A stretch of 64,000 nucleotides of DNA from Prevotella sp. GTDB taxonomy: Bacteria; Bacteroidota; Bacteroidia; Bacteroidales; Bacteroidaceae. Made by a program: the position numbers and the translations under genes. Shown here in pieces: positions 1-64,000 of the stretch. The stretch is taken from the NCBI GenBank assembly GCA_017941345.1, contig JAGAWQ010000004.1, positions 49,439 through 113,438 on the forward strand. The letters are read 5' to 3'. The notes beneath the pieces were generated by a model. The model saw only the letters and a program-made list of their open reading frames with translations. It searched no databases and had not been told where the DNA came from. How positions within the stretch are numbered: position 1 is the first letter of the stretch; each line of letters opens with the position of its first letter.

Positions 1-908
<908 letters not shown>

Positions 909-916
909 TTACCTTT

Positions 917-1189
917 TTACTTCTCAATGACTGCCAACACGTCGCTCTGACGCATCATCAGATACTTCTCGCCCTCGAACTCCAGCTCGGTGCCACTGTA
1001 CTTGCCATACAGCACTTCGTCGCCAGCCTTCAAAATCATTTCTTCGTCCTTGGTACCTTGGCCTACAGCCTTGATGGTGCCGTGCAGGGGTTTCTCTTTT
1101 GCGGTGTCAGGAATGATGATTCCACCGATTTTCTCTTCTGCCGGTGCGGGCAATACCAGCACGCGGTCTCCTAATGGTTTAATGTTCAT
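917..1189 (-). CDS. groES: 10 kDa co-chaperonin GroES
   Basis: A 90-residue protein of standard GroES length. It begins [12 protein letters not shown] and carries the mobile-loop segment [13 protein letters not shown] and [13 protein letters not shown]. GroES heptamers cap the GroEL ring and close the folding chamber. It is first in the groES-groEL operon. No TAnnTTTG box precedes it between 1190 and 1250; the best promoter candidate is a sigma54-type -24/-12 element at 1239-1254, giving a leader of about 40 nt. Confidence 0.98.
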
Positions 1190-1238
1190 AATACCTTAAT
1201 TTATTTAAATTAGACTTTAAACTTTCTGCCACTAATTC

Positions 1239-1254
1239 AGCGAAAAGCGTGCCA
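1239..1254 (-). promoter_or_regulatory. sigma54-like -24/-12 promoter of groES-groEL
   Basis: Read on the minus strand the site is TGGCACGCTTTTCGCT, against the RpoN consensus TGGCACG-N4-TTGCW. It has one core mismatch (TCGC for TTGC) and the obligatory GG-N10-GC spacing. It sits about 50 bp upstream of the groES ATG. I see no housekeeping Bacteroidetes promoter here. The assignment is by motif only. Confidence 0.5.
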
Positions 1255-1265
1255 ATCCGACAAGG

Positions 1266-1280
1266 CTGACACTTTGGCAG
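1266..1280. promoter_or_regulatory. Imperfect palindrome upstream of groES, possible operator
   Basis: CTGACACTTTGGCAG reads CTGCCAAAGTGTCAG on the other strand, an imperfect dyad of the form CTGnCA-N3-TGnCAG. It lies just upstream of the sigma54-like site of groES, and between groES and sppA. It could be bound by a heat-shock or envelope regulator. No protein is identified. Confidence 0.3.
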
Positions 1281-1337
1281 TTTTCTGGAAAAAATAAAAA
1301 AAACAACTTAAAATGGGGCAATATTCGAAAAAATGCT

Positions 1338-1345
1338 TACCTTTG
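1338..1345 (+). promoter_or_regulatory. TACCTTTG -7 element for sppA
   Basis: Matches the Bacteroidetes primary-sigma -7 consensus TAnnTTTG and lies 48 bp upstream of the chosen sppA start. It supports the ATG at 1394, because an upstream ATG at 1313 would lie before this promoter. Confidence 0.6.
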
Positions 1346-1393
1346 CAGAATAATATGATTATTAATCAATTAAATAACAAAAAACAATTGACT

Positions 1394-3166
1394 ATGAAAC
1401 AATTTCTGAAGTATGTGATGGCTACTGTGACAGGTATTATCCTGGTCATGATTGTCGTAGGCATTCTGGGAGCTATCTCATTGGTAGGACTGGCTGCATC
1501 AAGCGCTGCCAGCACAAATGTTGAAGAGAACTCGGTATTCACCCTCTCACTCTCAGGTCAACTGGACGAGCGTTACGCTAACAACCCACTGGCAGAACTG
1601 ACAGGACAGGTGACTGAGGGACTGGGCCTCGACAACATGCTGAATGCCATCAAGAAAGCTAAGGAGAACGAGAACATCAAAGGTATTTACATCGAGGCAG
1701 GCATCTTCTCGAGCGATGCTCCTGCTTCAGCACATGCCATCCGCGAGGCGCTGCTCGACTTCAAGAAGAGCGGTAAGTGGATTGTGGCCTATGCTGACAG
1801 CTATACCCAGACCACCTATTATATATGTAGTGTAGCTGACAAGTTGTATCTGAATCCGGAAGGTATGGTCGACTGGCACGGACTGGCCTCCAACCCCTAC
1901 TTCGTAAAGGACCTGCTGGCTAAGTTTGGTGTGAAGGTACAGCTCTGCAAGGTGGGCAAATACAAGAGTGCCCCTGAGATGATGACTGCCGACGGCATGA
2001 GCGAGCCTAACCGCGAGCAGGTGACCGCCTACATGAATGGCATCTGGAAGGTGATGCTCAGCGATGTATCGAAGAGCCGCAAAATCAGCGTTGACTCGCT
2101 GAACGCATACGCTGACCGCTTTGTAACGTTGGCTGACCAGAAGGAACTCGTGAAGATGAAGCTGGTTGACAAGCTGCTCTATACCGACCAGGTGAAGGGC
2201 GAGATTAAGCAGATGCTGAAGATTGACGCTGACGAGGAAATCAAACAGCTCACCTTAGATGAGATGCAGGATGTCAAAGGTCAGGAGGAAGAAGGCGACC
2301 AGGTGGCCGTCTACTATGCATACGGTGAAATCGTAGACTCTGAGACGGGCAGCAAGGTACAGAAAGAACACAACATCGTGGCCAACACCGTTTGCAAGGA
2401 CTTGGAGCGTCTGATGAAGGATGACGACGTGAAGGCTGTCGTGCTGCGCGTCAACTCTCCTGGTGGTTCAGCCTATGCGTCAGAACAGATTTGGCGCGCT
2501 GTCACCCAGCTGAAGACCAAGAAGCCCGTTGTCGTTTCTATGGGTGGCTATGCTGCCAGCGGTGGTTACTACATCAGCTGTAATGCCAGCTATATCTACA
2601 CAGAGCCTACCACCATTACGGGTTCTATAGGCATCTTCGGTATGTTCCCCGACTTCAGCGGACTGCTGACTGACAAGCTGGGTGTGAAGTTCGACGAGGT
2701 AAAGACCAATAAACACGCTGCCTTCGGCACCATCGCCCGTCCGTTCAATGCTGAGGAGATGGAGATGCTGGGACAGTATATCGATCGTGGCTACCAGCTG
2801 TTCCGTCAGCGTGTGGCTGATGGCCGTAAGATGACAACCGACCAGGTAGAAGAGATTGCTCAGGGCCGTGTATGGCTGGGCAACGATGCTCTGCCCATCA
2901 AACTGGTTGATGCTGTCGGTTCTCTGGACGATGCTGTAAAGAAGGCTGCCGAACTGGCTAAGCTGAAGGAATACCACACGACCAGCTATCCTGCTGAGAG
3001 CAGTTGGCTGAGCAGCCTGCTCGACAACGTCACGAAGAAGAGCTATTTGGACGAGCATGTTCGTGAGGCAATGGGCGAATACTATGAGCCGCTGCGTCTC
3101 GTGAAGAACATGAACCGCCAGAGTGCTATCCAGGCACGTCTGCCTTATTACCTGAATATAAAATAG
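1394..3166 (+). CDS. sppA: Signal peptide peptidase SppA, 67K type
   Basis: A 590-residue membrane-anchored serine protease that degrades cleaved signal peptides and membrane-protein fragments. After a short basic N-terminus (MKQFLKYV) comes one membrane segment, then two tandem SppA/ClpP-like domains as in the E. coli 67K form. The catalytic lysine is expected in the N-terminal domain at GKYKSAPE (K191), and the nucleophile serine in the C-terminal domain at YAASGGYY (S389). The start at 1394 is chosen because it lies downstream of the TACCTTTG box at 1338 and begins with a good membrane anchor. lpxK follows 23 bp later. Confidence 0.95.
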   Translation: MKQFLKYVMATVTGIILVMIVVGILGAISLVGLAASSAASTNVEENSVFTLSLSGQLDERYANNPLAELTGQVTEGLGLDNMLNAIKKAKENENIKGIYIEAGIFSSDAPASAHAIREALLDFKKSGKWIVAYADSYTQTTYYICSVADKLYLNPEGMVDWHGLASNPYFVKDLLAKFGVKVQLCKVGKYKSAPEMMTADGMSEPNREQVTAYMNGIWKVMLSDVSKSRKISVDSLNAYADRFVTLADQKELVKMKLVDKLLYTDQVKGEIKQMLKIDADEEIKQLTLDEMQDVKGQEEEGDQVAVYYAYGEIVDSETGSKVQKEHNIVANTVCKDLERLMKDDDVKAVVLRVNSPGGSAYASEQIWRAVTQLKTKKPVVVSMGGYAASGGYYISCNASYIYTEPTTITGSIGIFGMFPDFSGLLTDKLGVKFDEVKTNKHAAFGTIARPFNAEEMEMLGQYIDRGYQLFRQRVADGRKMTTDQVEEIAQGRVWLGNDALPIKLVDAVGSLDDAVKKAAELAKLKEYHTTSYPAESSWLSSLLDNVTKKSYLDEHVREAMGEYYEPLRLVKNMNRQSAIQARLPYYLNIK

Positions 3167-3189
3167 GGGTTAGAGGTTAGAGGTTAGAT

Positions 3190-4377
3190 ATGGAAGGCGA
3201 CTTTATCAGAATCAACAAATGGCTATTACCCTTAAGTTGGCTGTACGGCTTAGGGGTAAAACTGCGGAACACCATGTTCAGCAGCGGTCTTCTGGAAAGT
3301 CGTTCTTTCGACATTCCCGTCATTTCAGTGGGAAACATCACCGTAGGAGGTACGGGTAAGACGCCGCACGTAGAATACCTCATCCGACTGCTGAAGGACG
3401 CCTGCCAAGTTGCCGTATTGAGCAGAGGATATAAGCGGAAGAGCAAGGGATACGTCCTGGCTGACGAGAACAGCACCGTTGCGGATATTGGCGACGAGCC
3501 TTATCAGATGAAGCAGAAATTCCCAGACATCACCGTAGCTGTCGACAAGAACCGCTGTCATGGTATCGACATGCTACGACAAAGCGATAAGAAGACAGAT
3601 GTCATCCTGCTCGACGATGCTTACCAGCACCGCTATGTGAAGCCTGACGTCAACATCCTGCTGGTCGACTACCACAGGCTGATTATCTATGACGAGCTGT
3701 TGCCTGCAGGCCGTCTGCGTGAGCCGCTGACAGAGAAGAATCGTGCGGACATCGTTATCGTGACAAAATGTCCGAAGGAGATGAAGCCTATCGAGTATCG
3801 TGTCATCACGAAGGCTATGGACCTCTATCCCTATCAGCAGCTGTTCTTTACCGCCATTGAGTATGGCGAACTGCAACCACTCTTCAAAGCAGGAAATTCG
3901 CGACAACTCCAAGAATTGAACGACTATCATGTGCTGTTACTGTCGGGCATTGGTTCGCCCAAACAGATGACACACGACCTCTCGCCGTATTGCAACCAAA
4001 TCACCCCACTGACCTTCAGCGACCATCATCACTTCAGACCAAAGGACATCAAACGCATCAACGACACCTTTGCTGCCATGAAGGCTCCGAAGTGCATCGT
4101 CACCACCGAAAAGGATGCCACCCGACTGAAGAGCATCAAGGGACTGAATGACGAAGTGGCAGACAATTGCTATACACTACCAATTACAATCCGGTTCATG
4201 CTTGAACAGGAGAAATCATTTAATCAATACATTATAGACTATGTACGCAAAAATTCAAGAAACAGCATCCTGGCTCAAGGCAAGGATGACAAGCAGTCCA
4301 ACGACTGCCATTGTACTGGGAACAGGCCTCGGACAATTAGCTTCCGAAATAACCGACAAGACGGAATTTCCGTATAG
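3190..4377 (+). CDS. lpxK: Tetraacyldisaccharide 4'-kinase LpxK
   Basis: LpxK phosphorylates the 4' position of the lipid A disaccharide on the inner face of the inner membrane. The 395-residue product has the N-terminal membrane-associated segment, the P-loop-like GNITVGGTGKTP near residue 47, the conserved DDAYQHRYV and the C-terminal VTTEKDATR motif. The last 45 codons (4241-4377) overlap the start of pnp in another frame. This 137-nt overlap is unusually long, and residues after roughly DYVRKNSRNS look like low-constraint extension. It sits in a compact run sppA-lpxK-pnp-thiL, probably one transcript. Confidence 0.95.
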   Translation: MEGDFIRINKWLLPLSWLYGLGVKLRNTMFSSGLLESRSFDIPVISVGNITVGGTGKTPHVEYLIRLLKDACQVAVLSRGYKRKSKGYVLADENSTVADIGDEPYQMKQKFPDITVAVDKNRCHGIDMLRQSDKKTDVILLDDAYQHRYVKPDVNILLVDYHRLIIYDELLPAGRLREPLTEKNRADIVIVTKCPKEMKPIEYRVITKAMDLYPYQQLFFTAIEYGELQPLFKAGNSRQLQELNDYHVLLLSGIGSPKQMTHDLSPYCNQITPLTFSDHHHFRPKDIKRINDTFAAMKAPKCIVTTEKDATRLKSIKGLNDEVADNCYTLPITIRFMLEQEKSFNQYIIDYVRKNSRNSILAQGKDDKQSNDCHCTGNRPRTISFRNNRQDGISV

Positions 4378-5050
4378 TGAGATACCCAACTTCCCTGTGT
4401 CCACCGTCGAGGGGCACTCTGGAAAGCTCATTTTCGGTAAGCTGGGAGGCGTAGACATCCTGGCCATGCAGGGCCGTTTCCACTTCTACGAGGGCTACTC
4501 GATGAAGGAGGTGACATTCCCAGTTCGTGTGATGTACGAATTGGGCATCAAGACACTCTTCGTATCTAATGCCGCAGGAGGCATGAACCCTGCCTTCAAG
4601 ATTGGCGACCTGATGATTATCACCGACCATATCAACCTCTTCCCGGAGCATCCGCTGCGTGGCAAGAACTTCCCCACAGGTCCCCGTTTCCCCGATATGC
4701 ACGAGACGTATGACCTCGGCCTGATTAAAGAGGCTTCGAGCATTGCCAAGGAGAAGAAGATTCGTGTCACCTATGGTGTCTATGTGGGTGTACAGGGACC
4801 TACCTTCGAGACTCCTGCAGAATACAAGATGTATCGCATGCTGGGTGGCGACGCAGTAGGCATGTCGACCGTTCCTGAGGTCATCGTAGCCCACCATTGT
4901 GGCATCCGTACCTTTGGTGTCAGCGTCATTACCGACTTGGGCGGCTTCGATACTCCCGTTGAGGTGAGTCACGAAGAGGTTCAGGAGGCTGCCAACAAGG
5001 CACAGCCGCTGATGACGGAGATTATGCGTGAAATGATTAAACGTAGTTAA
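4241..5050 (+). CDS. punA: Purine nucleoside phosphorylase
   Basis: Type I (trimeric, PNP/MTAP family) phosphorylase that cleaves inosine and guanosine with phosphate for purine salvage in the cytosol. The 269-residue product has GTGLGQLASEI for phosphate binding, the SNAAGGMNP segment and the purine-site motif GMSTVPEVIVA. The ATG at 4241 lies inside the lpxK frame; the protein matches family length from this start, so the overlap is real rather than a mis-called start. thiL begins immediately after its stop codon, which implies translational coupling. Confidence 0.95.
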   Translation: MYAKIQETASWLKARMTSSPTTAIVLGTGLGQLASEITDKTEFPYSEIPNFPVSTVEGHSGKLIFGKLGGVDILAMQGRFHFYEGYSMKEVTFPVRVMYELGIKTLFVSNAAGGMNPAFKIGDLMIITDHINLFPEHPLRGKNFPTGPRFPDMHETYDLGLIKEASSIAKEKKIRVTYGVYVGVQGPTFETPAEYKMYRMLGGDAVGMSTVPEVIVAHHCGIRTFGVSVITDLGGFDTPVEVSHEEVQEAANKAQPLMTEIMREMIKRS

Positions 5051-6097
5051 ATGGAAATCGCAAAATTAGGAGAATTCGGCTTGATTGACCGTCTGACGAA
5101 GGACATCAAGCCACAAAACACATCAACAAAGTACGGCGTAGGTGATGACTGCGCCGTACTTCACTATCCTGATACAGAAGTACTTGTTACCACCGACATG
5201 CTGATGGAGGGCGTCCACTTCGACCTGACGTACATCGACCTGCAGCATCTGGGATGGAAGTCGGCAATGGTCAACATCAGCGACATCTTTGCCATGAACG
5301 GCACTCCCCGTCAGCTGACCGTATCGATGGCACTCAGCAAGCGCTTCAGCGTTGAGGATATGGAGCAGTTCTATCAGGGAATGCGTCTGGCCTGCGACAA
5401 ATGGGGCGTCGACATTGTGGGTGGTGACACCACCTCTTCGTATACCGGTCTGGCCATCAGCATCACCTGCATCGGTGAGGCCCGCAAGGAGGACATCGTC
5501 TATCGCAATGGTGCCAAGGAGACCGACCTCGTCTGTGTCAGCGGTGACCTGGGGGCTGCCTATATGGGTTTGCAGCTCTTAGAACGCGAGAAGACCGTCT
5601 ACTACCAGATGGTAGATGAAGCCAAGAAAAAGGGCAAGCCAGTTCCCGACTTCCAACCCGACTTTGCCGGCAAGGAATATCTGTTGCAACGTCAGCTGAA
5701 AACGGAGGCTCGCGGCGATATTATACAACGACTGCATGAAGCAGGCATCCGCCCTACCGCCATGATGGACATCTCTGACGGTTTGTCGTCAGAGCTCATG
5801 CACATCTGCAAGCAGTCGGGCGTAGGCTGTCGTATCTTCGAGAAGCAGATACCCATCGACTACCAGACGGCTGTGATGGCTGAGGAGCTGAACATGAACG
5901 TCACCACCTGCGCCCTGAACGGCGGCGAGGATTACGAACTGCTGTTCACCGTACCTATTGGCGACCACGAGAAAATACAAGAGCTTGACGATGTGAAACT
6001 CATCGGTCACATCACCAAAGCAGAACTCGGACACGTCCTCGTCACCCGCGACGACCAGGAGTTCGAGCTCAAGGCACAAGGGTGGCAGCCGTTATAG
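5051..6097 (+). CDS. thiL: Thiamine-monophosphate kinase ThiL
   Basis: Phosphorylates thiamine monophosphate to thiamine diphosphate with ATP, the last step of cofactor synthesis. The 348-residue AIRS/PurM-fold protein shows GVGDDCAVL near residue 36, VTTDMLMEGVHFD, GGDTTSS, MDISDGLS and the C-terminal NGGEDYELLFTV, all typical of ThiL. The ATG follows the pnp TAA directly. The 3' end overlaps the convergent araC-type gene by 6 bp. Confidence 0.96.
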   Translation: MEIAKLGEFGLIDRLTKDIKPQNTSTKYGVGDDCAVLHYPDTEVLVTTDMLMEGVHFDLTYIDLQHLGWKSAMVNISDIFAMNGTPRQLTVSMALSKRFSVEDMEQFYQGMRLACDKWGVDIVGGDTTSSYTGLAISITCIGEARKEDIVYRNGAKETDLVCVSGDLGAAYMGLQLLEREKTVYYQMVDEAKKKGKPVPDFQPDFAGKEYLLQRQLKTEARGDIIQRLHEAGIRPTAMMDISDGLSSELMHICKQSGVGCRIFEKQIPIDYQTAVMAEELNMNVTTCALNGGEDYELLFTVPIGDHEKIQELDDVKLIGHITKAELGHVLVTRDDQEFELKAQGWQPL

Positions 6098-7120
6098 CAC
6101 GAGAGCATTGCCAAATTGGCTGGGCGTCTGCCCAGTCAGTTTGATAAATGCCCGCCGGAAGGTGGAGATAGAGGCGAAGCCACTCTCACAGGCCACAAAA
6201 TCGAGCTTGTATTCGGGGTGTTCACGCATCATGGGAATGCTGACGCGTTCGATGCGCAACTGGTTGACATAATCGTAGAACGTCTGATTGAGCACCTGAC
6301 TAAGGTATTTACTCACGTAGGTACGGTTGGTACCCAGTGCCTCAGCCAAGTCTGACAACGTCAGGTCTTTCTTTAAATACAATTGCTGTTCCTCCATCAA
6401 CCGCTCCAACACACCTTCCGCAAAAGGCAGTTCGTTCTTATTGTTAGCGGACCGTTCTGACTCGTTATTGCTTTCGATGACGATGGGCCGGAAATTCCAG
6501 CTGTATTTCAGCACCATCAGCCACAACAGAATGACGAGCACATAGTATATGATGTCGGTAGCCACAGTGGCAAAGAGCGACGTAAACAACCAGACGAGCT
6601 GACTGACAACAGCGAACGTAAAGACGGGCTTCAGCCACGACACGTCGATATCGTCGATGTTCGAGAAATTCTCACGCACGTAATTCAGGTGCCGTTTCAT
6701 CTTCACATACCCCACGCCTACTATCGTCCATGCAAAACACCAAAGGAACAGCGCATAGCCATAAACGACCCACTGCTCAGGTATCCACATATATAATAAG
6801 GTGAAAACGGCAAAGGGCAGTGACATGAGGACGAGCTTCCGTCCGGTCACCCATCCGGGCATCACCGTCTCGAAGACAAAGGCGGCGTAGGTCATTGCCG
6901 ACCATCCGTCAATCATCATCACCCAGTCCAGCACACGCTCCTCATACATCCCGGGGAAAGTGAAGACAATGTCCTTCATGCTCAATACCGCCCATATCGC
7001 CATGATGCATCCCAGCACGGTCTGAAACCTCGTACGGTTTTCCCGCCAGCACAGGATGTGCAGCGCAAAGATGGCAAAGAAGGCGGTGGAGACGCCTATC
7101 ATAAAAGTCAGGATGTTCAT
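6092..7120 (-). CDS. Membrane-bound AraC-family transcriptional regulator
   Basis: From the ATG at 7120 the product is 342 residues: a hydrophobic N-terminal half with six or seven likely membrane helices (from NILTFMIGVSTAFFAIFALHIL), then a C-terminal AraC-type double helix-turn-helix (about the last 100 residues, including LSDLAEALGTNRTYVSKYL and the QTPSQFG end). Such integral-membrane AraC proteins probably sense an envelope or lipid signal; the ligand is unknown. The frame is open to 7147, but the TACCTTTG box at 7137-7144 puts transcription start near 7131, so the true start is the ATG at 7120 or a nearly leaderless one at 7132. No obvious target gene is linked except the divergent C10 protease. 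Confidence 0.88.
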   Translation of the reverse strand: MNILTFMIGVSTAFFAIFALHILCWRENRTRFQTVLGCIMAIWAVLSMKDIVFTFPGMYEERVLDWVMMIDGWSAMTYAAFVFETVMPGWVTGRKLVLMSLPFAVFTLLYMWIPEQWVVYGYALFLWCFAWTIVGVGYVKMKRHLNYVRENFSNIDDIDVSWLKPVFTFAVVSQLVWLFTSLFATVATDIIYYVLVILLWLMVLKYSWNFRPIVIESNNESERSANNKNELPFAEGVLERLMEEQQLYLKKDLTLSDLAEALGTNRTYVSKYLSQVLNQTFYDYVNQLRIERVSIPMMREHPEYKLDFVACESGFASISTFRRAFIKLTGQTPSQFGNALVL

Positions 7121-7136
7121 GTTCGGTTCCATAGTG

Positions 7137-7144
7137 CAAAGGTA
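7137..7144 (-). promoter_or_regulatory. TACCTTTG -7 element for the araC-type gene
   Basis: Minus-strand TACCTTTG only 12-17 bp upstream of the possible ATGs at 7132 and 7120, implying a very short or absent leader. Confidence 0.5.
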
Positions 7145-7248
7145 CAATTAATTTGTCAAACGCCACACGCACCAATGTTTCAAAGCGTAAATTTTTACGA
7201 TTTGGCGCAACATTTTGTCAGATTGAAGCATTGGAGCCCTCTTTTTTC

Positions 7249-7279
7249 TTTGTTCCTTATTGCATTTTTCCTATCTTTG
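7249..7279 (+). promoter_or_regulatory. Promoter of the C10 protease gene
   Basis: TTTG at 7249-7252, a 19-bp spacer and TATCTTTG at 7272-7279 match the Bacteroidetes -33/-7 consensus. The chosen ATG at 7314 lies 34 bp downstream. Confidence 0.7.
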
Positions 7280-7313
7280 CCAACAGCGTTTTATATCATT
7301 AAATAATATACAC

Positions 7314-10300
7314 ATGAAAAGAATTCTACTCATTTGGACAATCCTTGCCACCTGCCTGACGATGATGGCAGGAAACGTGACAGAACAGGAAGCGCTGAAC
7401 ATCGCCCGACAGTTCTTGCAGGGCAAGTTGTTACAACAGCAGAAGCAGCTGCGCCGCGCTGCATCCGCTGGCGACACCCCGTTCTATGTGTTTAACGTTG
7501 AACAGCAAGGCGGTTTCGTCATTGTCAGTGCCGACGACCGTACCGTTCCCATCTTAGGCTATGCCGATAACGGCAACTTAGAGATGGACAAGTTGCCGGA
7601 AAACGCCCGTTATTGGTTAGAGAGCTATGCCGCACAAATCAAGGCTTTGGGCAGCAATGTGAAGACCACCCAGGCTCCGCGTCGTGTTGTTGGTTCACCA
7701 GTCACTCCGCTGCTAACCTGTCATTGGGACCAAGGCGAGCCCTATAACCATCGGTGCGATTTTTACGGAGGATATTGTATGACGGGCTGTGTGGCTACCG
7801 CCATGGCTCAGGTGATGTACTACCACAAGTGGCCACAGGCTGCAACTCCCACCATACCAGCATACACAACGCCTAAGTATTTGGGGGTTGGCGAATTAGC
7901 ACCTACTGTTTTCAAATGGGACAAGATGAAGGACACTTACTCAGCTAATGAGACTGGGGAATCGGCAGACGCCGTTGCCGAACTGATGCGCTACTGCGGT
8001 CAGGCGGTCGAAATGTATTACGGATTAAACGAATCGTCTGCCGCAGTCTATGCTTCGGTAATGACTCACTATTTCGGCTATAGTCAAACAGCCAGAAACG
8101 TGACGCGTACCAACTATACGTCATTGGAGTGGGAGAAACTGATTTATCAGGAGGTGGCCAACCAACGTCCTGTACTTTATTCAGGACAATCGGGAGACGT
8201 AGGACACCAGTTTGTCATTGACGGCTATGACAACCAAGGGCTCTTCCACGTCAACTGGGGATGGAGCGGTGCAAGTGACGGCTATTTCTCGCTATCTGTC
8301 CTCAATCCCTATAATCGCGGTATCGGTGGCGGTTCTTCAGAAAATGGTTTTACCATGGAGCAGGATGCCATCATCGGTTTGCAACCCGACCAAGGCCAGG
8401 CTGCAGTCACCACGCTGTATTGCCGATCTCCCTATGGATTTAATTCAACCTGCACTCGCAACTCATCCTCTGAAGATTTCCAGATAAGTCTGTATGCAAG
8501 TCTTGTGGATTTCGGCATCTGGGATGTGAGTTTCGATCACAAATGGGTACTCTACAAGGACGGAGAGCCAGTTAAGGACCTTACCATCCAAAGTGGCATA
8601 AACCTTGAGATTTCCAACCACTATAACTATTCTCATTTTAGCGAATTCAGTTCGACACTGGCGTTCGGTGCCGGACTTGCTGACGGAATCTACGAACTAC
8701 GTCAGATGACGAGTACGCCCAATGCTAACCAATGGCAGCTTTGCCAGTATTTGAACAACGACTACCTGTTAGCAGAAATCAGCGGCAACACGCTCACCCT
8801 GAAATACACCTCTGAGATTGAGGATGCCATACAAATCAACCAAGTGACTGTCAGCGAGAAAATCAAAGAAAAACGTCCTGCCACCGTCCTTATCAACTGG
8901 ACCAACAAGGGATATCAGCGCGAGACGCCTTTCTTTGTTTCGCTCAACGGAGGCTTCGGGGGGGCTGCCTCTTCATTCGTAGAGCATGGCGAGACTGGTG
9001 AGGTCGAGATTGTATTTACGAACAAGTCGACAGGTAACCAAACGTTAAGGATATCAACCGACAAAAATGGCCACAACGTGGTCTACGAACAGGAGGTTAC
9101 CGTCATTGCACCGCAGCCTCAGAACCTGACTGTAGACATTGCCATTGAGGGTGAGAACGCAGGAACCATCCAAGGTTCTACCATCAACGCATCTTTTACC
9201 TTTACCAACGAAGGCCCCAACGATTACGATGACGATGTAGAAATCTACCTATACCCCTTAAGCCACGACGGCTACAGCTTTGCTGGTGACCCAATCATGG
9301 TGACGAAACCGCTGAAGGTGGCTGCTGGCGCAAAGGCTGATGTCAACGTGCAATTCCCGAACCTGAGCGTCGGCAATTATTATCTGGAAGCATATTACTA
9401 TGGCTTAGACCTCTCATGGGCCGGATCCACCATGTGCGCTGTCGGACTGTTGCCCCAAAAACTGTCGGGCTCTATCCAAATCGAGGGAGCGGTTGGAGAA
9501 ACCATCGAAGGCACCACCATCAATGCGACGGTCAATTTCACGAACAACGGTTCTAACGACTACGACGACGAAGTCATTGTCAGCCTGTATCAAATCAACG
9601 AGAGCGGCACCGACTTTGTGGGCGATGCTGTGGAAGTCATAAAGCCGCTGAAGTTAGCCGCAGGTGCACAGGGCAGCGTAACGGTACAGTTTCCTGACCT
9701 GATTGCCGGGAGAACCTATTACTTAGTGGCATATTATTATGCACCAAGCAGAACGCAGGCTGCATCTGCCGTTTGCACCGTCGGCAAGGTGGTGTATCCC
9801 GTAAAACTGGAAATTCAGGCAACCGTAGCCAATGGCACCATGACAGGTGCAGTTACGTCATCCGTTGAAGGTACTACCGCCAAGCTGAACCTCACGCTGA
9901 AGAACACCAGCACCTACGACTTTGACGACCAGGTGATGCTTAACATCTACAATATAGCTGATGGCGGAAATCCACAGTATGTCAAAGAGCAGCATTTCAC
10001 GATTCAGATTCCAGCAGGCCAGACCAAGGTCGTTGAAAACTACGAGATTACTGATTTAGAGATAGACAAGCGTTATTTTGCCCAAGTGTATTATAACACA
10101 GGCGGTAATTACGAATGGGCATGCTATACCCCCTATTTCGACATGGTTAACTCATCTGGCAACGATCCTGACCCTGAGACCAAGAAGTCGCCCAAGGAAG
10201 ACGTGTCAGTGATGATTACGGGCATGAACACCAAGGAATTAGGCTCGCAGGAAATCGAGGGAACAACAGCGAAAGTGGACATCCGGCTGCAGAACAATGC

Positions 10301-10682
10301 CAATGCCCCCCACAACTTCCGACTCGATGTGGTGACCTACCAAGTAGATCTCTCACCCGTCTATAAGCTCACCGAGGTCAAGACCGACTATATCAATGTC
10401 GAGCTGGCAGCAGGCGAGTCCAAGGTCATCAATCACGAGATAACAGGACTGGAAATTGGCAAGACGTATCGCTCCATGATGTATTTCTTCACGCCTGAAT
10501 ACGACCTGCAGCAGATTGACAACGGCACCTTCGACTTCAAGATGGTCACACCGACGGGCATCCAGACGGTGACTTCCGACCTGTCGTCTGACTCGCCAGC
10601 CTATAACCTCAACGGGCAGCGCGTAACTTCAGACCACAAGGGACTCATCATCCGAAACGGAAAGAAATATGTCCGCAAATGA
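7314..10682 (+). CDS. Secreted C10-family (streptopain-like) cysteine protease with repeat tail
   Basis: 1122 residues. Residues 1-19 form a signal peptide (MKRILLIWTILATCL...). A prodomain of about 100 residues follows, then the C10 peptidase domain. The catalytic cysteine is Cys159 in TGCVATAMAQVMYYHKW and the catalytic histidine is His298 in GHQFVIDGYDNQGLFHVNWGW. Beyond about residue 380 lie at least four copies of a roughly 110-residue CARDB-like beta domain, recognisable by EGTT(I/A)NA..F.N.G.NDYDD. The protein ends in YNLNGQRV...KGLIIRNGKKYVRK, a tail shared with the 46.7 kb gene. It probably acts outside the cell or on the surface on host or dietary protein; the substrate is unknown. 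It has its own promoter and is followed by terminators. Confidence 0.92.
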   Translation: MKRILLIWTILATCLTMMAGNVTEQEALNIARQFLQGKLLQQQKQLRRAASAGDTPFYVFNVEQQGGFVIVSADDRTVPILGYADNGNLEMDKLPENARYWLESYAAQIKALGSNVKTTQAPRRVVGSPVTPLLTCHWDQGEPYNHRCDFYGGYCMTGCVATAMAQVMYYHKWPQAATPTIPAYTTPKYLGVGELAPTVFKWDKMKDTYSANETGESADAVAELMRYCGQAVEMYYGLNESSAAVYASVMTHYFGYSQTARNVTRTNYTSLEWEKLIYQEVANQRPVLYSGQSGDVGHQFVIDGYDNQGLFHVNWGWSGASDGYFSLSVLNPYNRGIGGGSSENGFTMEQDAIIGLQPDQGQAAVTTLYCRSPYGFNSTCTRNSSSEDFQISLYASLVDFGIWDVSFDHKWVLYKDGEPVKDLTIQSGINLEISNHYNYSHFSEFSSTLAFGAGLADGIYELRQMTSTPNANQWQLCQYLNNDYLLAEISGNTLTLKYTSEIEDAIQINQVTVSEKIKEKRPATVLINWTNKGYQRETPFFVSLNGGFGGAASSFVEHGETGEVEIVFTNKSTGNQTLRISTDKNGHNVVYEQEVTVIAPQPQNLTVDIAIEGENAGTIQGSTINASFTFTNEGPNDYDDDVEIYLYPLSHDGYSFAGDPIMVTKPLKVAAGAKADVNVQFPNLSVGNYYLEAYYYGLDLSWAGSTMCAVGLLPQKLSGSIQIEGAVGETIEGTTINATVNFTNNGSNDYDDEVIVSLYQINESGTDFVGDAVEVIKPLKLAAGAQGSVTVQFPDLIAGRTYYLVAYYYAPSRTQAASAVCTVGKVVYPVKLEIQATVANGTMTGAVTSSVEGTTAKLNLTLKNTSTYDFDDQVMLNIYNIADGGNPQYVKEQHFTIQIPAGQTKVVENYEITDLEIDKRYFAQVYYNTGGNYEWACYTPYFDMVNSSGNDPDPETKKSPKEDVSVMITGMNTKELGSQEIEGTTAKVDIRLQNNANAPHNFRLDVVTYQVDLSPVYKLTEVKTDYINVELAAGESKVINHEITGLEIGKTYRSMMYFFTPEYDLQQIDNGTFDFKMVTPTGIQTVTSDLSSDSPAYNLNGQRVTSDHKGLIIRNGKKYVRK

Positions 10683-10713
10683 CACGTATTAAAGGATAAA
10701 ATGACTGGTTGTG

Positions 10714-10739
10714 GGGCGTAAAAAAGACTTTTTTCGCCC
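10714..10739 (+). terminator. Hairpin after the C10 protease gene
   Basis: GGGCG-t-AAAAAA-gac-TTTTTT-CGCCC is a near-perfect stem 31 bp past the stop codon. There is no T-tract outside the stem beyond the inner one, so strength is uncertain. Confidence 0.45.
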
Positions 10740-10751
10740 AATGCAAAAAAT

Positions 10752-10784
10752 AATCCGTCAAAAGTTTGGCGGATTGTTTTTTTT
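10752..10784 (+). terminator. Hairpin with T-run before tRNA-Phe
   Basis: AATCCG and CGGATT pair around a 12-nt loop and are followed by GTTTTTTTT. The loop also contains the TTTG -33 box of the tRNA promoter, so terminator and promoter overlap. Confidence 0.45.
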
Positions 10785-10796
10785 GTTGTACCTTTG
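10765..10796 (+). promoter_or_regulatory. Promoter of tRNA-Phe
   Basis: TTTG at 10765-10768, a 20-bp spacer and TACCTTTG at 10789-10796, then the tRNA about 41 bp downstream. Confidence 0.65.
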
Positions 10797-10837
10797 CACC
10801 CGCAATCGAGAGGATTGCCTTAGTGAAACATAATGAT

Positions 10838-10910
10838 GGTGCCTTAGCTCAGTTGGTAGAGCATCGGACTGAAAATCCGTGTGTCCCCGGTTCGATTCCT
10901 GGAGGTACCA
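10838..10910 (+). tRNA. tRNA-Phe (GAA)
   Basis: 73 nt folding as a cloverleaf. The acceptor stem GGTGCCT/AGGTACC has one G-T pair, the D arm is GCTCAGTTGGTAGAGC, the anticodon loop CTGAAAA gives GAA, and the T arm is CCCCGGTTCGATTCCTGG. CCA is not encoded. Confidence 0.97.
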
Positions 10911-10928
10911 CTCCTCCTTTCATTATGA

Positions 10929-10964
10929 ACCCCTGTCTTAGAGATTTCTCTAGCAGGGGTTTTT
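10929..10964 (+). terminator. Terminator after tRNA-Phe
   Basis: ACCCCTG...TAGAGA-ttt-CTCTA...CAGGGGT followed by TTTT forms a strong stem 18 bp past the tRNA. Confidence 0.75.
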
Positions 10965-10981
10965 CGTTTAAATAACAAAAC

Positions 10982-11806
10982 ATGCGTATGAAAATCGTTA
11001 TTGGAATAGATGTGGGCATATCGACCACAAAGATTGTAGGACTATGCGACGGACGAGTGCTCTCGCCCATCCGTATTACAGCTGCCGACCAGGTGGCATC
11101 ACTCTATGGCGCCTTTGGTAAGTATCTGCACGACAACAATATATCGCTTGCCGATGTCGAACAGGTCATGCTGACGGGTGTGGGTGCCGGCTATATCGAC
11201 GGACCTGTATATGGCATACCCACTCAGAAGGTCGACGAATTTATTGCCGACGGACTGGGAGCCCGTTTTGAGAGCGGACTTGACAAGGCCATTGTGGTGT
11301 CGATGGGTACGGGCACCAGTTTTGTACAATGTGACGGCGACGACATCCGCCACATCGGAGGTCTGGGCATTGGCGGCGGAACGCTGCAAGGTCTGGCTCG
11401 CGTCATGCTGAACACGCGCGACTGGAAGGAAATCCAGAGTCTGGCCATGAAGGGCGACATCCGCAACATCAACCTGCTCATTGGCGACATATCCACACAT
11501 CCCCTGCCCGGCCTGCCCGTCGAGGCCACCGCCTCGCTGTTCTCAAAGGCACAGTATAATGCCCGTCAGGAAGACTTGGCCCTAGGCATCATCGTCATGG
11601 TGCTGCAGAGCATCGGCTCATCAGCCATCCTGTCAGCCCTCAATTCAGGCATCAAAGACTTCGTGCTCATCGGCAATCTGACGCTGGTACCGCAATGTAA
11701 GGAAATCTACCCCATGCTGGAAAAGCTCTACGGCGTACATTTCCACATCCCAAAATACTCGGAGTTCTGCACAGCCATCGGTGCAGCACTTAATTATAAA
11801 AGGTGA
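10982..11806 (+). CDS. coaW: Type II pantothenate kinase
   Basis: Phosphorylates pantothenate, the first and committed step of coenzyme A synthesis. The 274-residue ASKHA-fold protein has the phosphate-1 motif IGIDVGISTTK near residue 5, VSMGTGTSF and GGLGIGGGTLQGL, all typical of eukaryotic-like/Staphylococcus type II enzymes, which resist CoA feedback. Either ATG (10982 or 10988) is possible; the second gives MKIVIGIDVG. It stands between the tRNA terminator and the convergent mgtC-like gene, 6 bp from its stop. Confidence 0.9.
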   Translation: MRMKIVIGIDVGISTTKIVGLCDGRVLSPIRITAADQVASLYGAFGKYLHDNNISLADVEQVMLTGVGAGYIDGPVYGIPTQKVDEFIADGLGARFESGLDKAIVVSMGTGTSFVQCDGDDIRHIGGLGIGGGTLQGLARVMLNTRDWKEIQSLAMKGDIRNINLLIGDISTHPLPGLPVEATASLFSKAQYNARQEDLALGIIVMVLQSIGSSAILSALNSGIKDFVLIGNLTLVPQCKEIYPMLEKLYGVHFHIPKYSEFCTAIGAALNYKR

Positions 11807-11812
11807 GGATTC

Positions 11813-12277
11813 TTATTCCTCACCTTTCTTTTGCTTTGCATGTTTGTCAAATTTATGCAGGAAGTAGTTGAAGGCTTCCAACCCCACCAGCACCAATAGC
11901 GAACTGGCAATGGCCAGCTTATACATACCTCCTCCGCAGGCCAGACCGATAGCAGCCACCACCCATACGCCAGCAGCGGTAGTCAGTCCGCTGACTACAT
12001 TATCCTGCTTGCGGAAAATAATAGTACCAGCACCAATGAAACCGATACCGCTCACCACCTGTGCGGCAATGCGGCTGACATCCCAACGTGACGTCATCCC
12101 GTCCATCTGGACATCGCTGAAGCCGTAGGCTGACACTATCATGAACAATGCCGACCCCAAGGCAACGAGGAAATGGGTGCGGAAGCCAGCTTCCTTGGCA
12201 CGATATTCACGTTCCAGTCCGATAATGCCGCCCAGAATGGCAGCAACAAATATTCGCAATATAAATTCGTTCTCCAT
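11813..12277 (-). CDS. MgtC/SapB family inner-membrane protein
   Basis: 154 residues with four to five hydrophobic helices and the family signature GLEREYRAKEAGFRTHFLVALGSA near residue 20, plus GAGTI and GLTTAAGVWVVAAIG. MgtC proteins are inner-membrane proteins linked to magnesium limitation and ATP-synthase control in Salmonella; many homologues are of unknown role. A lysine-rich tail (KFDKHAKQKKGEE) ends it. Its promoter region runs into the 77-bp tandem repeat. Confidence 0.9.
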   Translation of the reverse strand: MENEFILRIFVAAILGGIIGLEREYRAKEAGFRTHFLVALGSALFMIVSAYGFSDVQMDGMTSRWDVSRIAAQVVSGIGFIGAGTIIFRKQDNVVSGLTTAAGVWVVAAIGLACGGGMYKLAIASSLLVLVGLEAFNYFLHKFDKHAKQKKGEE

Positions 12278-12296
12278 ACTTTCTCCGTTTTGCCGA

Positions 12297-12304
12297 CAAA
12301 GGTA
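12297..12304 (-). promoter_or_regulatory. TACCTTTG -7 element for the mgtC-like gene
   Basis: Minus-strand TACCTTTG, 20 bp upstream of the ATG at 12277. It touches the first unit of the tandem repeat; the later units carry the altered form CAGAGGTA on the plus strand, so only this copy keeps the consensus. Confidence 0.6.
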
Positions 12305-12480
12305 CGATTAAGTGAGCAGAAAACCAAATAAAATTTGAGTTTTCTCGAACGTGAGTACCTTAGACCGTCAGGTCAGAGGTACGAATAAGTGAAGACAATA
12401 CCAAATAAAATTTGAGTTTTCTCGAACGTGAGTACCTTAGACCGTCAGGTCAGAGGTACGATTAAGTGAGCAGAAAACCG
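12301..12480. repeat. 77-bp tandem repeat, about 2.3 copies
   Basis: Units begin GGTACGA(T/A)TAAGTGA at 12301, 12378 and 12455. The first two are complete and the third stops after about 26 bp. They share AAATAAAATTTGAGTTTTC and GTGAGTACCTTAGACCGTC. The array abuts the mgtC promoter and extends away from the gene. I see no coding potential. Confidence 0.9.
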
Positions 12481-12507
12481 CAAAATTTTCAGAAAAAATT
12501 TAGCAAA

Positions 12508-12972
12508 CAGCCTACATGCCTACATAAAATCTTCTGAAACCACGATAAACAAAGGCTTTCTTGTCATTTCAAGCCTACATAAAGCCTACATAAAGCCTAC
12601 ATTCAGCCTACATCATTTATGCATAAAAACATCTATATAGGGTACAAACAGAAACGAATAAGTGAACTAAAAACTTTTACTATTAGTACTAGTAAATAAA
12701 TTCTCGAGAGAATTTTACTGCATTCTCGTATACTAACAATTGCTACATGCCTATGTAGCTACTAAATTCTCTAGAGAATTTTCCTACTACTATTAAAGAA
12801 AAAACCTGCAAACATTAACTATCGTTTTCGCTACATCGGGTTTTAAGCCTATTTTTCCTTAAATCCATGTAGGCTAAATGTAGGCTGAATGTAGGCTTTA
12901 TGTAGGCTCAAAAGTCCATAACGTTCTAATATACAACACGATAAGTCTAAAATATGTAGGCATGTAGGCTAT
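12508..12972. repeat. Large palindromic array of GCCTACAT motifs
   Basis: Six GCCTACAT copies lie on the left (two near 12510-12525, four at 12573-12614). Six inverted copies ATGTAGGC lie on the right (four at 12867-12908, two near 12954-12969). A central dyad GCTACAT..ATGTAGC sits at about 12742-12759. Left and right groups are arranged symmetrically, so the whole can fold as one long hairpin or cruciform. Inside are two 18-bp perfect palindromes, AAATTCTCGAGAGAATTT (12698-12715) and AAATTCTCTAGAGAATTT (12764-12781). There is no open reading frame of note from 12305 to 13254. Function unknown. Confidence 0.85.
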
Positions 12973-13166
12973 ATCGAGATTTTAGAAAGAAAAAATCAGA
13001 GCAAAATTCAAGAAAACACAGATTTTCGAGAAAATTTTCTCTATTTTCAAGAAAACAATGTAATTTTGAACCAAATTCTATGATTGCTTATGATAGCATT
13101 TTCTGAAACTTATAAGTTTTTTGCAGATTTTTTACTCCCAAAGACCTTATTTACAAATTAAATTTG

Positions 13167-13174
13167 TACTTTTG
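13167..13174 (+). promoter_or_regulatory. TACTTTTG, possible -7 element before the relic gene
   Basis: Matches TAnnTTTG just before the degraded coding region, but I found no good -33 box at the right spacing. Confidence 0.3.
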
Positions 13175-13254
13175 CAGATGCATCTGCCCGATGCGGCTGT
13201 GATGTCCTATGAGCAGGACGGAAAGGCTACGGGTAGGCGACCTATAGGTCGGGA

Positions 13255-13613
13255 ATGCCGATGGGCGGAGCACTACATATTAACAATGTTGACTTCTGTC
13301 ACGACTCAGCCATCCAAGCAAGCTTGGCGGCTTTCGCTGCTCCAGAAGCTGAAAGGCGTTATCGCGCTTTGTTATGGAAACCGAAGATATCAGACAACGA
13401 ATATCGAAGTTAGAAAAGAGCCAGTCCATCATATCAACAGGATTGGAATTTGACGGACTCTACGACCTTACGAACAAGGCCGCAGAGAAGTATATTCGCC
13501 AACACTTTAGAGGAAGCTATGTGAATGCTGATACGGGCGACATAATCAGAATTACGATTATGCGGTCACACCAGTTGAGAAACAAAAACTCCTCAGAAGT
13601 ATTGACGAGATAA
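13255..13613 (+). pseudogene. Frameshifted relic of an unrecognised, possibly phage- or element-borne, protein
   Basis: Three frames carry protein-like pieces in succession. From the ATG at 13255 one reads MPMGGALHINNVDFCHDSA... SLAAFAAPEAERRYRALLW, ending at a stop at 13411. The next frame (13374-13613) continues with RISKLEKSQSIISTGLEFDGLYD and KAAEKYIRQHFRGSYVNADTG. A third, from about 13550, reads YDYAVTPVEKQKLLRSIDEIKR. The middle piece reminds me of C-terminal nuclease-like domains in Bacteroidetes phage-derived proteins, but I cannot confirm this. The shifts mean it cannot be made as one protein. Confidence 0.45.
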
Positions 13614-13679
13614 AGCGCCCGTTTGCTTCCAAGGAGTCTACTGATGACGGAGAACCAGTCTCCGATGTTCTTTCTGCTT

Positions 13680-13747
13680 GCAAAGATAGTGCAAGCGAGT
13701 GCAGAGTCAAGCTTGCTTGAACTATGCCGAGTGCAGCCTATCTTCGC
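13680..13747. repeat. Palindromic promoter-bearing repeat, copy 1
   Basis: GCAAAGATAG at the left pairs with CTATCTTCGC at the right, with further partial complementarity inwards around the centre AAGCTTGCTT. The left arm read outwards on the minus strand gives TATCTTTGC, a full -7 box, while the right arm is altered to TTCGC. The layout equals that of 38013-38084 and 48470-48540. Confidence 0.6.
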
Positions 13748-14384
13748 CATTCTATGGCAAAGATAAGCGATTAATTTCAATTCTGCAAGCAAAATAGCAA
13801 TTATTTGAAGTTTCCCCTGTAAAAAACACTCATAACGAAGAAGGGAAACACAGAAAGAACATTATTTTCCAATTTTATTGTTTGCGCATCAAGTATAAAA
13901 AGAAACCACCCTTACTATCTTGAGAAGCGTCAGATGAAGGATGACAGTGCGAACCTCTTCATCCCCGGCAGCAGCTTACCCAATATTATTAACAAATAAA
14001 CGATGTGGCACCAGGAGTGCCTGCCCGATGAAGAGGCAGCGAGGCTGTGTTATGATACCGTATGTGGAACTTGCTGCAATTTTTAACTTTCAAAAGTAAA
14101 AAATCATGCAAATATTTGTTTCTTTAAAGTTAAAATTGTAACTCGAGAGGAAGAAACCAGAAGAAGTAGTTATGGTAATACATATTACCAATATTCCATA
14201 GCAGATATTTCTGAAAGGGTTGACAATATCAAAAAGAAAAAGAAGGAATTCAATTATAATGCTGAATACACGTTTTTCTCAAACGGCAATGGATTTGCTG
14301 AATTATTTCCCTTTTTCTTTTGTCAGTTCCTAAAAAAGATTGTATCTTTGCAATCGAAACGTTTCAAAAACTGCAAGATTTTAA
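13748..14384 (+). other. Intergenic stretch with a gene relic and an inverted repeat
   Basis: CCTCTTCATC (13954-13963) and GATGAAGAGG (14027-14036) form a perfect 10-bp inverted repeat. From 14087 a frame without ATG, GTG or TTG start runs past 14337 and reads protein-like (KVKIVTREEETRRSS, ISERVDNIK, YNAEYTFFSNGNGFAELF); it ends inside the zeta-toxin gene. I take it as the decayed remnant of an unrecognised gene. The rest shows nothing I can assign. Confidence 0.4.
14319..14350 (+). promoter_or_regulatory. Promoter of the zeta-toxin operon
   Basis: TTTG at 14319-14322, a 20-bp spacer and TATCTTTG at 14343-14350. The toxin ATG lies 34 bp further on. Confidence 0.7.
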
Positions 14385-14960
14385 ATGAACAAGAACTTAT
14401 ATATCATCAGTGGTTGCAATGGTGCAGGCAAAACAACTGCATCATATACAGTACTTCCCGAAATCCTTAATTGCAAGGAGTTCGTAAATGCTGATGAGAT
14501 AGCAAGAGGCCTTTCCCCATTTAATCCCGACAGCGTTGCAATAGAAGCAGGACGACTCATGCTGAAGCGCATTGACGAACTATTGGAAAAAGGTGAAACA
14601 TTCTCAATAGAGACCACTCTTGCCACGAAGTCATATACTAATCTAGTTCGTCGTGCACGGGCAAATGGCTATTCAGTAAAGCTTCTGTTTTTTTGGTTAA
14701 GGTCTCCAGAGTTAGCTCAGCTACGTGTTTCTGAGAGAGTTGCTAATGGTGGTCATAACATTCCCCAAGATACTATTAATAGAAGATATGTTGCAGGAAT
14801 TAGCAATTTATTTAACTTGTTTATACGGGAGGTCGATTCGTGGGTAATATTTGATAACAGCGAAAATCCTCGTAAGCAAATTGCCTCTGGTGGCAGAAAC
14901 GCCAAAACAATAATAAATGAAGAATATTTGTACTTAAAGATGAAGAGTTATGTCAAATAA
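14385..14960 (+). CDS. Zeta-toxin-family P-loop kinase
   Basis: A 191-residue protein beginning MNKNLYIISGCNGAGKTT, with the Walker A at residues 10-17. It has NADEIARGLSPFNP, a motif typical of zeta/chloramphenicol-phosphotransferase-like kinases, and RVANGGHNIP for the basic lid. Zeta toxins phosphorylate UDP-N-acetylglucosamine in Gram-positives; chromosomal homologues in Bacteroidetes may have other substrates. It overlaps the next small gene by 11 bp, so the two are a translationally coupled pair with the kinase first. The local A+T-rich composition differs from the flanking housekeeping genes and suggests transfer. Confidence 0.85.
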   Translation: MNKNLYIISGCNGAGKTTASYTVLPEILNCKEFVNADEIARGLSPFNPDSVAIEAGRLMLKRIDELLEKGETFSIETTLATKSYTNLVRRARANGYSVKLLFFWLRSPELAQLRVSERVANGGHNIPQDTINRRYVAGISNLFNLFIREVDSWVIFDNSENPRKQIASGGRNAKTIINEEYLYLKMKSYVK

Positions 14961-15135
14961 GGAAATTCGGGAGTTTAACGAAAAATTGTGTCGTGGTTTG
15001 GAGATTGCTGAGAAAAGAATGCTCCAGGAAAAGGCATTAAGAGGTCAAGACGTTATAGTCTGTGGAACTGATATGGTTATCCGCCGTATTCCAGCTAAAC
15101 AAGTGATTGCTGAGAATCCTGTATTTCAGGATTAG
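14950..15135 (+). CDS. Small partner of the zeta-type kinase, probable antitoxin
   Basis: A 61-residue charged protein (MSNKEIREFNEKLCRGLEIAEKRML..., ending PAKQVIAENPVFQD). It has no recognised domain; the first 30 residues look helical. Coupling to the kinase gene and its size argue for an antitoxin or accessory factor. It does not obviously resemble the classical epsilon antitoxin. Its role is inferred from position only. Confidence 0.7.
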   Translation: MSNKEIREFNEKLCRGLEIAEKRMLQEKALRGQDVIVCGTDMVIRRIPAKQVIAENPVFQD

Positions 15136-15222
15136 CTATTACACATTCCCGCGATAAATGCTATAGGCATCATGCCTGAGCCCCCCTCCGGCTGCGGTAA
15201 GAGCGTACTGAATTTTAAAATT

Positions 15223-15263
15223 CGAAGAAATGTTAATCCGTTAACATTTCTTCGTTTTTTTTT
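15223..15263 (+). terminator. Strong terminator after the toxin pair
   Basis: Perfect 14-bp stem CGAAGAAATGTTAA / TTAACATTTCTTCG with a TCCG loop, followed by nine T. It ends the zeta-toxin operon. Confidence 0.9.
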
Positions 15264-15402
15264 GAAATTAACGCGGAGCGTTGTATATTTGTGCACAAAT
15301 GTCTAAAAACTGGCATATATTAATTTATCAAATAACATAAATAACAAATCTGTAATGAAACAAAAAAGAACGTATGAGCAGCCACGGACGGCCATCTTGT
15401 GA
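15261..15402 (+). pseudogene. Promoter and 15-codon stub of a small gene, probably cut by the IS110 element
   Basis: TTTG (15261-15264), a 19-bp spacer and TATATTTG (15284-15291) form a good promoter. It is followed by an ATG at 15355 reading MKQKRTYEQPRTAIL and a stop at 15400-15402. Short Bacteroidales proteins starting M-K-K-x-Y-x-x-P are common in my experience, so this looks like the N-terminus of one, broken where the IS110-family element begins. The rest of the gene is not visible on the far side. Confidence 0.4.
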
Positions 15403-15569
15403 TTTCCGTGTGTACAATAATACTTTCCTCTTCGAGCTCTAAGCTATAGACTGGCTTTCATTGCCGCCCGATGTTGTCGGTTAATTTGCAGACGGGGTTG
15501 CATCCTTCCTGTTAGGGAAGCACATAGCCACCACAAAGATAATAGCCTTACCATGGGCGGTATATTGTG

Positions 15570-16733
15570 TCACCCTTTGCTTTCGGCATTGGATGTATCA
15601 CAATCGTTGTCGGCTCCGAAGTCCCTGTAGTCGGTCTGGTCATGCAGCACATGCCATACGGCGATGAGCAGCTTTCGTGCCACTGCCACGAGGACTTTCA
15701 TCTTGTTCTTTTTGCGGACTTGTGTCTGATGGAAGGAGAATCGGTTGAAGAAGCAGTCCTTTGTGCGGCTCGCTCCCCAGGCACACTCTATGATGGTCTT
15801 GCGCAGATATACATTGCCGTGTGTGATTCTGCGCGACTTTATCTTCTTGTTGGACTCATCGTTACGGGGCTTCAGTCCGCTCCATGATGCAAGGTGCGCC
15901 GCAGTTGGGAATTTGGTCATGTCGACTCCGATCTCTGCGATCAATGATGTGGCGGCGCGTTCCTTGATGCCAGGTATGGTCATCAGCCTTCTGAGCTCTT
16001 CGGGATAATAAGTCTTACAGATATGCAGCATCTTGTCCATACACTCCTGCTTGTGCTTCTCCGCAAGGTCCAGTTCGTCCCTGAGCTGCCGCATCACGTC
16101 CTTCTCCGCATCAGAGACTACTCCCGTCAGTGCTGCCAGAATGGTTTCCCTTCCATGTCGGTTCGTGATACGACCAAATATCACCTTGATGAGTTCCTCC
16201 GGGTCGGTGACTCCCTCGCAGAGTTTCCTCACCACCTCCTTGTAGCTCTTCGTGTCGGTGTTCGACACGTAGTTGATAAGTCGGATGTTGCAGCGCTGCA
16301 TCACGGCGTCGAGCTTCGACAGCTTGCGCACTATCTCCGCGTCGAGGTCGAAGATGCGGCGGTCGTACTGCCGCAGCTGCTGGATACGCTCAGGCGGGAC
16401 GAAGCTGCCGCGGATCAAATCCTTCAGCGTGCACTCCGCTATCCACTGCGCATCCTTCACGTCGCTCTTGCGGCTGGGAAGCTGCCTGATGAAATAGGGA
16501 TTCACCAGTTTCAGACGGAAATGCGGCTCAAGCACGCGCCAGATGGGAATCCAGTACACGCTGGTGCTCTCCATCGACACCTCGGTAACGCCGTGCTTTC
16601 TCATGTCACGGCACATACCATGAAGCTGATGCGTTAAAACTCCATAAACATTCTCAAAAATATCGCCCGTTTCGCACAAGAAACAAAGAAATACGCTATC
16701 TTTGTGCACGTCAAGGCCACATACAGATCTCAT
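15570..16733 (-). CDS. IS110-family transposase
   Basis: 387 residues. The N-terminal DEDD (RuvC-like) domain shows GLDVHKDSVF, MESTSVYW and KSDVKDAQWIA, giving the acidic residues of the active site. A coiled linker follows, and the C-terminal Transposase_20 domain shows LMTIPGIKERAATSLIAEIG and AHLASWSGLKPRNDES with the nucleophilic serine region. The full length and intact motifs suggest an active enzyme. It recombines DNA guided by an RNA encoded in the element's non-coding end. Confidence 0.95.
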   Translation of the reverse strand: MRSVCGLDVHKDSVFLCFLCETGDIFENVYGVLTHQLHGMCRDMRKHGVTEVSMESTSVYWIPIWRVLEPHFRLKLVNPYFIRQLPSRKSDVKDAQWIAECTLKDLIRGSFVPPERIQQLRQYDRRIFDLDAEIVRKLSKLDAVMQRCNIRLINYVSNTDTKSYKEVVRKLCEGVTDPEELIKVIFGRITNRHGRETILAALTGVVSDAEKDVMRQLRDELDLAEKHKQECMDKMLHICKTYYPEELRRLMTIPGIKERAATSLIAEIGVDMTKFPTAAHLASWSGLKPRNDESNKKIKSRRITHGNVYLRKTIIECAWGASRTKDCFFNRFSFHQTQVRKKNKMKVLVAVARKLLIAVWHVLHDQTDYRDFGADNDCDTSNAESKG

Positions 16734-16773
16734 AAGCCTACGATTTTGAAGTTAAACATAAAAATTATCGCTT

Positions 16774-16781
16774 CAAAGATA
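16774..16781 (-). promoter_or_regulatory. TATCTTTG -7 element for the IS110 transposase
   Basis: Minus-strand TATCTTTG about 41 bp before the transposase ATG. Confidence 0.5.
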
Positions 16782-16909
16782 CAAAAGAAATGTGACTTAA
16801 GAGCACGAAATGAATAGGATTGATCGTATGTCGGCCTTGATTTCTAACTTTTCGGGGCAATTTGTTCACATTTTTATCTCGACTGGCTTACAATCTCGAA
16901 AATTTTATT

Positions 16910-16917
16910 TAAATTTG
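16910..16917 (+). promoter_or_regulatory. TAAATTTG, possible -7 element
   Basis: Fits TAnnTTTG 82 bp upstream of the ATG at 16999. No clear -33 box. Confidence 0.4.
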
Positions 16918-16998
16918 CAGTCAATAGCGAATAATGTAGACGCTAATGTTGAAAATAACAACTTCGGACAACTGTTAATAATAAATTTAAAACGAAAA

Positions 16999-17892
16999 AT
17001 GAAAACGAAGACTACTTTTTATTGTTTACTTACTATGCTCTTATTGATAGTGTGCTCAAGTGCACGTGGACAGTACGTTTTTGACACAGACAAAGATAAA
17101 GTTTTACCACCTGGAGAGAATTACTACACTAGAGGAATGTCAGCATCATGGAGGAATGATTGGGAATATGCAATCCAAATGTGGACGAAGGCTGCTGATA
17201 TGGGACATATAGAATCTATGCTTCGCCTTGGTTATACCTATCACGAAGGTATAGGTGTAAACAAGGATTGCTCTATGCAATTATATTGGTATGAGAGAGC
17301 TGCCCAGAATGGAAGTGTTGAAGCCTGTCGCTATATTGCCGAAATGTATGAACGTGGCGAATGTATAGAGAAAAATTTACCGCTGGCTATAAAGTGGTAT
17401 GAGGAAGCTATTGACCTTGGCGATACTGAGTATTCTCCACATCATATTGAGTTTTTATACGATAGTAACCCTGGTCTAAAATCTATGATGGCTGAGAAAA
17501 GTCGACATAATAATGATAATACTTTGGAAGAGCAATCTGAATCTTCTGCTAAGCCTTTACAACCCACTTATTGTTCTTCTTGTTCAGGTGGTGGAAAATG
17601 TACTTCTTGTGGAGGAACGGGAAAGTATTATGCGAATGGTCGATATCATAATTGTGGAGTATGCGGAGGGTCTGGAGTATGTTCCGTTTGTCATGGGACA
17701 GGGTCTCAGCCAGAGTTGCAAACAACTCCCCAAATTCAACAGGCTAATTGGTGTGTATCTTGTTCAGGAGGGAGAAAATGTTCTTCCTGTGGAGGTAAAG
17801 GATCATATTATATGTCAGGCAAATATCATCCATGTCAAATCTGCCATGGTTCAGGAATTTGCCAGGTTTGTCATGGAACAGGTATACAATGA
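16999..17892 (+). CDS. Exported Sel1-repeat protein with duplicated DnaJ-type zinc-finger domain
   Basis: From the ATG at 16999 the protein has 297 residues. Residues 1-26 look like a signal peptide (MKTKTTFYCLLTMLLL...SARGQ). Residues about 40-150 carry two or three Sel1-like helical repeats (AADMGHIESMLRLGYTYHEG, AAQNGSVEACRYIAEMYERG). The C-terminal half holds two roughly 45-residue copies of a cysteine-rich module (CSSCSGGGKCTSCGGTG...CGVCGGSGVCSVCHGTG), each with four CxxC pairs like the DnaJ central zinc domain. Two zinc modules without a J domain point to protein binding or redox work in the envelope. Function unknown. The frame is open upstream, but this start gives the signal peptide. 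Confidence 0.75.
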   Translation: MKTKTTFYCLLTMLLLIVCSSARGQYVFDTDKDKVLPPGENYYTRGMSASWRNDWEYAIQMWTKAADMGHIESMLRLGYTYHEGIGVNKDCSMQLYWYERAAQNGSVEACRYIAEMYERGECIEKNLPLAIKWYEEAIDLGDTEYSPHHIEFLYDSNPGLKSMMAEKSRHNNDNTLEEQSESSAKPLQPTYCSSCSGGGKCTSCGGTGKYYANGRYHNCGVCGGSGVCSVCHGTGSQPELQTTPQIQQANWCVSCSGGRKCSSCGGKGSYYMSGKYHPCQICHGSGICQVCHGTGIQ

Positions 17893-17911
17893 GGTGTGCT
17901 AATGCTTTCAG

Positions 17912-17940
17912 AATCAGGGGACTGAATTGTTCCCCTGATT
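17912..17940. terminator. Hairpin after the Sel1/zinc-finger gene
   Basis: Perfect 10-bp stem AATCAGGGGA / TCCCCTGATT with a 9-nt loop, 19 bp past the stop codon. No T-run follows. Confidence 0.5.
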
Positions 17941-18360
17941 CCGCTGATTCATGCCCCGTAGATCGGGGGACTCTAATTTATTGAAAATCTTAAACCCAAG
18001 CACTAATTCCCGGCTTGGTTCTTCCTTTTTCGTCGATTTTCCATGTGGAAAACAAAAAAAGGCAGAAATATTTGTCAGATTCAATTTCTTTCCGTAACTC
18101 TGCCACGCGGCTATCGTCAATGTTGGTGGCACAGGCTTGCTGGATGGGCCTGAAAATTCTTACTGGTTGTCTGACGAATCAGACGAAGATGAGGATGAGG
18201 CTCGATACATGAGAGATCTTAGCGATGAACCAACAACGACCACCAAGGGACAAACTTATCTTGTTCGCTCCGTCATCGCTTTTTAACTTATTTGTTCATG
18301 AACACAGAAGCGACGGTTCTTGCCGTGTTCTGACCCGTGAGTTAAAATGAAACTTTACAG
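17941..18360. other. Gene-poor stretch with possible decayed fragments
   Basis: On the plus strand 18100-18285 reads VNVGGTGLLDGPENSYWLSD...TTTTKGQTYLVRSVIAF to a stop, without a start codon. On the minus strand about 17991-18132 reads DDSRVAELRKEIESDKYF...GISAWV, also without a clear start. Both look protein-like but only one can be real in the overlap. I regard the region as debris of one or two former genes. Confidence 0.3.
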
Positions 18361-18396
18361 CCTCACTGCCCAGACGACGGGCGGTGAGGTTTTTTA
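18361..18396 (+). terminator. Terminator or attenuator upstream of the XRE gene
   Basis: CCTCACTGCCC pairs with GGGCGGTGAGG (one T-G pair) around a 7-nt loop, followed by seven T. It lies 32 bp before the XRE gene, so it may attenuate it or end a short leader RNA. Confidence 0.7.
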
Positions 18397-18427
18397 TTTA
18401 TATGTCAGACTTTTAATCGTAATAACA

Positions 18428-18633
18428 ATGAAAAAAGAAACAAAAATCGACCTCAAAAAAGCTTTGAGGGAAAAAACATGAGTGAGAAAGAACTTGCTTT
18501 ACGCTTAGGGGTAAAACAACCCTATTTGAATGCCATAGCGAGTGGCAAGAAAAATGTCACGTTGGAACAATTGGAGCGCATTGCCGATGGTCTCGGAATG
18601 ACGCTCCATATTTGTTTCGAGAGCACAGATTAA
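18428..18633 (+). pseudogene. XRE-family helix-turn-helix regulator, split by a -1 shift at an A6 tract
   Basis: The first frame reads MKKETKIDLKKALREKT and stops at the TGA at 18479-18481. The second begins at an ATG overlapping that TGA (18478) and reads MSEKELALRLGVKQPYLNAIASGKKNVTLEQLERIADGLG..., a clear Cro/C1 helix-turn-helix, to 18633. Joining them by a -1 slip on AAAAAA restores a typical small XRE protein of about 68 residues. Either the gene is broken, or it is rescued by slippage, or the ATGA overlap couples two short products. Confidence 0.7.
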
Positions 18634-18722
18634 CCCCACAGGTTTACTTCTTACGTTCAGAAGAAAATTAGTGATTCTTTTTCTTGCGTAGCTGCCTTCC
18701 TTGTTGTAACTTCGCACCAGCT

Positions 18723-19037
18723 ATGAAGAAGAACGAGCAAAAAAAGGGTGTGCGCGAGCGCAAGCCCAACTACAAGGAGTACAGGGCGTCGGTGGACGAT
18801 ATACAGACGTTCCTGCTGGGAAAAATCATGCTGCGGCATAATGTGATAACGCGGCGAGTGGAATATTGCTTTCCGTCGGACAGCATCGGCGTGTCTGCCG
18901 AGTGGCAGCCCATCAGCGACCGGGTGGTGAACTCGCTGTGGAAAGAGCTGTCGCTGACGAAGGAGGTGAGCGCATCGGACATCTACCGCGTGCTGGAAAA
19001 TGGAAAGTACAAAGTGTTGCAGAATTCCTATGTCTAA
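18723..19037 (+). pseudogene. N-terminal fragment of a VapE/VirE-type protein
   Basis: 104 residues: MKKNEQKKGVRERKPNYKEY..., IMLRHNVITRRVEYCF, EWQPISDRVVNSLWKELS, SASDIYRVLENGKY. This matches, from memory, the first part of the virulence-associated-E family P-loop proteins carried by Bacteroidetes mobile elements, in which a helicase-like ATPase domain should follow. Here the ATPase part is missing and sequence switches to a Vsr-like piece. It is a deletion remnant. Confidence 0.6.
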
Positions 19038-19302
19038 TCATGACTTCTGGGTGGCTAAGATTCGCAGAAATAAAGAGCGAGACAAGGAGGAACAGAAGAA
19101 ACTTGCCTCTATGGGGTGGCACTGCATCACCGTATGGGAGTGTGAACTGAAACCTGCAAAGCGTGAAGAGACATTGGACTCTATCGCATTTACTTTGAAT
19201 CATATTTGGTTGCAGGACCACGGGGCGAAAGCCATTATTTATCCTAACGAAGAAACAGATCCGCCAATACCAATGGCAGCAGAAGATAGTGCTTTTCCGT
19301 AG
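19030..19302 (+). pseudogene. C-terminal fragment of a Vsr-type DNA mismatch endonuclease
   Basis: The frame from 19030 reads MSNHDFWVAKIRRNKERDKEEQ..., LASMGWHCITVWECELKP, then a helical tail to 19302. DFW..K..RN..RD and GW....VWECEL are the C-terminal half of very-short-patch-repair endonucleases, which repair T-G mismatches beside cytosine methyltransferases. The N-terminal half with the metal-binding and catalytic residues is absent, so it is not active. It overlaps the VapE fragment by 8 bp in another frame, marking the deletion point. Confidence 0.75.
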
Positions 19303-19334
19303 TGTTCTCATGCTACACGACGGATAGAGTGTTT

Positions 19335-19919
19335 TCACCAATATTCAATCTCCCTAATAGTGAGCTCATCGGGCTGCAGGCCATCCACACAATGAAGATA
19401 ACAGAGCGTCCAGTTGTCGTATTCGTCGTATTCATAGGAGAGGTCGGAAATCAGCGTGTAGTGAGGCGTGTCTGAGAATTCATGTGTAAAATCGTCGCCA
19501 TAAAACGCATCTTCCATGTGTATTAGTTCCCTGCGTTCGTTGTAGTCGCGACGGAATATCCATGAGAGTCTGCCGTCCTTGTAGTCGTAGTCAACGGCAT
19601 GTGGTTTGAATTCCTTTTGCTCCATTTTCTTGGCTCTTTCAGCTAGTTCCTCTGCATTATACCGATAAACGTGCCATCTGTCTTCTTGTTGGTCAAGTCC
19701 CAGTACAGAGACTTCGCGTTGTGGGATGCCTTGTTCGTCATAATAGGTATCCCTGCACATGTAGAGATGGAAATTCATACCTTTATACTCGGCAGTATGC
19801 CCAGAATTCTCTCCATCTGGGTTGCAAATGGTTTTCATCACATCGTAAAGAGGGTGTGAAGAGTCATAGTTCTTCTCACGAATGTGCTTGAACCTAAATG
19901 GTATTTTGTTGTGTTCCAT
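19335..19919 (-). CDS. Conserved hypothetical protein
   Basis: From the ATG at 19919 the product has 194 residues: MEHNKIPFRFKHIREKNYD..., acidic and aromatic-rich, with no signal peptide or membrane segment. It ends YDNWTLCYLHCVDGLQPDELTIREIEYW, reminiscent of the YD-rich ends of MORN- or immunity-like proteins. I do not recognise a family. The start is chosen because the minus-strand TACCTTTG at 19941-19948 lies just upstream and rules out the ATG at 19970. Confidence 0.65.
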   Translation of the reverse strand: MEHNKIPFRFKHIREKNYDSSHPLYDVMKTICNPDGENSGHTAEYKGMNFHLYMCRDTYYDEQGIPQREVSVLGLDQQEDRWHVYRYNAEELAERAKKMEQKEFKPHAVDYDYKDGRLSWIFRRDYNERRELIHMEDAFYGDDFTHEFSDTPHYTLISDLSYEYDEYDNWTLCYLHCVDGLQPDELTIREIEYW

Positions 19920-19940
19920 CGTAACCATTGTTTTGAGTGG

Positions 19941-19948
19941 CAAAGGTA
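19941..19948 (-). promoter_or_regulatory. TACCTTTG -7 element for the hypothetical gene
   Basis: Minus-strand match to TAnnTTTG, 22 bp upstream of the ATG at 19919. Confidence 0.5.
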
Positions 19949-20010
19949 TGAAAAAAAAGAAAAACAACAAACATTACGACAAGAAATAGTCAGCATACTC
20001 AAAGAGGCAA

Positions 20011-20184
20011 GCTCTACCCAAGGTGTAAGTTCCTCCTAGCCTGCTTCTAGCCTTACTCAAAAGGCTGGTTGGAGTAAGCTTAGGAGCAGGCTAGGAGCAG
20101 CTTAGGAGCAGGCTAGGAGCAGCTTAGGAGCAGGCTAGGAGCAGCTTAGGAGCAGGCTGGAGTATGGCTACACTAGGGTAGAGC
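20011..20184. repeat. Long palindromic repeat with 22-bp tandem units, left copy
   Basis: The ends GCTCTACCC and GGGTAGAGC are perfect inverted repeats. Inside, CTCCTAGCCTGCTTCTAGCC...ACTC pairs with GAGTAAGCTTAGGAGCAGGC...GAG across a short loop. From 20077 to 20160 a 22-bp unit, made of AGCTTAGGAGC plus AGGCTAGGAGC, is repeated about 3.8 times. A shorter copy in the same orientation lies beyond the abiF gene at 21344-21447. Confidence 0.9.
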
Positions 20185-20255
20185 ACGATTTTTCAAGAAA
20201 GCAACATAAAAAGAGCTGAAAAATTTAGCTTTTAGCTGAATTTTGTCACGACACA

Positions 20256-20281
20256 GCAAAGAAAATGCAGATTTTCTTTGC
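20256..20281. repeat. Perfect inverted repeat upstream of the abiF promoter
   Basis: GCAAAGAAAAT, a GCAG loop, then ATTTTCTTTGC. It lies 17 bp upstream of the -33 box of the abiF leader and could be an operator or a weak terminator of incoming transcription. Confidence 0.5.
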
Positions 20282-20297
20282 ATTTGCTGCTCCAAAA

Positions 20298-20329
20298 TTT
20301 GGAAGTTTCGGAAATTCTTCCTATCTTTG
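20298..20329 (+). promoter_or_regulatory. Promoter of the abiF leader RNA
   Basis: TTTG at 20298-20301, a 20-bp spacer and TATCTTTG at 20322-20329. Transcription should start near 20335. Confidence 0.75.
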
Positions 20330-20334
20330 CACTG

Positions 20335-20386
20335 ACCAATCTCACCACGCTTCCCGTTGACCAGCGTACCAGGGTGAGACTTTTTT
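20335..20386 (+). ncRNA. Structured leader RNA with intrinsic terminator, candidate AbiF-associated RNA
   Basis: Between promoter and gene lies a two-part hairpin. The outer stem is TCTCACC (20340-20346) with GGTGAGA (20373-20379) and the inner stem ACGCT with AGCGT around an 11-nt loop. C and six T follow. The transcript would be a terminated RNA of about 50 nt, with read-through giving the abiF mRNA. Conserved structured RNAs upstream of abiF genes have been described, and recent work treats them as antitoxin RNAs; I assign this from position and shape, not from a covariance search. Confidence 0.7.
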
Positions 20387-20402
20387 GTTATAATAAGTAT
20401 CG

Positions 20403-21311
20403 ATTAAGAGTACATATTCTAAAAGTGCGCTTGACACACCCGACCTGCTGGCCATACTGAAACAGCGTGGGATGGTCATTGCCAATGAGCCAGATGCCCT
20501 GCACACGTTGTCTGTCATCAGTTATTTCCGGTTGGCAAGTTTCTTTCGCCCATTGGAGGCTGATAAGCATACACACCAATTCCGGCAGGGTTGCACGTTG
20601 GAGCAGGTGATGGCATTGTATGAATTCGATACGGCCCTACGTGATTTGGTGTTTAGCGCTACACGGATTATCGAGATAGCATTGCGCACACGTATGAACC
20701 ACCGTTTGTCAATGAAGCACAAGCCTTTCTGGTTTACGAATGTTGACTTGGCTACTGACGGACATTTGTTTACGGAGAACCTCAGCAGCGTTGACCGCAA
20801 GTTGCGACGTAGCAAGGAAGAGTTTATCAAGGAGCATTTCGCTCGTTACACAAAACCGACATTTCCTCCTGCATGGAAAACATTGGAAACGGTTTCGTTT
20901 GGTACGCTTTCGAAACTTTATGGCAACTTTGCAAGAAAGGCTGACAAAAAGCAAATAGCCAATGACTTTGGCGTACCTCAGCATGAGTTCATGATTAGCT
21001 GGCTGGAAAGCTTGACATCGTTGCGAAATTTCTGTGCCCACCATTCACGGATTTGGAACCGCCGCTATGCAGTCAAACCGCAGATGCCTCGCAGGATAAA
21101 CGGTCGTGACTGGTTGACCGATTTCACTTTCCCACCTGACAAACTCTATCCGCAGTTGTCCTGCATTGCTTTCCTGCTGAATGGCATAGAACCGCAAAAC
21201 ACTTTTACTGCTGATTTCAAGGCTCTTCTGGCCAAATATCCGACCGTTGACCCAACTGCAATGGGATTTGTCAAGGACTGGCGGAACGAGCCATTGTGGA
21301 AATCATTGTAG
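20403..21311 (+). CDS. abiF: AbiF/Abi_2-family HEPN protein (abortive infection)
   Basis: Members of this HEPN ribonuclease-like family stop growth on phage infection. The expected N-terminal segment is present in frame (KSALDTPDLLAILKQRGMVIANEP) and YFRL follows. The HEPN motif RNFCAHH lies at residues 185-191, counting from the ATG at 20472. Family members usually start 20-25 residues before RGM. Here the frame is open to 20397 but has no ATG, GTG or TTG before 20472; the best upstream candidate is ATT at 20403. Translation may start at that rare codon, or the first ATG gives a shortened protein of 279 residues. It is preceded by a structured leader RNA and lies between two copies of a palindromic repeat. 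Confidence 0.85.
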   Translation: MKSTYSKSALDTPDLLAILKQRGMVIANEPDALHTLSVISYFRLASFFRPLEADKHTHQFRQGCTLEQVMALYEFDTALRDLVFSATRIIEIALRTRMNHRLSMKHKPFWFTNVDLATDGHLFTENLSSVDRKLRRSKEEFIKEHFARYTKPTFPPAWKTLETVSFGTLSKLYGNFARKADKKQIANDFGVPQHEFMISWLESLTSLRNFCAHHSRIWNRRYAVKPQMPRRINGRDWLTDFTFPPDKLYPQLSCIAFLLNGIEPQNTFTADFKALLAKYPTVDPTAMGFVKDWRNEPLWKSL

Positions 21312-21343
21312 TAATCTGTTTCTTTTCTTTCCGTATCGTTGAA

Positions 21344-21447
21344 GTAAGTTCCTCCTATCCTGCTTCTAGCCTTACCCAAAAGGCTGGTTGGAGTAAGCCT
21401 AGGAGCAGGCTAGGAGCAGGCTGGAGTATGGCTACACTATGGGTAAA
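21344..21447. repeat. Long palindromic repeat, right copy
   Basis: Repeats the left copy (20011-20184) in the same orientation: AAGTTCCTCCTA(T)CCTGC, TTCTAGCCTTAC, AAAAGGCTGGTTGGAGTAAG, TAGGAGCAGGC units, then CTGGAGTATGGCTACACTA. It has only about two 11-bp units against seven or eight on the left, which accounts for the length difference. Confidence 0.9.
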
Positions 21448-21517
21448 GCGAGTCTTGAGTTAATTATGTGTAGTGATACTTATTTGGCTAATATTTTATA
21501 AAAAGATGCTGACAAAT

Positions 21518-21618
21518 AAAGCTCGCATCCCTGCGAGCTTTAATTTTGAAATCTATTACTAACCTAAAACAAAAGAAATGAAAAAACTACTAACTTAGAA
21601 ACTTTTATGTCTTATTTC
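21518..21618 (-). ncRNA. Candidate small RNA of about 100 nt
   Basis: On the minus strand TATCTTTG (21624-21631), with CTTG 20 bp upstream, would start transcription near 21618. A perfect 10-bp hairpin AAAGCTCGCA / TGCGAGCTTT (21518-21541) followed by ATTTGT could end it. Between them is no open frame of note. The plus strand of the same stretch holds a six-codon ATG frame (MKKLLT). The unit stands alone between the abiF repeat and the MFS gene. Confidence 0.45.
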
Positions 21619-21623
21619 TGATG

Positions 21624-21631
21624 CAAAGATA
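21624..21631 (-). promoter_or_regulatory. TATCTTTG -7 element of the candidate small RNA
   Basis: Minus-strand TATCTTTG with a CTTG box 20 bp upstream and no gene downstream for more than 300 bp except the RNA candidate. Confidence 0.5.
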
Positions 21632-21759
21632 CGGGCTTTTGGGACTAAAAGCAAGAAAACGAGGAAAAGATTGCGGAACTTGTTGCGACAGGGAATGTGT
21701 TTTGCGACAAAGGATGACAAAAAGGGCTCGGGCTGTCGCAAAACGACGTAATGAAAAGG

Positions 21760-22974
21760 CTATCTGACTGTCGCGTTCAGGTTACGACGCAGGAAGAATG
21801 CCTTCGTGGCGAGGAAGAAACAGGCGACACCTACCGCATTGACGAGAGCTACCGTCCAGAAGGTAGCACTGTAGCCCAGCAACTCAGAGATAATGCCACC
21901 CAACAGAATGCCCAGTCCCATACCGATATCCCACGAAATCAGGATGGTAGAATTGGCCGTACCTCTCTGGTTGTTATGAGCCACGTTGATGGTCATGTTC
22001 TGGAACGCGGGCCACATGTGACCGTTTCCGAGACCGACCAGCAGTGCTGAACCGTAATAGCCCGCCATAATGGCACCGTGATGACCAGGCATCAGGGTTG
22101 GCATCAATATAAATAAGGTGTAGCCCACGAGCGAGATGACTACCCCCTCAGCTGCATTATGCGTCAGGCGACCCTTGCGCAAGGCCCTTCCTCCCTGCAG
22201 ACGCGACAGCATCAGTCCGGTGGAGCAGAGCATGAAGTACGTGCCCGTGCCACCCGTGATGCCCATCAACTCCTTGCCGTAGATGGCCAGATAGTTGCTC
22301 AGCACACCAAAACTGAAGCCAAAGGCCACCATGTTCAAGCCTATCAGCCAACCCCGTATGAGGAAGAAACGGTCCCACGACAGCTTCTGCTTGTTTCTTA
22401 CAATCTCCTTCTCAGGCAGCTTCACCGTCGCATCCACCAGCCATCCGCAGAGGGCCACAATCAGCGCAATCCAGAAGAGCAGCTCGAAGCTGTGGGTGTA
22501 CTTATAGACGAAGACGCCTACGGTCGGGGCGATGGCCATCGAGAGGTTGTTAGACAGGCCGTAGTAGCCAATGCCCTCCGTTCTGCGGCTCGATGGAAGC
22601 ACGTCGATAGCCACCGTCGAATTAGCTACCGTCAATGAACCGAAGGGTCCGCCGTGCAGCGTCCTGACAATCAGGAACAGCAGCAGGGTAGATGCCGCCA
22701 GATAGCCCGCAAAGAAGACGGCAAACAGTCCGAAGCTAATCATAAGTACCGTCTTTCGAGGGAATGAGTCCACGAAATAGCCGCTGAAAGGTCTCACCAG
22801 CAGTGCTATGATGGTATAGCCCGAGAGCACAAGTCCTATCACATCCTTCGTGGCCCCGAAGTGCTCACTCAGATAGAGTGGCAGCAACGGGGTCAGTACG
22901 TAGAAGGCAAAGAACAGCGAGAAGTTCGACGCCATCACCTTACAGTAGTTCCTGTTCCAGAGCCTGTCATTCAT
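21760..22974 (-). CDS. MFS transporter
   Basis: 404 residues with about twelve hydrophobic segments. After helix 1 (NFSLFFAFYVLTPLLPLYL) the loop motif GYFVDSFPRKTVL near residue 65 corresponds to the MFS motif A region. The second half begins near WDRFFLIRGWLIGLN. The family exports drugs, sugars or metabolites by proton antiport; the substrate cannot be told. It is divergent from tatA and has a TATCTTTG box at 22995-23002. The island to its left ends here. Confidence 0.9.
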   Translation of the reverse strand: MNDRLWNRNYCKVMASNFSLFFAFYVLTPLLPLYLSEHFGATKDVIGLVLSGYTIIALLVRPFSGYFVDSFPRKTVLMISFGLFAVFFAGYLAASTLLLFLIVRTLHGGPFGSLTVANSTVAIDVLPSSRRTEGIGYYGLSNNLSMAIAPTVGVFVYKYTHSFELLFWIALIVALCGWLVDATVKLPEKEIVRNKQKLSWDRFFLIRGWLIGLNMVAFGFSFGVLSNYLAIYGKELMGITGGTGTYFMLCSTGLMLSRLQGGRALRKGRLTHNAAEGVVISLVGYTLFILMPTLMPGHHGAIMAGYYGSALLVGLGNGHMWPAFQNMTINVAHNNQRGTANSTILISWDIGMGLGILLGGIISELLGYSATFWTVALVNAVGVACFFLATKAFFLRRNLNATVR

Positions 22975-22994
22975 TTTAACACGCTAATTTGCTG

Positions 22995-23002
22995 CAAAGA
23001 TA
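22995..23002 (-). promoter_or_regulatory. TATCTTTG -7 element for the MFS gene
   Basis: Minus-strand TATCTTTG, 21 bp upstream of the ATG at 22974. Confidence 0.55.
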
Positions 23003-23039
23003 CAAATTATTTTTTTATTCGAAATAAAACCTTTTTTAT

Positions 23040-23070
23040 TTTGTACTTTGCTCGCTTATTCGTATCTTTG
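23040..23070 (+). promoter_or_regulatory. Promoter of the Tat operon
   Basis: TTTG at 23040-23043, a 19-bp spacer and TATCTTTG at 23063-23070, 26 bp before the tatA ATG. Confidence 0.7.
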
Positions 23071-23096
23071 CACAGACTTAAAACAAAAAGAGAAAG

Positions 23097-23255
23097 ATGT
23101 TTGGATTAGGAATGCAGGAGATTATCGTCATTGCACTCATTGTGCTGCTGCTGTTTGGAGGCAAGAAGATTCCTGAGCTCATGAACGGACTGGGCAAGGG
23201 TGTCAAGAGCTTTAAGGACGGTATGAAAGACGAAGAAGTGAAGAATGAAGAGTGA
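23097..23255 (+). CDS. tatA: Twin-arginine translocase subunit TatA
   Basis: A 52-residue protein: [40 protein letters not shown] and a short acidic tail. The single membrane helix, the FGGKKIPEL hinge and the amphipathic helix are the TatA/B hallmarks. TatA multimers form the pore through which folded, often cofactor-bearing proteins cross the inner membrane. It is shorter than many TatA proteins (about 60-90 residues) and no separate TatB is seen, as in minimal TatAC systems. It overlaps tatC by 11 bp. Confidence 0.95.
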
Positions 23256-23991
23256 AATGACCTTCTGGGATCATTTGGATGTGTTGCGATGGTCTGTCGT
23301 GCGCATTGTCGTGGCTATCGCAGTATTTGCTGTGGCGGCTTTCTTCCTGAAGGACGAGCTGTTCAGCATCGTGCTGGCACCCCGCTCGAGCGACTTCATC
23401 ACCTACAGGCTTCTGGGCGTAGAAGCTTTTCATATCCACTTAATGAACACCGGGCTGACGGAGCAGTTTATGATTCACATGCGGACGGCGATGTATGCCG
23501 GACTGCTGGTGGCGTCACCTTATATATTATATGAGCTGTTCCGCTTCGTCAGTCCAGGACTTTACCAGAACGAGCGTCGCTATGCGGTATGGATAGTGGG
23601 CACGGCCTACGTGATGTTCATCATCGGGACATTGGTCAACTACCTGCTAGTATTCCCGCTGACGGTTCGCTTTCTGGGCACTTATCAGGTATCACCCGAT
23701 GTGGCGAACATGCTGACGTTGCAGTCGTACGTCGACACGCTGCTGGGCATGAGTCTGGTGATGGGCGTGGTGTTCGAACTGCCCGTAGTCTGCGGACTAT
23801 TGGGGCGGATGGGACTCCTCACCAACCAAATGATGAGCACCTACAGGAGACACGCTGTGGTGGCGATTCTCATCGTGGCAGCCATCATCACACCGACAAC
23901 AGATGTGTTTACGCTGTTCGTCGTAGCGCTGCCCATCTATCTGCTTTATGAGCTGAGCATACAAATCGTAAGAATAACAAAAAGGAACTAA
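23245..23991 (+). CDS. tatC: Twin-arginine translocase subunit TatC
   Basis: 248 residues with six membrane helices. TatC recognises the twin-arginine signal peptide. [16 protein letters not shown] near the start and [11 protein letters not shown] near residue 92 are the conserved cytoplasmic recognition regions; [12 protein letters not shown] lies in the last helices. The ATG at 23245 or 23257 could serve; the second gives the common start TFWDHLD. The next genes encode a polyferredoxin and a likely Tat substrate. Confidence 0.96.
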
Positions 23992-24002
23992 ACAAATACT
24001 TT

Positions 24003-25472
24003 ATGCTAAGGAAAATACGAATAACGCTGGCTACGGTGATGATGATTGGCATCACGTGGCTGTTTCTGGACTTCACAGATACTGCCCATCGCCTGGTGGG
24101 AGGACTGGCAAAGTTGCAGTTCTTAGAGGCCGTGCTGGCGCTGAACTTCATCGTCATCGCCTTCCTTCTGGTGCTGACAGTGGCGTGCGGACGCATCTAC
24201 TGCAGCATCATCTGCCCGCTGGGTATCATGCAGGACATCTTCGGATGGGTGGGCAAGAAGGCCAAGAAGAACCGCTACACCTACTCGAAGGCCATCTCGT
24301 GGCTCCGCTATGGCGTACTGGCGATTTTCATCGTGGCACTGGTGGCAGGTGTAGGTACTATCGTGCAACTGCTGGCCCCCTACTCCGCCTTCGGACGCAT
24401 TGCCACCAATCTGTTGCAACCCGTCTACCAGGCAGGCAACAACGTGCTGGCCTCGATTGCAGAGCACTACGACAGCTACGCCTTCTATCAGTCAGAAATC
24501 TGGCTTCGTTCCGTAGTATCATTCATTATTGCCGGAGTAACGCTCGTTACTCTCGGAGTATTGGCTTGGCGCAACGGACGAACCTACTGCAACACCATCT
24601 GTCCTGTGGGCACGGTACTCTCCTTCTTCAGCCGCTTCTCGTTCCTGAAGATTCACTTCGATGTGGAAAAGTGCAAGAACTGCTCGCTCTGCACGAAGAA
24701 CTGCAAGGCCTCGTGTATCGACTATAAGACGCATACCGTCGATGCCTCGCGCTGTGTGGTCTGCGGCGACTGTATCAGCGTCTGCAAGCATGGGGCGCTG
24801 AAGTATTCTATGAAAGCTGGAGATGCCGGAAATTCCGCAACCGACCCCAGCAAGCGTAGCTTCCTCCTGGCTTCAACCCTATTGGCTACCAGCGCCTTAG
24901 CCCAGCAGAAAGACAAGATGATGGATGGCGGACTGGCTGAGATTCAGGACAAGGTGGCACCCGCACGCCAGACTCCGCTAACGCCTCCAGGTTCACTGTC
25001 TGCCCAGAATATGGCCCTGCGCTGTACGGGTTGCCAACTCTGCATCTCAGAGTGTCCCAACCAGGTATTGCGTCCCTCTGACGACTTGATGCACCTGATG
25101 CAACCTGTGATGTCGTACGAGCGAGGCTATTGCCGTCCGGAGTGTAACCGCTGTTCGGAGGTTTGTCCTGCCGGTGCCATCAAGCCTATCAGACACGAGG
25201 ACAAGGCATCGACGCAGATTGGTCATGCCGTCTGGATTAAGAAGAACTGCATCCCGCTGACGGACGGTGTAGAGTGTGGCAACTGCGCACGCCATTGTCC
25301 GGTGGGAGCTATCGAGATGGTACCCTCTGACCCCGACGATGATGAGAGCCCCTATGTTCCCGCTGTCAACGAGGCTCGCTGCATAGGTTGTGGAGCGTGC
25401 GAGAATCTGTGTCCTGCCCGTCCATTCTCAGCGATATATGTTGAAGGTCACGAAGTTCATAAAGAGATTTAA
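24003..25472 (+). CDS. Membrane polyferredoxin, NapH/NapG-like fusion
   Basis: 489 residues. The N-terminal part has about four membrane helices and the NapH-type motifs CSIICPLG and CNTICPVG. It is followed by two [4Fe-4S] motifs (CKNCSLCTKNC, CVVCGDCISVCKHG). At residues 284-302 comes SKRSFLLASTLLATSALAQ, which looks like an internal Tat-type signal or anchor, and then four more ferredoxin-type motifs (CTGCQLCISECPN, CNRCSEVCPAG, CGNCARHCPVG, CIGCGACENLCPA). This resembles NapH and NapG joined in one chain, able to carry electrons from quinol across the membrane to a periplasmic partner. The aldo/keto reductase next door is the obvious candidate. Confidence 0.85.
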   Translation: MLRKIRITLATVMMIGITWLFLDFTDTAHRLVGGLAKLQFLEAVLALNFIVIAFLLVLTVACGRIYCSIICPLGIMQDIFGWVGKKAKKNRYTYSKAISWLRYGVLAIFIVALVAGVGTIVQLLAPYSAFGRIATNLLQPVYQAGNNVLASIAEHYDSYAFYQSEIWLRSVVSFIIAGVTLVTLGVLAWRNGRTYCNTICPVGTVLSFFSRFSFLKIHFDVEKCKNCSLCTKNCKASCIDYKTHTVDASRCVVCGDCISVCKHGALKYSMKAGDAGNSATDPSKRSFLLASTLLATSALAQQKDKMMDGGLAEIQDKVAPARQTPLTPPGSLSAQNMALRCTGCQLCISECPNQVLRPSDDLMHLMQPVMSYERGYCRPECNRCSEVCPAGAIKPIRHEDKASTQIGHAVWIKKNCIPLTDGVECGNCARHCPVGAIEMVPSDPDDDESPYVPAVNEARCIGCGACENLCPARPFSAIYVEGHEVHKEI

Positions 25473-25510
25473 GCAATTGATAGTTGATAATTGATAGTTG
25501 ATAATTGATC
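25473..25510. repeat. Short TTGATAATTGATAG-type repeat
   Basis: AATTGATAGTTGATAATTGA is repeated almost head to tail between the polyferredoxin and aldo/keto reductase genes. The same sequence family occurs at 34749-34769, 35382-35405 and 35556-35589. Confidence 0.7.
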
Positions 25511-26908
25511 ATGATGAAAGATATATCAAGACGTTCGTTCCTAAGGCTGTTGGGCGGTGGCGCACTAACGACTGCCGCTGTGCTGACTGGCTGCAAGTCG
25601 AAAACGGATACAAAGGCCGTAGAAGAATATAAGCAACAGGTGGAGCCGCCCGTAGGCAAGATGACCTATCGCACCAATCCCACCACAGGCGACAAGGTGT
25701 CGCTGCTGGGATACGGTATGATGCGCCTGCCCTCGAAGACGGAGAACCAGGACGACTACGACCAGGAGATGATTAACCGTCAGGTAGACTATGCCATCGA
25801 ACATGGCCTGAACTATTTCGACACCAGCCCCGTATACTGTCAGGGCAAGTCGGAGGCCTGCACGGGCATTGCCCTCAGTCGTCATAAGCGCTCAGAATAT
25901 TTCGTGGCTACGAAACTCTCGAACTTCAACCCCGCCACCCAGAGCCGCGAGGCCAGCATCGCCATGTATAAAAACTCGATGAAGGAACTGCAGGTCGACT
26001 ACATCGACTACTACCTGCTGCACTCCATTGGCGGTGGCGGCATGGATGCTTTCAACAAGCGCTATATCGACAACGGCATGCTCGACTTCTGCGTTGAGGA
26101 GCGTAAGGCCGGACGTATTCGTAACCTCGGATTCTCGTATCATGGTGACATCGAGGTGTTCGACTGGCTGCTCTCCATGCACGACAAATACCGATGGGAC
26201 TTCGTGCAGATAGAGCTCAACTATCTGGACTGGGACTACGCCAACGAAATCAACAACCGTAACACCGATGCAAGCTACCTGTATAGCGAGTTGCAGAAAC
26301 GCGGCATCCCATCGGTCATCATGGAACCGCTGTTGGGAGGACGACTGGCCAACCTGCCCCAGTATCTGGCTACAGAACTGAAGCAGCGCGACCCAGAGCG
26401 CAGCGTGGCGTCGTGGGCCTTCCGCTATGCCGGAACCCCCGAGGGTGTACTCACCGTACTCAGCGGCATGACCTATATGGAACACCTGAAAGACAACCTG
26501 CTGTCGTATTGTCCGCTGGTTCCACTCACCGAGGACCAGCAGCGATTCCTCGACAAGGAGGTTGCCGAACGCATCGTTGGTCTGGAGAATATTCCCTGCA
26601 ACGACTGCAAATACTGTATGCCCTGTCCCTACGGTATCGACATCCCTGCCATCTTCGTACATTATAATAAATGTAAGAACGAAGGAACGCTGCCCCGCCT
26701 GAAGATGGATGAGGAATACTGGAAACTGCGCCGTAACTATCTGATTGGACTGGACCGTGCAGTACCCAAGATGCGTCAGGCAGACCACTGCATCGGTTGT
26801 GGACAGTGCGAGCCCCATTGTCCGCAGAACATCCGTATACCAAGAGAACTCCACAAAATCAGCGATTTCGTGGAGTCCCTCAAGCAAAACAAAGTGGAGA
26901 GCATTTAG
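25511..26908 (+). CDS. Tat-exported aldo/keto reductase with C-terminal [4Fe-4S] domain
   Basis: From the ATG at 25511 the protein has 465 residues. It starts MMKDISRRSFLRLLGGGALT with a twin-arginine motif and then TAAVLTGC, a lipobox, so it is probably a Tat-dependent lipoprotein. Residues about 60-350 are an aldo/keto reductase barrel (GYGMMRLPSK, FDTSPVYCQGKSE, VATKLSNF, YLLHSI). The C-terminal 100 residues carry CNDCKYCMPCPYGIDIP and CIGCGQCEPHCPQNI for two iron-sulfur clusters. Placement directly after tatAC and the polyferredoxin suggests a periplasmic oxidoreductase fed by it. The substrate is unknown. Confidence 0.88.
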   Translation: MMKDISRRSFLRLLGGGALTTAAVLTGCKSKTDTKAVEEYKQQVEPPVGKMTYRTNPTTGDKVSLLGYGMMRLPSKTENQDDYDQEMINRQVDYAIEHGLNYFDTSPVYCQGKSEACTGIALSRHKRSEYFVATKLSNFNPATQSREASIAMYKNSMKELQVDYIDYYLLHSIGGGGMDAFNKRYIDNGMLDFCVEERKAGRIRNLGFSYHGDIEVFDWLLSMHDKYRWDFVQIELNYLDWDYANEINNRNTDASYLYSELQKRGIPSVIMEPLLGGRLANLPQYLATELKQRDPERSVASWAFRYAGTPEGVLTVLSGMTYMEHLKDNLLSYCPLVPLTEDQQRFLDKEVAERIVGLENIPCNDCKYCMPCPYGIDIPAIFVHYNKCKNEGTLPRLKMDEEYWKLRRNYLIGLDRAVPKMRQADHCIGCGQCEPHCPQNIRIPRELHKISDFVESLKQNKVESI

Positions 26909-26924
26909 CCCTCCACTTTGTTTT
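26886..26924. terminator. Bidirectional terminator between aldo/keto reductase and rny
   Basis: Perfect 14-bp stem AAAACAAAGTGGAG / CTCCACTTTGTTTT, overlapping the last codons of the reductase gene, with T-rich flanks both ways. Confidence 0.85.
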
Positions 26925-26939
26925 CTGACCTATAGCAAA

Positions 26940-28481
26940 TTACTTGGCGTAAGCCACAGAGCGTGTTTCACGGATAACGGTAATCTTCACCTGTCCGGGA
27001 TACGTCATCTCGTTCTGTATCTTCGATGCAATCTGTCCGCTGAGTGCCTCCGTCTCAGCATCGTCCATCTTGTCGGCACCCACAATGACGCGGAGCTCGC
27101 GACCAGCCTGGATAGCATAGGTCTTGGTGACACCAGGATAACTCATCGCAATGGCCTCAAGGTCGTTGAGACGCTTGATATAAGCCTCGACAATCTCACG
27201 GCGGGCACCAGGACGGGCACCTGAGATAGCATCACATATCTGCACGATAGGAGCCAACAGGGTCTGCATCTCCATCTCATCATGGTGAGCACCAATGGCA
27301 TTGCAGATGTCAGGCTTCTCCTTGAACTTCTCTGCAATCTTGGCACCATAGATAGCGTGTGGGTCATCAGTATCCTCGTCGGGCACCTTACCGATATCGT
27401 GCAATAGTCCGGCGCGCTTGGCCTTCTTGGGGTTCAGTCCTAACTCAGCAGCCATGACGGCACAGAGGTTGGCAGTTTCACGAGCATGCTGCAACAGGTT
27501 CTGCCCGTATGAAGAGCGGTACTTCATCTTACCAATGATACGAATCAGTTCAGGATGCAAGCCGTGGACACCCAGGTCAATAGCCGTTCGCTTACCCGTC
27601 TCGATAATCTCGTTCTCCAACTGCTTCTTCACCTTGGCAACAACCTCCTCAATACGGGCAGGATGGATACGACCATCAGCAACCAGCTGGTGGAGCGCCA
27701 GGCGGCAAGTCTCACGACGAACGGGGTCGAAAGCTGAAATGACGATAGCCTCAGGAGTGTCGTCGACAACGATTTCAACACCGCAGGCAGCCTCCAAAGC
27801 ACGGATATTACGTCCCTCACGGCCAATGACACGTCCCTTGACATCATCATTGTCGATATGGAACACGCTGACAGAATTCTCGACAGCAGTCTCAGTAGCC
27901 ACACGCTGGATGGTCTGGATAACAATCTTCTTGGCCTGGGCATTGGCATTGAGCTTGGCCTCATCAACAATCTCATTGATATAAGCCTGAGCCTGAGTCT
28001 TGGCCTCATCCTTCAACGACTCAACCAGACGAGCCTTGGCCTCTTCTGCAGAAAGTCCTGAGAGTTCCTCTAACTTGGCACGCTCCTGCATCTGCATCTT
28101 GTCCAGCTCCTCCTGTTTCAGGGCAAGCACCTTCTTCTCGTTGTCAATACGGTTTTGCTGGTTGTCCAGCTCGTTCTTACGACGGCCAAGCTCCTCCTGA
28201 CGCTGATTCAGCGACAACTCACGCTGCTTCAACTTGTTTTCACTCTGCTGGATATGCTGGTTGCGCTGTTGCACCTCCTTCTCCAGTTCGCTCTTCTTGT
28301 TCAGGAATTTCTCCTTCACCTCAAGCAGCTTCTTCTCCTTGATTACTTCAGCCTCCTTACTGGCGGCGCTGACCATCTCATTATATTTTCCTTTGATGAC
28401 AAAGCGGAAAATCAAAAAGCCACACACGCCACCCAGAACGAGGGCGGCCACTATGGCGATAATCGCAACAATAATATTCAT
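26940..28481 (-). CDS. rny: Ribonuclease Y
   Basis: 513 residues. The N-terminal membrane anchor ([21 protein letters not shown]), a long coiled coil (about 30-150, rich in EEL, QQR and EKK), a KH domain near 200-260 ([16 protein letters not shown]) and an HD domain ([14 protein letters not shown]) are the RNase Y order. It is a membrane-bound endoribonuclease that starts mRNA decay. It is last of the three-gene run with the coiled-coil gene and zapA. Confidence 0.97.
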
Positions 28482-28514
28482 AAATGTTTTATATATAGAG
28501 AGTTAATGTTCTTG

Positions 28515-28823
28515 TCATTTCTTCTCGCCAAGTGCACCTTCAATCTCAGCAGTAAGCCGTGCAAGAACATTATCATAGGGCGCCGTATCATTATGGGCAC
28601 GCTCTTTCTGGTACACCATTGCGATGTCTACCAAAGTCATCAAGGCAATGACGTGGTCACTTTTGCGTCCCTTATATGCCTGAGCATAGGCATTGTAACG
28701 CTCAGTGATGAGCTTGGCTGCGGAGCGGAAGAACTCCTCTTCCTCACGTTTGACGACAACTTCTATCTCTTCGTCATAAACGTGCAGCCTGATATGTAGT
28801 CGGTCCTTATTCTGTTCTGCCAT
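28515..28823 (-). CDS. zapA: Cell division protein ZapA
   Basis: A 102-residue protein with the ZapA fold: an N-terminal strand region (LHIRLHVYDEEIEVVVKREEEEFFRSAAKLI) and a helical half (KSDHVIALMTLVDIAMVYQKER). ZapA crosslinks FtsZ filaments at the division ring. Identity rests on pattern, size and the linkage to a small coiled-coil gene and rny, an order I recall from other Bacteroidetes. Confidence 0.88.
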   Translation of the reverse strand: MAEQNKDRLHIRLHVYDEEIEVVVKREEEEFFRSAAKLITERYNAYAQAYKGRKSDHVIALMTLVDIAMVYQKERAHNDTAPYDNVLARLTAEIEGALGEKK

Positions 28824-28838
28824 GGCTTGTTCTCCTGT

Positions 28839-29135
28839 TTATTTTTCGTCACTTAGGACAGCAATGCACTTATTGACATCACGTATCAGCTTCGACAATC
28901 GTTCCTTGGCATCTTCCAGATTGCCGTCGGTTATCTCAATCATCTTAGCCATCTTCAGTGAGTCATAGTCGTTCTGCTTCTGTTCCAACTTCTCACGCAA
29001 TTCTGCCATTTTCCTTTCGTCACTTTGTATCATTGCATGCAACTCCTGATTCTCATTTTTCAGCTCTTGAAATCGGAGAATCATCTGACGAAGTCGGGTT
29101 TCAAATGTCGCTAAAGTTTTCTCGTTAGCAGTCAT
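28839..29135 (-). CDS. Small coiled-coil protein upstream of zapA
   Basis: 98 residues, almost wholly heptad-patterned (TFETRLRQMILRFQELKNE..., MAELREKLEQKQNDYDSL), then a C-terminal helix SKLIRDVNKCIAVLSD. ZapB-like in size and shape but without clear similarity to it. Being cotranscribed with zapA it may act in Z-ring organisation; this is inferred from position. A TACCTTTG box lies at 29155-29162. Confidence 0.75.
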   Translation of the reverse strand: MTANEKTLATFETRLRQMILRFQELKNENQELHAMIQSDERKMAELREKLEQKQNDYDSLKMAKMIEITDGNLEDAKERLSKLIRDVNKCIAVLSDEK

Positions 29136-29154
29136 ACCATGCCACTTTATTCTA

Positions 29155-29162
29155 CAAAGGTA
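29155..29162 (-). promoter_or_regulatory. TACCTTTG -7 element for the coiled-coil/zapA/rny operon
   Basis: Minus-strand match, 20 bp upstream of the first ATG. Confidence 0.55.
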
Positions 29163-29210
29163 GATATTATTATTGACTTTTTATCAATAAACTGCGAGAA
29201 TTAAGATTTT

Positions 29211-29831
29211 TTAATCTTCATTCTTGGTGCGTGGTTCCTTTTTGGCCAGCATAACCACTTTATACACAAAATTGGTGGTCCACTCCTGTGAGAAACCTAA
29301 TTTCTGTGCATACTGACGGATAGCCACCACGGTCTTCATCACTGCAGGGTCATTGAAATCGTTCTTGTTGAAGATGTCGTTGACCGTTTTCTGCGTCATG
29401 GTGTAGATGGCACTCTTGAAGAAGCTGGGCACGCGTAGCTTGAATTTCATCAGGTTGCCCGTCAGCATCATCAAGTCCTGGCTGAATCCAGAGAACTGAT
29501 ACATGTACGCCTGTACATCCTGTATCTTCTTACAACGCTTGCGTATGCTGGCATCAATCTCCTTGGTGAAGTTATCATCCATGCCATACAACTCCTTCAG
29601 CATCTTTCTGCATCGTGATTTCTCAGCCAGTCCCAGCTTATTGTTCTGCGTGGGCACCTTCAGCGTTGCCTTGAACACACGCAGGTCAGGAAGGGCGGCA
29701 AGATTGGTGATGCCCAAGTCTGAAGCCATGACAGCCTGGAAATAGACACGGATAAGGGTCATGAAATCTTCCATGCCTCCGGCTTTCATTCCTTCCTCCT
29801 TCTTTCCAAATAATTTGCTTATAAAACTCAT
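29211..29831 (-). CDS. Conserved hypothetical protein
   Basis: 206 residues, starting MSFISKLFGKKEEGMKAGGMEDFMTLIRVYFQ. Basic and helical, with no signal peptide. It contains QAYMYQFSGFSQDLMMLTGNLMKFKLRVPSFFKS, possibly amphipathic. I do not recognise a domain, but the composition and clean start suggest a real Bacteroidales gene. It has its own TAACTTTG box at 29863-29870 and diverges from rfbA. Confidence 0.75.
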   Translation of the reverse strand: MSFISKLFGKKEEGMKAGGMEDFMTLIRVYFQAVMASDLGITNLAALPDLRVFKATLKVPTQNNKLGLAEKSRCRKMLKELYGMDDNFTKEIDASIRKRCKKIQDVQAYMYQFSGFSQDLMMLTGNLMKFKLRVPSFFKSAIYTMTQKTVNDIFNKNDFNDPAVMKTVVAIRQYAQKLGFSQEWTTNFVYKVVMLAKKEPRTKNED

Positions 29832-29862
29832 TCTTTTTATCGAATTATCAATTAATTGGCTG

Positions 29863-29870
29863 CAAAGTTA
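29863..29870 (-). promoter_or_regulatory. TAACTTTG -7 element for the hypothetical gene
   Basis: Minus-strand match to TAnnTTTG, 32 bp upstream of the ATG. Confidence 0.5.
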
Positions 29871-29891
29871 CGAAAATAATCAAATATTTCG

Positions 29892-29899
29892 TATATTTG
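29892..29899 (+). promoter_or_regulatory. TATATTTG -7 element for rfbA
   Basis: Plus-strand match to TAnnTTTG, 32 bp upstream of the rfbA ATG. Confidence 0.55.
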
Positions 29900-29930
29900 C
29901 AGGCGAAAATGTTTTAAAACCAAGAAAAAA

Positions 29931-30818
29931 ATGAAAGGTATCGTACTTGCAGGAGGCAGTGGTACACGCCTCTACCCCATCACAAAGGGAGTGTCAAAAC
30001 AGTTGATTCCCATCTTTGACAAGCCCATGATTTACTACCCCATATCCGTGTTAATGCTTGCCGGCATACGCGAGATTCTGATTATCTCAACACCTTACGA
30101 CCTGCCAGGATTCAAGCGTCTGCTGGGCGACGGCTCAGAGCTGGGTGTACGTTTCGAATATGCTGAACAGCCTTCACCCGACGGACTGGCTCAGGCCTTT
30201 ATTATTGGCGAGGAATTCATTGGCGACGACTGTGCCTGCCTGGTTCTTGGCGACAACATCTTCTACGGAAGTGGCTTTACCGGCATGCTGAAGCAGGCTG
30301 TCAAGAGTGCGGAGGAAGACGGACGTGCTACCGTTTTTGGCTATTATGTCAACGACCCGGAGCGTTATGGAGTAGCAGAATTCGACCAGGACGGCAACTG
30401 TCTGAGCATTGAGGAGAAGCCTGCCAACCCCAAATCAAACTATGCTGTGGTGGGGCTTTACTTCTACCCGAACAATGTAGTGGATATAGCAAAAAACATC
30501 AAGCCCAGTGCCCGTGGCGAACTGGAAATCACAACAGTCAACCAGGTCTATTTGCAACAAAAGAGTCTGCTCGTACAAACCCTGCAGCGTGGCTTCGCAT
30601 GGCTGGACACGGGAACACACGACTCACTGTCTGAGGCCTCTACATTTATCGAGGTTATCGAGAAGCGTCAGGGTCTTAAAGTGGCTTGCCTGGAGGAGAT
30701 TGCCTACAAGCGTGGCTGGATAAACAAAGAACAGTTAAAGAAACTGGCCGAGCCGATGGCAAAGAACGACTATGGCCAGTATCTGTTGCGTCGCGCAGAG
30801 GAGTATGTCGTCAAATAG
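29931..30818 (+). CDS. rfbA: Glucose-1-phosphate thymidylyltransferase RfbA/RmlA
   Basis: Makes dTDP-glucose from glucose 1-phosphate and dTTP, the first step to dTDP-rhamnose for surface polysaccharide. The 295-residue protein starts [25 protein letters not shown] with the pyrophosphorylase signature at residues 8-14, and has [18 protein letters not shown] and [10 protein letters not shown], all typical. No rfbBCD neighbours are seen here. Its 3' end overlaps the convergent kinase fusion gene by 8 bp. Confidence 0.96.
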
Positions 30819-32745
30819 CGTACTCCTCTACGCAACGGCGTAGCGCATTGGGGTTACCCATATCATACATCCGACCTTTCAGTTGGACACCTATCATTCC
30901 ACTCTTCTTGCGCACAGCTTCAAGAGCGGATGTTAGTTCTATCTCACGGGTAGTGTCACCCGTCTCGTCTGCCTGTTTGATGTCAGCAGCCAACTGCTCA
31001 AACACCTCAGGAGTCAGGATATACTGTCCGAAAACACTATAGTATTCTTTCTTTCCCTCAGCATTGCGCACGCCCAGGAACTCTTCAGCATAGCTGGCCT
31101 TGGGTTTCTCGTTCATCACCGAGACATTCAGCACCGTATGTTCCTTATCTTCCCAAACGCCGCTTAGGATACCATAATGGCTAACCTCTGCCAGCGGAAC
31201 AGTATGAATGCTGACCATCAGCTGGTTATAATGCTCGTACTCCTGAATCATCTGCAAGGCACAAGGCTTGTTGTTGTCACTACGATACAACGTGTCGCCC
31301 AAAAGCAGGAGGACGGGGTCGTCCCCGGCAAACTCAGCAGCCTGATATACAGCATGGCCAAAGCCACGTTTCTCATGCTGATAGACATAACGCAGGCGCT
31401 TACCTATATTAAGTATACGGTTCTCATACTCCTGAGCCTCTGCATTCAGCTTATGCAGATGTTCGTCTTTCAGCGGACGCTCAAAGAATTCGGTATACTG
31501 AATACGCTCTTCCTCTGAGCCCAGTACCAGGCAAATTTCCTCCACTCCGCTGTTGACCAGCTCCTCCAGCAAGATAAGGATGACAGGACGAACCATGCCG
31601 TCAGCACAGGGTATAGGGAAGAAATCCTTTTTCAGGGCACGCGTAGCAGGATACAGGCGTGTACCAAATCCAGCCACAGGGATAATGGCCTTGCGGACGG
31701 TATGCACAGGGTGTATCGTCAACGGATATGCCTTCATGCCCTGCGCATTAAGATAATCTATCAACTGCTGTTGGGCTTCTGGATTACGGGCCAGGAACTG
31801 CACGCTGCCATCACCATGAGAACCAACGCCCTTTCCTCCAAATACCAAGGGCTTGATTTGCGGGTCGTTCAGTACCTGATGCAGCTTGGGAGCCCACAGG
31901 GCTGGTGACATCGGGGCAACGTACTTGTCGAACATCTCCTCTGCCTCAGTCATCAGACGGCCCAGCGCGTCACGATTGCCCTCAGCCATGTATTGGATAG
32001 CCCGGTTGACCATATCCTGATTCCACTCGCCCAGCGCTTTATGTAAGTTCTGCTCTGCCTCGTTAGAAGCAAAGGGGTAGGCTTTGTTCAGGTCTGACAG
32101 GATTTTGATGGTGTCCTTTTCTGCGCAAAGGTCAGCAAACACCCAATAGAGCTGCTTCTTGACATTCAGCGTCTGCACCTCTATCTCATCGCCGTCAAAG
32201 GTCATCAAGTTAGGTTTCACGCCAAAGGCACAGGCCTGGTCAAGACGGCCACAGCGCGACGAGGTACGCAGCTCACCCAGATAGGCGATATTCATCTCGC
32301 CCAACGTGTTCAGGTTCAGTTTATACAACTGGTTGAACGCACGTGCCACCAACACACAGATGGCCGCGGAAGAGGACAAGCCACTCTTCATGGGCAAGGT
32401 CATGCTGGTAATCCGGATACGGACACCACCAACCTTATACCACTCCAGCATATAGGATGCCACACCGGCACAATAGCTGAAGAAGGAACCCGACCGGGCC
32501 ACATTCTTCAGTTCTGCCTCGTTCATCCTACAGGAAAAATCACTCCATAGGTCTTCTATTTCCGGAGCTTCGCTATACATTTCAAAGATTGACGATTTCT
32601 CCACCTCAGCATAGATTCCTTGTTCTATACCCGTCACAATGGCGGCACCCGGCGGAATGGCAGCATTCATCGTTCTGTAGTGACCTGCCCAGTCAGTGTG
32701 TTCTCCAAACAGGCACAAACGGCCTGGCACGAAAAGCTTCTGCAT
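30811..32745 (-). CDS. Fused GHMP sugar kinase / nucleotidyltransferase
   Basis: 644 residues with two enzymes in one chain. Residues 1 to about 350 are a galactokinase-like GHMP kinase: [13 protein letters not shown] at the start, [16 protein letters not shown] as the phosphate loop, and [17 protein letters not shown] near the end. Residues about 358-644 are a GalU/RfbA-type nucleotidyltransferase: [33 protein letters not shown], and [11 protein letters not shown]. Together they could phosphorylate a free sugar at C1 and activate it to an NDP-sugar, like Bacteroides Fkp for fucose but with the domain order reversed. Sugar and nucleotide are not predictable by eye. Confidence 0.85.
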
Positions 32746-32775
32746 GTTTTTTTACGTATTTGACTAAATTTAGCA

Positions 32776-32783
32776 CAAAGATA
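32776..32783 (-). promoter_or_regulatory. TATCTTTG -7 element for the kinase fusion gene
   Basis: Minus-strand match, 31 bp upstream of the ATG at 32745. Confidence 0.55.
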
Positions 32784-32822
32784 CGGTAAAAATCCGACAA
32801 AACGAATTTTTTCTTCGATTTA

Positions 32823-32854
32823 TTTGGTCAAATTGACAAATTTATATAATTTTG
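32823..32854 (+). promoter_or_regulatory. Promoter of the ECF sigma gene
   Basis: TTTG at 32823-32826, a 20-bp spacer and TAATTTTG at 32847-32854, leaving a leader of about 80 nt. Confidence 0.6.
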
Positions 32855-32939
32855 CACCCGAATCATCACTTATTTAATAACTCTAAAAACAAAAGCGCCT
32901 ATACGGAAAACTCTACTTCATTAAAAAAACAAAAGAAAA

Positions 32940-33539
32940 ATGAAGGATTATGCAAGCCTTACCGACGAACAGTTGGCATTGCTTTACGTAGGAGGAAACA
33001 ACGCAGCTTTTGACGAGTTATTGGAACGCAATCAAAAGAAGCTTTACTCGTATATCTTATTCGTGGTTCACGACCCCGAAGTGGCTAATGACGTCTTCCA
33101 AGAGACTTTTGTCAAAGTCATCACCAAGCTCCAAGAGGGCAAATACATTGACTCGGGCAAGTTCTCATTCTGGCTGACCCGTATTGCCCATAACATCATT
33201 ATGGACAACTACCGTCAGTTGAAGAACGCCCATATCATTGAGCCAACAGAGGATAACGACCTCAATAAGTTACGCTCTGACGACCTGATGGACATCAACC
33301 GCGAGAACGAGTATGTCAACACACAGATTATGCATGATGTTCGCCACATGATGGACTCACTGCCTGCCCCACAGCGCGAGGTAGTCTACATGCGGTTCTA
33401 TCAGGAGCTGTCGTTCAAGGAGATTGCTGAGATTACTGGTGTCAGCATCAACACCTCACTTGGTCGCATGCGCTACGCACTCATCAACATGCGCCGCATG
33501 GCCAAGCAGCATCATATTCAGCTCAGTATGGAACTTTAG
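32940..33539 (+). CDS. ECF-type RNA polymerase sigma factor
   Basis: 199 residues with region 2 (AFDELLERNQKKLYSYILFVVHDPEVANDVFQETFVKVI) and region 4 (LPAPQREVVYMRFYQELSFKEIAEITGVSINTSLGRMRYAL), the two domains of group 4 sigma factors. No anti-sigma gene is linked: the next gene, rpe, is convergent and overlaps by 4 bp. The stimulus and regulon are therefore unknown. It is long for an ECF factor owing to a linker between the domains. Confidence 0.93.
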   Translation: MKDYASLTDEQLALLYVGGNNAAFDELLERNQKKLYSYILFVVHDPEVANDVFQETFVKVITKLQEGKYIDSGKFSFWLTRIAHNIIMDNYRQLKNAHIIEPTEDNDLNKLRSDDLMDINRENEYVNTQIMHDVRHMMDSLPAPQREVVYMRFYQELSFKEIAEITGVSINTSLGRMRYALINMRRMAKQHHIQLSMEL

Positions 33540-34186
33540 AGGTTGCGCAGTTCGTGAATGGTCTGCTCAGGATGCGGACTCTTGAACACATAGCTGCCAC
33601 TGACCAGCACATCGACTCCGGCTTTTACCAGTCGCGGAGCTGTCTCTGCCTGTACGCCACCATCCACCTCTATCAGTGCCTTCGAGCCTTTGTCTGCTAT
33701 CAACTGACGCAAGCGCTGTACTTTCTGAATCGTGTTTTCGATAAAGGTCTGTCCACCAAAACCGGGATTCACACTCATCAGCAGCACCATGTCCACATCG
33801 CCAATGATATCTTCCAGCATCATGACAGGTGTCGAGGGGTTCAGCGTTACACCGGCCTTCATCCCAGCATCGTGAATCTCCTGAACGGTACGATGCAGAT
33901 GGGTACATGCCTCCACATGTACATTCATCATCATAGCACCTAGTTTGGCTGTCTGCTTGATATACTGCTCTGGATGAACAATCATATAATGTACATCCAA
34001 AGGCTTCTGGCATTGACGTGCCACAGCCTCCAGCACGGGAAATCCAAACGAGATATTGGGTACGAAGACCCCATCCATCACATCCAAGTGAAGCCAGTCA
34101 GCCTCACTGCGATTAATCATGTCCACTTCACTGTCGAGATGTAGGAAATCGGCAGCGAGTAACGAGGGAGATACTAATGTCGCCAT
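33536..34186 (-). CDS. rpe: Ribulose-phosphate 3-epimerase
   Basis: Interconverts ribulose 5-phosphate and xylulose 5-phosphate in the pentose phosphate pathway. The 216-residue TIM barrel shows SPSLLAADF, WLHLDVMDGVFVPNISFG with the catalytic aspartate, MSVNPGFGGQTF and EVDGGV, all family signatures. It ends a minus-strand run that begins with the beta-barrel gene near 37991. Confidence 0.97.
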   Translation of the reverse strand: MATLVSPSLLAADFLHLDSEVDMINRSEADWLHLDVMDGVFVPNISFGFPVLEAVARQCQKPLDVHYMIVHPEQYIKQTAKLGAMMMNVHVEACTHLHRTVQEIHDAGMKAGVTLNPSTPVMMLEDIIGDVDMVLLMSVNPGFGGQTFIENTIQKVQRLRQLIADKGSKALIEVDGGVQAETAPRLVKAGVDVLVSGSYVFKSPHPEQTIHELRNL

Positions 34187-34193
34187 ATTCTTT

Positions 34194-34322
34194 TTAGTTC
34201 AGACACATTGCTGACGATGTCTCATCAGCTGATTTCATGTTGTTATACATGCGTGCAAACTGTTTGATGAACAGAATAGTAGATTTACGGGGTTGTAAGT
34301 CGTCTTGAGTAAAATTTTGCAT
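34194..34322 (-). CDS. Small hypothetical protein between fmt and rpe
   Basis: A 42-residue frame from an ATG at 34322 to a stop 7 bp before rpe: MQNFTQDDLQPRKSTILFIK, then QFARMYNNMKS and a polar tail. Residues LQPRKSTILFIKQFARMY resemble short helical proteins I remember from Bacteroidetes. It sits neatly in the gap between two cotranscribed genes, which supports it. Function unknown. Confidence 0.5.
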   Translation of the reverse strand: MQNFTQDDLQPRKSTILFIKQFARMYNNMKSADETSSAMCLN

Positions 34323-34391
34323 AGGCGATGATGTTTTTGTTTTCTTATTTAACGCACCAACTATCATCTTTATTATGCAAACTCCAAAAAA

Positions 34392-35373
34392 TTATTTCAC
34401 CCGACTGTTTTCTATCTGTTTCATACCATTCAAGAAGTCACGCGCCGTCATTCTTTTCTTACCTGCCAGTTGCAGTTCTGCGATTTCCAGCATCCTATCT
34501 GAAGCGGATACGTACAAGGCTTTCCCGTCTACGCTGACAGTACCCTGCCCCTGTCCTGCCTTGTCGGTCTTTCGAGTCTTAAAGATTTTCAACACGGTCT
34601 CCTTGCCGTCTGGAGTCACCAGCGTTGTCCAAGCACCAGGATAAGGACTGAGTCCTCTCACAAAGTCATATACCTGCTTGGCGGTTTTACTCCAGTCAAT
34701 CTCACAGGTCTCCTTGAAGATTTTAGGAGCGGATTTTAGCGCTTCGCTAGTTGATAGTTGATAGTGATTCTTCTTGGGCGACGGTGTCGGGATGACCATC
34801 CGCAGCGATGATGGCTTCGATAGTCTCCAGACAAATTTCAGCACCCAGATGCATCAATCCGTCGTAGACATACTCCACATCAGCCTCATCGGGGATATCG
34901 AAGGGTTTCTTCATGATGATACGGCCTGTATCGATATCATGATCCAAGAAGAATGTCGTCACACCCGTCTGCGTCTCACCATTGATGACGGCCCAGTTGA
35001 TGGGAGCTGCACCACGATACTGAGGCAGCAAGGCCGCATGCACATTGAACGTGCCATACTCAGGCATAGCCCACACCACCTCTGGCAGCATCCTGAAAGC
35101 GACGACCACTTGCAGATTGGCTTGATAAGAGCGTAACTGCTCCACAAACTCAGGGTCTTTCATCTTCACGGGTTGCAGCACGGGCAAGTCGTGTGCCAGC
35201 GCATATTTTTTCACTTCAGAGGGTTGCATCTCCGTCTGGTGCCTGCCAACAGGTTTGTCGGGCTGAGTCACCACAGCCACCACGTTATACTCATTCTCCA
35301 CCAGTGCCTTCAGTGTTTCCACCGCAAACTCCGGTGTTCCCATAAACACAATTCTTAAGTCTGATTTACGCAT
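34392..35373 (-). pseudogene. fmt: Methionyl-tRNA formyltransferase, frame broken by a short repeat
   Basis: Fmt formylates initiator Met-tRNA. The N-terminal catalytic domain is intact from the ATG at 35373 (RIVFMGTPEFAVETLK, VVTQPDKPVGR, FNVHAALLPQYRGAAPINWAVING, and the acidic motif region TFFLDHDIDTG), but this frame stops at 34747. The C-terminal tRNA-binding domain continues in another frame (LKSAPKIFKETCEIDW, GLSPYPGAWTTL) to 34392. The switch falls exactly on AGTTGATAGTTGATAG (34749-34764), a repeat found in several intergenic sites here. Insertion of about 28-29 bp would explain the break. Either fmt is truncated in this strain or the assembly carries an error. Confidence 0.8.
34740..34769 (-). 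repeat. Short repeat inside fmt
   Basis: On the minus strand the order is CACTATCAACTATCAACTAG followed by CGAAGCG. The CTAGCGAAGCG end also occurs beside another simple repeat at 60985-60995, and the TCAACTATCAA part matches the repeats at 35382-35405 and 35556-35589. Confidence 0.65.
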
Positions 35374-35381
35374 ACGCTAAT

Positions 35382-35589
35382 TGATAATTGATAGTTGATA
35401 ATTTATTCCATACTCTTCTTAATTGTTATAATCGAAGATACCAATAGTTTTGACATAATAAATTTCTGTCTGTCATTCATTAAATACTGATAACATTTAG
35501 CCATTCTAATGGCAAAGTCAACACTTTTATCCGTCAATATACTTCCTTGCGTCATAATTATCAACTGTCAATTATCAACTATCAACTAG
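35382..35589. repeat. Simple-repeat brackets around a four-helix-bundle fragment
   Basis: TAATTGATAGTTGATAATT-type repeats lie at 35382-35405 and, in the reverse sense (TTATCAACTGTCAATTATC, TCAACTATCAACTAG), at 35553-35589. They enclose the small frame at 35403-35555, so repeat and gene look like one unit between clc and fmt. Confidence 0.6.
35403..35555 (-). pseudogene. Truncated four-helix-bundle (S23-like) protein
   Basis: A 50-residue frame starts at 35555: MTQGSILTDKSVDFAIRMAK, CYQYLMNDRQKFIMSKLLVS, then an unrelated short tail. The FAIR..K.YQYL....K.....SKQLL pattern is the first helix pair of the four-helix-bundle family known from 23S rRNA intervening sequences; intact members have about 115-125 residues. 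Here the rest is gone and the frame runs into the flanking simple repeat. Confidence 0.55.
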
Positions 35590-35601
35590 GGCAAAGCCCG
35601 C

Positions 35602-37395
35602 CTAGTCTTGACTAAAGTCATGTACCATCTTACGATACATATCATACATACGCTTGCGGGAGATATACCCCTTCAGGTGGCGTTCCGCATCCAACACCGG
35701 CAACCAGTCAGCCTGTGTCCTTTCAAAGGTTTTCATTACCTCCGTCATCTTAGTCCCGTCACTCAGCACGGCAGCAGGCTCCACCATCAGCTGCGATGCC
35801 TTGAAGTGATTATACAACTCCGTACGGAACACCACATGACGTATCTTCAGGATATTGATTTCACCCAACAGCGTACCCGCAGCATCCGTAACAGGCAGCA
35901 CGCTGTTCTTAGAACGACTGATTTTATGTACCATCTGCCCCAGTTCCATATCCGGGTCTACCCCCTGGTAGTCACGGTCTATCAGGGAGTCAAGGCTCAT
36001 CAGCGTCAACACGGCATGATCCGTATGGTGAGTCACCAGCTTGCCCTGTCGGGCCAGTCGCATGCCATATATACTATAGGGTTCAAAAATGATGATGGTC
36101 AGATAAGCTGCCACTGAGACTATCATCAGCGGCATGAACAGATTATAGCCACTGGTGATTTCCGCTATCAAGAAGATACCTGTCAACGGCGCATGCATCA
36201 CACCCGACATCACCCCTGCCATGCCTATCAGAGCGAAATTCTTCTCTGGCACGTAGACTCCTATCTCGTGGATATTCCACAGGCGTGCAAACAAGAATCC
36301 TGTAAAGCAGCCTATAAAAAGCGAAGGAGCAAACGTACCACCACAACCTCCGCCACCGTTAGTCGCTGATGTCGCAAACACCTTCGTCAACAACACAAGT
36401 CCTATATATAAAATAAGGTATTCACTATGTCCATAGAACAGCGAGCCTGACAGAATCTGGTCCCAGTCCGCCTCCGTCTTTCCGTTCAGCAACAGGTTGA
36501 TGGAATGATATCCTTCACCGTAAAGCGAGGGAAAGAGGAAGATGAGCGTACTCAAGATAATACCGCCAATAACCAGTTTCACGTAAGGCTTATTCTTAAA
36601 TCGTGCAAACATGTCCTCGCAGGTATTCATCGTACGGATAAAATAAAGACTGACCAGTCCGCAGGTAATACCTAACAGGATATAGGCAGGCACACGCTGC
36701 ACCGTCCAGTCAGAGTCAAGATGGAACGAGAACAGCACGTCGTTGCCGCTGAATATATAGGTAAAGCAGGTTGCCGTCACACAACTGACCAAGATAGGCA
36801 GCAACGAGGCCATGGTCAGGTCAATCATCAACACCTCCAACGTAAAAACCAGTCCGGCTATAGGGGCCTTGAAAATGCCGGCTATAGCACCCGCAGCACC
36901 ACAGCCCACCAGCGTCATCAGTGTCTTGTTGTCCAGACGGAACAGCTGACCCAGATTCGAGCCAATAGCTGACCCCGTCAGCACGATAGGAGCCTCAGCA
37001 CCCACCGAGCCACCAAATCCGATAGTGATGGCAGATGCGATGACACTCGACCAGGTGTTGTGAGCCTTCAGTCTTGACCGATTCGACGAGATGGCATACA
37101 AGATACGAGTAATGCCATGCGAGATATTATCCTTGACGACATAACGCACAAAAAGCGAGGTCAGATAAATACCTATTACTGGGTATACCAAGTAGAGCCA
37201 GTTGTAGCTGTCTGTTGCAAAACGTCCTGTCAGCAAGGCCACAATCTGGTTGATGAGCCCATGCAGCACAAATGCAGCCACAGCAGACAGCAATCCGACC
37301 ATGAACGCCAGAATGAGCAGGAACATCTTATCGCTCACATGCTCAGTCCGCCAGTCATGAAGTCGTTGCAGCCATGTCGGGCGCCTTATTTCCAT
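35602..37395 (-). CDS. ClC-family chloride channel/antiporter with CBS domains
   Basis: 597 residues. Residues about 20-440 hold ten or more membrane segments with the ClC motifs GFGGSVGAEAPIVLTG and NGGGGCGGTFAPSLFIG. The C-terminal 150 residues are two CBS domains (SLIDRDYQGVDPDMELGQMV..., SDGTKMTEVMKTFERTQADWLPV). ClC proteins move chloride, fluoride or nitrate across the inner membrane; the CBS pair usually senses adenine nucleotides. It overlaps the upstream barrel gene by one base (TGATG), so the two are coupled. Confidence 0.93.
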   Translation of the reverse strand: MEIRRPTWLQRLHDWRTEHVSDKMFLLILAFMVGLLSAVAAFVLHGLINQIVALLTGRFATDSYNWLYLVYPVIGIYLTSLFVRYVVKDNISHGITRILYAISSNRSRLKAHNTWSSVIASAITIGFGGSVGAEAPIVLTGSAIGSNLGQLFRLDNKTLMTLVGCGAAGAIAGIFKAPIAGLVFTLEVLMIDLTMASLLPILVSCVTATCFTYIFSGNDVLFSFHLDSDWTVQRVPAYILLGITCGLVSLYFIRTMNTCEDMFARFKNKPYVKLVIGGIILSTLIFLFPSLYGEGYHSINLLLNGKTEADWDQILSGSLFYGHSEYLILYIGLVLLTKVFATSATNGGGGCGGTFAPSLFIGCFTGFLFARLWNIHEIGVYVPEKNFALIGMAGVMSGVMHAPLTGIFLIAEITSGYNLFMPLMIVSVAAYLTIIIFEPYSIYGMRLARQGKLVTHHTDHAVLTLMSLDSLIDRDYQGVDPDMELGQMVHKISRSKNSVLPVTDAAGTLLGEINILKIRHVVFRTELYNHFKASQLMVEPAAVLSDGTKMTEVMKTFERTQADWLPVLDAERHLKGYISRKRMYDMYRKMVHDFSQD

Positions 37396-37991
37396 CAGAG
37401 CGTGAACTTATATCCTAAGGTTAGTTGCATCAGGTCGCTACGCCACCTGTTATCGTCGTTTCTAACCTTATTGACAGGTGAGACAGCAAAGTTATAACGA
37501 GCGTCAATCACGAAGTTGTTGAATTCATAGGAAATGCCAACAGGAATCGCGAAATTAAACTTCTCTGCATTACTCTTCCAATCGTCCTCATTTTGCTTGG
37601 CAGTCAGCAAGAAACCAAACTGCACACCAGTCTTCAGGGCAAAGCCCTTGACAACATAGAAATTAGCGACAAGAGGGATATTGATATAATTCAGCTTCAT
37701 CACCGTAGTGACATTGGGAATTTCATATTTCCAGCCCTGCATCGCATAGTTGACACCAGCAGCTATTCCCAGCCACTCTGTAGCATAATATTCGCCTTCC
37801 ACACCCAGCACGATGCCTGTCCTGATTCTTCTCTGGCCTCCGGGCTCCATCTCAAATTTCCCTGAGAGGTAGCCAAAGCCTGCGCCAATCTTGGGTTGAA
37901 GCGTCAATGTTCCGTTTTCACGAAGCGTATTTTGGGCTTCTGCCGTACATGTCACAATTGCCATCAAGGCTATCATTATGATTTTTTTCAT
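37395..37991 (-). CDS. Outer-membrane beta-barrel protein (PorT/OmpW-like)
   Basis: 198 residues with a signal peptide (MKKIIMIALMAIVTCTAEAQ) and alternating aromatic/polar beta strands such as PKIGAGFGYLSGKFEM, WLGIAAGVNYAMQGW, FALKTGVQFGFLL and LMQLTLGYKFTL at the C-terminus. It matches the small Bacteroidetes outer-membrane barrels of the beta-barrel porin clan. Function unknown. Its promoter (TAACTTTG at 38014-38021) lies inside a palindromic repeat shared with the 48.5 kb TonB gene. Confidence 0.82.
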   Translation of the reverse strand: MKKIIMIALMAIVTCTAEAQNTLRENGTLTLQPKIGAGFGYLSGKFEMEPGGQRRIRTGIVLGVEGEYYATEWLGIAAGVNYAMQGWKYEIPNVTTVMKLNYINIPLVANFYVVKGFALKTGVQFGFLLTAKQNEDDWKSNAEKFNFAIPVGISYEFNNFVIDARYNFAVSPVNKVRNDDNRWRSDLMQLTLGYKFTL

Positions 37992-38012
37992 ACCTTTTGC
38001 TTGAAATTTGCT

Positions 38013-38084
38013 GCAAAGTTACGAAAAGTCGAGCACAAAACAAAGAAACTCGTTTCTTTTTTTGTCGAGACGCAGTAACTTCGC
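38013..38084. repeat. Palindromic promoter-bearing repeat, copy 2
   Basis: GCAAAGTTAC at the left end pairs with GTAACTTCGC at the right, with further pairing of AAAGTCGAG and TCGAGACG and of GAAAC and GTTTC near the centre. The minus-strand TAACTTTG (38014-38021) is the -7 box of the barrel gene. It is over 80 percent identical by eye to the reverse complement of 48470-48540. Confidence 0.8.
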
Positions 38085-38166
38085 TATCTTTGATAGCAGA
38101 GTTGAAAAAAATCCTTATACTCCCAAAGATATTTTTAAAGAAATTCGCATCTAACTATTATTAGGT

Positions 38167-38198
38167 ATTGCGTACATTATTAATTTTTTGTACCTTTG
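38167..38198 (+). promoter_or_regulatory. Promoter of the first TonB operon
   Basis: ATTG at 38167-38170, a 20-bp spacer and TACCTTTG at 38191-38198, 30 bp before the ATG. Confidence 0.65.
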
Positions 38199-38228
38199 CA
38201 CCGCTTTTTATTGTAATTTAATCAAAGT

Positions 38229-40988
38229 ATGAGATTGATACAACGTATCTTATTGCTCCTCGTGTTGGGTACTCCGCTACTTGCCTTCGGACAGAAGACG
38301 AGTCACTCTATTTATCTGACTGTCAAGGATAAAGACACCAAGGAGTCTATCATTATGGCCACCGTCCAGTTACAACCTACTGGCATCATTGCAGTAACTG
38401 ATGCTGACGGACGGGCCACATTCCAGAACATAGAAAACGGCAATTACATGCTGCAAGTTTCGTACGTAGGCTATGAGTCGAAGAACATCAGCATCAAGCT
38501 CAACAAGAACCTGCAATTAACCTGTCAGCTGTCACCCTCGACATTGGCTTTACAGGAAGTCAACATTGTGGCTCGTCAGAATGTAGCTGGAAAGTCCACG
38601 AGCAGCATCATCGGGCGACAGGCCATCGACCACCTGCAGGCCACCTCGCTGGCTGACATCATGCAACTGGTGCCAGGGGGGGTGATGGGCAACCAGGACC
38701 TGACATCGAGCACAGGCACGCGCCTGCAAATCCGCTCTGCCTCGCAGAATGCCTTTAACAGCACCGCAGCCTTTGGCTCGCCTATCATCGTGGATGGCGT
38801 ACCCATGTCGAACAATGGTAATCTGACGCAGGGTGATTTCACAAATACCGCACTGACGGGTACGGATATGCGTAACATCTCAGCTGACGATATCGAAGAG
38901 GTGGAGGTGATTCGCGGTATACCCTCCGCAGAATATGGCGACCTGACCAGTGGCATGGTGGTGGTTCACTCCAAAATCGGTGTTACCCCTTGGCAACTGA
39001 AAGGCAAGGTCAATCCGGCCATGATGAACTATTCGTTGGGCAAAGGACTACGCATGGACAAACATGGAGTACTGAACTTCAATGTCGACTATGCTCAGGC
39101 ATGGGGCGACCCCCGCAAGAAGACCAACTCCTTCGACCGTTATAACTTCTCATTGGGCTATGGCCTTGACATCAATAAGAAGTGGCATACGGACACGAAG
39201 ATTCGTTACAACTACGCCAAGTCGTGGTCAGGACAAGACCCTGATGCCATTCAAGACGGTACGGAGGGCAAGGACAAGAACGCCACCTTCAGCCTGACAC
39301 ACAATGGTAAGATACGCCTTGACAAGCTCTTCTCACGTAACATCTCCTATACCATCGGACTGAGTCTGACACAGAGCGACTCGAAGAGCACGGCCTTTGC
39401 AGGTGGTGGTTTGACACCTATCTATACCGCCAGGACCACAGGCTACAACCGTCTGGCATTTGTCAACACCTCATACCAAGCCACTGGCTACACGGAGAGT
39501 CGTCCTGGCAATCTCTATTTCAAGCTGAACAACAGCTTCTACCTGAAGAGCGGGAAGACCAACCAGAACTTCAAGATGGGTGTGGACTACAAATACGATT
39601 GGAACAACGGTAAGGGTTATTACAACGAGAACGAGGATCTGCCCCTGCGTCCCAATGGCAGCAGCAGACCACGTCCTTTCAGCGATGTGCCAGGACTGCA
39701 TCAGGTGGCTGCCTATCTGGAAGACAACTTCAGCTGGCAGTACTGGGGCAAGCGCAGTCTGCGCCTGCAGGTGGGCGCACGCTTTACCGCCATGCAGCCC
39801 TTCGACGATGTGCGCACCTTCTCGCTGTCACCCCGCATGAACCTGAGTCTGGAACTGACCGACTGGCTGAGTCTGAGAGGTGGTTTCGGTATCAACTCGA
39901 AGACACCTGGCCTGAACTACCTTTATCCTGACAAGCACTACTCCGACTATGCCTCAGCCAACTACATGCCACAGGACAATCCTGCCGGACAGTTGTATTA
40001 TGGCTACACACACGTCTATGAGGTGGAATTCACCCGCGACCTGAAGAATGTGAACACCACAAAGATAGAGGCTGGTGTGGACATCAAACTGCCTGGTCAT
40101 CGCAAGCTGAGCATCATCGCCTATCAGGACCGTACCACTAATGGCTTTGCCAGTATGACGGAGTATATGACCTACCCCGTCAACTACTACAACCAGCAGC
40201 AGGGTCTCATCATAACCCCAGGACAGGCTACTCAGGTGGATGTCGACCATCCGGCCTTCACCAAGACCATGTGGAGCACTACAGGCCGCATTGGCAATAC
40301 AGATGTGAACATCAACAGAGGTGTGGAGTTCGACTTCGACCTGGGCAAAATCACCCATCTACAGACCAGTGTCTATTTCTCAGGAGCCTGGCAGGAGACC
40401 AAGGGCTACTCGAAGGCACTGCACTATGGCAATCCCACGCCAATGCCTACGAGCTATTCGAGCTACAACACCACGCCCATCAAGATGGTATGGCCCTCTG
40501 AGGGAGAAACCACACGCTACCGCCAGTTTATCAACACCCTGCGACTGGTGACCCACATCCCACAGCTGCGCATGGTGGCTTCGCTGACAGGACAGGTCAT
40601 CTGGCATAACTCTTCCAAGAGCGTCACAGAGCATACCCGTCCCATCGGATGGATTACCACTGACCTCGTACAACATGATATTACAGACGACATGCTGAGT
40701 GGATATATTGGCGAGGACGGCAAGTACTACGGCTCAGCTCCTGACGGCATCGCCAGCTTCGAGATAGCCAAGCAGACGGGCAGCAGTGATACCTACACGA
40801 AGAATCCTATCACCTGGAACATCTCAGCCCGACTGACCAAGGAGTTTGGCAAATTTGCCGGTCTCTCGTTCTATGCCAACAACGTGATGTTCTACGAACC
40901 CTTCCTCACCTCGAGCAGCAGCTCATCGCTCACGCAGCGCAATACGGGTACGTTCTCCTTTGGTGTCGAACTGTTTCTTAATCTTTGA
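38229..40988 (+). CDS. TonB-dependent outer-membrane receptor, operon 1
   Basis: 919 residues. Signal peptide (MRLIQRILLLLVLGTPLLAFG), a CarboxypepD_reg-like domain at about 26-110 (YLTVKDKDTKESIIMATVQL...DADGRATFQNI), a plug domain at about 115-240 (LADIMQLVPGGV, SPIIVDGVPMSNN, EEVEVIRGIPSAEYGDLTSG), then a 22-strand barrel ending in TFSFGVELFLNL. It imports a ligand through the outer membrane using TonB-ExbBD energy. No SusD partner follows; instead a DUF4876-like lipoprotein gene starts 26 bp on, so it is not a standard glycan (PUL) pair. The receptor at 48.5 kb is a paralogue. Confidence 0.93.
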   Translation: MRLIQRILLLLVLGTPLLAFGQKTSHSIYLTVKDKDTKESIIMATVQLQPTGIIAVTDADGRATFQNIENGNYMLQVSYVGYESKNISIKLNKNLQLTCQLSPSTLALQEVNIVARQNVAGKSTSSIIGRQAIDHLQATSLADIMQLVPGGVMGNQDLTSSTGTRLQIRSASQNAFNSTAAFGSPIIVDGVPMSNNGNLTQGDFTNTALTGTDMRNISADDIEEVEVIRGIPSAEYGDLTSGMVVVHSKIGVTPWQLKGKVNPAMMNYSLGKGLRMDKHGVLNFNVDYAQAWGDPRKKTNSFDRYNFSLGYGLDINKKWHTDTKIRYNYAKSWSGQDPDAIQDGTEGKDKNATFSLTHNGKIRLDKLFSRNISYTIGLSLTQSDSKSTAFAGGGLTPIYTARTTGYNRLAFVNTSYQATGYTESRPGNLYFKLNNSFYLKSGKTNQNFKMGVDYKYDWNNGKGYYNENEDLPLRPNGSSRPRPFSDVPGLHQVAAYLEDNFSWQYWGKRSLRLQVGARFTAMQPFDDVRTFSLSPRMNLSLELTDWLSLRGGFGINSKTPGLNYLYPDKHYSDYASANYMPQDNPAGQLYYGYTHVYEVEFTRDLKNVNTTKIEAGVDIKLPGHRKLSIIAYQDRTTNGFASMTEYMTYPVNYYNQQQGLIITPGQATQVDVDHPAFTKTMWSTTGRIGNTDVNINRGVEFDFDLGKITHLQTSVYFSGAWQETKGYSKALHYGNPTPMPTSYSSYNTTPIKMVWPSEGETTRYRQFINTLRLVTHIPQLRMVASLTGQVIWHNSSKSVTEHTRPIGWITTDLVQHDITDDMLSGYIGEDGKYYGSAPDGIASFEIAKQTGSSDTYTKNPITWNISARLTKEFGKFAGLSFYANNVMFYEPFLTSSSSSSLTQRNTGTFSFGVELFLNL

Positions 40989-41014
40989 TATTTGAAGTTT
41001 GATGTTTGAAGTTT

Positions 41015-42226
41015 ATGATTAGAAAAATATATTATTTACTATTTTCCGCAGCAATGACCAGCTGTATAGATTATAACGATGCTACAGAGGCCATCAGCAT
41101 TACCATCCAGGTGACCAGTCCTGAGGACTATCCCAAGGCGAACGTGGAAGGACATGTCATCACCCTCTCTGGCTCACGTACCTTTACAGCTACCACTGAT
41201 GCACAGGGCATTGCCCGCTTCGAGAATATCGTACCTGACGTATACAGTGCCTCAGCCTCATGGAAGGTGAGTGCTGAAGAGTATGCTGAGACCACAGGGA
41301 AGACGGTAGAGAACAAGAGCTATACCATTTCAGGCAGTCTGACAGCCCAGACCTTTGGGGCCTCTACCACAACACCTGTCGCTATGACGACCACCATCTC
41401 TCAAGACCAGTCCGTGCTGATTGCCAAGGTGTATTATCAGGGCAACAAGGACGACAACTACAAGAACTACGTCTATGCCAAGTACATCGAACTCTACAAC
41501 AACAGCGACGAGGAATACGATGTGGCTGGACTGTACATCGCCATTCTAGAGTCTTCATCGCCCACTTCGCACTATCCCCTACAGTATCTTACTGATACCA
41601 TCGTGGCCAAGCAGGTGTTCCAGATTCCTGCCAACGAGCCCTTTAAGGTGGCTCCTGGCGGAACTGTATTGATAGCGAACAGTGCTGTTGACCATACCAC
41701 CAAGGGGTCCTCGAATGACCCCAACCTGCTGGATGCTGACTTCGAGGCGAAAGACAAGAACAGCACGAGACCCCACGAAAACAACCCCGACGTGCCTGAG
41801 CTCACCCAGCTTTTCTCGTTTACCAATATCACCTATATGAATCTGATTCAGGGTGGTCCTTGCGGTATTGCCATCTTCGAGACTATAGAGGACGTGACAG
41901 ACGACTGGGTAAAAAACAATCTCACCTATGCGTATGGTACTCAAAAAGGTACACAGTACATGAAGATACCCACCCGCTTTATCATCGATGCGGTGGATAT
42001 CCTGAAATACAACGGAGAGACGGGTGTTGATGTCAACACCAAGCGTCTTTTCGACTACCTGGATGCCGGCTATGCCTTCACCGAGGCCAAGTCGGGCTAC
42101 GACGGACGACTGGTTCGCCGCAAGGTAGCCTCGACCACTGCTGACGGACGCAAGATACTACAAGACACTAACAACTCAGCCAACGATTTTGAATCGACTG
42201 ACCAATTAACACCACGCGTATACTAA
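41015..42226 (+). CDS. DUF4876-like surface lipoprotein, operon 1 (first)
   Basis: From the ATG at 41015 the protein has 403 residues with a lipoprotein signal (MIRKIYYLLFSAAMTSC, lipobox MTSC). An N-terminal beta domain is followed by a lamin-tail-like domain (KYIELYNNSDEEYDVAGLYIAI) and a conserved region GG.CGIAIFE...IIDAVDIL...LDAGYAFTE. It ends with LQDTNNSANDFES, a motif shared by all four family members in the window. I match it to DUF4876 from memory. It probably sits on the cell surface over the receptor, as SusD does for SusC. It overlaps the next gene by one base. Confidence 0.8.
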   Translation: MIRKIYYLLFSAAMTSCIDYNDATEAISITIQVTSPEDYPKANVEGHVITLSGSRTFTATTDAQGIARFENIVPDVYSASASWKVSAEEYAETTGKTVENKSYTISGSLTAQTFGASTTTPVAMTTTISQDQSVLIAKVYYQGNKDDNYKNYVYAKYIELYNNSDEEYDVAGLYIAILESSSPTSHYPLQYLTDTIVAKQVFQIPANEPFKVAPGGTVLIANSAVDHTTKGSSNDPNLLDADFEAKDKNSTRPHENNPDVPELTQLFSFTNITYMNLIQGGPCGIAIFETIEDVTDDWVKNNLTYAYGTQKGTQYMKIPTRFIIDAVDILKYNGETGVDVNTKRLFDYLDAGYAFTEAKSGYDGRLVRRKVASTTADGRKILQDTNNSANDFESTDQLTPRVY

Positions 42227-43773
42227 TGAAGAAGATATATTTATTATTTGTTATTTGTTCCTTGTCATTGAGCCACGCAGTGGCGCAAGTGGATTTGAAC
42301 AGCTACCAGCTGGCTGATGAGTCACAGGTATGGCGACTGACGGGTAATGCTGCCGCTCTGTCACTCGACCCAGAGACATGCGACTCATCAGCTAACCGAG
42401 GCTTGGCTTATTTCGACCTCATGCATCGCAGTGGCGACTACCGCCGTGTGCAGGAGGGAGGTCAGATGAACCAGCTGAGTTTCCATGCTGAACGCTATCA
42501 AAAGATAGGCAAGTATCTCTATGGCTATGGCTCTTTCGACTTCGACATGGGACGTACCAAAGACCGTGCCTGGAGCGATGTGCTTCGCTCGTACAACAGC
42601 AACCCCTATATCTCAGGCTCTTCCGTTCCAGGGAGGTACGACCACCAGAACTTCAAGCTGGTGGCAAAACTGTCAACGGTCGCGCTGGGCCACTTCACCT
42701 ATGGTGCCACCTTATTATATAAGGTAGGCGACCTAAGTCGTTTGCGCGACCCTCGTTCCCGCATCAATCTGGCTGAGTATAAACTGGCGCCATCTGTCAC
42801 CTACTCTGCTGGTCAGCACACCCTCGGACTGGCGCTGCACTACGACCGTCGCAAAGAGAAGCTACCCAATATGACCACCGTACAGACCGACCCCAACCTC
42901 TCCTACTACGTGATGACAGGACTGGAGAATGCCACAGGGACCATTGGTGGCTACAACGGCTATCAGCGCGAGTATGTGAACCATGAGTTCGGTGCTGAGT
43001 TGGATTATGGCTTCAAGGGCAGCCAGTGGAGAAGCGTCAACGCGCTGTCGCTGCGCATGGGTCGCGAATACGTCTATGGACAGTATAAATACGAGCCAGG
43101 CAACTATCGCACCATCAACTACGGACTGGCCTCGCGCAACCGTATCCGCCAGGACGGACTGCTCCACAGCATCGACCTGCTGGTAAACTACGAAACGGGC
43201 AGTGCTGACGAATATAAGTCGGAACGTGTCTCGACAACCGATTCCGAGACGGGTATTGTCTCTGTGGAGTGGCGTAAGATTTTGGAATATAAGAAGCGCT
43301 ACCAGCTGAAGAAGTGGGATGCCGACCTGCACTACCGACTGTCATGGACCAAGGATGAAGCCGTCAATAGCTATTGCGGACTGCAATATACCCTGCAGAG
43401 CGTCAGCAATAAATACCTGCTCTACACCTCTGAGCTGAAATACAGCGCCTCGAATATCCTGGCTGAGGGTGGATATGGGTTCCTCAATCATCACTTATGG
43501 CTCGAAGGTTCCTTGGGCTACCGCATTCGCCACAAGGCTGACATCGCCCTCTACGATGTCACTACCGACTATGCACAGTCCGTACTCCTGCCCGATATGC
43601 CTTACTACGAGGCCAACTACTGGCAGGGCCGTCTGGCTGTCACCTATCAGTTCCCCCTAACCATCAAGGGCTACACCGCCCAGTGGTTCGTCAAAGCCTA
43701 TGGCAGCTACCTCAAGACCAACAACAGTCTTGATGCCTCGACCATTGGACTTAGTTTTGGACTATTCAACTAA
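42226..43773 (+). CDS. DUF6850-like outer-membrane beta-barrel protein, operon 1
   Basis: 515 residues with a signal peptide (MKKIYLLFVICSLSLSHAVAQ). The opening YQLADESQVWRLTGNAAALS recurs in the paralogue at 52.8 kb (YQFVKQQDVWLTGRNNAALT). Many amphipathic strands follow (KYLYGYGSFDFDMG, HFTYGATLLYKVGDLS, KYSASNILAEGGYGF), ending in STIGLSFGLFN with an aromatic C-terminus as expected for a barrel. I match it to DUF6850 from memory. Its role is unknown; constant pairing with a receptor and a DUF4876 lipoprotein suggests a second component of the outer-membrane complex. Confidence 0.78.
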   Translation: MKKIYLLFVICSLSLSHAVAQVDLNSYQLADESQVWRLTGNAAALSLDPETCDSSANRGLAYFDLMHRSGDYRRVQEGGQMNQLSFHAERYQKIGKYLYGYGSFDFDMGRTKDRAWSDVLRSYNSNPYISGSSVPGRYDHQNFKLVAKLSTVALGHFTYGATLLYKVGDLSRLRDPRSRINLAEYKLAPSVTYSAGQHTLGLALHYDRRKEKLPNMTTVQTDPNLSYYVMTGLENATGTIGGYNGYQREYVNHEFGAELDYGFKGSQWRSVNALSLRMGREYVYGQYKYEPGNYRTINYGLASRNRIRQDGLLHSIDLLVNYETGSADEYKSERVSTTDSETGIVSVEWRKILEYKKRYQLKKWDADLHYRLSWTKDEAVNSYCGLQYTLQSVSNKYLLYTSELKYSASNILAEGGYGFLNHHLWLEGSLGYRIRHKADIALYDVTTDYAQSVLLPDMPYYEANYWQGRLAVTYQFPLTIKGYTAQWFVKAYGSYLKTNNSLDASTIGLSFGLFN

Positions 43774-43790
43774 ACAAATACAAAATACGT

Positions 43791-44552
43791 ATGAAAAAGA
43801 TTTTATTATTAGCAGTGATTCTTCACTCTACACTCTTCACTCTTCACGCAATGGCAACTGACACGCTGACCGTCCGCATCAAGGGGATGCGCTGCGAGGA
43901 GTGTGCCCACAAAGTAAAAACCGTCCTACGCAAGGATGCAGGCGTCTCTGGCATACAGTTTAACTTGGAGCGTCGCACAGCCACCATCGCCTACGATGCC
44001 ACCAAGACGAGTGCTGACTCCATCAATGCCCATCTGGCAGCAACCGGACGCTATAAGAGCTCACCCTACAGCCCCACCGACGTTATCCTTCGCGGATATG
44101 GCCTGCGCATCGACGACATGCACTGCAAGAAGTGCTCCGACCGCATCATGGACCGTCTCTCCAAGATGGAGGGCATCGACTCCATGGCTCCCCATCTGGA
44201 CAAGCACTATATGTTCATCCGCTATGATGCCAATCGCACCGACAAGGCTGCCATCCGTGCGCTTATCAACAAGATAGGCTACACCCCCGTCAACTACTAC
44301 ACCAGCGACAAGATAGCATGGGCCTACTACAATATCCCTGCTGAGGCCGCTACTCAGGATAATATCGATGCCGTGCTGGCCATCGACGGTGTCGAGGATG
44401 TCAACGCCAATGCCCGTCGTAAGTCGCTGGCTGTCACCTATTTCTCCAAGGAGATCAGCGCTGACAAGCTCCTGGAGGAGATTCAGAAGGCAGGCATTCA
44501 GGCCGTTGTGCCCAAGCCCCACGAATGCAGTGAGAACGAGAAGAAACAGTAA
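43791..44552 (+). CDS. Exported protein with heavy-metal-associated domains
   Basis: 253 residues with a signal peptide (MKKILLLAVILHSTLFTLHA). Residues about 25-90 are an HMA domain with GMRCEECAHKV (CxxC). Residues about 98-165 form a second with DMHCKKCSDRI (CxxC). The third repeat (about 172-240) keeps the fold pattern but has lost the cysteines (YYNIPAEAATQDNIDAVL). HMA domains bind Cu(I), Zn or similar ions. Being exported and inside a TonB-receptor operon, it probably handles a metal in the periplasm. This is the only clue to the system's ligand. Confidence 0.85.
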   Translation: MKKILLLAVILHSTLFTLHAMATDTLTVRIKGMRCEECAHKVKTVLRKDAGVSGIQFNLERRTATIAYDATKTSADSINAHLAATGRYKSSPYSPTDVILRGYGLRIDDMHCKKCSDRIMDRLSKMEGIDSMAPHLDKHYMFIRYDANRTDKAAIRALINKIGYTPVNYYTSDKIAWAYYNIPAEAATQDNIDAVLAIDGVEDVNANARRKSLAVTYFSKEISADKLLEEIQKAGIQAVVPKPHECSENEKKQ

Positions 44553-44592
44553 CACTTTTATTATAATCATTCATTTAAAAACATTACAAACA

Positions 44593-45666
44593 ATGAAAAA
44601 ATTCAATTATCTGATGATGGCTGCCGCCATGACCCTTGGTCTGGCCAGCTGCAGTCAGGAAACCAAGCCTGGCACTCCTGTAGAAGACAACGCCAATGTT
44701 GAAGGCAACCTGATTATCAAGGAAATCAACGTTGGCGGTGGCTACAAAAAAGATGCTGGAGGAAATTACAACAATGTCAAGGCTGTCGTTCTCTACAATA
44801 ACAGCAGTAAAGCTGTTACGTACAGCAATCTGGCCATTGCCAATGTTGCTCCGGGCAATGCACATGCAACCAATGCCAACTACGACGAGAACGGAAAATT
44901 GTATTATGAAGATAAAGGTTGGACACCAGCTTGGAGCCAGATTTGGTATATCCCATCAATAACAGTACAGCCATTCTCTGATGCTGTTGTATCTATCAAT
45001 GGCGCTATCGACCACACCACGATTTCTTCGGAAGCCTTCAGTCTAGCTAATGAGGAATACTATGCCATGTATGACCCAGAGGCAGGTTTTACCAATGCCA
45101 ACTTTTATCCCACCCCATACGAGGGTATTCCCACTTCACACTATTGGAAAGTCATCAACTTGTTCACCAGTACTGCTTGGCCCGGAAGCATGATGTCACC
45201 CTGCTATATTCTCTTCCAGTTCCCTGCTGATGTTGAACCCAAGACCTATTGCAATAAGGAAGGAGAAAACATCTATTACGATGGCGGAAAGCCAGACAGA
45301 ATCGGTTCAAATATCAACGTCATGATTCCTAACGAATGGATTATCGATGGTGTTGAATTCTATCGTATTGGATATGTTGATGACAGCAAGAAGCGCCTTT
45401 CGTCATCCATCGATGCCGGCTATGGTCTGTACAACAGCAACAAGCAGTACTCTGCTTATCGTAACATCGACGAGAAGGCTACCGTCAACTTTGGCGACAA
45501 CATCAACAAGCTGGTTTACAACTATGCTGACGGTGTAGAGGGTACTACCGACCCCAGTGGCATCGACGCTGCTGCTTCTGCCAAGAATGGTGCTAAGATT
45601 ATCTATCAGGACACCAACAACTCTACTGCTGACTTCCACCTCCGCAAGGGTTGGTCGCTGAAGTAA
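44593..45666 (+). CDS. DUF4876-like surface lipoprotein, operon 1 (second)
   Basis: From the ATG at 44593 the product has 357 residues with a lipoprotein signal (MKKFNYLMMAAAMTLGLASC). It lacks the N-terminal beta domain of its relatives and starts directly with the core (LIIKEINVGGGYKKDAGG, VVLYNNSSKAVTYSNLAIA). Conserved points are PNEWIIDGVEFYR, SIDAGYGLYN and the end YQDTNNSTADFHLRKGWSLK. It is closest to the third copy at 51.5 kb (shared FYPTP, IPTSHYWK/IPSSHYLK and DPSGIDA). It is last in the operon before a strong terminator. Confidence 0.8.
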   Translation: MKKFNYLMMAAAMTLGLASCSQETKPGTPVEDNANVEGNLIIKEINVGGGYKKDAGGNYNNVKAVVLYNNSSKAVTYSNLAIANVAPGNAHATNANYDENGKLYYEDKGWTPAWSQIWYIPSITVQPFSDAVVSINGAIDHTTISSEAFSLANEEYYAMYDPEAGFTNANFYPTPYEGIPTSHYWKVINLFTSTAWPGSMMSPCYILFQFPADVEPKTYCNKEGENIYYDGGKPDRIGSNINVMIPNEWIIDGVEFYRIGYVDDSKKRLSSSIDAGYGLYNSNKQYSAYRNIDEKATVNFGDNINKLVYNYADGVEGTTDPSGIDAAASAKNGAKIIYQDTNNSTADFHLRKGWSLK

Positions 45667-45684
45667 AACATCTCTTCTCCAAAC

Positions 45685-45716
45685 AAAAAGGGTTCCAATC
45701 ATTCGGAACCCTTTTT
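45685..45716 (+). terminator. Terminator of the first TonB operon
   Basis: Perfect 12-bp stem AAAAAGGGTTCC / GGAACCCTTTTT with an 8-nt loop, 18 bp past the last gene. Confidence 0.9.
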
Positions 45717-45835
45717 CTGATGCCTATCGTTTACATATCGATTCTACCATTCCATTCAGAGCCATGCACATATCCCGTGTCAGTAGTATGCGTTCATTCT
45801 GGTGTTCCCAAGGGGCGAGCAAAAGCAATCGTCCT

Positions 45836-46699
45836 TCAGCACAAGCCTGAAATAACAAGCTGTTCGCCCTTGGAGATGGCTGGTGAGACCAGCACAGCTC
45901 CCTTGCGCGCTTTTTCCAAGAGTTGCTGCTTCTGCTGTTCTATCTCGTTGTCATAGAGATGGCGCGACAGTTGTACCTGTACCAATTCCGGCTGTTCCAA
46001 CAAGAAACGGTTGCCTATAGCGGCATACTCCTGCCCTGCGATAGTCAATCCAAAACGCACCTTGAAAAAATCAGGATGAAGGCGACGGATGGCGAGCCGC
46101 CGTGGGTTGTCTTGGATATAGGCTTTCCACTTATTTAAAGTACTGTAATTATGCAGGATAAGGTCATTATAGCCCTCTTCCCATAAGCCAAAGCCACCTT
46201 TTGGCTGCGATAAAATCGCAGCGAACGAAAGAAGGACATCACTCCCTTCCCTCCCAAGCGGCACTCCCCCTTCCCTGGCAAGTGGCGATTCCATCGCCGC
46301 CTCCCCCAATATCAACTTCAGCTTCCTATTACACCCCAGTTTAAACCCTTTAATTACCTGCCCTAAATGGAAAGGCACATCTTCCCTCACATACAATATA
46401 CCATGAAAATGATCCGGCATGACCTAACCGGCAATGACACCAACTTGTGGATAATAATGGCTAATGCCTGCCCATTCATCTGCTACCGCCTGCCCCATTT
46501 CTGAAAGTTCTATATGAGCATCCTCATGAGCAGAAACGCCGTACACCAACCTGCCAAGCACAGGACACCTGTCACGTACCGCAAGCGTAATCATATAGAA
46601 CCGCTGAGCATGGTAATCGTGCATACTGCTGCGACGCTTCATTGACGGTTTTTTCCCGCCAGCGAAGCGTCGCTTGAGTTCAAACTTTTTCTCGTCCAT
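45836..46699 (-). pseudogene. RAYT-type (REP-associated tyrosine) transposase with an in-frame amber stop
   Basis: One frame of 288 codons starts at 46699 and is interrupted by TAG at 46421-46423. Before it: RSSMHDYHAQRFYMITLAVRDRCPVLG and ISHYYPQVGVIAG. After it: VMPDHFHGILYV, the HUH metal-binding motif of Y1 transposases, then FKLGCNRKLK, LWEEGYNDLILHNYSTLNKWKAYIQDNPRR with the catalytic tyrosine region. A single base change would restore it. The gene begins one base after the stop of the DUF4876-like gene upstream, so it probably arrived as a coupled downstream gene. A proline/arginine-rich insert (PLAREGGVPLGREG) follows LGEAAMES. Confidence 0.8.
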
Positions 46700-48325
46700 T
46701 TATTTAACGAGAATCTTCTTGCCGTTCTGGATATATATGCCCTTTGTGGGATGTTCCACTCGCTGGCCGTTGAGGTTGTAGAAGACAGTAGGTGTATCCT
46801 TTTTGACAACCACTCGTTCGTCAATGCCAGCAGCGATTTTCTCTGGTGTCGTTCCGTGCCAAGTAATGAAACTCAGTTCTCCTATCGAAGCAGCACCGTT
46901 GGAAGCATAGATCTTTTCAAGGTTCTTTTCCGACAATGAAATGTACAAACGATCGCCATCGGAGAAAGTGGCCTTGTTGTATTTTCCCTCAACGGCATCT
47001 ACACGCTTGAATCCAACATTCCCTTTTACATTACTGAACTTATATATAACGTTATTAACTCTACTGCCTGTTAATTGCAACTCATTATCGTCACACCAAC
47101 TCGTGCAGGAAGAACGTGACTTCATGACACCTTGCGAATCAGACAGTTTCAGTGTATAGGTGCCGGGGGCTGCAATAGCAATCCACGGACCCTTAATCAA
47201 TAGAATGCTATCAGCAGGGTATTCACCATATAACAAGTCGGTGGTTGATTCATGGTTGCTGGCATTGACATGAGTGAACACCATACCCTTGGGGCCACAG
47301 AAAGGCTTGGTAGGATTAATGGGCAGATAGCCACTTTCAGGAATGGTGATAGTAATCTCTGTCAGTCCAACGGGACTCTCACTATAGCTACGGATGCTCA
47401 AATCGGTTGTCACTTCAAAGTCGTTACTGGAATTGTTGGTATCCCACAGCACTATTCGCTGATTGCTTGTGACGAAAGCCGTCTTGCGGACAACAGCTTC
47501 GCCACCGTTTCCGCCTGCATAGTTAGTGGCAACATAACCAGCATCATACGAGTCCGGAAGTCGTTTCTGGCTGGCATCTGGATTAGTCTTAGCAGAATGC
47601 TCTACAATGTCAACAGCATCAATAGTCTTAAAGGCTGGCACAAACTTGAATAGATGGCCATCAGTTCTTCCTCCTGAATAGCCTGTTGGACACTTGTCCA
47701 AATTGGTATCAGCGGCTAATAACACCACACAAAACGGGCCTGGCGACTGCCATTGGATATAGGTACTATTATCATTATAAGAGAACACCTGTATCAACTC
47801 AGGTACTGCATCGTTATGATTGTCTTTATAGGTAGACAGTTGGCTTTTCACCTCAAAGTCTGCCTCCGAAAGGTCTGGTGCTTTAGAGGCTACAGTAGTA
47901 TGATTTAAAGCACTATTGCAAACGACAAGACTCTTGCCTGGTTCAAGAGTATATGTCTTGTCTGTCGGAATCTGGAATATCTGCTTCAAGGCAATACTAT
48001 CCTTATGAGCAGTTTGCATATTGGCTGCCGTCCATGGATTTGGATATGTAGTACTACTCGTTGCACCCGTATTGTCAGCCAATCCAATATAAATGCCTGT
48101 AATGTCCAGTTCCTTGTCTGAATTATTGTAGAGTTCAATGTAATTAGCAAGAATAAACGATTTTGCAGCATCATTCACCATGTTGTTATAAAACACTTTG
48201 CTAATTACCAAGTCTCCACTTGTTGAGCCGCCACTTGGTTTCTCTGCTTTTGCATGAGCATCTGCCCCAAGCAACGACAAACCAACGATGAGTGCAAATG
48301 TTCTAATCGGAGTAAAAATCTTCAT
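46700..48325 (-). CDS. DUF4876-like secreted protein with C-terminal tail
   Basis: From the ATG at 48325 the protein has 541 residues. Signal peptide MKIFTPIRTFALIVGLSLLGADAHA, then the family core (YIELYNNSDKELDITGIYIGLA, IPTDKTYTLEPGKSLVVCNSALNHTT, AVDIVEHSAKTNPDASQKRLPDSYDAGY, LWDTNNSSNDFE). Unlike its relatives it has about 220 further residues and ends YNLNGQRVEHPTKGIYIQNGKKILVK, the same tail as the C10 protease at 7.3 kb. It lacks a lipobox. It stands alone on the minus strand between the two TonB operons, with TACCTTTG at 48355-48362. Confidence 0.75.
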   Translation of the reverse strand: MKIFTPIRTFALIVGLSLLGADAHAKAEKPSGGSTSGDLVISKVFYNNMVNDAAKSFILANYIELYNNSDKELDITGIYIGLADNTGATSSTTYPNPWTAANMQTAHKDSIALKQIFQIPTDKTYTLEPGKSLVVCNSALNHTTVASKAPDLSEADFEVKSQLSTYKDNHNDAVPELIQVFSYNDNSTYIQWQSPGPFCVVLLAADTNLDKCPTGYSGGRTDGHLFKFVPAFKTIDAVDIVEHSAKTNPDASQKRLPDSYDAGYVATNYAGGNGGEAVVRKTAFVTSNQRIVLWDTNNSSNDFEVTTDLSIRSYSESPVGLTEITITIPESGYLPINPTKPFCGPKGMVFTHVNASNHESTTDLLYGEYPADSILLIKGPWIAIAAPGTYTLKLSDSQGVMKSRSSCTSWCDDNELQLTGSRVNNVIYKFSNVKGNVGFKRVDAVEGKYNKATFSDGDRLYISLSEKNLEKIYASNGAASIGELSFITWHGTTPEKIAAGIDERVVVKKDTPTVFYNLNGQRVEHPTKGIYIQNGKKILVK

Positions 48326-48354
48326 AAGCAATTAATTAATGTACGTTTAGGGCG

Positions 48355-48362
48355 CAAAGGTA
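48355..48362 (-). promoter_or_regulatory. TACCTTTG -7 element for the DUF4876-like minus-strand gene
   Basis: Minus-strand match, 30 bp upstream of the ATG at 48325. Confidence 0.55.
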
Positions 48363-48370
48363 CAAAAAAA

Positions 48371-48400
48371 ATGAGAAATGAGAAATGAGAAATGAGAAAT
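48371..48400. repeat. 7-bp tandem repeat ATGAGAA, about four copies
   Basis: Simple repeat just upstream of the TACCTTTG box of the minus-strand DUF4876-like gene, overlapping where its -33 box should lie (about 48382-48386). A change in copy number would alter spacing. Confidence 0.7.
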
Positions 48401-48469
48401 TTTCTCGTGCATACCTACAAATAGGTATTGGTATTTCAAAGAATTATTCGTAATTTTGCGACCTGAGTC

Positions 48470-48540
48470 GCGAAGTTACTCCGTCTCGGCAAAAAAAGAA
48501 CAAGTTCTTTTGTTTTGCTCTCGACTTTTCGTAACTTTGC
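48470..48540. repeat. Palindromic promoter-bearing repeat, copy 3
   Basis: GCGAAGTTAC pairs with GTAACTTTGC; inside, CTCGGCAAAAAAAG and TTTTGCTCTCGA pair in part around GAACAAGTTC. It is the inverted counterpart of 38013-38084. The right arm holds TAACTTTG (48532-48539) with TTTG 19 bp upstream (48509-48512), a complete promoter for the second TonB operon. Confidence 0.8.
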
Positions 48541-48563
48541 AGCCGCTATTATAAATAAGGTGT

Positions 48564-51536
48564 ATGAAGAAACAACTATCGATACTATTGACGCTACTGC
48601 TCTTACTGCCAGTCGGCCTGATGGCCCAGACGGTGACTATGGCAGGACGGATTACCGACGAGCAGAGCGGAAAGCCCGTGGAGTTTGCCTCCATTCTGAT
48701 GAAGGAGAACGGATTCTGGGCCATCACTGACGCCAAGGGTGCTTTCAGCATCAAGAACGTGCCTGTGGGCAAGGCCACGCTGACCATCCAATGCCTGGGC
48801 TATGCCAAGCGCGACATCGTGCTGAACATTGCCAGGGACATGCCTCGACTGCGCTTTACCATGAAGCAGGAGAGCCTGAAACTGGACGAAGTAACGGTGA
48901 CGGCTAAGCGTAAGACGGACGAGTCGACCACGTCGTACACCATAGACCGCACGACGCTGGACAACCAGCAGCTACTAAATATTGGTGATATCACCACGCT
49001 GATGCCTGGTGGCAAGACCATCAATCCCACGCTGATGAACGACAACCGCATGGCGCTGCGCAGCGGCTCGTCGGAGAAAGGTAATGCCTCGTTTGGTACA
49101 GCCATCGAGGTAGACGGCATCCGCATGAACAACAATGGCGAAATGGGCGAGACGACGGGAGCCTCAACACGCACCATCAGCACGTCAAACATCGAGTCGG
49201 TGGAGGTGGTGACGGGTATCCCGTCAGTAGAATACGGCGACCTGTCGAATGGTGTCGTCAAGGTGAACACCCGCAAGGGTAAGTCACCCTTCATCATCGA
49301 AGGCAAAATCAACCAGCATACCTATCAGATAGCCGTCAACAAAGGCTTCGACCTGGGTGGCAGGAACGGTGTGCTGAATGCCTCGTTCGAGCGTGCCCGT
49401 TCAAACAGCAACATCGCGTCACCCTATACCGCCTATCAGCGTAACATCCTGTCGCTGAACTACATGAACATCTTCATGCAGAACACGACACCCCTGACGC
49501 TGAACGTGGGGCTGACGGGTAACATCGGAGGATACAACGCAGAGGCTGACCCAGACAACGAACTGGACGACTATACCAAGTCGCGCGACAATACCCTGCG
49601 TGCCAACTTCGACCTGAACTGGCTGTTGAACAAGAGCTGGATTACCAACCTGTCGCTGCGTGGGTCGCTGTCGTATGCTGACAAGCGCTACCAGAGCTAT
49701 GCCCACGCCAGCAGCGCCTCCACCCAGCCCTATATCCACACGTTGGAGGAAGGTTATTTCATAGCCACGCCCTACGATCAGAACCCCGATGCCAGCATCA
49801 TCCTTGGACCTACCGGCTACTGGCACGTCATGCAATACCAGGACTCCAAGCCTCTGAGCTACACCCTGCGCCTGAAGGCCGACTGGACGCATCGCTTCGG
49901 CAAGGTCATGAGCCGTCTGATGGCAGGTGCAGAGCTGACGGGCAGCAAGAACAACGGACGAGGCACCTATTACGAGGATATGCGCTATGCCCCGACTTGG
50001 CGCGAATACCGCTACGACGAGCTGCCTGCAATGAACAATGTGGCCCTGTATGCAGAGGAGAAAGTCAGCATCCCCACCAGTAAGCTGTCGACGCTGGAAC
50101 TGACAGCCGGTCTGCGCAATGACATCACGATGATTAGTGGCTCCGACTACGGAACGGTCAGCAGCCTGTCGCCTCGTTTCAACGGACGTTATATCTTCTG
50201 GCAGAACCGCAAGAAGCAACTCGTCAGCGACTTCATTGTTCATGCGGGATGGGGAAAGAGCGTTAAGCTGCCTTCGTTCCAAGTGCTCTATCCGTCGCCT
50301 GCCTATAGCGACCTGCTGGCATTCAGCACACCCAGCACCAGCAACAACACCTCGCTCTATGCCTATCATACCTATCCGTCGAAGGCTGTCTATAACCCAG
50401 ACCTGAAATGGCAGTCGACACACCAGACGGACATCGGTTTCGAGATGAACCTGAAAGGAACGCGCATCTTCGTGTCTGCCTTCCACCATCGCACATACAA
50501 CCCCTATATGGCTACCCATCTGTACACGCCGTTCAGCTATAAGTACACCCCACCCTCTTCGCTCGACGGAGTGAGCATCGACCTGGCTAACCGCACCTAC
50601 GGCATCAACCAGCAGACGGGGGTCGTCACCGTGAGTGATGCCACAGGGGCCCAGCAGCCTGTCAATCTGGCCTATAACACCCGCAAGACCTACCTGACCA
50701 ATGCCAAATACGTGAATGCTTCGCCTTTGGACCGCTACGGACTGGAATGGATAGTAGACTTCAAGCAAATCAAAGCCCTGCGCACCAGCATCCGACTGGA
50801 TGGCAACTACTACTATTACAAAGGCATCGACGATGTGCTGTTTGCCGACATTCCCACGTCAAACGCCACCATGTCGAATGGTGAGCTGTACCAGTATGTA
50901 GGCTACTATCGAGGCAGCAATGTCACCTCGGCAGGCACTATAGCTAACGCATCCGTTTCCAACGGTGCGCTGTCGAAGCAGCTGAACCTGAACACCACCA
51001 TCACCACACATATTCCCAAGTTACGACTCATCGTAGCACTGCGCCTGGAGTGCTCGCTATACAACTATCGTCGTTCGCTGAGCGAGTTTGAGGACGGTAC
51101 GCGTGGTATCGTGCTGGCCGACAAGAACGACTATACCGGCAAGCCCTACGACGGAAGCAGCGAGAACCAGTATGTAGCCATCTATCCGGAATACTACTCC
51201 ACATGGGACAATCCTGACGAGCGCATCCCCTTTGCTGAGAAGTTTCTCTGGGCCAAGGAGAACGACCCTACGCTGTATAACGACCTGACCAAACTGGTGG
51301 TACGCACCAACTATCCCTACGTGATGAACCCCAACCGCATCAGCAGCTACTACTCGGCTAACCTGAGCATCACCAAGGAGATAGGCGACCACGTCAGCTT
51401 GTCGTTCTATGCCAACAACTTCCTGAACAACATGAAGACGGTACACTCGTCGCAGACTGACCTGGAGACCTCGCTCTTCTCGAGCAGCTATATTCCCAGC
51501 TACTATTACGGACTCTCATTAAGACTGAAGTTATGA
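48564..51536 (+). CDS. TonB-dependent outer-membrane receptor, operon 2
   Basis: 990 residues. Signal peptide (MKKQLSILLTLLLLLPVGLMAQ), CarboxypepD_reg-like domain at about 25-105 (AGRITDEQSGKPVEFASILM), plug at about 110-240 (LNIGDITTLMPGGK, ESVEVVTGIPSVEYGDLSNG) and a long barrel ending YYYGLSLRLKL. It shares GIPSxEYGDLxxG and the overall plan with the receptor at 38.2 kb, so the operons arose by duplication and then diverged, presumably in ligand. It overlaps the next gene by 4 bp. Its promoter lies within a palindromic repeat. Confidence 0.93.
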   Translation: MKKQLSILLTLLLLLPVGLMAQTVTMAGRITDEQSGKPVEFASILMKENGFWAITDAKGAFSIKNVPVGKATLTIQCLGYAKRDIVLNIARDMPRLRFTMKQESLKLDEVTVTAKRKTDESTTSYTIDRTTLDNQQLLNIGDITTLMPGGKTINPTLMNDNRMALRSGSSEKGNASFGTAIEVDGIRMNNNGEMGETTGASTRTISTSNIESVEVVTGIPSVEYGDLSNGVVKVNTRKGKSPFIIEGKINQHTYQIAVNKGFDLGGRNGVLNASFERARSNSNIASPYTAYQRNILSLNYMNIFMQNTTPLTLNVGLTGNIGGYNAEADPDNELDDYTKSRDNTLRANFDLNWLLNKSWITNLSLRGSLSYADKRYQSYAHASSASTQPYIHTLEEGYFIATPYDQNPDASIILGPTGYWHVMQYQDSKPLSYTLRLKADWTHRFGKVMSRLMAGAELTGSKNNGRGTYYEDMRYAPTWREYRYDELPAMNNVALYAEEKVSIPTSKLSTLELTAGLRNDITMISGSDYGTVSSLSPRFNGRYIFWQNRKKQLVSDFIVHAGWGKSVKLPSFQVLYPSPAYSDLLAFSTPSTSNNTSLYAYHTYPSKAVYNPDLKWQSTHQTDIGFEMNLKGTRIFVSAFHHRTYNPYMATHLYTPFSYKYTPPSSLDGVSIDLANRTYGINQQTGVVTVSDATGAQQPVNLAYNTRKTYLTNAKYVNASPLDRYGLEWIVDFKQIKALRTSIRLDGNYYYYKGIDDVLFADIPTSNATMSNGELYQYVGYYRGSNVTSAGTIANASVSNGALSKQLNLNTTITTHIPKLRLIVALRLECSLYNYRRSLSEFEDGTRGIVLADKNDYTGKPYDGSSENQYVAIYPEYYSTWDNPDERIPFAEKFLWAKENDPTLYNDLTKLVVRTNYPYVMNPNRISSYYSANLSITKEIGDHVSLSFYANNFLNNMKTVHSSQTDLETSLFSSSYIPSYYYGLSLRLKL

Positions 51537-52861
51537 AAAAGATATTATCACTCCTATGTACCATCTGCCTGCTCATGGCCTGTAGCGACCATGTAGAGAC
51601 CACATCAGGCGACATCTCTCTATGCCAGGTGGTCATCAGCCTGTCAGGCATCTCCGACAGCAAGTCGGGATTTGAGGTACAGCTACGCAACACCCAGACC
51701 AACAGCATCTTTATCGAGCAGACGAACGCCGAGGGCGCCGCAACCTTCAGCGTCACACCTGGCATCTATGAAGCTACGGCTACGAAGAAAGAACTGGTGG
51801 GGCATAACGTCTATTACATCTACAACGGTACATCGGGCCAGATTGCCGTTCGCAAGGATATGTCGACCCCTGTCAGCATGGAGATGAAAAGGGCCAGAAC
51901 CAGCCAAGTTGTCATCAAGGAGCTCTATAATGGCGGATGCATGAAGGACGATGGCGTCACCTTCTTCCAATACGACAAGAGCTTTATCCTCTATAACAAT
52001 GGCGAACAGGCTGTGTCGCTGAGCAATCTGTGCATGGGTTTCTGTGCGCCAGCCAACGCCCATGCAACCAACAGGAACTACACTGACGACGGAAAGCTGA
52101 CCTACGAGGCTGAGGGGTTCATTCCCTGCTGGAATGGTGTGTGGTACTTCCCCAACACGCTGACCATCGAGCCTTACTCGCAGGTGGTGGTCAACATCTG
52201 TGGGGCCATTGACAATACGCAGACTGTCAGCGCATCCGTCAACTATGCCAATGCCGACTACTACTGTATGTACGACCCCGAGAGTGGCTATTACAACACC
52301 AACTACTATCCCACCCCGTCGGCACTCATCCCCAGCAGCCATTACCTGAAGGCAGTCATCATGGGACTGGGCAACGGATGGCCTTTCAGCATGTCGTCGC
52401 CTGCCTTCGTGGTGTTCCAGACTCCTGAGGGTACCAACCCTCGCGAATACTGCACCAACTCGGAAAACCTCTGGTATAGCGGTGGTGATGTCAAGCAGGT
52501 CAACGCCTGTGCCAAGGTACCCAACGAATGGATAGTCGATGCTATGGAAGTCTTCTCTTCTGACTATAAGGAGGGTAGCCTGAAGCGACTGACTGCCGAC
52601 ATCGATGCTGGCTATGTGTGGCTGACCAACAGACACGGACATACGCTCTATCGCAACGTAGACCAGCAGGCCACAGAGGCACTGGAGGAGAATGCGGGGA
52701 AACTGGTCTATAACTACCAGCTTGGTGTTGACGACAGCACCGACCCCAGTGGCATTGATGCTGAAGCCTCGCTCAAGAACGGAGCCCACATCATCTATCA
52801 GGACACCAACAATTCAACCAACGATTTTCACGAAAGACAAACATGCTCACTCAAAGAATAA
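51533..52861 (+). CDS. DUF4876-like surface lipoprotein, operon 2
   Basis: 442 residues with a lipoprotein signal (MKKILSLLCTICLLMAC, lipobox LMAC). An N-terminal beta domain of about 110 residues (CQVVISLSGISDSKSGFEVQL...AEGAATFSVTPGIYEA) is followed by the family core (VVIKELYNGGCMKDDG, FILYNNGEQAVSLSNL, PNEWIVDAMEVF, DIDAGYVWL, YQDTNNSTNDFHERQ). It starts inside the receptor gene (ATGA overlap) and overlaps the following barrel gene by 19 bp, so the three are translated as a unit. Confidence 0.8.
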   Translation: MKKILSLLCTICLLMACSDHVETTSGDISLCQVVISLSGISDSKSGFEVQLRNTQTNSIFIEQTNAEGAATFSVTPGIYEATATKKELVGHNVYYIYNGTSGQIAVRKDMSTPVSMEMKRARTSQVVIKELYNGGCMKDDGVTFFQYDKSFILYNNGEQAVSLSNLCMGFCAPANAHATNRNYTDDGKLTYEAEGFIPCWNGVWYFPNTLTIEPYSQVVVNICGAIDNTQTVSASVNYANADYYCMYDPESGYYNTNYYPTPSALIPSSHYLKAVIMGLGNGWPFSMSSPAFVVFQTPEGTNPREYCTNSENLWYSGGDVKQVNACAKVPNEWIVDAMEVFSSDYKEGSLKRLTADIDAGYVWLTNRHGHTLYRNVDQQATEALEENAGKLVYNYQLGVDDSTDPSGIDAEASLKNGAHIIYQDTNNSTNDFHERQTCSLKE

Positions 52862-54462
52862 CACCCATCCTCTTCACTGGTATGCTGACATTCCATGTCA
52901 GCCCAACCCCCGCACAGGACTCCCTGCTACTGCGCGACTACCAGTTTGTGAAGCAACAGGACGTATGGCTGACCGGACGCAACAACGCCGCCCTGACGCG
53001 ATTCGCCTCGCAGAACATCGTTGAGGCTGAAGCCGCGCTGACGAAAGGCAACGGCAGCTTTGTCGACTACTACCAGTCGTCGAACACCTTAGAGGCTGAT
53101 GTCCACATCGAGTCTATCTACCGCCTGAATGCCCGTACCGTATTCTTCGGTGCCATCCAATACAATAACTGGAGTGGCAAGGACATGACAGGCTCAGCCT
53201 TCATCGACCCCACACGCAAGCCTTTCAACCTGACAGAAGACTCGCTGACCAATGCAGGCAAGAAGCATCGCGACACCTATAAGCTGACAGGGGGCTTTGG
53301 CATTGACGTCTATCAGGGGCTCTCGTTAGGAGCCCGCATCGACTACACTTCTGCCAACTATGCGAAATACAAGGACTTACGCCATAAGAACAAGTTGATG
53401 GACCTGAGCGTGACGGCAGGTGTCTATGCTCCCGTTGCCGCCTGGCTGAACGTTGGAGCAGACTATAACTACCATCGTAACACGGAGAGTCTGGAATTTG
53501 CCACTTACGGAAAGAGCGAGAAGGTGTATAAGACGCTGATTGACTATGGTTCCTTCATAGGTGCCGTAGAACAGTTCGGCAACGAGGGATATACGGATAA
53601 GACGCGTGAGATGCCGCTGTTCGAGGATGCTCATGGCGGTGCTGTGCAGATAGAGGTGCTACCCATGTCAGGCCTCTCCGTCTTTGGTAGCCTTACCTTC
53701 AGTCATGGTACGGGCTACTATGGACGCCAGTCGCCCTACACCATTACCTATACCAACCACAAGCGCGACATCACCAAGGCCTCGCTCTCCCTCTCCCACA
53801 ACCTGTCCAGTACGTCGAAACATCGCCTCGACCTCACCTTCGCCCAGGAGAAACTGAACAACAAGGCTGAGACCTTCCGGGCACTCACCAATCAGAACGG
53901 AGCCACCTATTACGAATACTATGACCCCACAGAGACGGGCGACAAGCGTTGGAGAGACCTCAACATAGGCTACACCTTGCATTGGGGCATCAATGGCGAA
54001 CTGCCCACCTGGACCATTGCCGCCAACTACCATTGGATGCAACGTCAGCAGCAGGCCTACCTCTTCCCCTACTATCGTCAGCAACAGTTGAGCTACAATG
54101 CGATGGGCATCTGTTGCACACGTAACTTCCTGTGTCAGAAAGGGGTTTGGACTGTTAGCGTAAACGGAGGTTTCCAGAAAGGTAGCGGCGAACCCTTCGA
54201 GGATGGAACGTTTGTCAACCCCAGCAGCAAACAGACTGCTCCTGCTACGATGAATGCGTTCCTTTGGCAGGAATACCAGTACCTGACTGCCGCCCAATAC
54301 ACCATCGGACTGGCTGTCAAATATGCCTTCATCTTCCCGGGAACTCGCCTCAAGACTCACTGCAGAGCCTCCGTTGACCATCGCAAAGCCAACGAACTGT
54401 TCAGCGAATATGGAGGCAAGCGTCATACCACCTACGGCATAGCCATTGGATGTACATTCTAA
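52843..54462 (+). CDS. DUF6850-like outer-membrane beta-barrel protein, operon 2
   Basis: 539 residues. A short signal sequence (MLTQRITPILFTGMLTFHVSPTPAQ) is followed by the family opening YQFVKQQDVWLTGRNNAALT, then many barrel-like strands (FFGAIQYNNWSGKDM, LSLGARIDYTSANYAKY, LGINGEL-type turns), ending HTTYGIAIGCTF. It is a paralogue of the 42.2 kb barrel. The ATG lies 19 bp inside the lipoprotein gene; the next possible ATG (MLTFHVSP) would shorten the signal peptide. Confidence 0.78.
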   Translation: MLTQRITPILFTGMLTFHVSPTPAQDSLLLRDYQFVKQQDVWLTGRNNAALTRFASQNIVEAEAALTKGNGSFVDYYQSSNTLEADVHIESIYRLNARTVFFGAIQYNNWSGKDMTGSAFIDPTRKPFNLTEDSLTNAGKKHRDTYKLTGGFGIDVYQGLSLGARIDYTSANYAKYKDLRHKNKLMDLSVTAGVYAPVAAWLNVGADYNYHRNTESLEFATYGKSEKVYKTLIDYGSFIGAVEQFGNEGYTDKTREMPLFEDAHGGAVQIEVLPMSGLSVFGSLTFSHGTGYYGRQSPYTITYTNHKRDITKASLSLSHNLSSTSKHRLDLTFAQEKLNNKAETFRALTNQNGATYYEYYDPTETGDKRWRDLNIGYTLHWGINGELPTWTIAANYHWMQRQQQAYLFPYYRQQQLSYNAMGICCTRNFLCQKGVWTVSVNGGFQKGSGEPFEDGTFVNPSSKQTAPATMNAFLWQEYQYLTAAQYTIGLAVKYAFIFPGTRLKTHCRASVDHRKANELFSEYGGKRHTTYGIAIGCTF

Positions 54463-54493
54463 ACAACATCCCATGAGACTACGGCTCATTGCT

Positions 54494-54560
54494 GACGAGG
54501 TTACGGCTCACTACTGACGAGACGTAACCTCGTCGGCAGTGAGCCGTAACCTCGTCTTTT
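54494..54560. terminator. Large bidirectional hairpin between the second TonB operon and asd
   Basis: Perfect 19-bp arms GACGAGGTTACGGCTCACT / AGTGAGCCGTAACCTCGTC, with an inner GACGAG / CTCGTC pair, then TTTT. The left arm is preceded by a partial extra copy (ACGGCTCATTGCTGACGAG from 54481). Both flanking genes end here. Confidence 0.85.
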
Positions 54561-54571
54561 CTTACATTACA

Positions 54572-55585
54572 TTACTTTACATCTCCCACTTTAATCAGGT
54601 ACTCGCCAATCTGAACGGCGTTCAGGGCAGCACCCTTGCGAATCTGGTCGCCACTGAGCCAGAAGGTCAGACCGTTCTCGTCGCTCAGGTCCTTGCGTAC
54701 ACGGCCTACGAAGACATCGTCCTTGCCGGCAGTATCCAGCGGCATAGGATAGGTCAGCGTGCTGGGGTCGTCGACCAGCGTACAGCCAGGAGCGGCAGCG
54801 ATAGCCTGCTGAGCCTCCTCTACGCTGATAGGACGCTCGGTCTCAATCCACACACTCTCAGAGTGAGAGCGCAACGAGCTGACACGTACACACATCGCTG
54901 AGCACTTGGCATCGGTATGCATAATCTTCTGCGTCTCGTTGTACATCTTCATCTCCTCCTTCGTATAGCCATTGGGCTGGAACACGTCAATCTGGGGAAT
55001 CACGTTATAAGCCAGCTGATGCGGGAACTTCTTGATGGTCTTCACCTCGCCGTCCTCTACCATCTCCTTATACTGCTGCTGAAGCTCAGCCATAGCGGCA
55101 GCACCGGCACCAGAAGCACTCTGATAAGAAGAAACATGAATGCGCTTGATGTGCGAGATATTCTCCAAGGGCTGCAGCACGACCACCATCATGATTGTCG
55201 TGCAGTTAGGGTTGGCAATGATGCCGCGGGGACGCTTCAGCGCATCCTCAGCATTACACTCAGGAACAACCAAGGGCACATCGTCGTCCATACGGAAGGC
55301 ACTTGAGTTGTCAATCATCACAGCACCATACTTCGTGATGGTCTCTGCAAACTCCTTCGACGTGCCGGCACCTGCTGAGGTGAAGGCGATGTCGATATCC
55401 TTGAAGTCATCGTTATGCTGAAGCAGCTTGACGGTCAGCTCCTTGCCACGGAAGGTATATTTTGTACCAGCACTACGCTCAGAACCAAACAACACCAATT
55501 CATCCATCGGGAAATTTCTCTCGTCAAGGAGTCTCAGAAACTCCTGACCTACGGCACCTGAGGCACCCACAATTGCAACTTTCAT
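54572..55585 (-). CDS. asd: Aspartate-semialdehyde dehydrogenase
   Basis: Reduces aspartyl phosphate to the semialdehyde for lysine, threonine, methionine and diaminopimelate synthesis. From the ATG at 55585 the product has 337 residues: [20 protein letters not shown] for NADP binding, [11 protein letters not shown] with the catalytic cysteine, [13 protein letters not shown], and [14 protein letters not shown] with the histidine region. An open frame runs further upstream, but the Rossmann start fixes the ATG; TAATTTTG at 55621-55628 lies just before. Confidence 0.96.
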
Positions 55586-55620
55586 CTTACCTTTTTCTAA
55601 TATAGTTCGAATTTTGGCTG

Positions 55621-55628
55621 CAAAATTA
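55621..55628 (-). promoter_or_regulatory. TAATTTTG -7 element for asd
   Basis: Minus-strand match to TAnnTTTG, 36 bp upstream of the ATG at 55585. Confidence 0.5.
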
Positions 55629-55671
55629 CAAAAAATCCGCGTAATCCGTGTCATCCGTGCCAAAAAATTAG

Positions 55672-55679
55672 TACCTTTG
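55672..55679 (+). promoter_or_regulatory. TACCTTTG -7 element for the cation antiporter gene
   Basis: Ends only 8 bp before the ATG at 55688, so the mRNA should have almost no leader. Confidence 0.55.
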
Positions 55680-55687
55680 CAAACAAT

Positions 55688-57814
55688 ATGACGCTATTGA
55701 CCGCTTATTTCCCTATACAAAGCCCCACGCTCATCTTCTGTGTGGTGCTGCTCATCATCCTGTTTGCCCCGATTATCATGGGTAAGCTGCGTATTCCGCA
55801 CATCATCGGAATGGTGTTGGCGGGGGTGCTGATAGGCGAGCACGGACTGAACATCCTGACACGCGACTCGTCGTTCGAGCTGTTTGGCAAGGTGGGCTTG
55901 CTGTATATCATGTTCCTGGCAGGTCTGGAGATGGATTTGGAGAGTGTGAAGAAGAACTCGCGCCGCTTCCTGTTCTTTGGTTTGCTGACGTGTATGATTC
56001 CCCTGCTGCTGACCTATATCATGGCCATGTGGCTGCTGGACTATTCGTCGACAGCATCGTTCCTCTTAGGATGTATCATGGCGTCGAACACACTGATAGC
56101 CTACCCCATCATCAGCCGCTACGGATTGCAGCGTAACTCCAGCGTGATGCTCAGCGTGGGGTCGTCGATGCTGTCACTGTTTATGGCACTGCTGATGCTG
56201 GCGGCCTTGGCTGCTGCCTATGGCGAGGATGTAGGCTTCGGGTTCTGGATACTCTTCCTGCTGAAGTTCATCATCTTCTGTGCCGTCAGCATCTGGCTGA
56301 TTCCGAAGATGACACGCTATTTCCTGCGCCGCTACAGCGATGCCGTGATGCAGTTTATCTTCGTGCTCGCCGTGATGTTCCTGTCGGCAGCCTGTTCTGA
56401 GGCGGTAGGTGTAGAGGGCATCGTAGGAGCCTTCATCGCCGGTCTTATATTAAATAGGTATATCCCCCATGTCTCACCACTGATGAACCGCATCGAGTTC
56501 ATTGGCAACGCGCTGTTCATCCCCTATTTCCTGATTGGTGTGGGCATGCTCATCAATGTAGGCTCGTTGTTCGAAGGACGTCGCATGCTGACTGTTGTAG
56601 CACTGATAGCCTTCTTCGGAACCTTTGGAAAGGCCGTTGCCGCCTACCTGTCGAGTCTGCTGTTCCGCTTGCCTAAGTCTGCAGGCCACATGATGTTTGG
56701 TCTGACGTGTGCTCATGCCGCCGGTGCCATCGCGATGGTGATGGTGGGCATGCGACTGGAGGTCAGTCCGGGTGTCTATCTGGTCAACAACGAGATGCTG
56801 AATGGTGTCGTCATCATGATACTCATCACCTGTATCATCTCGACCCTGATGACAGAGAAGGCCGCCCAACAGATTATCCTTTCCAACAACGAACAGCTGG
56901 CAGCCAACTCCCAGCAAGAAGACGACGAGAAAATACTACTCTGCGTCAAATATCCTGAGATTGCGCCCCAGCTGCTGGAGCTGGCCATCATGGTACGTAA
57001 CCAGCAACTGAATCGCGGACTGGTAGCGCTCAACGTGGTGTACGATGACAATAATGCGGCAAAACACCGTGAACAGGGTCTGCAACTGTTGGAAACCCTG
57101 CAGCAACGCGCCAGCTCGGTAGAAGTCATGATGCAGACGCAGGTCCGTCTGGCTACGAATATCGCCAATGGCATCAAGCACGCGTTCCGCGAGTTTGGCG
57201 CTTCAGAGATTATCATGGGAATGCATGTCCACACGGAGATAAACCCCAAGTTCTGGGGTGACTTCATCCAGAGTCTGTATAACGGTCTGAACCGTCAGAT
57301 TGTGCTGACACGCTTCGTACAGCCGCTGAACACGCTACGCAGAATACAGGTGGTTGTTCCTTCCCGGGCAGAGTTCGAGCCTGGCTTCCATCGCTGGCTG
57401 GAGCGGTTAGCCCGTATGGCCAGCAATCTGGACTGTCGCATCCAGTTTCATGGACGTGAGGAATCGCTACAGCTGATTCGGGAGTATATCAACCTCCAAC
57501 ACTCCAGCGTGCGTGCTGAATATACCTATATGGCGCATTGGAACGAGCTGCCCCGACTGGCAGAGCAGATTAGCGAAGACCACATGTTCGTCGTCATCAC
57601 TGCCCGTAAAGGTACCATCTCGTACAAGACAGCGCTCGACCGTCTGCCTAACGAGCTGCAAGAGCACTTCGCAGGCAAGAACCTCATGATTATCTTCCCC
57701 GACCAGTACGGCGAGCAGAAGGAGGAGAGCATGACCTTCACGGCTGCTCAGCACCAGGAGGAGAGCAGTATCTACGATACCATTCTACAATGGATTAACA
57801 AGCATAAGAAATGA
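55688..57814 (+). CDS. CPA2-family cation:proton antiporter (Kef-type)
   Basis: 708 residues. Residues about 10-395 are twelve or so membrane helices ([56 protein letters not shown]), typical of Na+/H+ or K+/H+ antiporters of the CPA2 group. The C-terminal 300 residues form two universal-stress-protein-like cytoplasmic domains ([43 protein letters not shown]), probably regulatory nucleotide-binding. It overlaps the following ATPase gene by 4 bp. Confidence 0.9.
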
Positions 57815-58470
57815 TAGAGATAAAAGGCATTAAAAAGAGTTTTGGCACGCTTGAGGTGCTGAAAGGTATTGACCTCACCATCAACAAGGGCGAGATAATT
57901 AGTATTGTTGGTCCAAGCGGTGCTGGTAAGACGACACTGCTGCAAATCATCGGTACGCTGGACCGCCCTGACAGCGGTACGGTATGTATCGATGGCATTG
58001 ACACCACCCAGCTCTCGCAGAAGAAGCTCTCCGACTTCCGCAACCAACATATTGGCTTCGTCTTCCAGTTTCATCAGCTCCTGCCTGAGTTCACGGCATT
58101 GGAGAACGTGATGATACCTGCCTATATCGCAGGCACGCCCAACAAAGAAGCCCGCCGCAGGGCTGACGAGCTGCTTCAGTTTATGGGACTGACAGACCGT
58201 GCCAGCCATAAGCCCAACGAGCTGTCGGGAGGTGAGAAACAACGCATTGCCGTAGCGCGTGCCTTGATGAACAACCCTGCCGTTATCCTGGCTGATGAAC
58301 CCAGTGGCTCGCTGGATTCAAAAAATAAAGAAGAGCTGCATCAGCTCTTCTTTAACCTACGTGACCAGTTTGGTCAGACCTTCGTCATCGTGACCCACGA
58401 TGAGCAGCTGGCGACCATTACCGACAGGACCATTCACCTCAAAGACGGACTTATCGTCGACCTCGGTTAG
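57811..58470 (+). CDS. ABC transporter ATP-binding protein, LolD/MacB type
   Basis: 219 residues with Walker A GPSGAGKT (34-41), Q-loop [12 protein letters not shown], signature ELSGGEKQR, Walker [13 protein letters not shown] and the H-loop VTHD. The [18 protein letters not shown] pattern is that of LolD, the ATPase that drives lipoprotein release from the inner membrane. No permease follows; the next gene is convergent, overlapping by 4 bp, so the membrane partner must be elsewhere. Confidence 0.88.
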
Positions 58471-59393
58471 AAAATACGTCCTACCAAGCGGAAGTTCAGC
58501 ACGGGATATACCGAGATTTTCGATATCGTCTTCAGCACCTTACCCGCGTCGTCGCCTGCATTTTCAGCGTCAATTTTCTCACTCTGATAAGTTCCCGCCG
58601 TCTTGTTATAAGTAGGCACATACACCTCCGGCTTACCCCAGAACTGAACACCCAAGTCAAACTGGCAGCCAATACGTCCCTTAGGAACAGAACGGCCAAA
58701 ACCGAGACCCAGGTAAGGACGGAAGCTGTTTACCTTGGCATAGGCCTTCACATCACCATTATCTGCCGGATTAGGAGTTACGAAGTAGTCACCCAACTCT
58801 GCTCCAATCATCTTCAGGTTATACTGGTTAACCACCTGCTTCACATTAGGGTCAGCAGTAGCGCTGTTGGCATTGATGATGGCGCTGTTGTAGGCCGTAA
58901 TTGGTGCCAAGAAGCCCTCTTCTTTGTTGGTGACAGTGATAACCTCCGATGGTCCGAAGTAAGCACCGACGGTTACGCGGAAACTGGTTCCAAAGGGATG
59001 AACATCAATCAGGAAGTGACCTGTCGTGTTGTTCAACTTTCCATAGGTATCCAGTCTGTTAGGCAGATTACCGCCAGGATACTGCGAGAGGTCAACTGTC
59101 TGCATGCCAGCAGCTGCCAGCCTCCTGTTCAGTTCTGTAATCTCGTTAGTCAACTGCGACACCTGCTTGTTAGCATCCTCGGTCTTCAGGTTAAATCCCT
59201 TGCTAACCTTGATTTTTGGCATGATGTCCACACCAGCCCGGACGCCTACCCATTTATTAAAGGTTGCAGAGGCATCAATGTCAATACCTGTGGTTCCTAC
59301 ACCAATACCAAATCCCAAATGGGGGTCAAAGCTCTGTGCGGCAACGCCAAGACTCAGTAGCATAAAGCCACAAACAATCAGTAATTTCTTCAT
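58467..59393 (-). CDS. Outer-membrane protein of unknown function
   Basis: 308 residues with a signal peptide ([20 protein letters not shown]). The first mature strands ([33 protein letters not shown]) and the last ([44 protein letters not shown]) are barrel-like. Between them, about 75-105, is a short coiled coil ([19 protein letters not shown]). This insertion in a small barrel is unusual. TATCTTTG at 59432-59439 is its promoter. Confidence 0.75.
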
Positions 59394-59431
59394 AATTTAT
59401 TCAGTATTATAAGTTAATAGTTTTACAAGCG

Positions 59432-59439
59432 CAAAGATA
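59432..59439 (-). promoter_or_regulatory. TATCTTTG -7 element for the outer-membrane protein gene
   Basis: Minus-strand match, 38 bp upstream of the ATG at 59393. Confidence 0.55.
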
Positions 59440-59441
59440 AA

Positions 59442-59489
59442 TAAAAAAAAGATATGTTCCAAACTTTTAGGAAGAAATTTGGAACATAT
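59442..59489 (-). terminator. Terminator of asnS
   Basis: Perfect 12-bp stem ATATGTTCCAAA / TTTGGAACATAT, 23 bp past asnS on the minus strand, followed by a run of T (plus-strand A at 59443-59450). Confidence 0.85.
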
Positions 59490-59511
59490 TTGGTAGTAAA
59501 TCGAAAAAACG

Positions 59512-60957
59512 TTAGAATTCCGCGCTCTTCGGGGTACGTGGGAACGGGATGACGTCGCGGATGTTCTGCATGCCTGTGACGAACAGGATGAGGCGTTCGA
59601 AGCCTAATCCGAAGCCGGCATGCGGACAGCTACCCCACTTACGGGTATCGATATACCACCACAGGTGGGTCATATCCATCTCACGACGCTTGATTTCTGC
59701 CATCAGCTTGTCGTAGCTCTCCTCACGGACTGAGCCACCGATAATCTCACCAATCTGTGGGAACAGCACGTCGGTGCCTTGCATCGTAGGACCAGGGGCC
59801 ACGGCTCCCTTGTAACCGATAGAGTGCTCGTCAGTTCCGCTGACGAGTTCATTCTGCTTCATATAGAATGACTTGAAAGCGCGCGGATAGTCCGTCATGA
59901 TGACGGGCTTCTTAAAATGTTCCTCCACGAGGTAACGCTCGTGCTCAGAAGCCAGGTCGTCACCCCAGTTGCAGGGGAACTCAAACTTCTTACCCTTCTT
60001 GATAGCCTCCTGCAGGATGTTGATACCCTCGGTGTAGGGAAGTCGGACAAAATCCGACTTGACAGTGCCTTCCAGACGCTCTATCAGCGTCTTGTCAATC
60101 ATCTGGTTCAGGAACTGCAGGTCGTCCTTACAATTATCCAGCGCCCAGCGGACACAGTACTTGATGAAGTCTTCTTCGAGGTCCATCAGCTCTTCCTGGT
60201 CGAGGAAGGCCACCTCAGGCTCCACCATCCAGAACTCGGCCAGGTGGCGGGGCGTATTCGAGTTCTCAGCACGGAACGTAGGACCAAAGGTATAGATGGC
60301 ACCCAGTGCCGTAGCACCCAGCTCACCCTCTAATTGTCCGCTGACGGTCAGTGAGGTCTGCTCGCCAAAGAAATCGTCATCATAGATAATCTTTCCCTCT
60401 TCGTCCTTCTTCAGGTCGTAGAGGTTCTTGGTCGTTACCTGGAACATGTTACCTGCTCCCTCACAGTCGCTGGCGGTAATCAGCGGCGTGTGGAAATAGA
60501 AGAAGCCATGCTCGTGGAAATAGGTGTGGATAGCCATCGCCATGTTGTGGCGGATACGCATCACAGCACCAAAGGTATTGGTACGCAGACGCATGTGGGC
60601 ATTCTTGCGCATCACCTCAAACGACTGACCTTTCTTCTGCATCGGATAGGTATTGTCGCACAGTCCATAGATTTCCAGCTGAGTAGCCTGAATCTCACTG
60701 CTCTGTCCGGCACCCTGGCTCTCCACCAGTGTACCGACGGCGCAGATACAAGCACCTGTGGTGATGTCTTTCAGCAACTGCTCATCAAACTTCGCAGGGT
60801 CAACGACCACCTGCACATTCTTGATGGTCGAACCATCGTTCAGGGCAATGAAGTCTACTGCCTTTGAGCTGCGGTGCGTACGCACCCAACCCTTCACACA
60901 GACTTCCTTACCATATTCCGTGCTCTGCAGCACATCAATTATCTTTGTTCTTTTCAT
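59512..60957 (-). CDS. asnS: Asparaginyl-tRNA synthetase
   Basis: 481 residues. The N-terminal OB-fold anticodon domain ([25 protein letters not shown]) is followed by a class II core with motif 2 [25 protein letters not shown] and motif 3 [17 protein letters not shown]. Charges tRNA-Asn with asparagine in the cytosol. Presence of asnS means no need for the transamidation route for Asn. Confidence 0.97.
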
Positions 60958-60984
60958 TTTTCACTTTTCACTATTAACTTTTCA

Positions 60985-60995
60985 CTAGCGAAGCG
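60985..60995 (+). repeat. CTAGCGAAGCG tag after a simple repeat
   Basis: Between asnS and rluB the sequence TTTTCACTTTTCACTATTAA and CTTTTCA lead into CTAGCGAAGCG, the same 11-mer that ends the repeat inside fmt (34740-34750). Confidence 0.5.
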
Positions 60996-62390
60996 TTACT
61001 CGTAAGCTCCCATGCGCAAGCGGTCTACCTCCTCTTCTGTCAGGTAACGCCAGTCACCACGACGGACATTCTTCTTGGTCAGTCCGGCAAACTGTACGCG
61101 GTCCAGCTTGGTTACCTTATAGCCTAAGCTCTCGAAGATACGGCGCACGATACGGTTCTTGCCCGAGTGAATCTCGATGCCCACCTGCTTCTTGTCCGTC
61201 TCGCTGGCGTATTCAATAGCATCAGCCTTGATTTCGCCATCGTCGAGTGTGATACCTTCAGCAATCTGCTGCATATCATGAGCAGTCACGTTCTTATCCA
61301 GATGCACGTGATAAATCTTCTTCTTCAAGAACTTGGGGTGAGTCAGCTTTGAAGCCAGGTCACCGTCGTTGGTCAGCAACAGCACACCGGTGGTGTTGCG
61401 GTCCAGACGACCTACAGGATAGATACGCTCAGGACAAGCGCCCTTCACGAGGTCCATCACCGTCTTACGCTGCTGAGGGTCATCACTAGTAGTCACGTAG
61501 TCCTTGGGTTTGTTCAGCAGCACATAGACCTTCTTCTCCATCGTTACAGGCTGGTCGTGGAACTTCACCTCATCCGTACGCAGCACCTTGGTACCCAGCT
61601 CGGTAACAATCTCACCATTGACGCTGACTACACCTGCCTGGATGAACTCATCGGCCTCACGACGGCTGCAGACACCGGCATTAGCCAGAAACTTATTCAG
61701 ACGGATAGGCTCGTTGGGGTCGTAGTTCTCCTCCTTATACTCAATACGCTTCTTCAGCGAGTACTTGGCATTGGGGTCATACTTGCCACGCTTGGGCTTG
61801 AAGCCACCCTGCTGACGGGGCTGATAACCACCCTGCTGCTGATAGCCGTAACCACCCTGCTGACGAGGCTGGTAGCCGCCACGCTGCTGATAGCCGCCCT
61901 GCTGGTAGCCACCTTGTTGGTAACCACCTTGCTGACGGGGCTGATAACCGCCCTGCTGCTGGCGAGGCTGGTAGCCGCCGCGCTGCTGATAGCCACCCTG
62001 TTGGTAACCGCCCTGCTGACGGGGCTGATAGCCACCACGAGACTGATAGCCACCTTGCTGACGGGGCTGATAACCACCCTGCTGACCATACTGCTGACGA
62101 GGACGAGACTGATAGCCTCCCTCATTATTATAATTGTTACGGGGACGATAGCCACCACGCTGAGGAGCAGCACTCGCTAAGCCTGCACCAAATCCCTCAG
62201 GACGGAAGCCTTCCTCGTCATGATTCTGATTGCGATTGTAACCACCTTGTGGGGTATAGGGACGTGGTTGATGAATACGTGGACGCGGTGTGCGACCCTG
62301 ACGATAACCTTGATAACCACCCTCTTGGGCTGATGTGTTCTGCTGTTCAGTAGACAGCTCTTCGTTTTTCTTCTCGTTTTCGAATTCCAT
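60996..62390 (-). CDS. rluB: 23S rRNA pseudouridine synthase RluB with long repetitive N-terminus
   Basis: 464 residues. Residues 1 to about 215 are low-complexity, with roughly 15 copies of GGYQPRQQ/GGYQQ-type units. An S4 RNA-binding domain follows (IRLNKFLANAGVCSRREADEFIQAGVVSVNG), then the pseudouridine synthase core (YVLLNKPKDYVTTSDD, YPVGRLDRNTTGVLLLTNDGDL with the catalytic aspartate, GKNRIVRRIFESLGYKV). It modifies helix 69-region/U2605-type sites of 23S rRNA. The G/Q/Y/R-rich extension may bind RNA or promote condensation; DNA repeats there make its length prone to change. Confidence 0.93.
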   Translation of the reverse strand: MEFENEKKNEELSTEQQNTSAQEGGYQGYRQGRTPRPRIHQPRPYTPQGGYNRNQNHDEEGFRPEGFGAGLASAAPQRGGYRPRNNYNNEGGYQSRPRQQYGQQGGYQPRQQGGYQSRGGYQPRQQGGYQQGGYQQRGGYQPRQQQGGYQPRQQGGYQQGGYQQGGYQQRGGYQPRQQGGYGYQQQGGYQPRQQGGFKPKRGKYDPNAKYSLKKRIEYKEENYDPNEPIRLNKFLANAGVCSRREADEFIQAGVVSVNGEIVTELGTKVLRTDEVKFHDQPVTMEKKVYVLLNKPKDYVTTSDDPQQRKTVMDLVKGACPERIYPVGRLDRNTTGVLLLTNDGDLASKLTHPKFLKKKIYHVHLDKNVTAHDMQQIAEGITLDDGEIKADAIEYASETDKKQVGIEIHSGKNRIVRRIFESLGYKVTKLDRVQFAGLTKKNVRRGDWRYLTEEEVDRLRMGAYE

Positions 62391-62459
62391 AATTTCTATC
62401 CTTTTTTCGTTTTTTAAATGAGAGCCTCACGGTTCTCTTTTGTGTTGTTGGTAATGTTT

Positions 62460-63809
62460 TTAAATTCCTGTATAATTCATTGGCGTGATAGCCATTAACT
62501 CTTCTTTTACTTCGTTGCTGACCTCTAATCCCTGAATGAACTCGTGAATGGTCTGCTCCGTCATCTTCTGGTTGGTACGCGTCAGCGCCTTCAATGCCTC
62601 GTAGGGATGCGGATAGGCCTCGCGGCGCAGGATGGTCTGGATAGCCTCAGCGACTACAGCCCATGTGTTATCCAAGTCCTCTTGCAACTTCTCCTCGTTG
62701 AGAATCAGCTTGCGCAGACCCTTCAACGTGCTCTGGATGGCTATCAGGGCGTGGCCCATAGGAACACCGACATTACGCAGCACCGTGGAGTCGGTAAGGT
62801 CGCGTTGCAGACGACTTACAGGCAATTTCTGTGCCAAAAATCCCAGCACGGCATTCGCCATGCCCATATTACCCTCAGAATTCTCGAAGTCAATAGGGTT
62901 CACCTTATGAGGCATGGCACTGGAACCTACCTCACCAGCCTTGATTTTCTGCTTGAAGTATTCCATCGAGATATACATCCAGAAGTCGCGGTCCAGGTCA
63001 ATAACGATGGTATTGATGCGACGCATGCCATCGAAGATAGCACCCATCCAGTCGTAGTTCGAAATCTGCGTGGTCCACTGTTCACGCTCCAAGCCCAGCT
63101 TCTCGCTGACGAAGCTGTTGCCAAACTCGCGCCAGTCGTACTGAGGATAAGCCACATGGTGGGCATTGTAGTTACCCGTAGCACCGCCAAACTTAGCGGT
63201 AATGGGGATTTCCTTCAGTCCACGCAGCTGCTCTTCCAAGCGGTAGACGAACACCATAATCTCCTTACCTAAGCGTGTGGGCGATGCGGGCTGACCGTGT
63301 GTCTTGGCCAACATCGGTACATTCTTCCACTGCTCCGCATAGTCGTTCAGCTGTTCGATGAGCTCCTCCACCATCGGATAGTAGACCTCTTCCAAGGCTT
63401 CCTTGATAGACAGGGGCACACTGGTGTTGTTGATATCCTGTGAAGTCAGTCCGAAATGGATGAACTCCGTAGCCTCAGCGGCAAAACCGCTGAGCACACT
63501 GATTTTCTCCTTGATGAAATACTCTACAGCCTTCACATCGTGGTTGGTCGTCTTCTCAATCTCCTTCACACGGGCAGCATCCTGCTCAGTGAAGTGACGA
63601 TAAATATCACGAAGGGGCTCGAAAAGCTGATGGTCAAAGTTTTCAAGTTGGGGCAAGGGCAGTTCGCAGAGCGTGATGAAGTATTCTATCTCCACACGTA
63701 CACGATAGCGAATCAAAGCATACTCTGAAAAATATCCTGCCAATTGTTCTGTCTTGTTTCTGTAACGACCATCAATAGGCGAGATGGCGGTTAGTGCATC
63801 CAGTTCCAT
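62460..63809 (-). CDS. purB: Adenylosuccinate lyase
   Basis: 449 residues of the fumarase/aspartase superfamily, acting twice in purine synthesis (SAICAR and adenylosuccinate cleavage). It starts MELDALTAISPIDGRYRNKTEQL and has FGLTSQDINNTS, KTHGQPASPTRLGKE, the signature GEVGSSAMPHKVNPIDFEN with the catalytic serine loop, and ends MAITPMNYTGI. This is the E. coli-like class with the N-terminal SPxDGRY. Confidence 0.97.
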   Translation of the reverse strand: MELDALTAISPIDGRYRNKTEQLAGYFSEYALIRYRVRVEIEYFITLCELPLPQLENFDHQLFEPLRDIYRHFTEQDAARVKEIEKTTNHDVKAVEYFIKEKISVLSGFAAEATEFIHFGLTSQDINNTSVPLSIKEALEEVYYPMVEELIEQLNDYAEQWKNVPMLAKTHGQPASPTRLGKEIMVFVYRLEEQLRGLKEIPITAKFGGATGNYNAHHVAYPQYDWREFGNSFVSEKLGLEREQWTTQISNYDWMGAIFDGMRRINTIVIDLDRDFWMYISMEYFKQKIKAGEVGSSAMPHKVNPIDFENSEGNMGMANAVLGFLAQKLPVSRLQRDLTDSTVLRNVGVPMGHALIAIQSTLKGLRKLILNEEKLQEDLDNTWAVVAEAIQTILRREAYPHPYEALKALTRTNQKMTEQTIHEFIQGLEVSNEVKEELMAITPMNYTGI

Positions 63810-63856
63810 TGTCTTCTCTTTATACCTTATTTAATATATAGCGATACTTTCTCTAA

Positions 63857-63878
63857 CAAAAAAGTCCCTCGCGGGACT
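63857..63878 (-). terminator. Terminator after tRNA-Val
   Basis: AGTCCC / GGGACT stem with a 4-nt loop and a T6 tract on the minus strand, 11 bp past the tRNA and 48 bp before purB. Confidence 0.75.
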
Positions 63879-63888
63879 CTCTCTTGTG

Positions 63889-63963
63889 TGGGCGCTGAGG
63901 GATTCGAACCCCCGACCCTCTGCTTGTAAGGCAGATGCTCTAAACCAGCTGAGCTAAGCGCCC
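63889..63963 (-). tRNA. tRNA-Val (UAC)
   Basis: 75 nt. Acceptor GGGCGCT/AGCGCCC, D arm GCTC...GAGC, anticodon stem TCTGC/GCAGA with loop CTTACAA giving anticodon TAC, T arm GGGGGTTCGAATCCCTC. CCA is not encoded. Confidence 0.96.
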
Positions 63964-63991
63964 CTTTGCATACGATTTCTAAAATCGAATG

Positions 63992-63999
63992 CAAAGGTA
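63992..63999 (-). promoter_or_regulatory. TACCTTTG -7 element for tRNA-Val
   Basis: Minus-strand match, 28 bp upstream of the tRNA. Any -33 box is outside the window. Confidence 0.5.
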
Positions 64000-64000
64000 C

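Follow-up and report, generated by a model that had tools for sequence, protein, structure and literature searches.

Closest described systems

The closest described relatives of the locus presented here are loci of Bacteroidales that join a TonB-dependent receptor to a DUF4876 protein. According to the available text of an iron-depletion study, PG1019-22 of Porphyromonas gingivalis were induced 20.8-214.5-fold, BT3625-33 of Bacteroides thetaiotaomicron 36.7-128-fold, and BT1933-39 3.5-7.4-fold (PMC10434189). The same text draws PG1019-21, BT1938-39, and PIN17_RS07775-90 jointly as an 'outer membrane transport system locus'. A DUF4876 gene is also found in expression tables that, in the portions available, list HmuY (PMC10101095, PMC10470040). 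PG1019-22, BT3625-33, and BT1933-39 resemble our locus in the receptor and the DUF4876 gene, and by annotation alone BT3625-33 (DUF4857, ABC, PepSY) can be paired with the ABC/PepSY type described below and BT1933-39 (HEAT) with the HEAT type. They differ in that the available text of PMC10434189 names neither an HMA nor an M16 gene, contains none of the terms 'insulinase', 'M16 family', or 'heavy-metal-associated', and does not deal with the function of the loci. DUF4876 loci are thus among the strongly iron-starvation-induced genes of both species (PMC10434189, available text), yet the literature that we searched, a scope that leaves out most subscription papers, held no function for them, no functional study of a receptor/DUF4876/DUF6850 system, and no mention of DUF6850.

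Several better known systems are built from similar parts. The Fus (PMC6793856) and PqqL (PMC6071955) import systems are described in the available text of these papers; 'Bacteroidetes' is absent from the available main text of PMC6793856. Relatives of our locus share with Fus and PqqL-YddB a TonB receptor, iron regulation, and a linked M16 peptidase with a signal peptide, for which PqqL is the nearest named structure (PMC6793856, PMC6071955, as available). The present system has, in addition, a DUF4876 lipoprotein and another barrel, whereas the window has no M16 gene, and none of the receptor profile's 15 PDB matches at E 0.001 is FusA or YddB. For these last two reasons we make no Fus-type assignment. 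In TbpA/TbpB with Slam (PMC7857515, available text), genes for a receptor, a surface-type lipoprotein, and an additional barrel likewise lie together, and the cargo is a metal, which here is only likely; we found no sequence kinship to that system. In SusC/SusD, as here, a receptor with a CarbopepD_reg_2 N-terminal domain is followed 3' by a lipoprotein gene, but our locus has no SusD and no SusC model match.

Gene content of the two operons

The window, a stretch of 64,000 nucleotides of a Prevotella sp. contig (JAGAWQ010000004.1), carries two operons with the shared order receptor, DUF4876 lipoprotein, and DUF6850 barrel (Table 1). The gene positions and families listed in the first-pass annotation were all borne out by ORF calling and a Pfam scan, as were the gene overlaps (1 base at 42226, 4 bases at 51533-51536, and 19 bases at 52843-52861). 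Four genes exceed the curated cut-off of DUF4876 (65-112 bits vs. 27.9) and both DUF6850 genes exceed that of PF21012 (290 and 130 bits vs. 27). The plug and barrel domains exceed the Pfam cut-offs in both receptors, which are therefore TonB-dependent receptors. The source assembly is 60% complete; its DUF4876 and DUF6850 genes above cut-offs, four and two, all lie inside the window.

Table 1. Features of the two operons and the DNA between them (window positions).
Feature	Position	Strand	Evidence
TonB-dependent receptor type 1, 919 aa	38229..40988	+	Plug 7e-13, barrel 2e-7, CarbopepD_reg_2 2e-17 (Pfam)
DUF4876 lipoprotein type 1	41015..42226	+	PF16215 5e-32; LTD 3e-7 (under LTD cut-off)
DUF6850 outer-membrane barrel type 1	42226..43773	+	PF21012 5e-86
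Triple-HMA protein, exported	43791..44552	+	PF00403 1e-30 over three stretches
DUF4876 lipoprotein, type 2 kind, last gene of operon 1	44593..45666	+	PF16215 1e-17
Terminator-like hairpin and T run, 3' of operon 1	45685..45723	+	Sequence inspection; sub-threshold Rfam match at the same spot
Long DUF4876 protein, type 1 kind	46700..48325	-	PF16215 7e-23
TonB-dependent receptor type 2, 990 aa	48564..51536	+	Barrel 5e-18, Plug 7e-11 (Pfam)
DUF4876 lipoprotein type 2	51533..52861	+	PF16215 1e-22
DUF6850 barrel type 2	52843..54462	+	PF21012 2e-37

No SusD family (Pfam) and no SusC model matched among the ten scanned proteins at E 1, so that these hold no SusD-type lipoprotein beside a SusC-type receptor. 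A glycan SusCD system is ruled out by the same result. The initial description, an uncharacterised system for import across the outer membrane that has no SusD, is supported.

The type 1 receptor matches only siderophore-receptor models in NCBIfam, and weakly. In the PDB, the receptor profile matches Cir and the ferric enterobactin receptors best, through the plug region, and its 15 matches there at E 0.001 comprise receptors other than FusA/YddB, SusC-type N-terminal domains, and scaffoldins. The N-terminal parts of the type 1 lipoprotein are carboxypeptidase-regulatory-like and lamin-tail-like, and its relative in the PDB is 4q1z (1.6e-13). Cysteines, histidines, and methionines that set the type 1 clade apart, being conserved there but rare elsewhere, are scattered single residues with no clear metal site; examples are receptor His358 (36/36 in the type 1 clade vs. 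0/109 outside) and DUF6850 His253 (37/37 vs. 8/117). An Rfam search of positions 36000-56000 with E up to 1 gave one match, which is below threshold and falls on the terminator-like hairpin, and we therefore make no riboswitch argument.

The receptor, DUF4876, and DUF6850 genes form a unit

The DUF6850 neighbourhoods surveyed comprise 154 non-identical genes from 140 fetched and 11 titled loci. The titled loci were picked by likeness to the type 1 DUF6850 of the window, by which HMA loci are over-represented, and the sample leaves out 20 loci of the genus, mostly type 2. The triad recurs throughout. A receptor and a DUF4876 gene lie within four genes and on the same strand in 150 of the 154 cases, and two of the four exceptions are cut by contig ends (L038, L071). 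The direct order receptor, DUF4876, DUF6850 is kept in 135/154, and DUF4876 is immediately 5' of DUF6850 in 142/154; the gap has a median of 11 bases, and the genes overlap in 46 cases. This linkage is more than chance. Across 393 Bacteroidales genomes, DUF6850 is above cut-off in 70, DUF4876 in 71, and both in 69, leaving one and two genomes with a single gene. A sample of 296 Bacteroidota genomes has 29 with DUF6850, 29 with DUF4876, and 27 with both (two and two with a single gene); in all 27 the two genes share a contig at least once, the places being read by eye. In the genus, DUF6850 is present in 62/120 genomes.

A pairing of DUF4876 and DUF6850 that is nearly one-to-one, and directly adjacent in 142 of 154 cases, would also suit a DUF6850 that displays or assembles its DUF4876 lipoprotein, in the manner of Slam for TbpB, and is not a cargo channel. 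Slam genes often adjoin their lipoproteins, and Bacteroidetes are without Slam (PMC7857515, available text); how they display their surface lipoproteins is described as unsolved in the portions available of two papers (PMC7857515, PMC12578637). Slam, a 14-stranded barrel with an N-terminal TPR domain, moves its lipoprotein to the surface. The DUF6850 proteins match DUF6850 and no Slam family in Pfam, their barrel matches are porin-like, and the model of the type 1 protein (pLDDT 76, 18 sequences) has 18 long strands and no TPR part. Moreover, the available text of PMC12578637 discusses a distinct BAM complex for lipoprotein-barrel assembly. We regard a Slam-like role as unlikely, although it is the chief rival explanation for a single part of the system, and DUF6850 now counts among the candidates for the surface display of lipoproteins in Bacteroidota. 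A PDB search with the DUF6850 profile gave a best E of 0.79, which is chance level.

Two lineages side by side

The first-pass annotation described the system as duplicated. The shared gene order and the divergence of the sequences stand; duplication gives way to two old lineages. Identity between the type 1 and type 2 receptors is 26%; the window's DUF6850 proteins have no BLAST match to each other at E 1e-3, and in a FastTree tree of 154 DUF6850 proteins they fall into different starred clades. Long branches are readily joined in such a tree and several were flagged, but starred nodes separate the two copies at several levels. A recent tandem duplication is ruled out by these three results. 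As judged from their sequences, the two operons are old lineages standing next to one another.

The clade of the first DUF6850 copy, which is starred, has 37 rows, and HMA, met-zincin, or FMN_bind genes recur beside its members. The second copy groups with the type 2 copies of L010, L012, L014, L016, and L017 in a starred clade of six; in the larger group around this clade, several members carry a set of ABC, PepSY, and DUF4857 genes. Each of these six type 2 genes stands in tandem with a type 1 operon, so that five related loci repeat the arrangement of the window; five of the six tandem loci were retrieved with the type 1 protein as query, by which free-standing type 2 loci are under-sampled. 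DUF4857 had no match in the source genome (assembly 60% complete), and thus the type 2 operon of the window seems to be without the inner-membrane set of its relatives.

The triple-HMA protein

The HMA protein of operon 1 has CxxC motifs at residues 35 and 112 and a C-terminal HxC. It had been described as having two CxxC HMA domains. The two CxxC motifs stand, but Pfam, the motifs, and the structure model (pLDDT 88) agree on three HMA-type folds, the third without CxxC. Domains 1 and 2 combine a CxxC with PF00403 and a modelled HMA fold, as in HMA metallochaperones. The protein differs from CopZ, MerP, and the HMA metallochaperones in being exported, in its three folds in a row with the third lacking CxxC, and in the HxC, which across homologues comes and goes with the domain-2 CxxC. 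We infer that it is a periplasmic metal acceptor. The usual ligand of HMA domains is copper(I), and they mostly bind copper or zinc rather than iron; thus, the iron induction of the relatives may not carry over to the HMA lineage.

The HMA gene could in principle be an isolated accident, a chance neighbour derived, e.g., from a metal-resistance function. Its scarcity fits this: it is found in 30/120 genomes of the genus sample, and outside the genus it is nearly absent, with one case in the 92 rows of the order sample (L091, 101 aa, on the opposite strand). However, 22 of the 29 triple-HMA homologues in the genus sample lie less than 8 kb from a DUF6850 gene, placed either 3' of DUF6850 or 5' of the receptor, and single-HMA genes fall in a separate clade (FastTree). 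Inside the genus, an accidental neighbourhood, which the first-pass annotation had named among the grounds for its own refutation, is therefore highly improbable.

An M16 peptidase and other linked partners

Partners were tallied from five genes upstream to seven genes downstream of each of the 154 DUF6850 genes, on either strand; neighbours were clustered and one representative per cluster was scanned with Pfam. The partners are ABC/DUF4857 (35), HMA (33), a lipoprotein or PepSY_TM_like_2 (30), M16 (21), a HEAT protein (20), FMN_bind (8), met-zincin (8), and a 4Fe-4S membrane protein (7), with none at 34. Cluster 11, a possible M16b peptidase at first sight, was ruled out by the Pfam scan of its representative and left out of the M16 count. 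At least one of M16, the C25-like/HEAT protein, and met-zincin is present at 49/154 loci and none of the three at 105/154. The match of the HEAT protein to C25, the gingipain family, is weak (21.9 bits against a Pfam cut-off of 23).

The best PDB matches of the M16 protein of locus L016 are 9ldy ('Peptidase, M16 family') and then PqqL (6ofs, E 1e-74), which is the nearest named protein to the linked M16 subfamily. They are followed by 6b03 and its kin ('Putative zinc protease', E 5e-33), which we take to be FusC. HxxEH is present in 23/23 M16 rows, including one truncated copy. Searched against the 120 genus genomes, this query, selected because it is linked to DUF6850, separated two groups: 43 places at 44-100% identity, the query included, and at least 107 places at 35-42%. 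In the former, 34/43 have a DUF6850 gene no more than 10 kb away, and another two adjoin a triple-HMA gene; in the latter, 0/107 among the matches listed are near DUF6850. Thus, the system is accompanied by an M16 paralogue of its own, whereas the general paralogue does not follow it. An M16 subfamily that tracks the system is new here.

Metal, chelate, or peptide as cargo

A metal, the class of cargo named in the first-pass annotation, is likely. Relatives' DUF4876 loci are induced by iron starvation (PMC10434189, available text), the receptor plug is enterobactin-receptor-like, and the partners include HMA, FMN_bind, PepSY, and 4Fe-4S proteins. Iron itself is supported for the relatives only (PMC10434189, available text). 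The metalloprotein option gains weight from the dedicated PqqL-like M16 and the other peptidases.

We prefer, with about even confidence, a TonB-dependent metal-acquisition module in which the metal would arrive on a protein or peptide, be freed by the linked peptidases, and be accepted by redox or HMA proteins. The linked peptidases are what suggests a protein or peptide as ligand. The proteins may act as a complex working in the direction of import: the DUF4876 surface-type lipoprotein probably binds the metal-bearing ligand, and the siderophore-receptor-like, TonB-driven barrel would import it, with the DUF6850 barrel as a part tightly linked to the lipoprotein within each import unit. In such a complex the lipoprotein may be a lid and the DUF6850 barrel an extra channel, as put forward in the first-pass annotation. 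The PqqL-like M16 peptidase, the HEAT protein with its weak C25 match, and the met-zincin would degrade the carrier, either on the cell surface or in the periplasm. The metal might then be taken by PepSY and ABC/DUF4857 proteins in one lineage; in the lineage to which operon 1 belongs, FMN_bind and the triple-HMA protein might take it in the periplasm, where the HMA protein would accept a soft metal and pass it on.

Several observations speak against a protein-bound metal. The window has no peptidase, and no M16 gene matched in the source assembly at E 1e-60 (assembly 60% complete). All three peptidases are missing at the 105 loci mentioned above, and the C25 match is under its cut-off. In the 61 genus genomes with a listed DUF6850, the linked M16 and the triple HMA co-occur in 15, against 17.7 expected, and are thus not in excess. 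The best scores of a Fur-box search 5' of the operons resemble those of shuffled sequence, with no enrichment.

The chief rival to the protein-bound metal is an importer of small metal chelates, such as haem, a xenosiderophore, or a copper chelate, in which the lipoprotein acts as a ligand-binding cap and the peptidases either process components of the system itself or are neighbours separate from it. XusB/XusA and HmuY/HmuR are models for such a lipoprotein cap with its receptor. A receptor plug closest to ferric-enterobactin receptors agrees with a chelate, as do the response of relatives to iron and haemin in the available text of the expression studies, the 105 loci without the three peptidases, and the PepSY and FMN_bind partners, which we take to suit ferric reduction. 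It does not account for the M16 paralogue that follows the system (34/43 vs. 0/107 among the matches listed), whose nearest named structure, PqqL, comes from a published protease-associated import system (PMC6793856, available text). We consider a chelate importer a serious but rather unlikely alternative.

The recurrence of peptidases as partners would also fit an importer of peptides as nutrients, like the peptide importer RagAB, whose metal-binding partners merely serve metallopeptidases. There is no SusD/RagB-like partner, however, the redox partners do not fit, and the relatives are strongly iron-regulated (PMC10434189, available text), and this reading is improbable.

A wider form of the protein-bound-metal reading is speculative, and we think it quite unlikely. 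Here, Bacteroidota at large would pirate the metal of foreign metalloproteins with a receptor, DUF4876, and a second barrel of their own, a dedicated PqqL/FusC-like peptidase, and, in Prevotella, the triple-HMA acceptor, the metal perhaps being the copper of plant or microbial copper proteins. If true, Bacteroidota would have a counterpart to the piracy of ferredoxin and of transferrin, equipped with a third component in the outer membrane that neither of these is known to have. The peptidase and HMA linkages make the uptake of protein-bound metal by common gut and oral bacteria a testable proposal.

Additional DUF4876 genes

Each of the two DUF4876 genes outside the triads is related to a lipoprotein of one operon. 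The long minus-strand protein has no visible lipobox and carries a C-terminal extension, compared with the tails at L119, L132, and L135, which presumably resembles a sorting tail. It is 39% identical to the type 1 lipoprotein of operon 1. The extra lipoprotein that closes operon 1 is 48% identical to the type 2 lipoprotein of operon 2.

Conserved motifs

The motif comparison of the triple-HMA protein, a product of the first operon with three HMA-type folds, covered 25 distinct proteins, i.e., the one in the window and 24 homologues. The C-terminal HxC and the CxxC of domain 2 are both kept in 21 of them. The remaining four have lost the domain-2 CxxC and are missing the C-terminal HxC as well, and there is no mixed case. 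Judged from this joint presence and loss in the sequences, the two motifs behave as if they formed a single metal site. His358 (numbering of the type 1 receptor of the window) is found in 36/36 receptors of the type 1 clade vs. 0/109 other receptors.

Neighboring genes and other features

Neighbor clustering and Pfam identified 30 genes at 19 DUF6850 loci that encode HEAT-repeat proteins with a weak, below cut-off match to C25 (gingipain family). Tandem HEAT-repeat genes, in two or three copies, lie downstream of DUF6850 (e.g., L020, L022, L024, L110). S46 dipeptidyl-peptidase genes (cluster 15) are close to the system in seven loci (e.g., L061, L064, L074, L084).

The Pfam scan gave no match for either of the abutting ORFs between the operons. 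They look like two parts of one interrupted gene, putatively REP-associated-transposase-like.

The GC content is 40-46% at 12001-22000 vs. about 50% on the surrounding DNA. This lower-GC stretch, which starts directly past a tRNA-Phe gene, is possibly an integrated element.

Positions of the features in the window
Feature	Position	Strand
tRNA-Phe gene	10838-10911	
Region of the tRNA-Phe gene and the lower-GC stretch	10838-22000	
Triple-HMA protein	43791-44552	
Pair of abutting ORFs (194 aa, 91 aa)	45836-46699	minus
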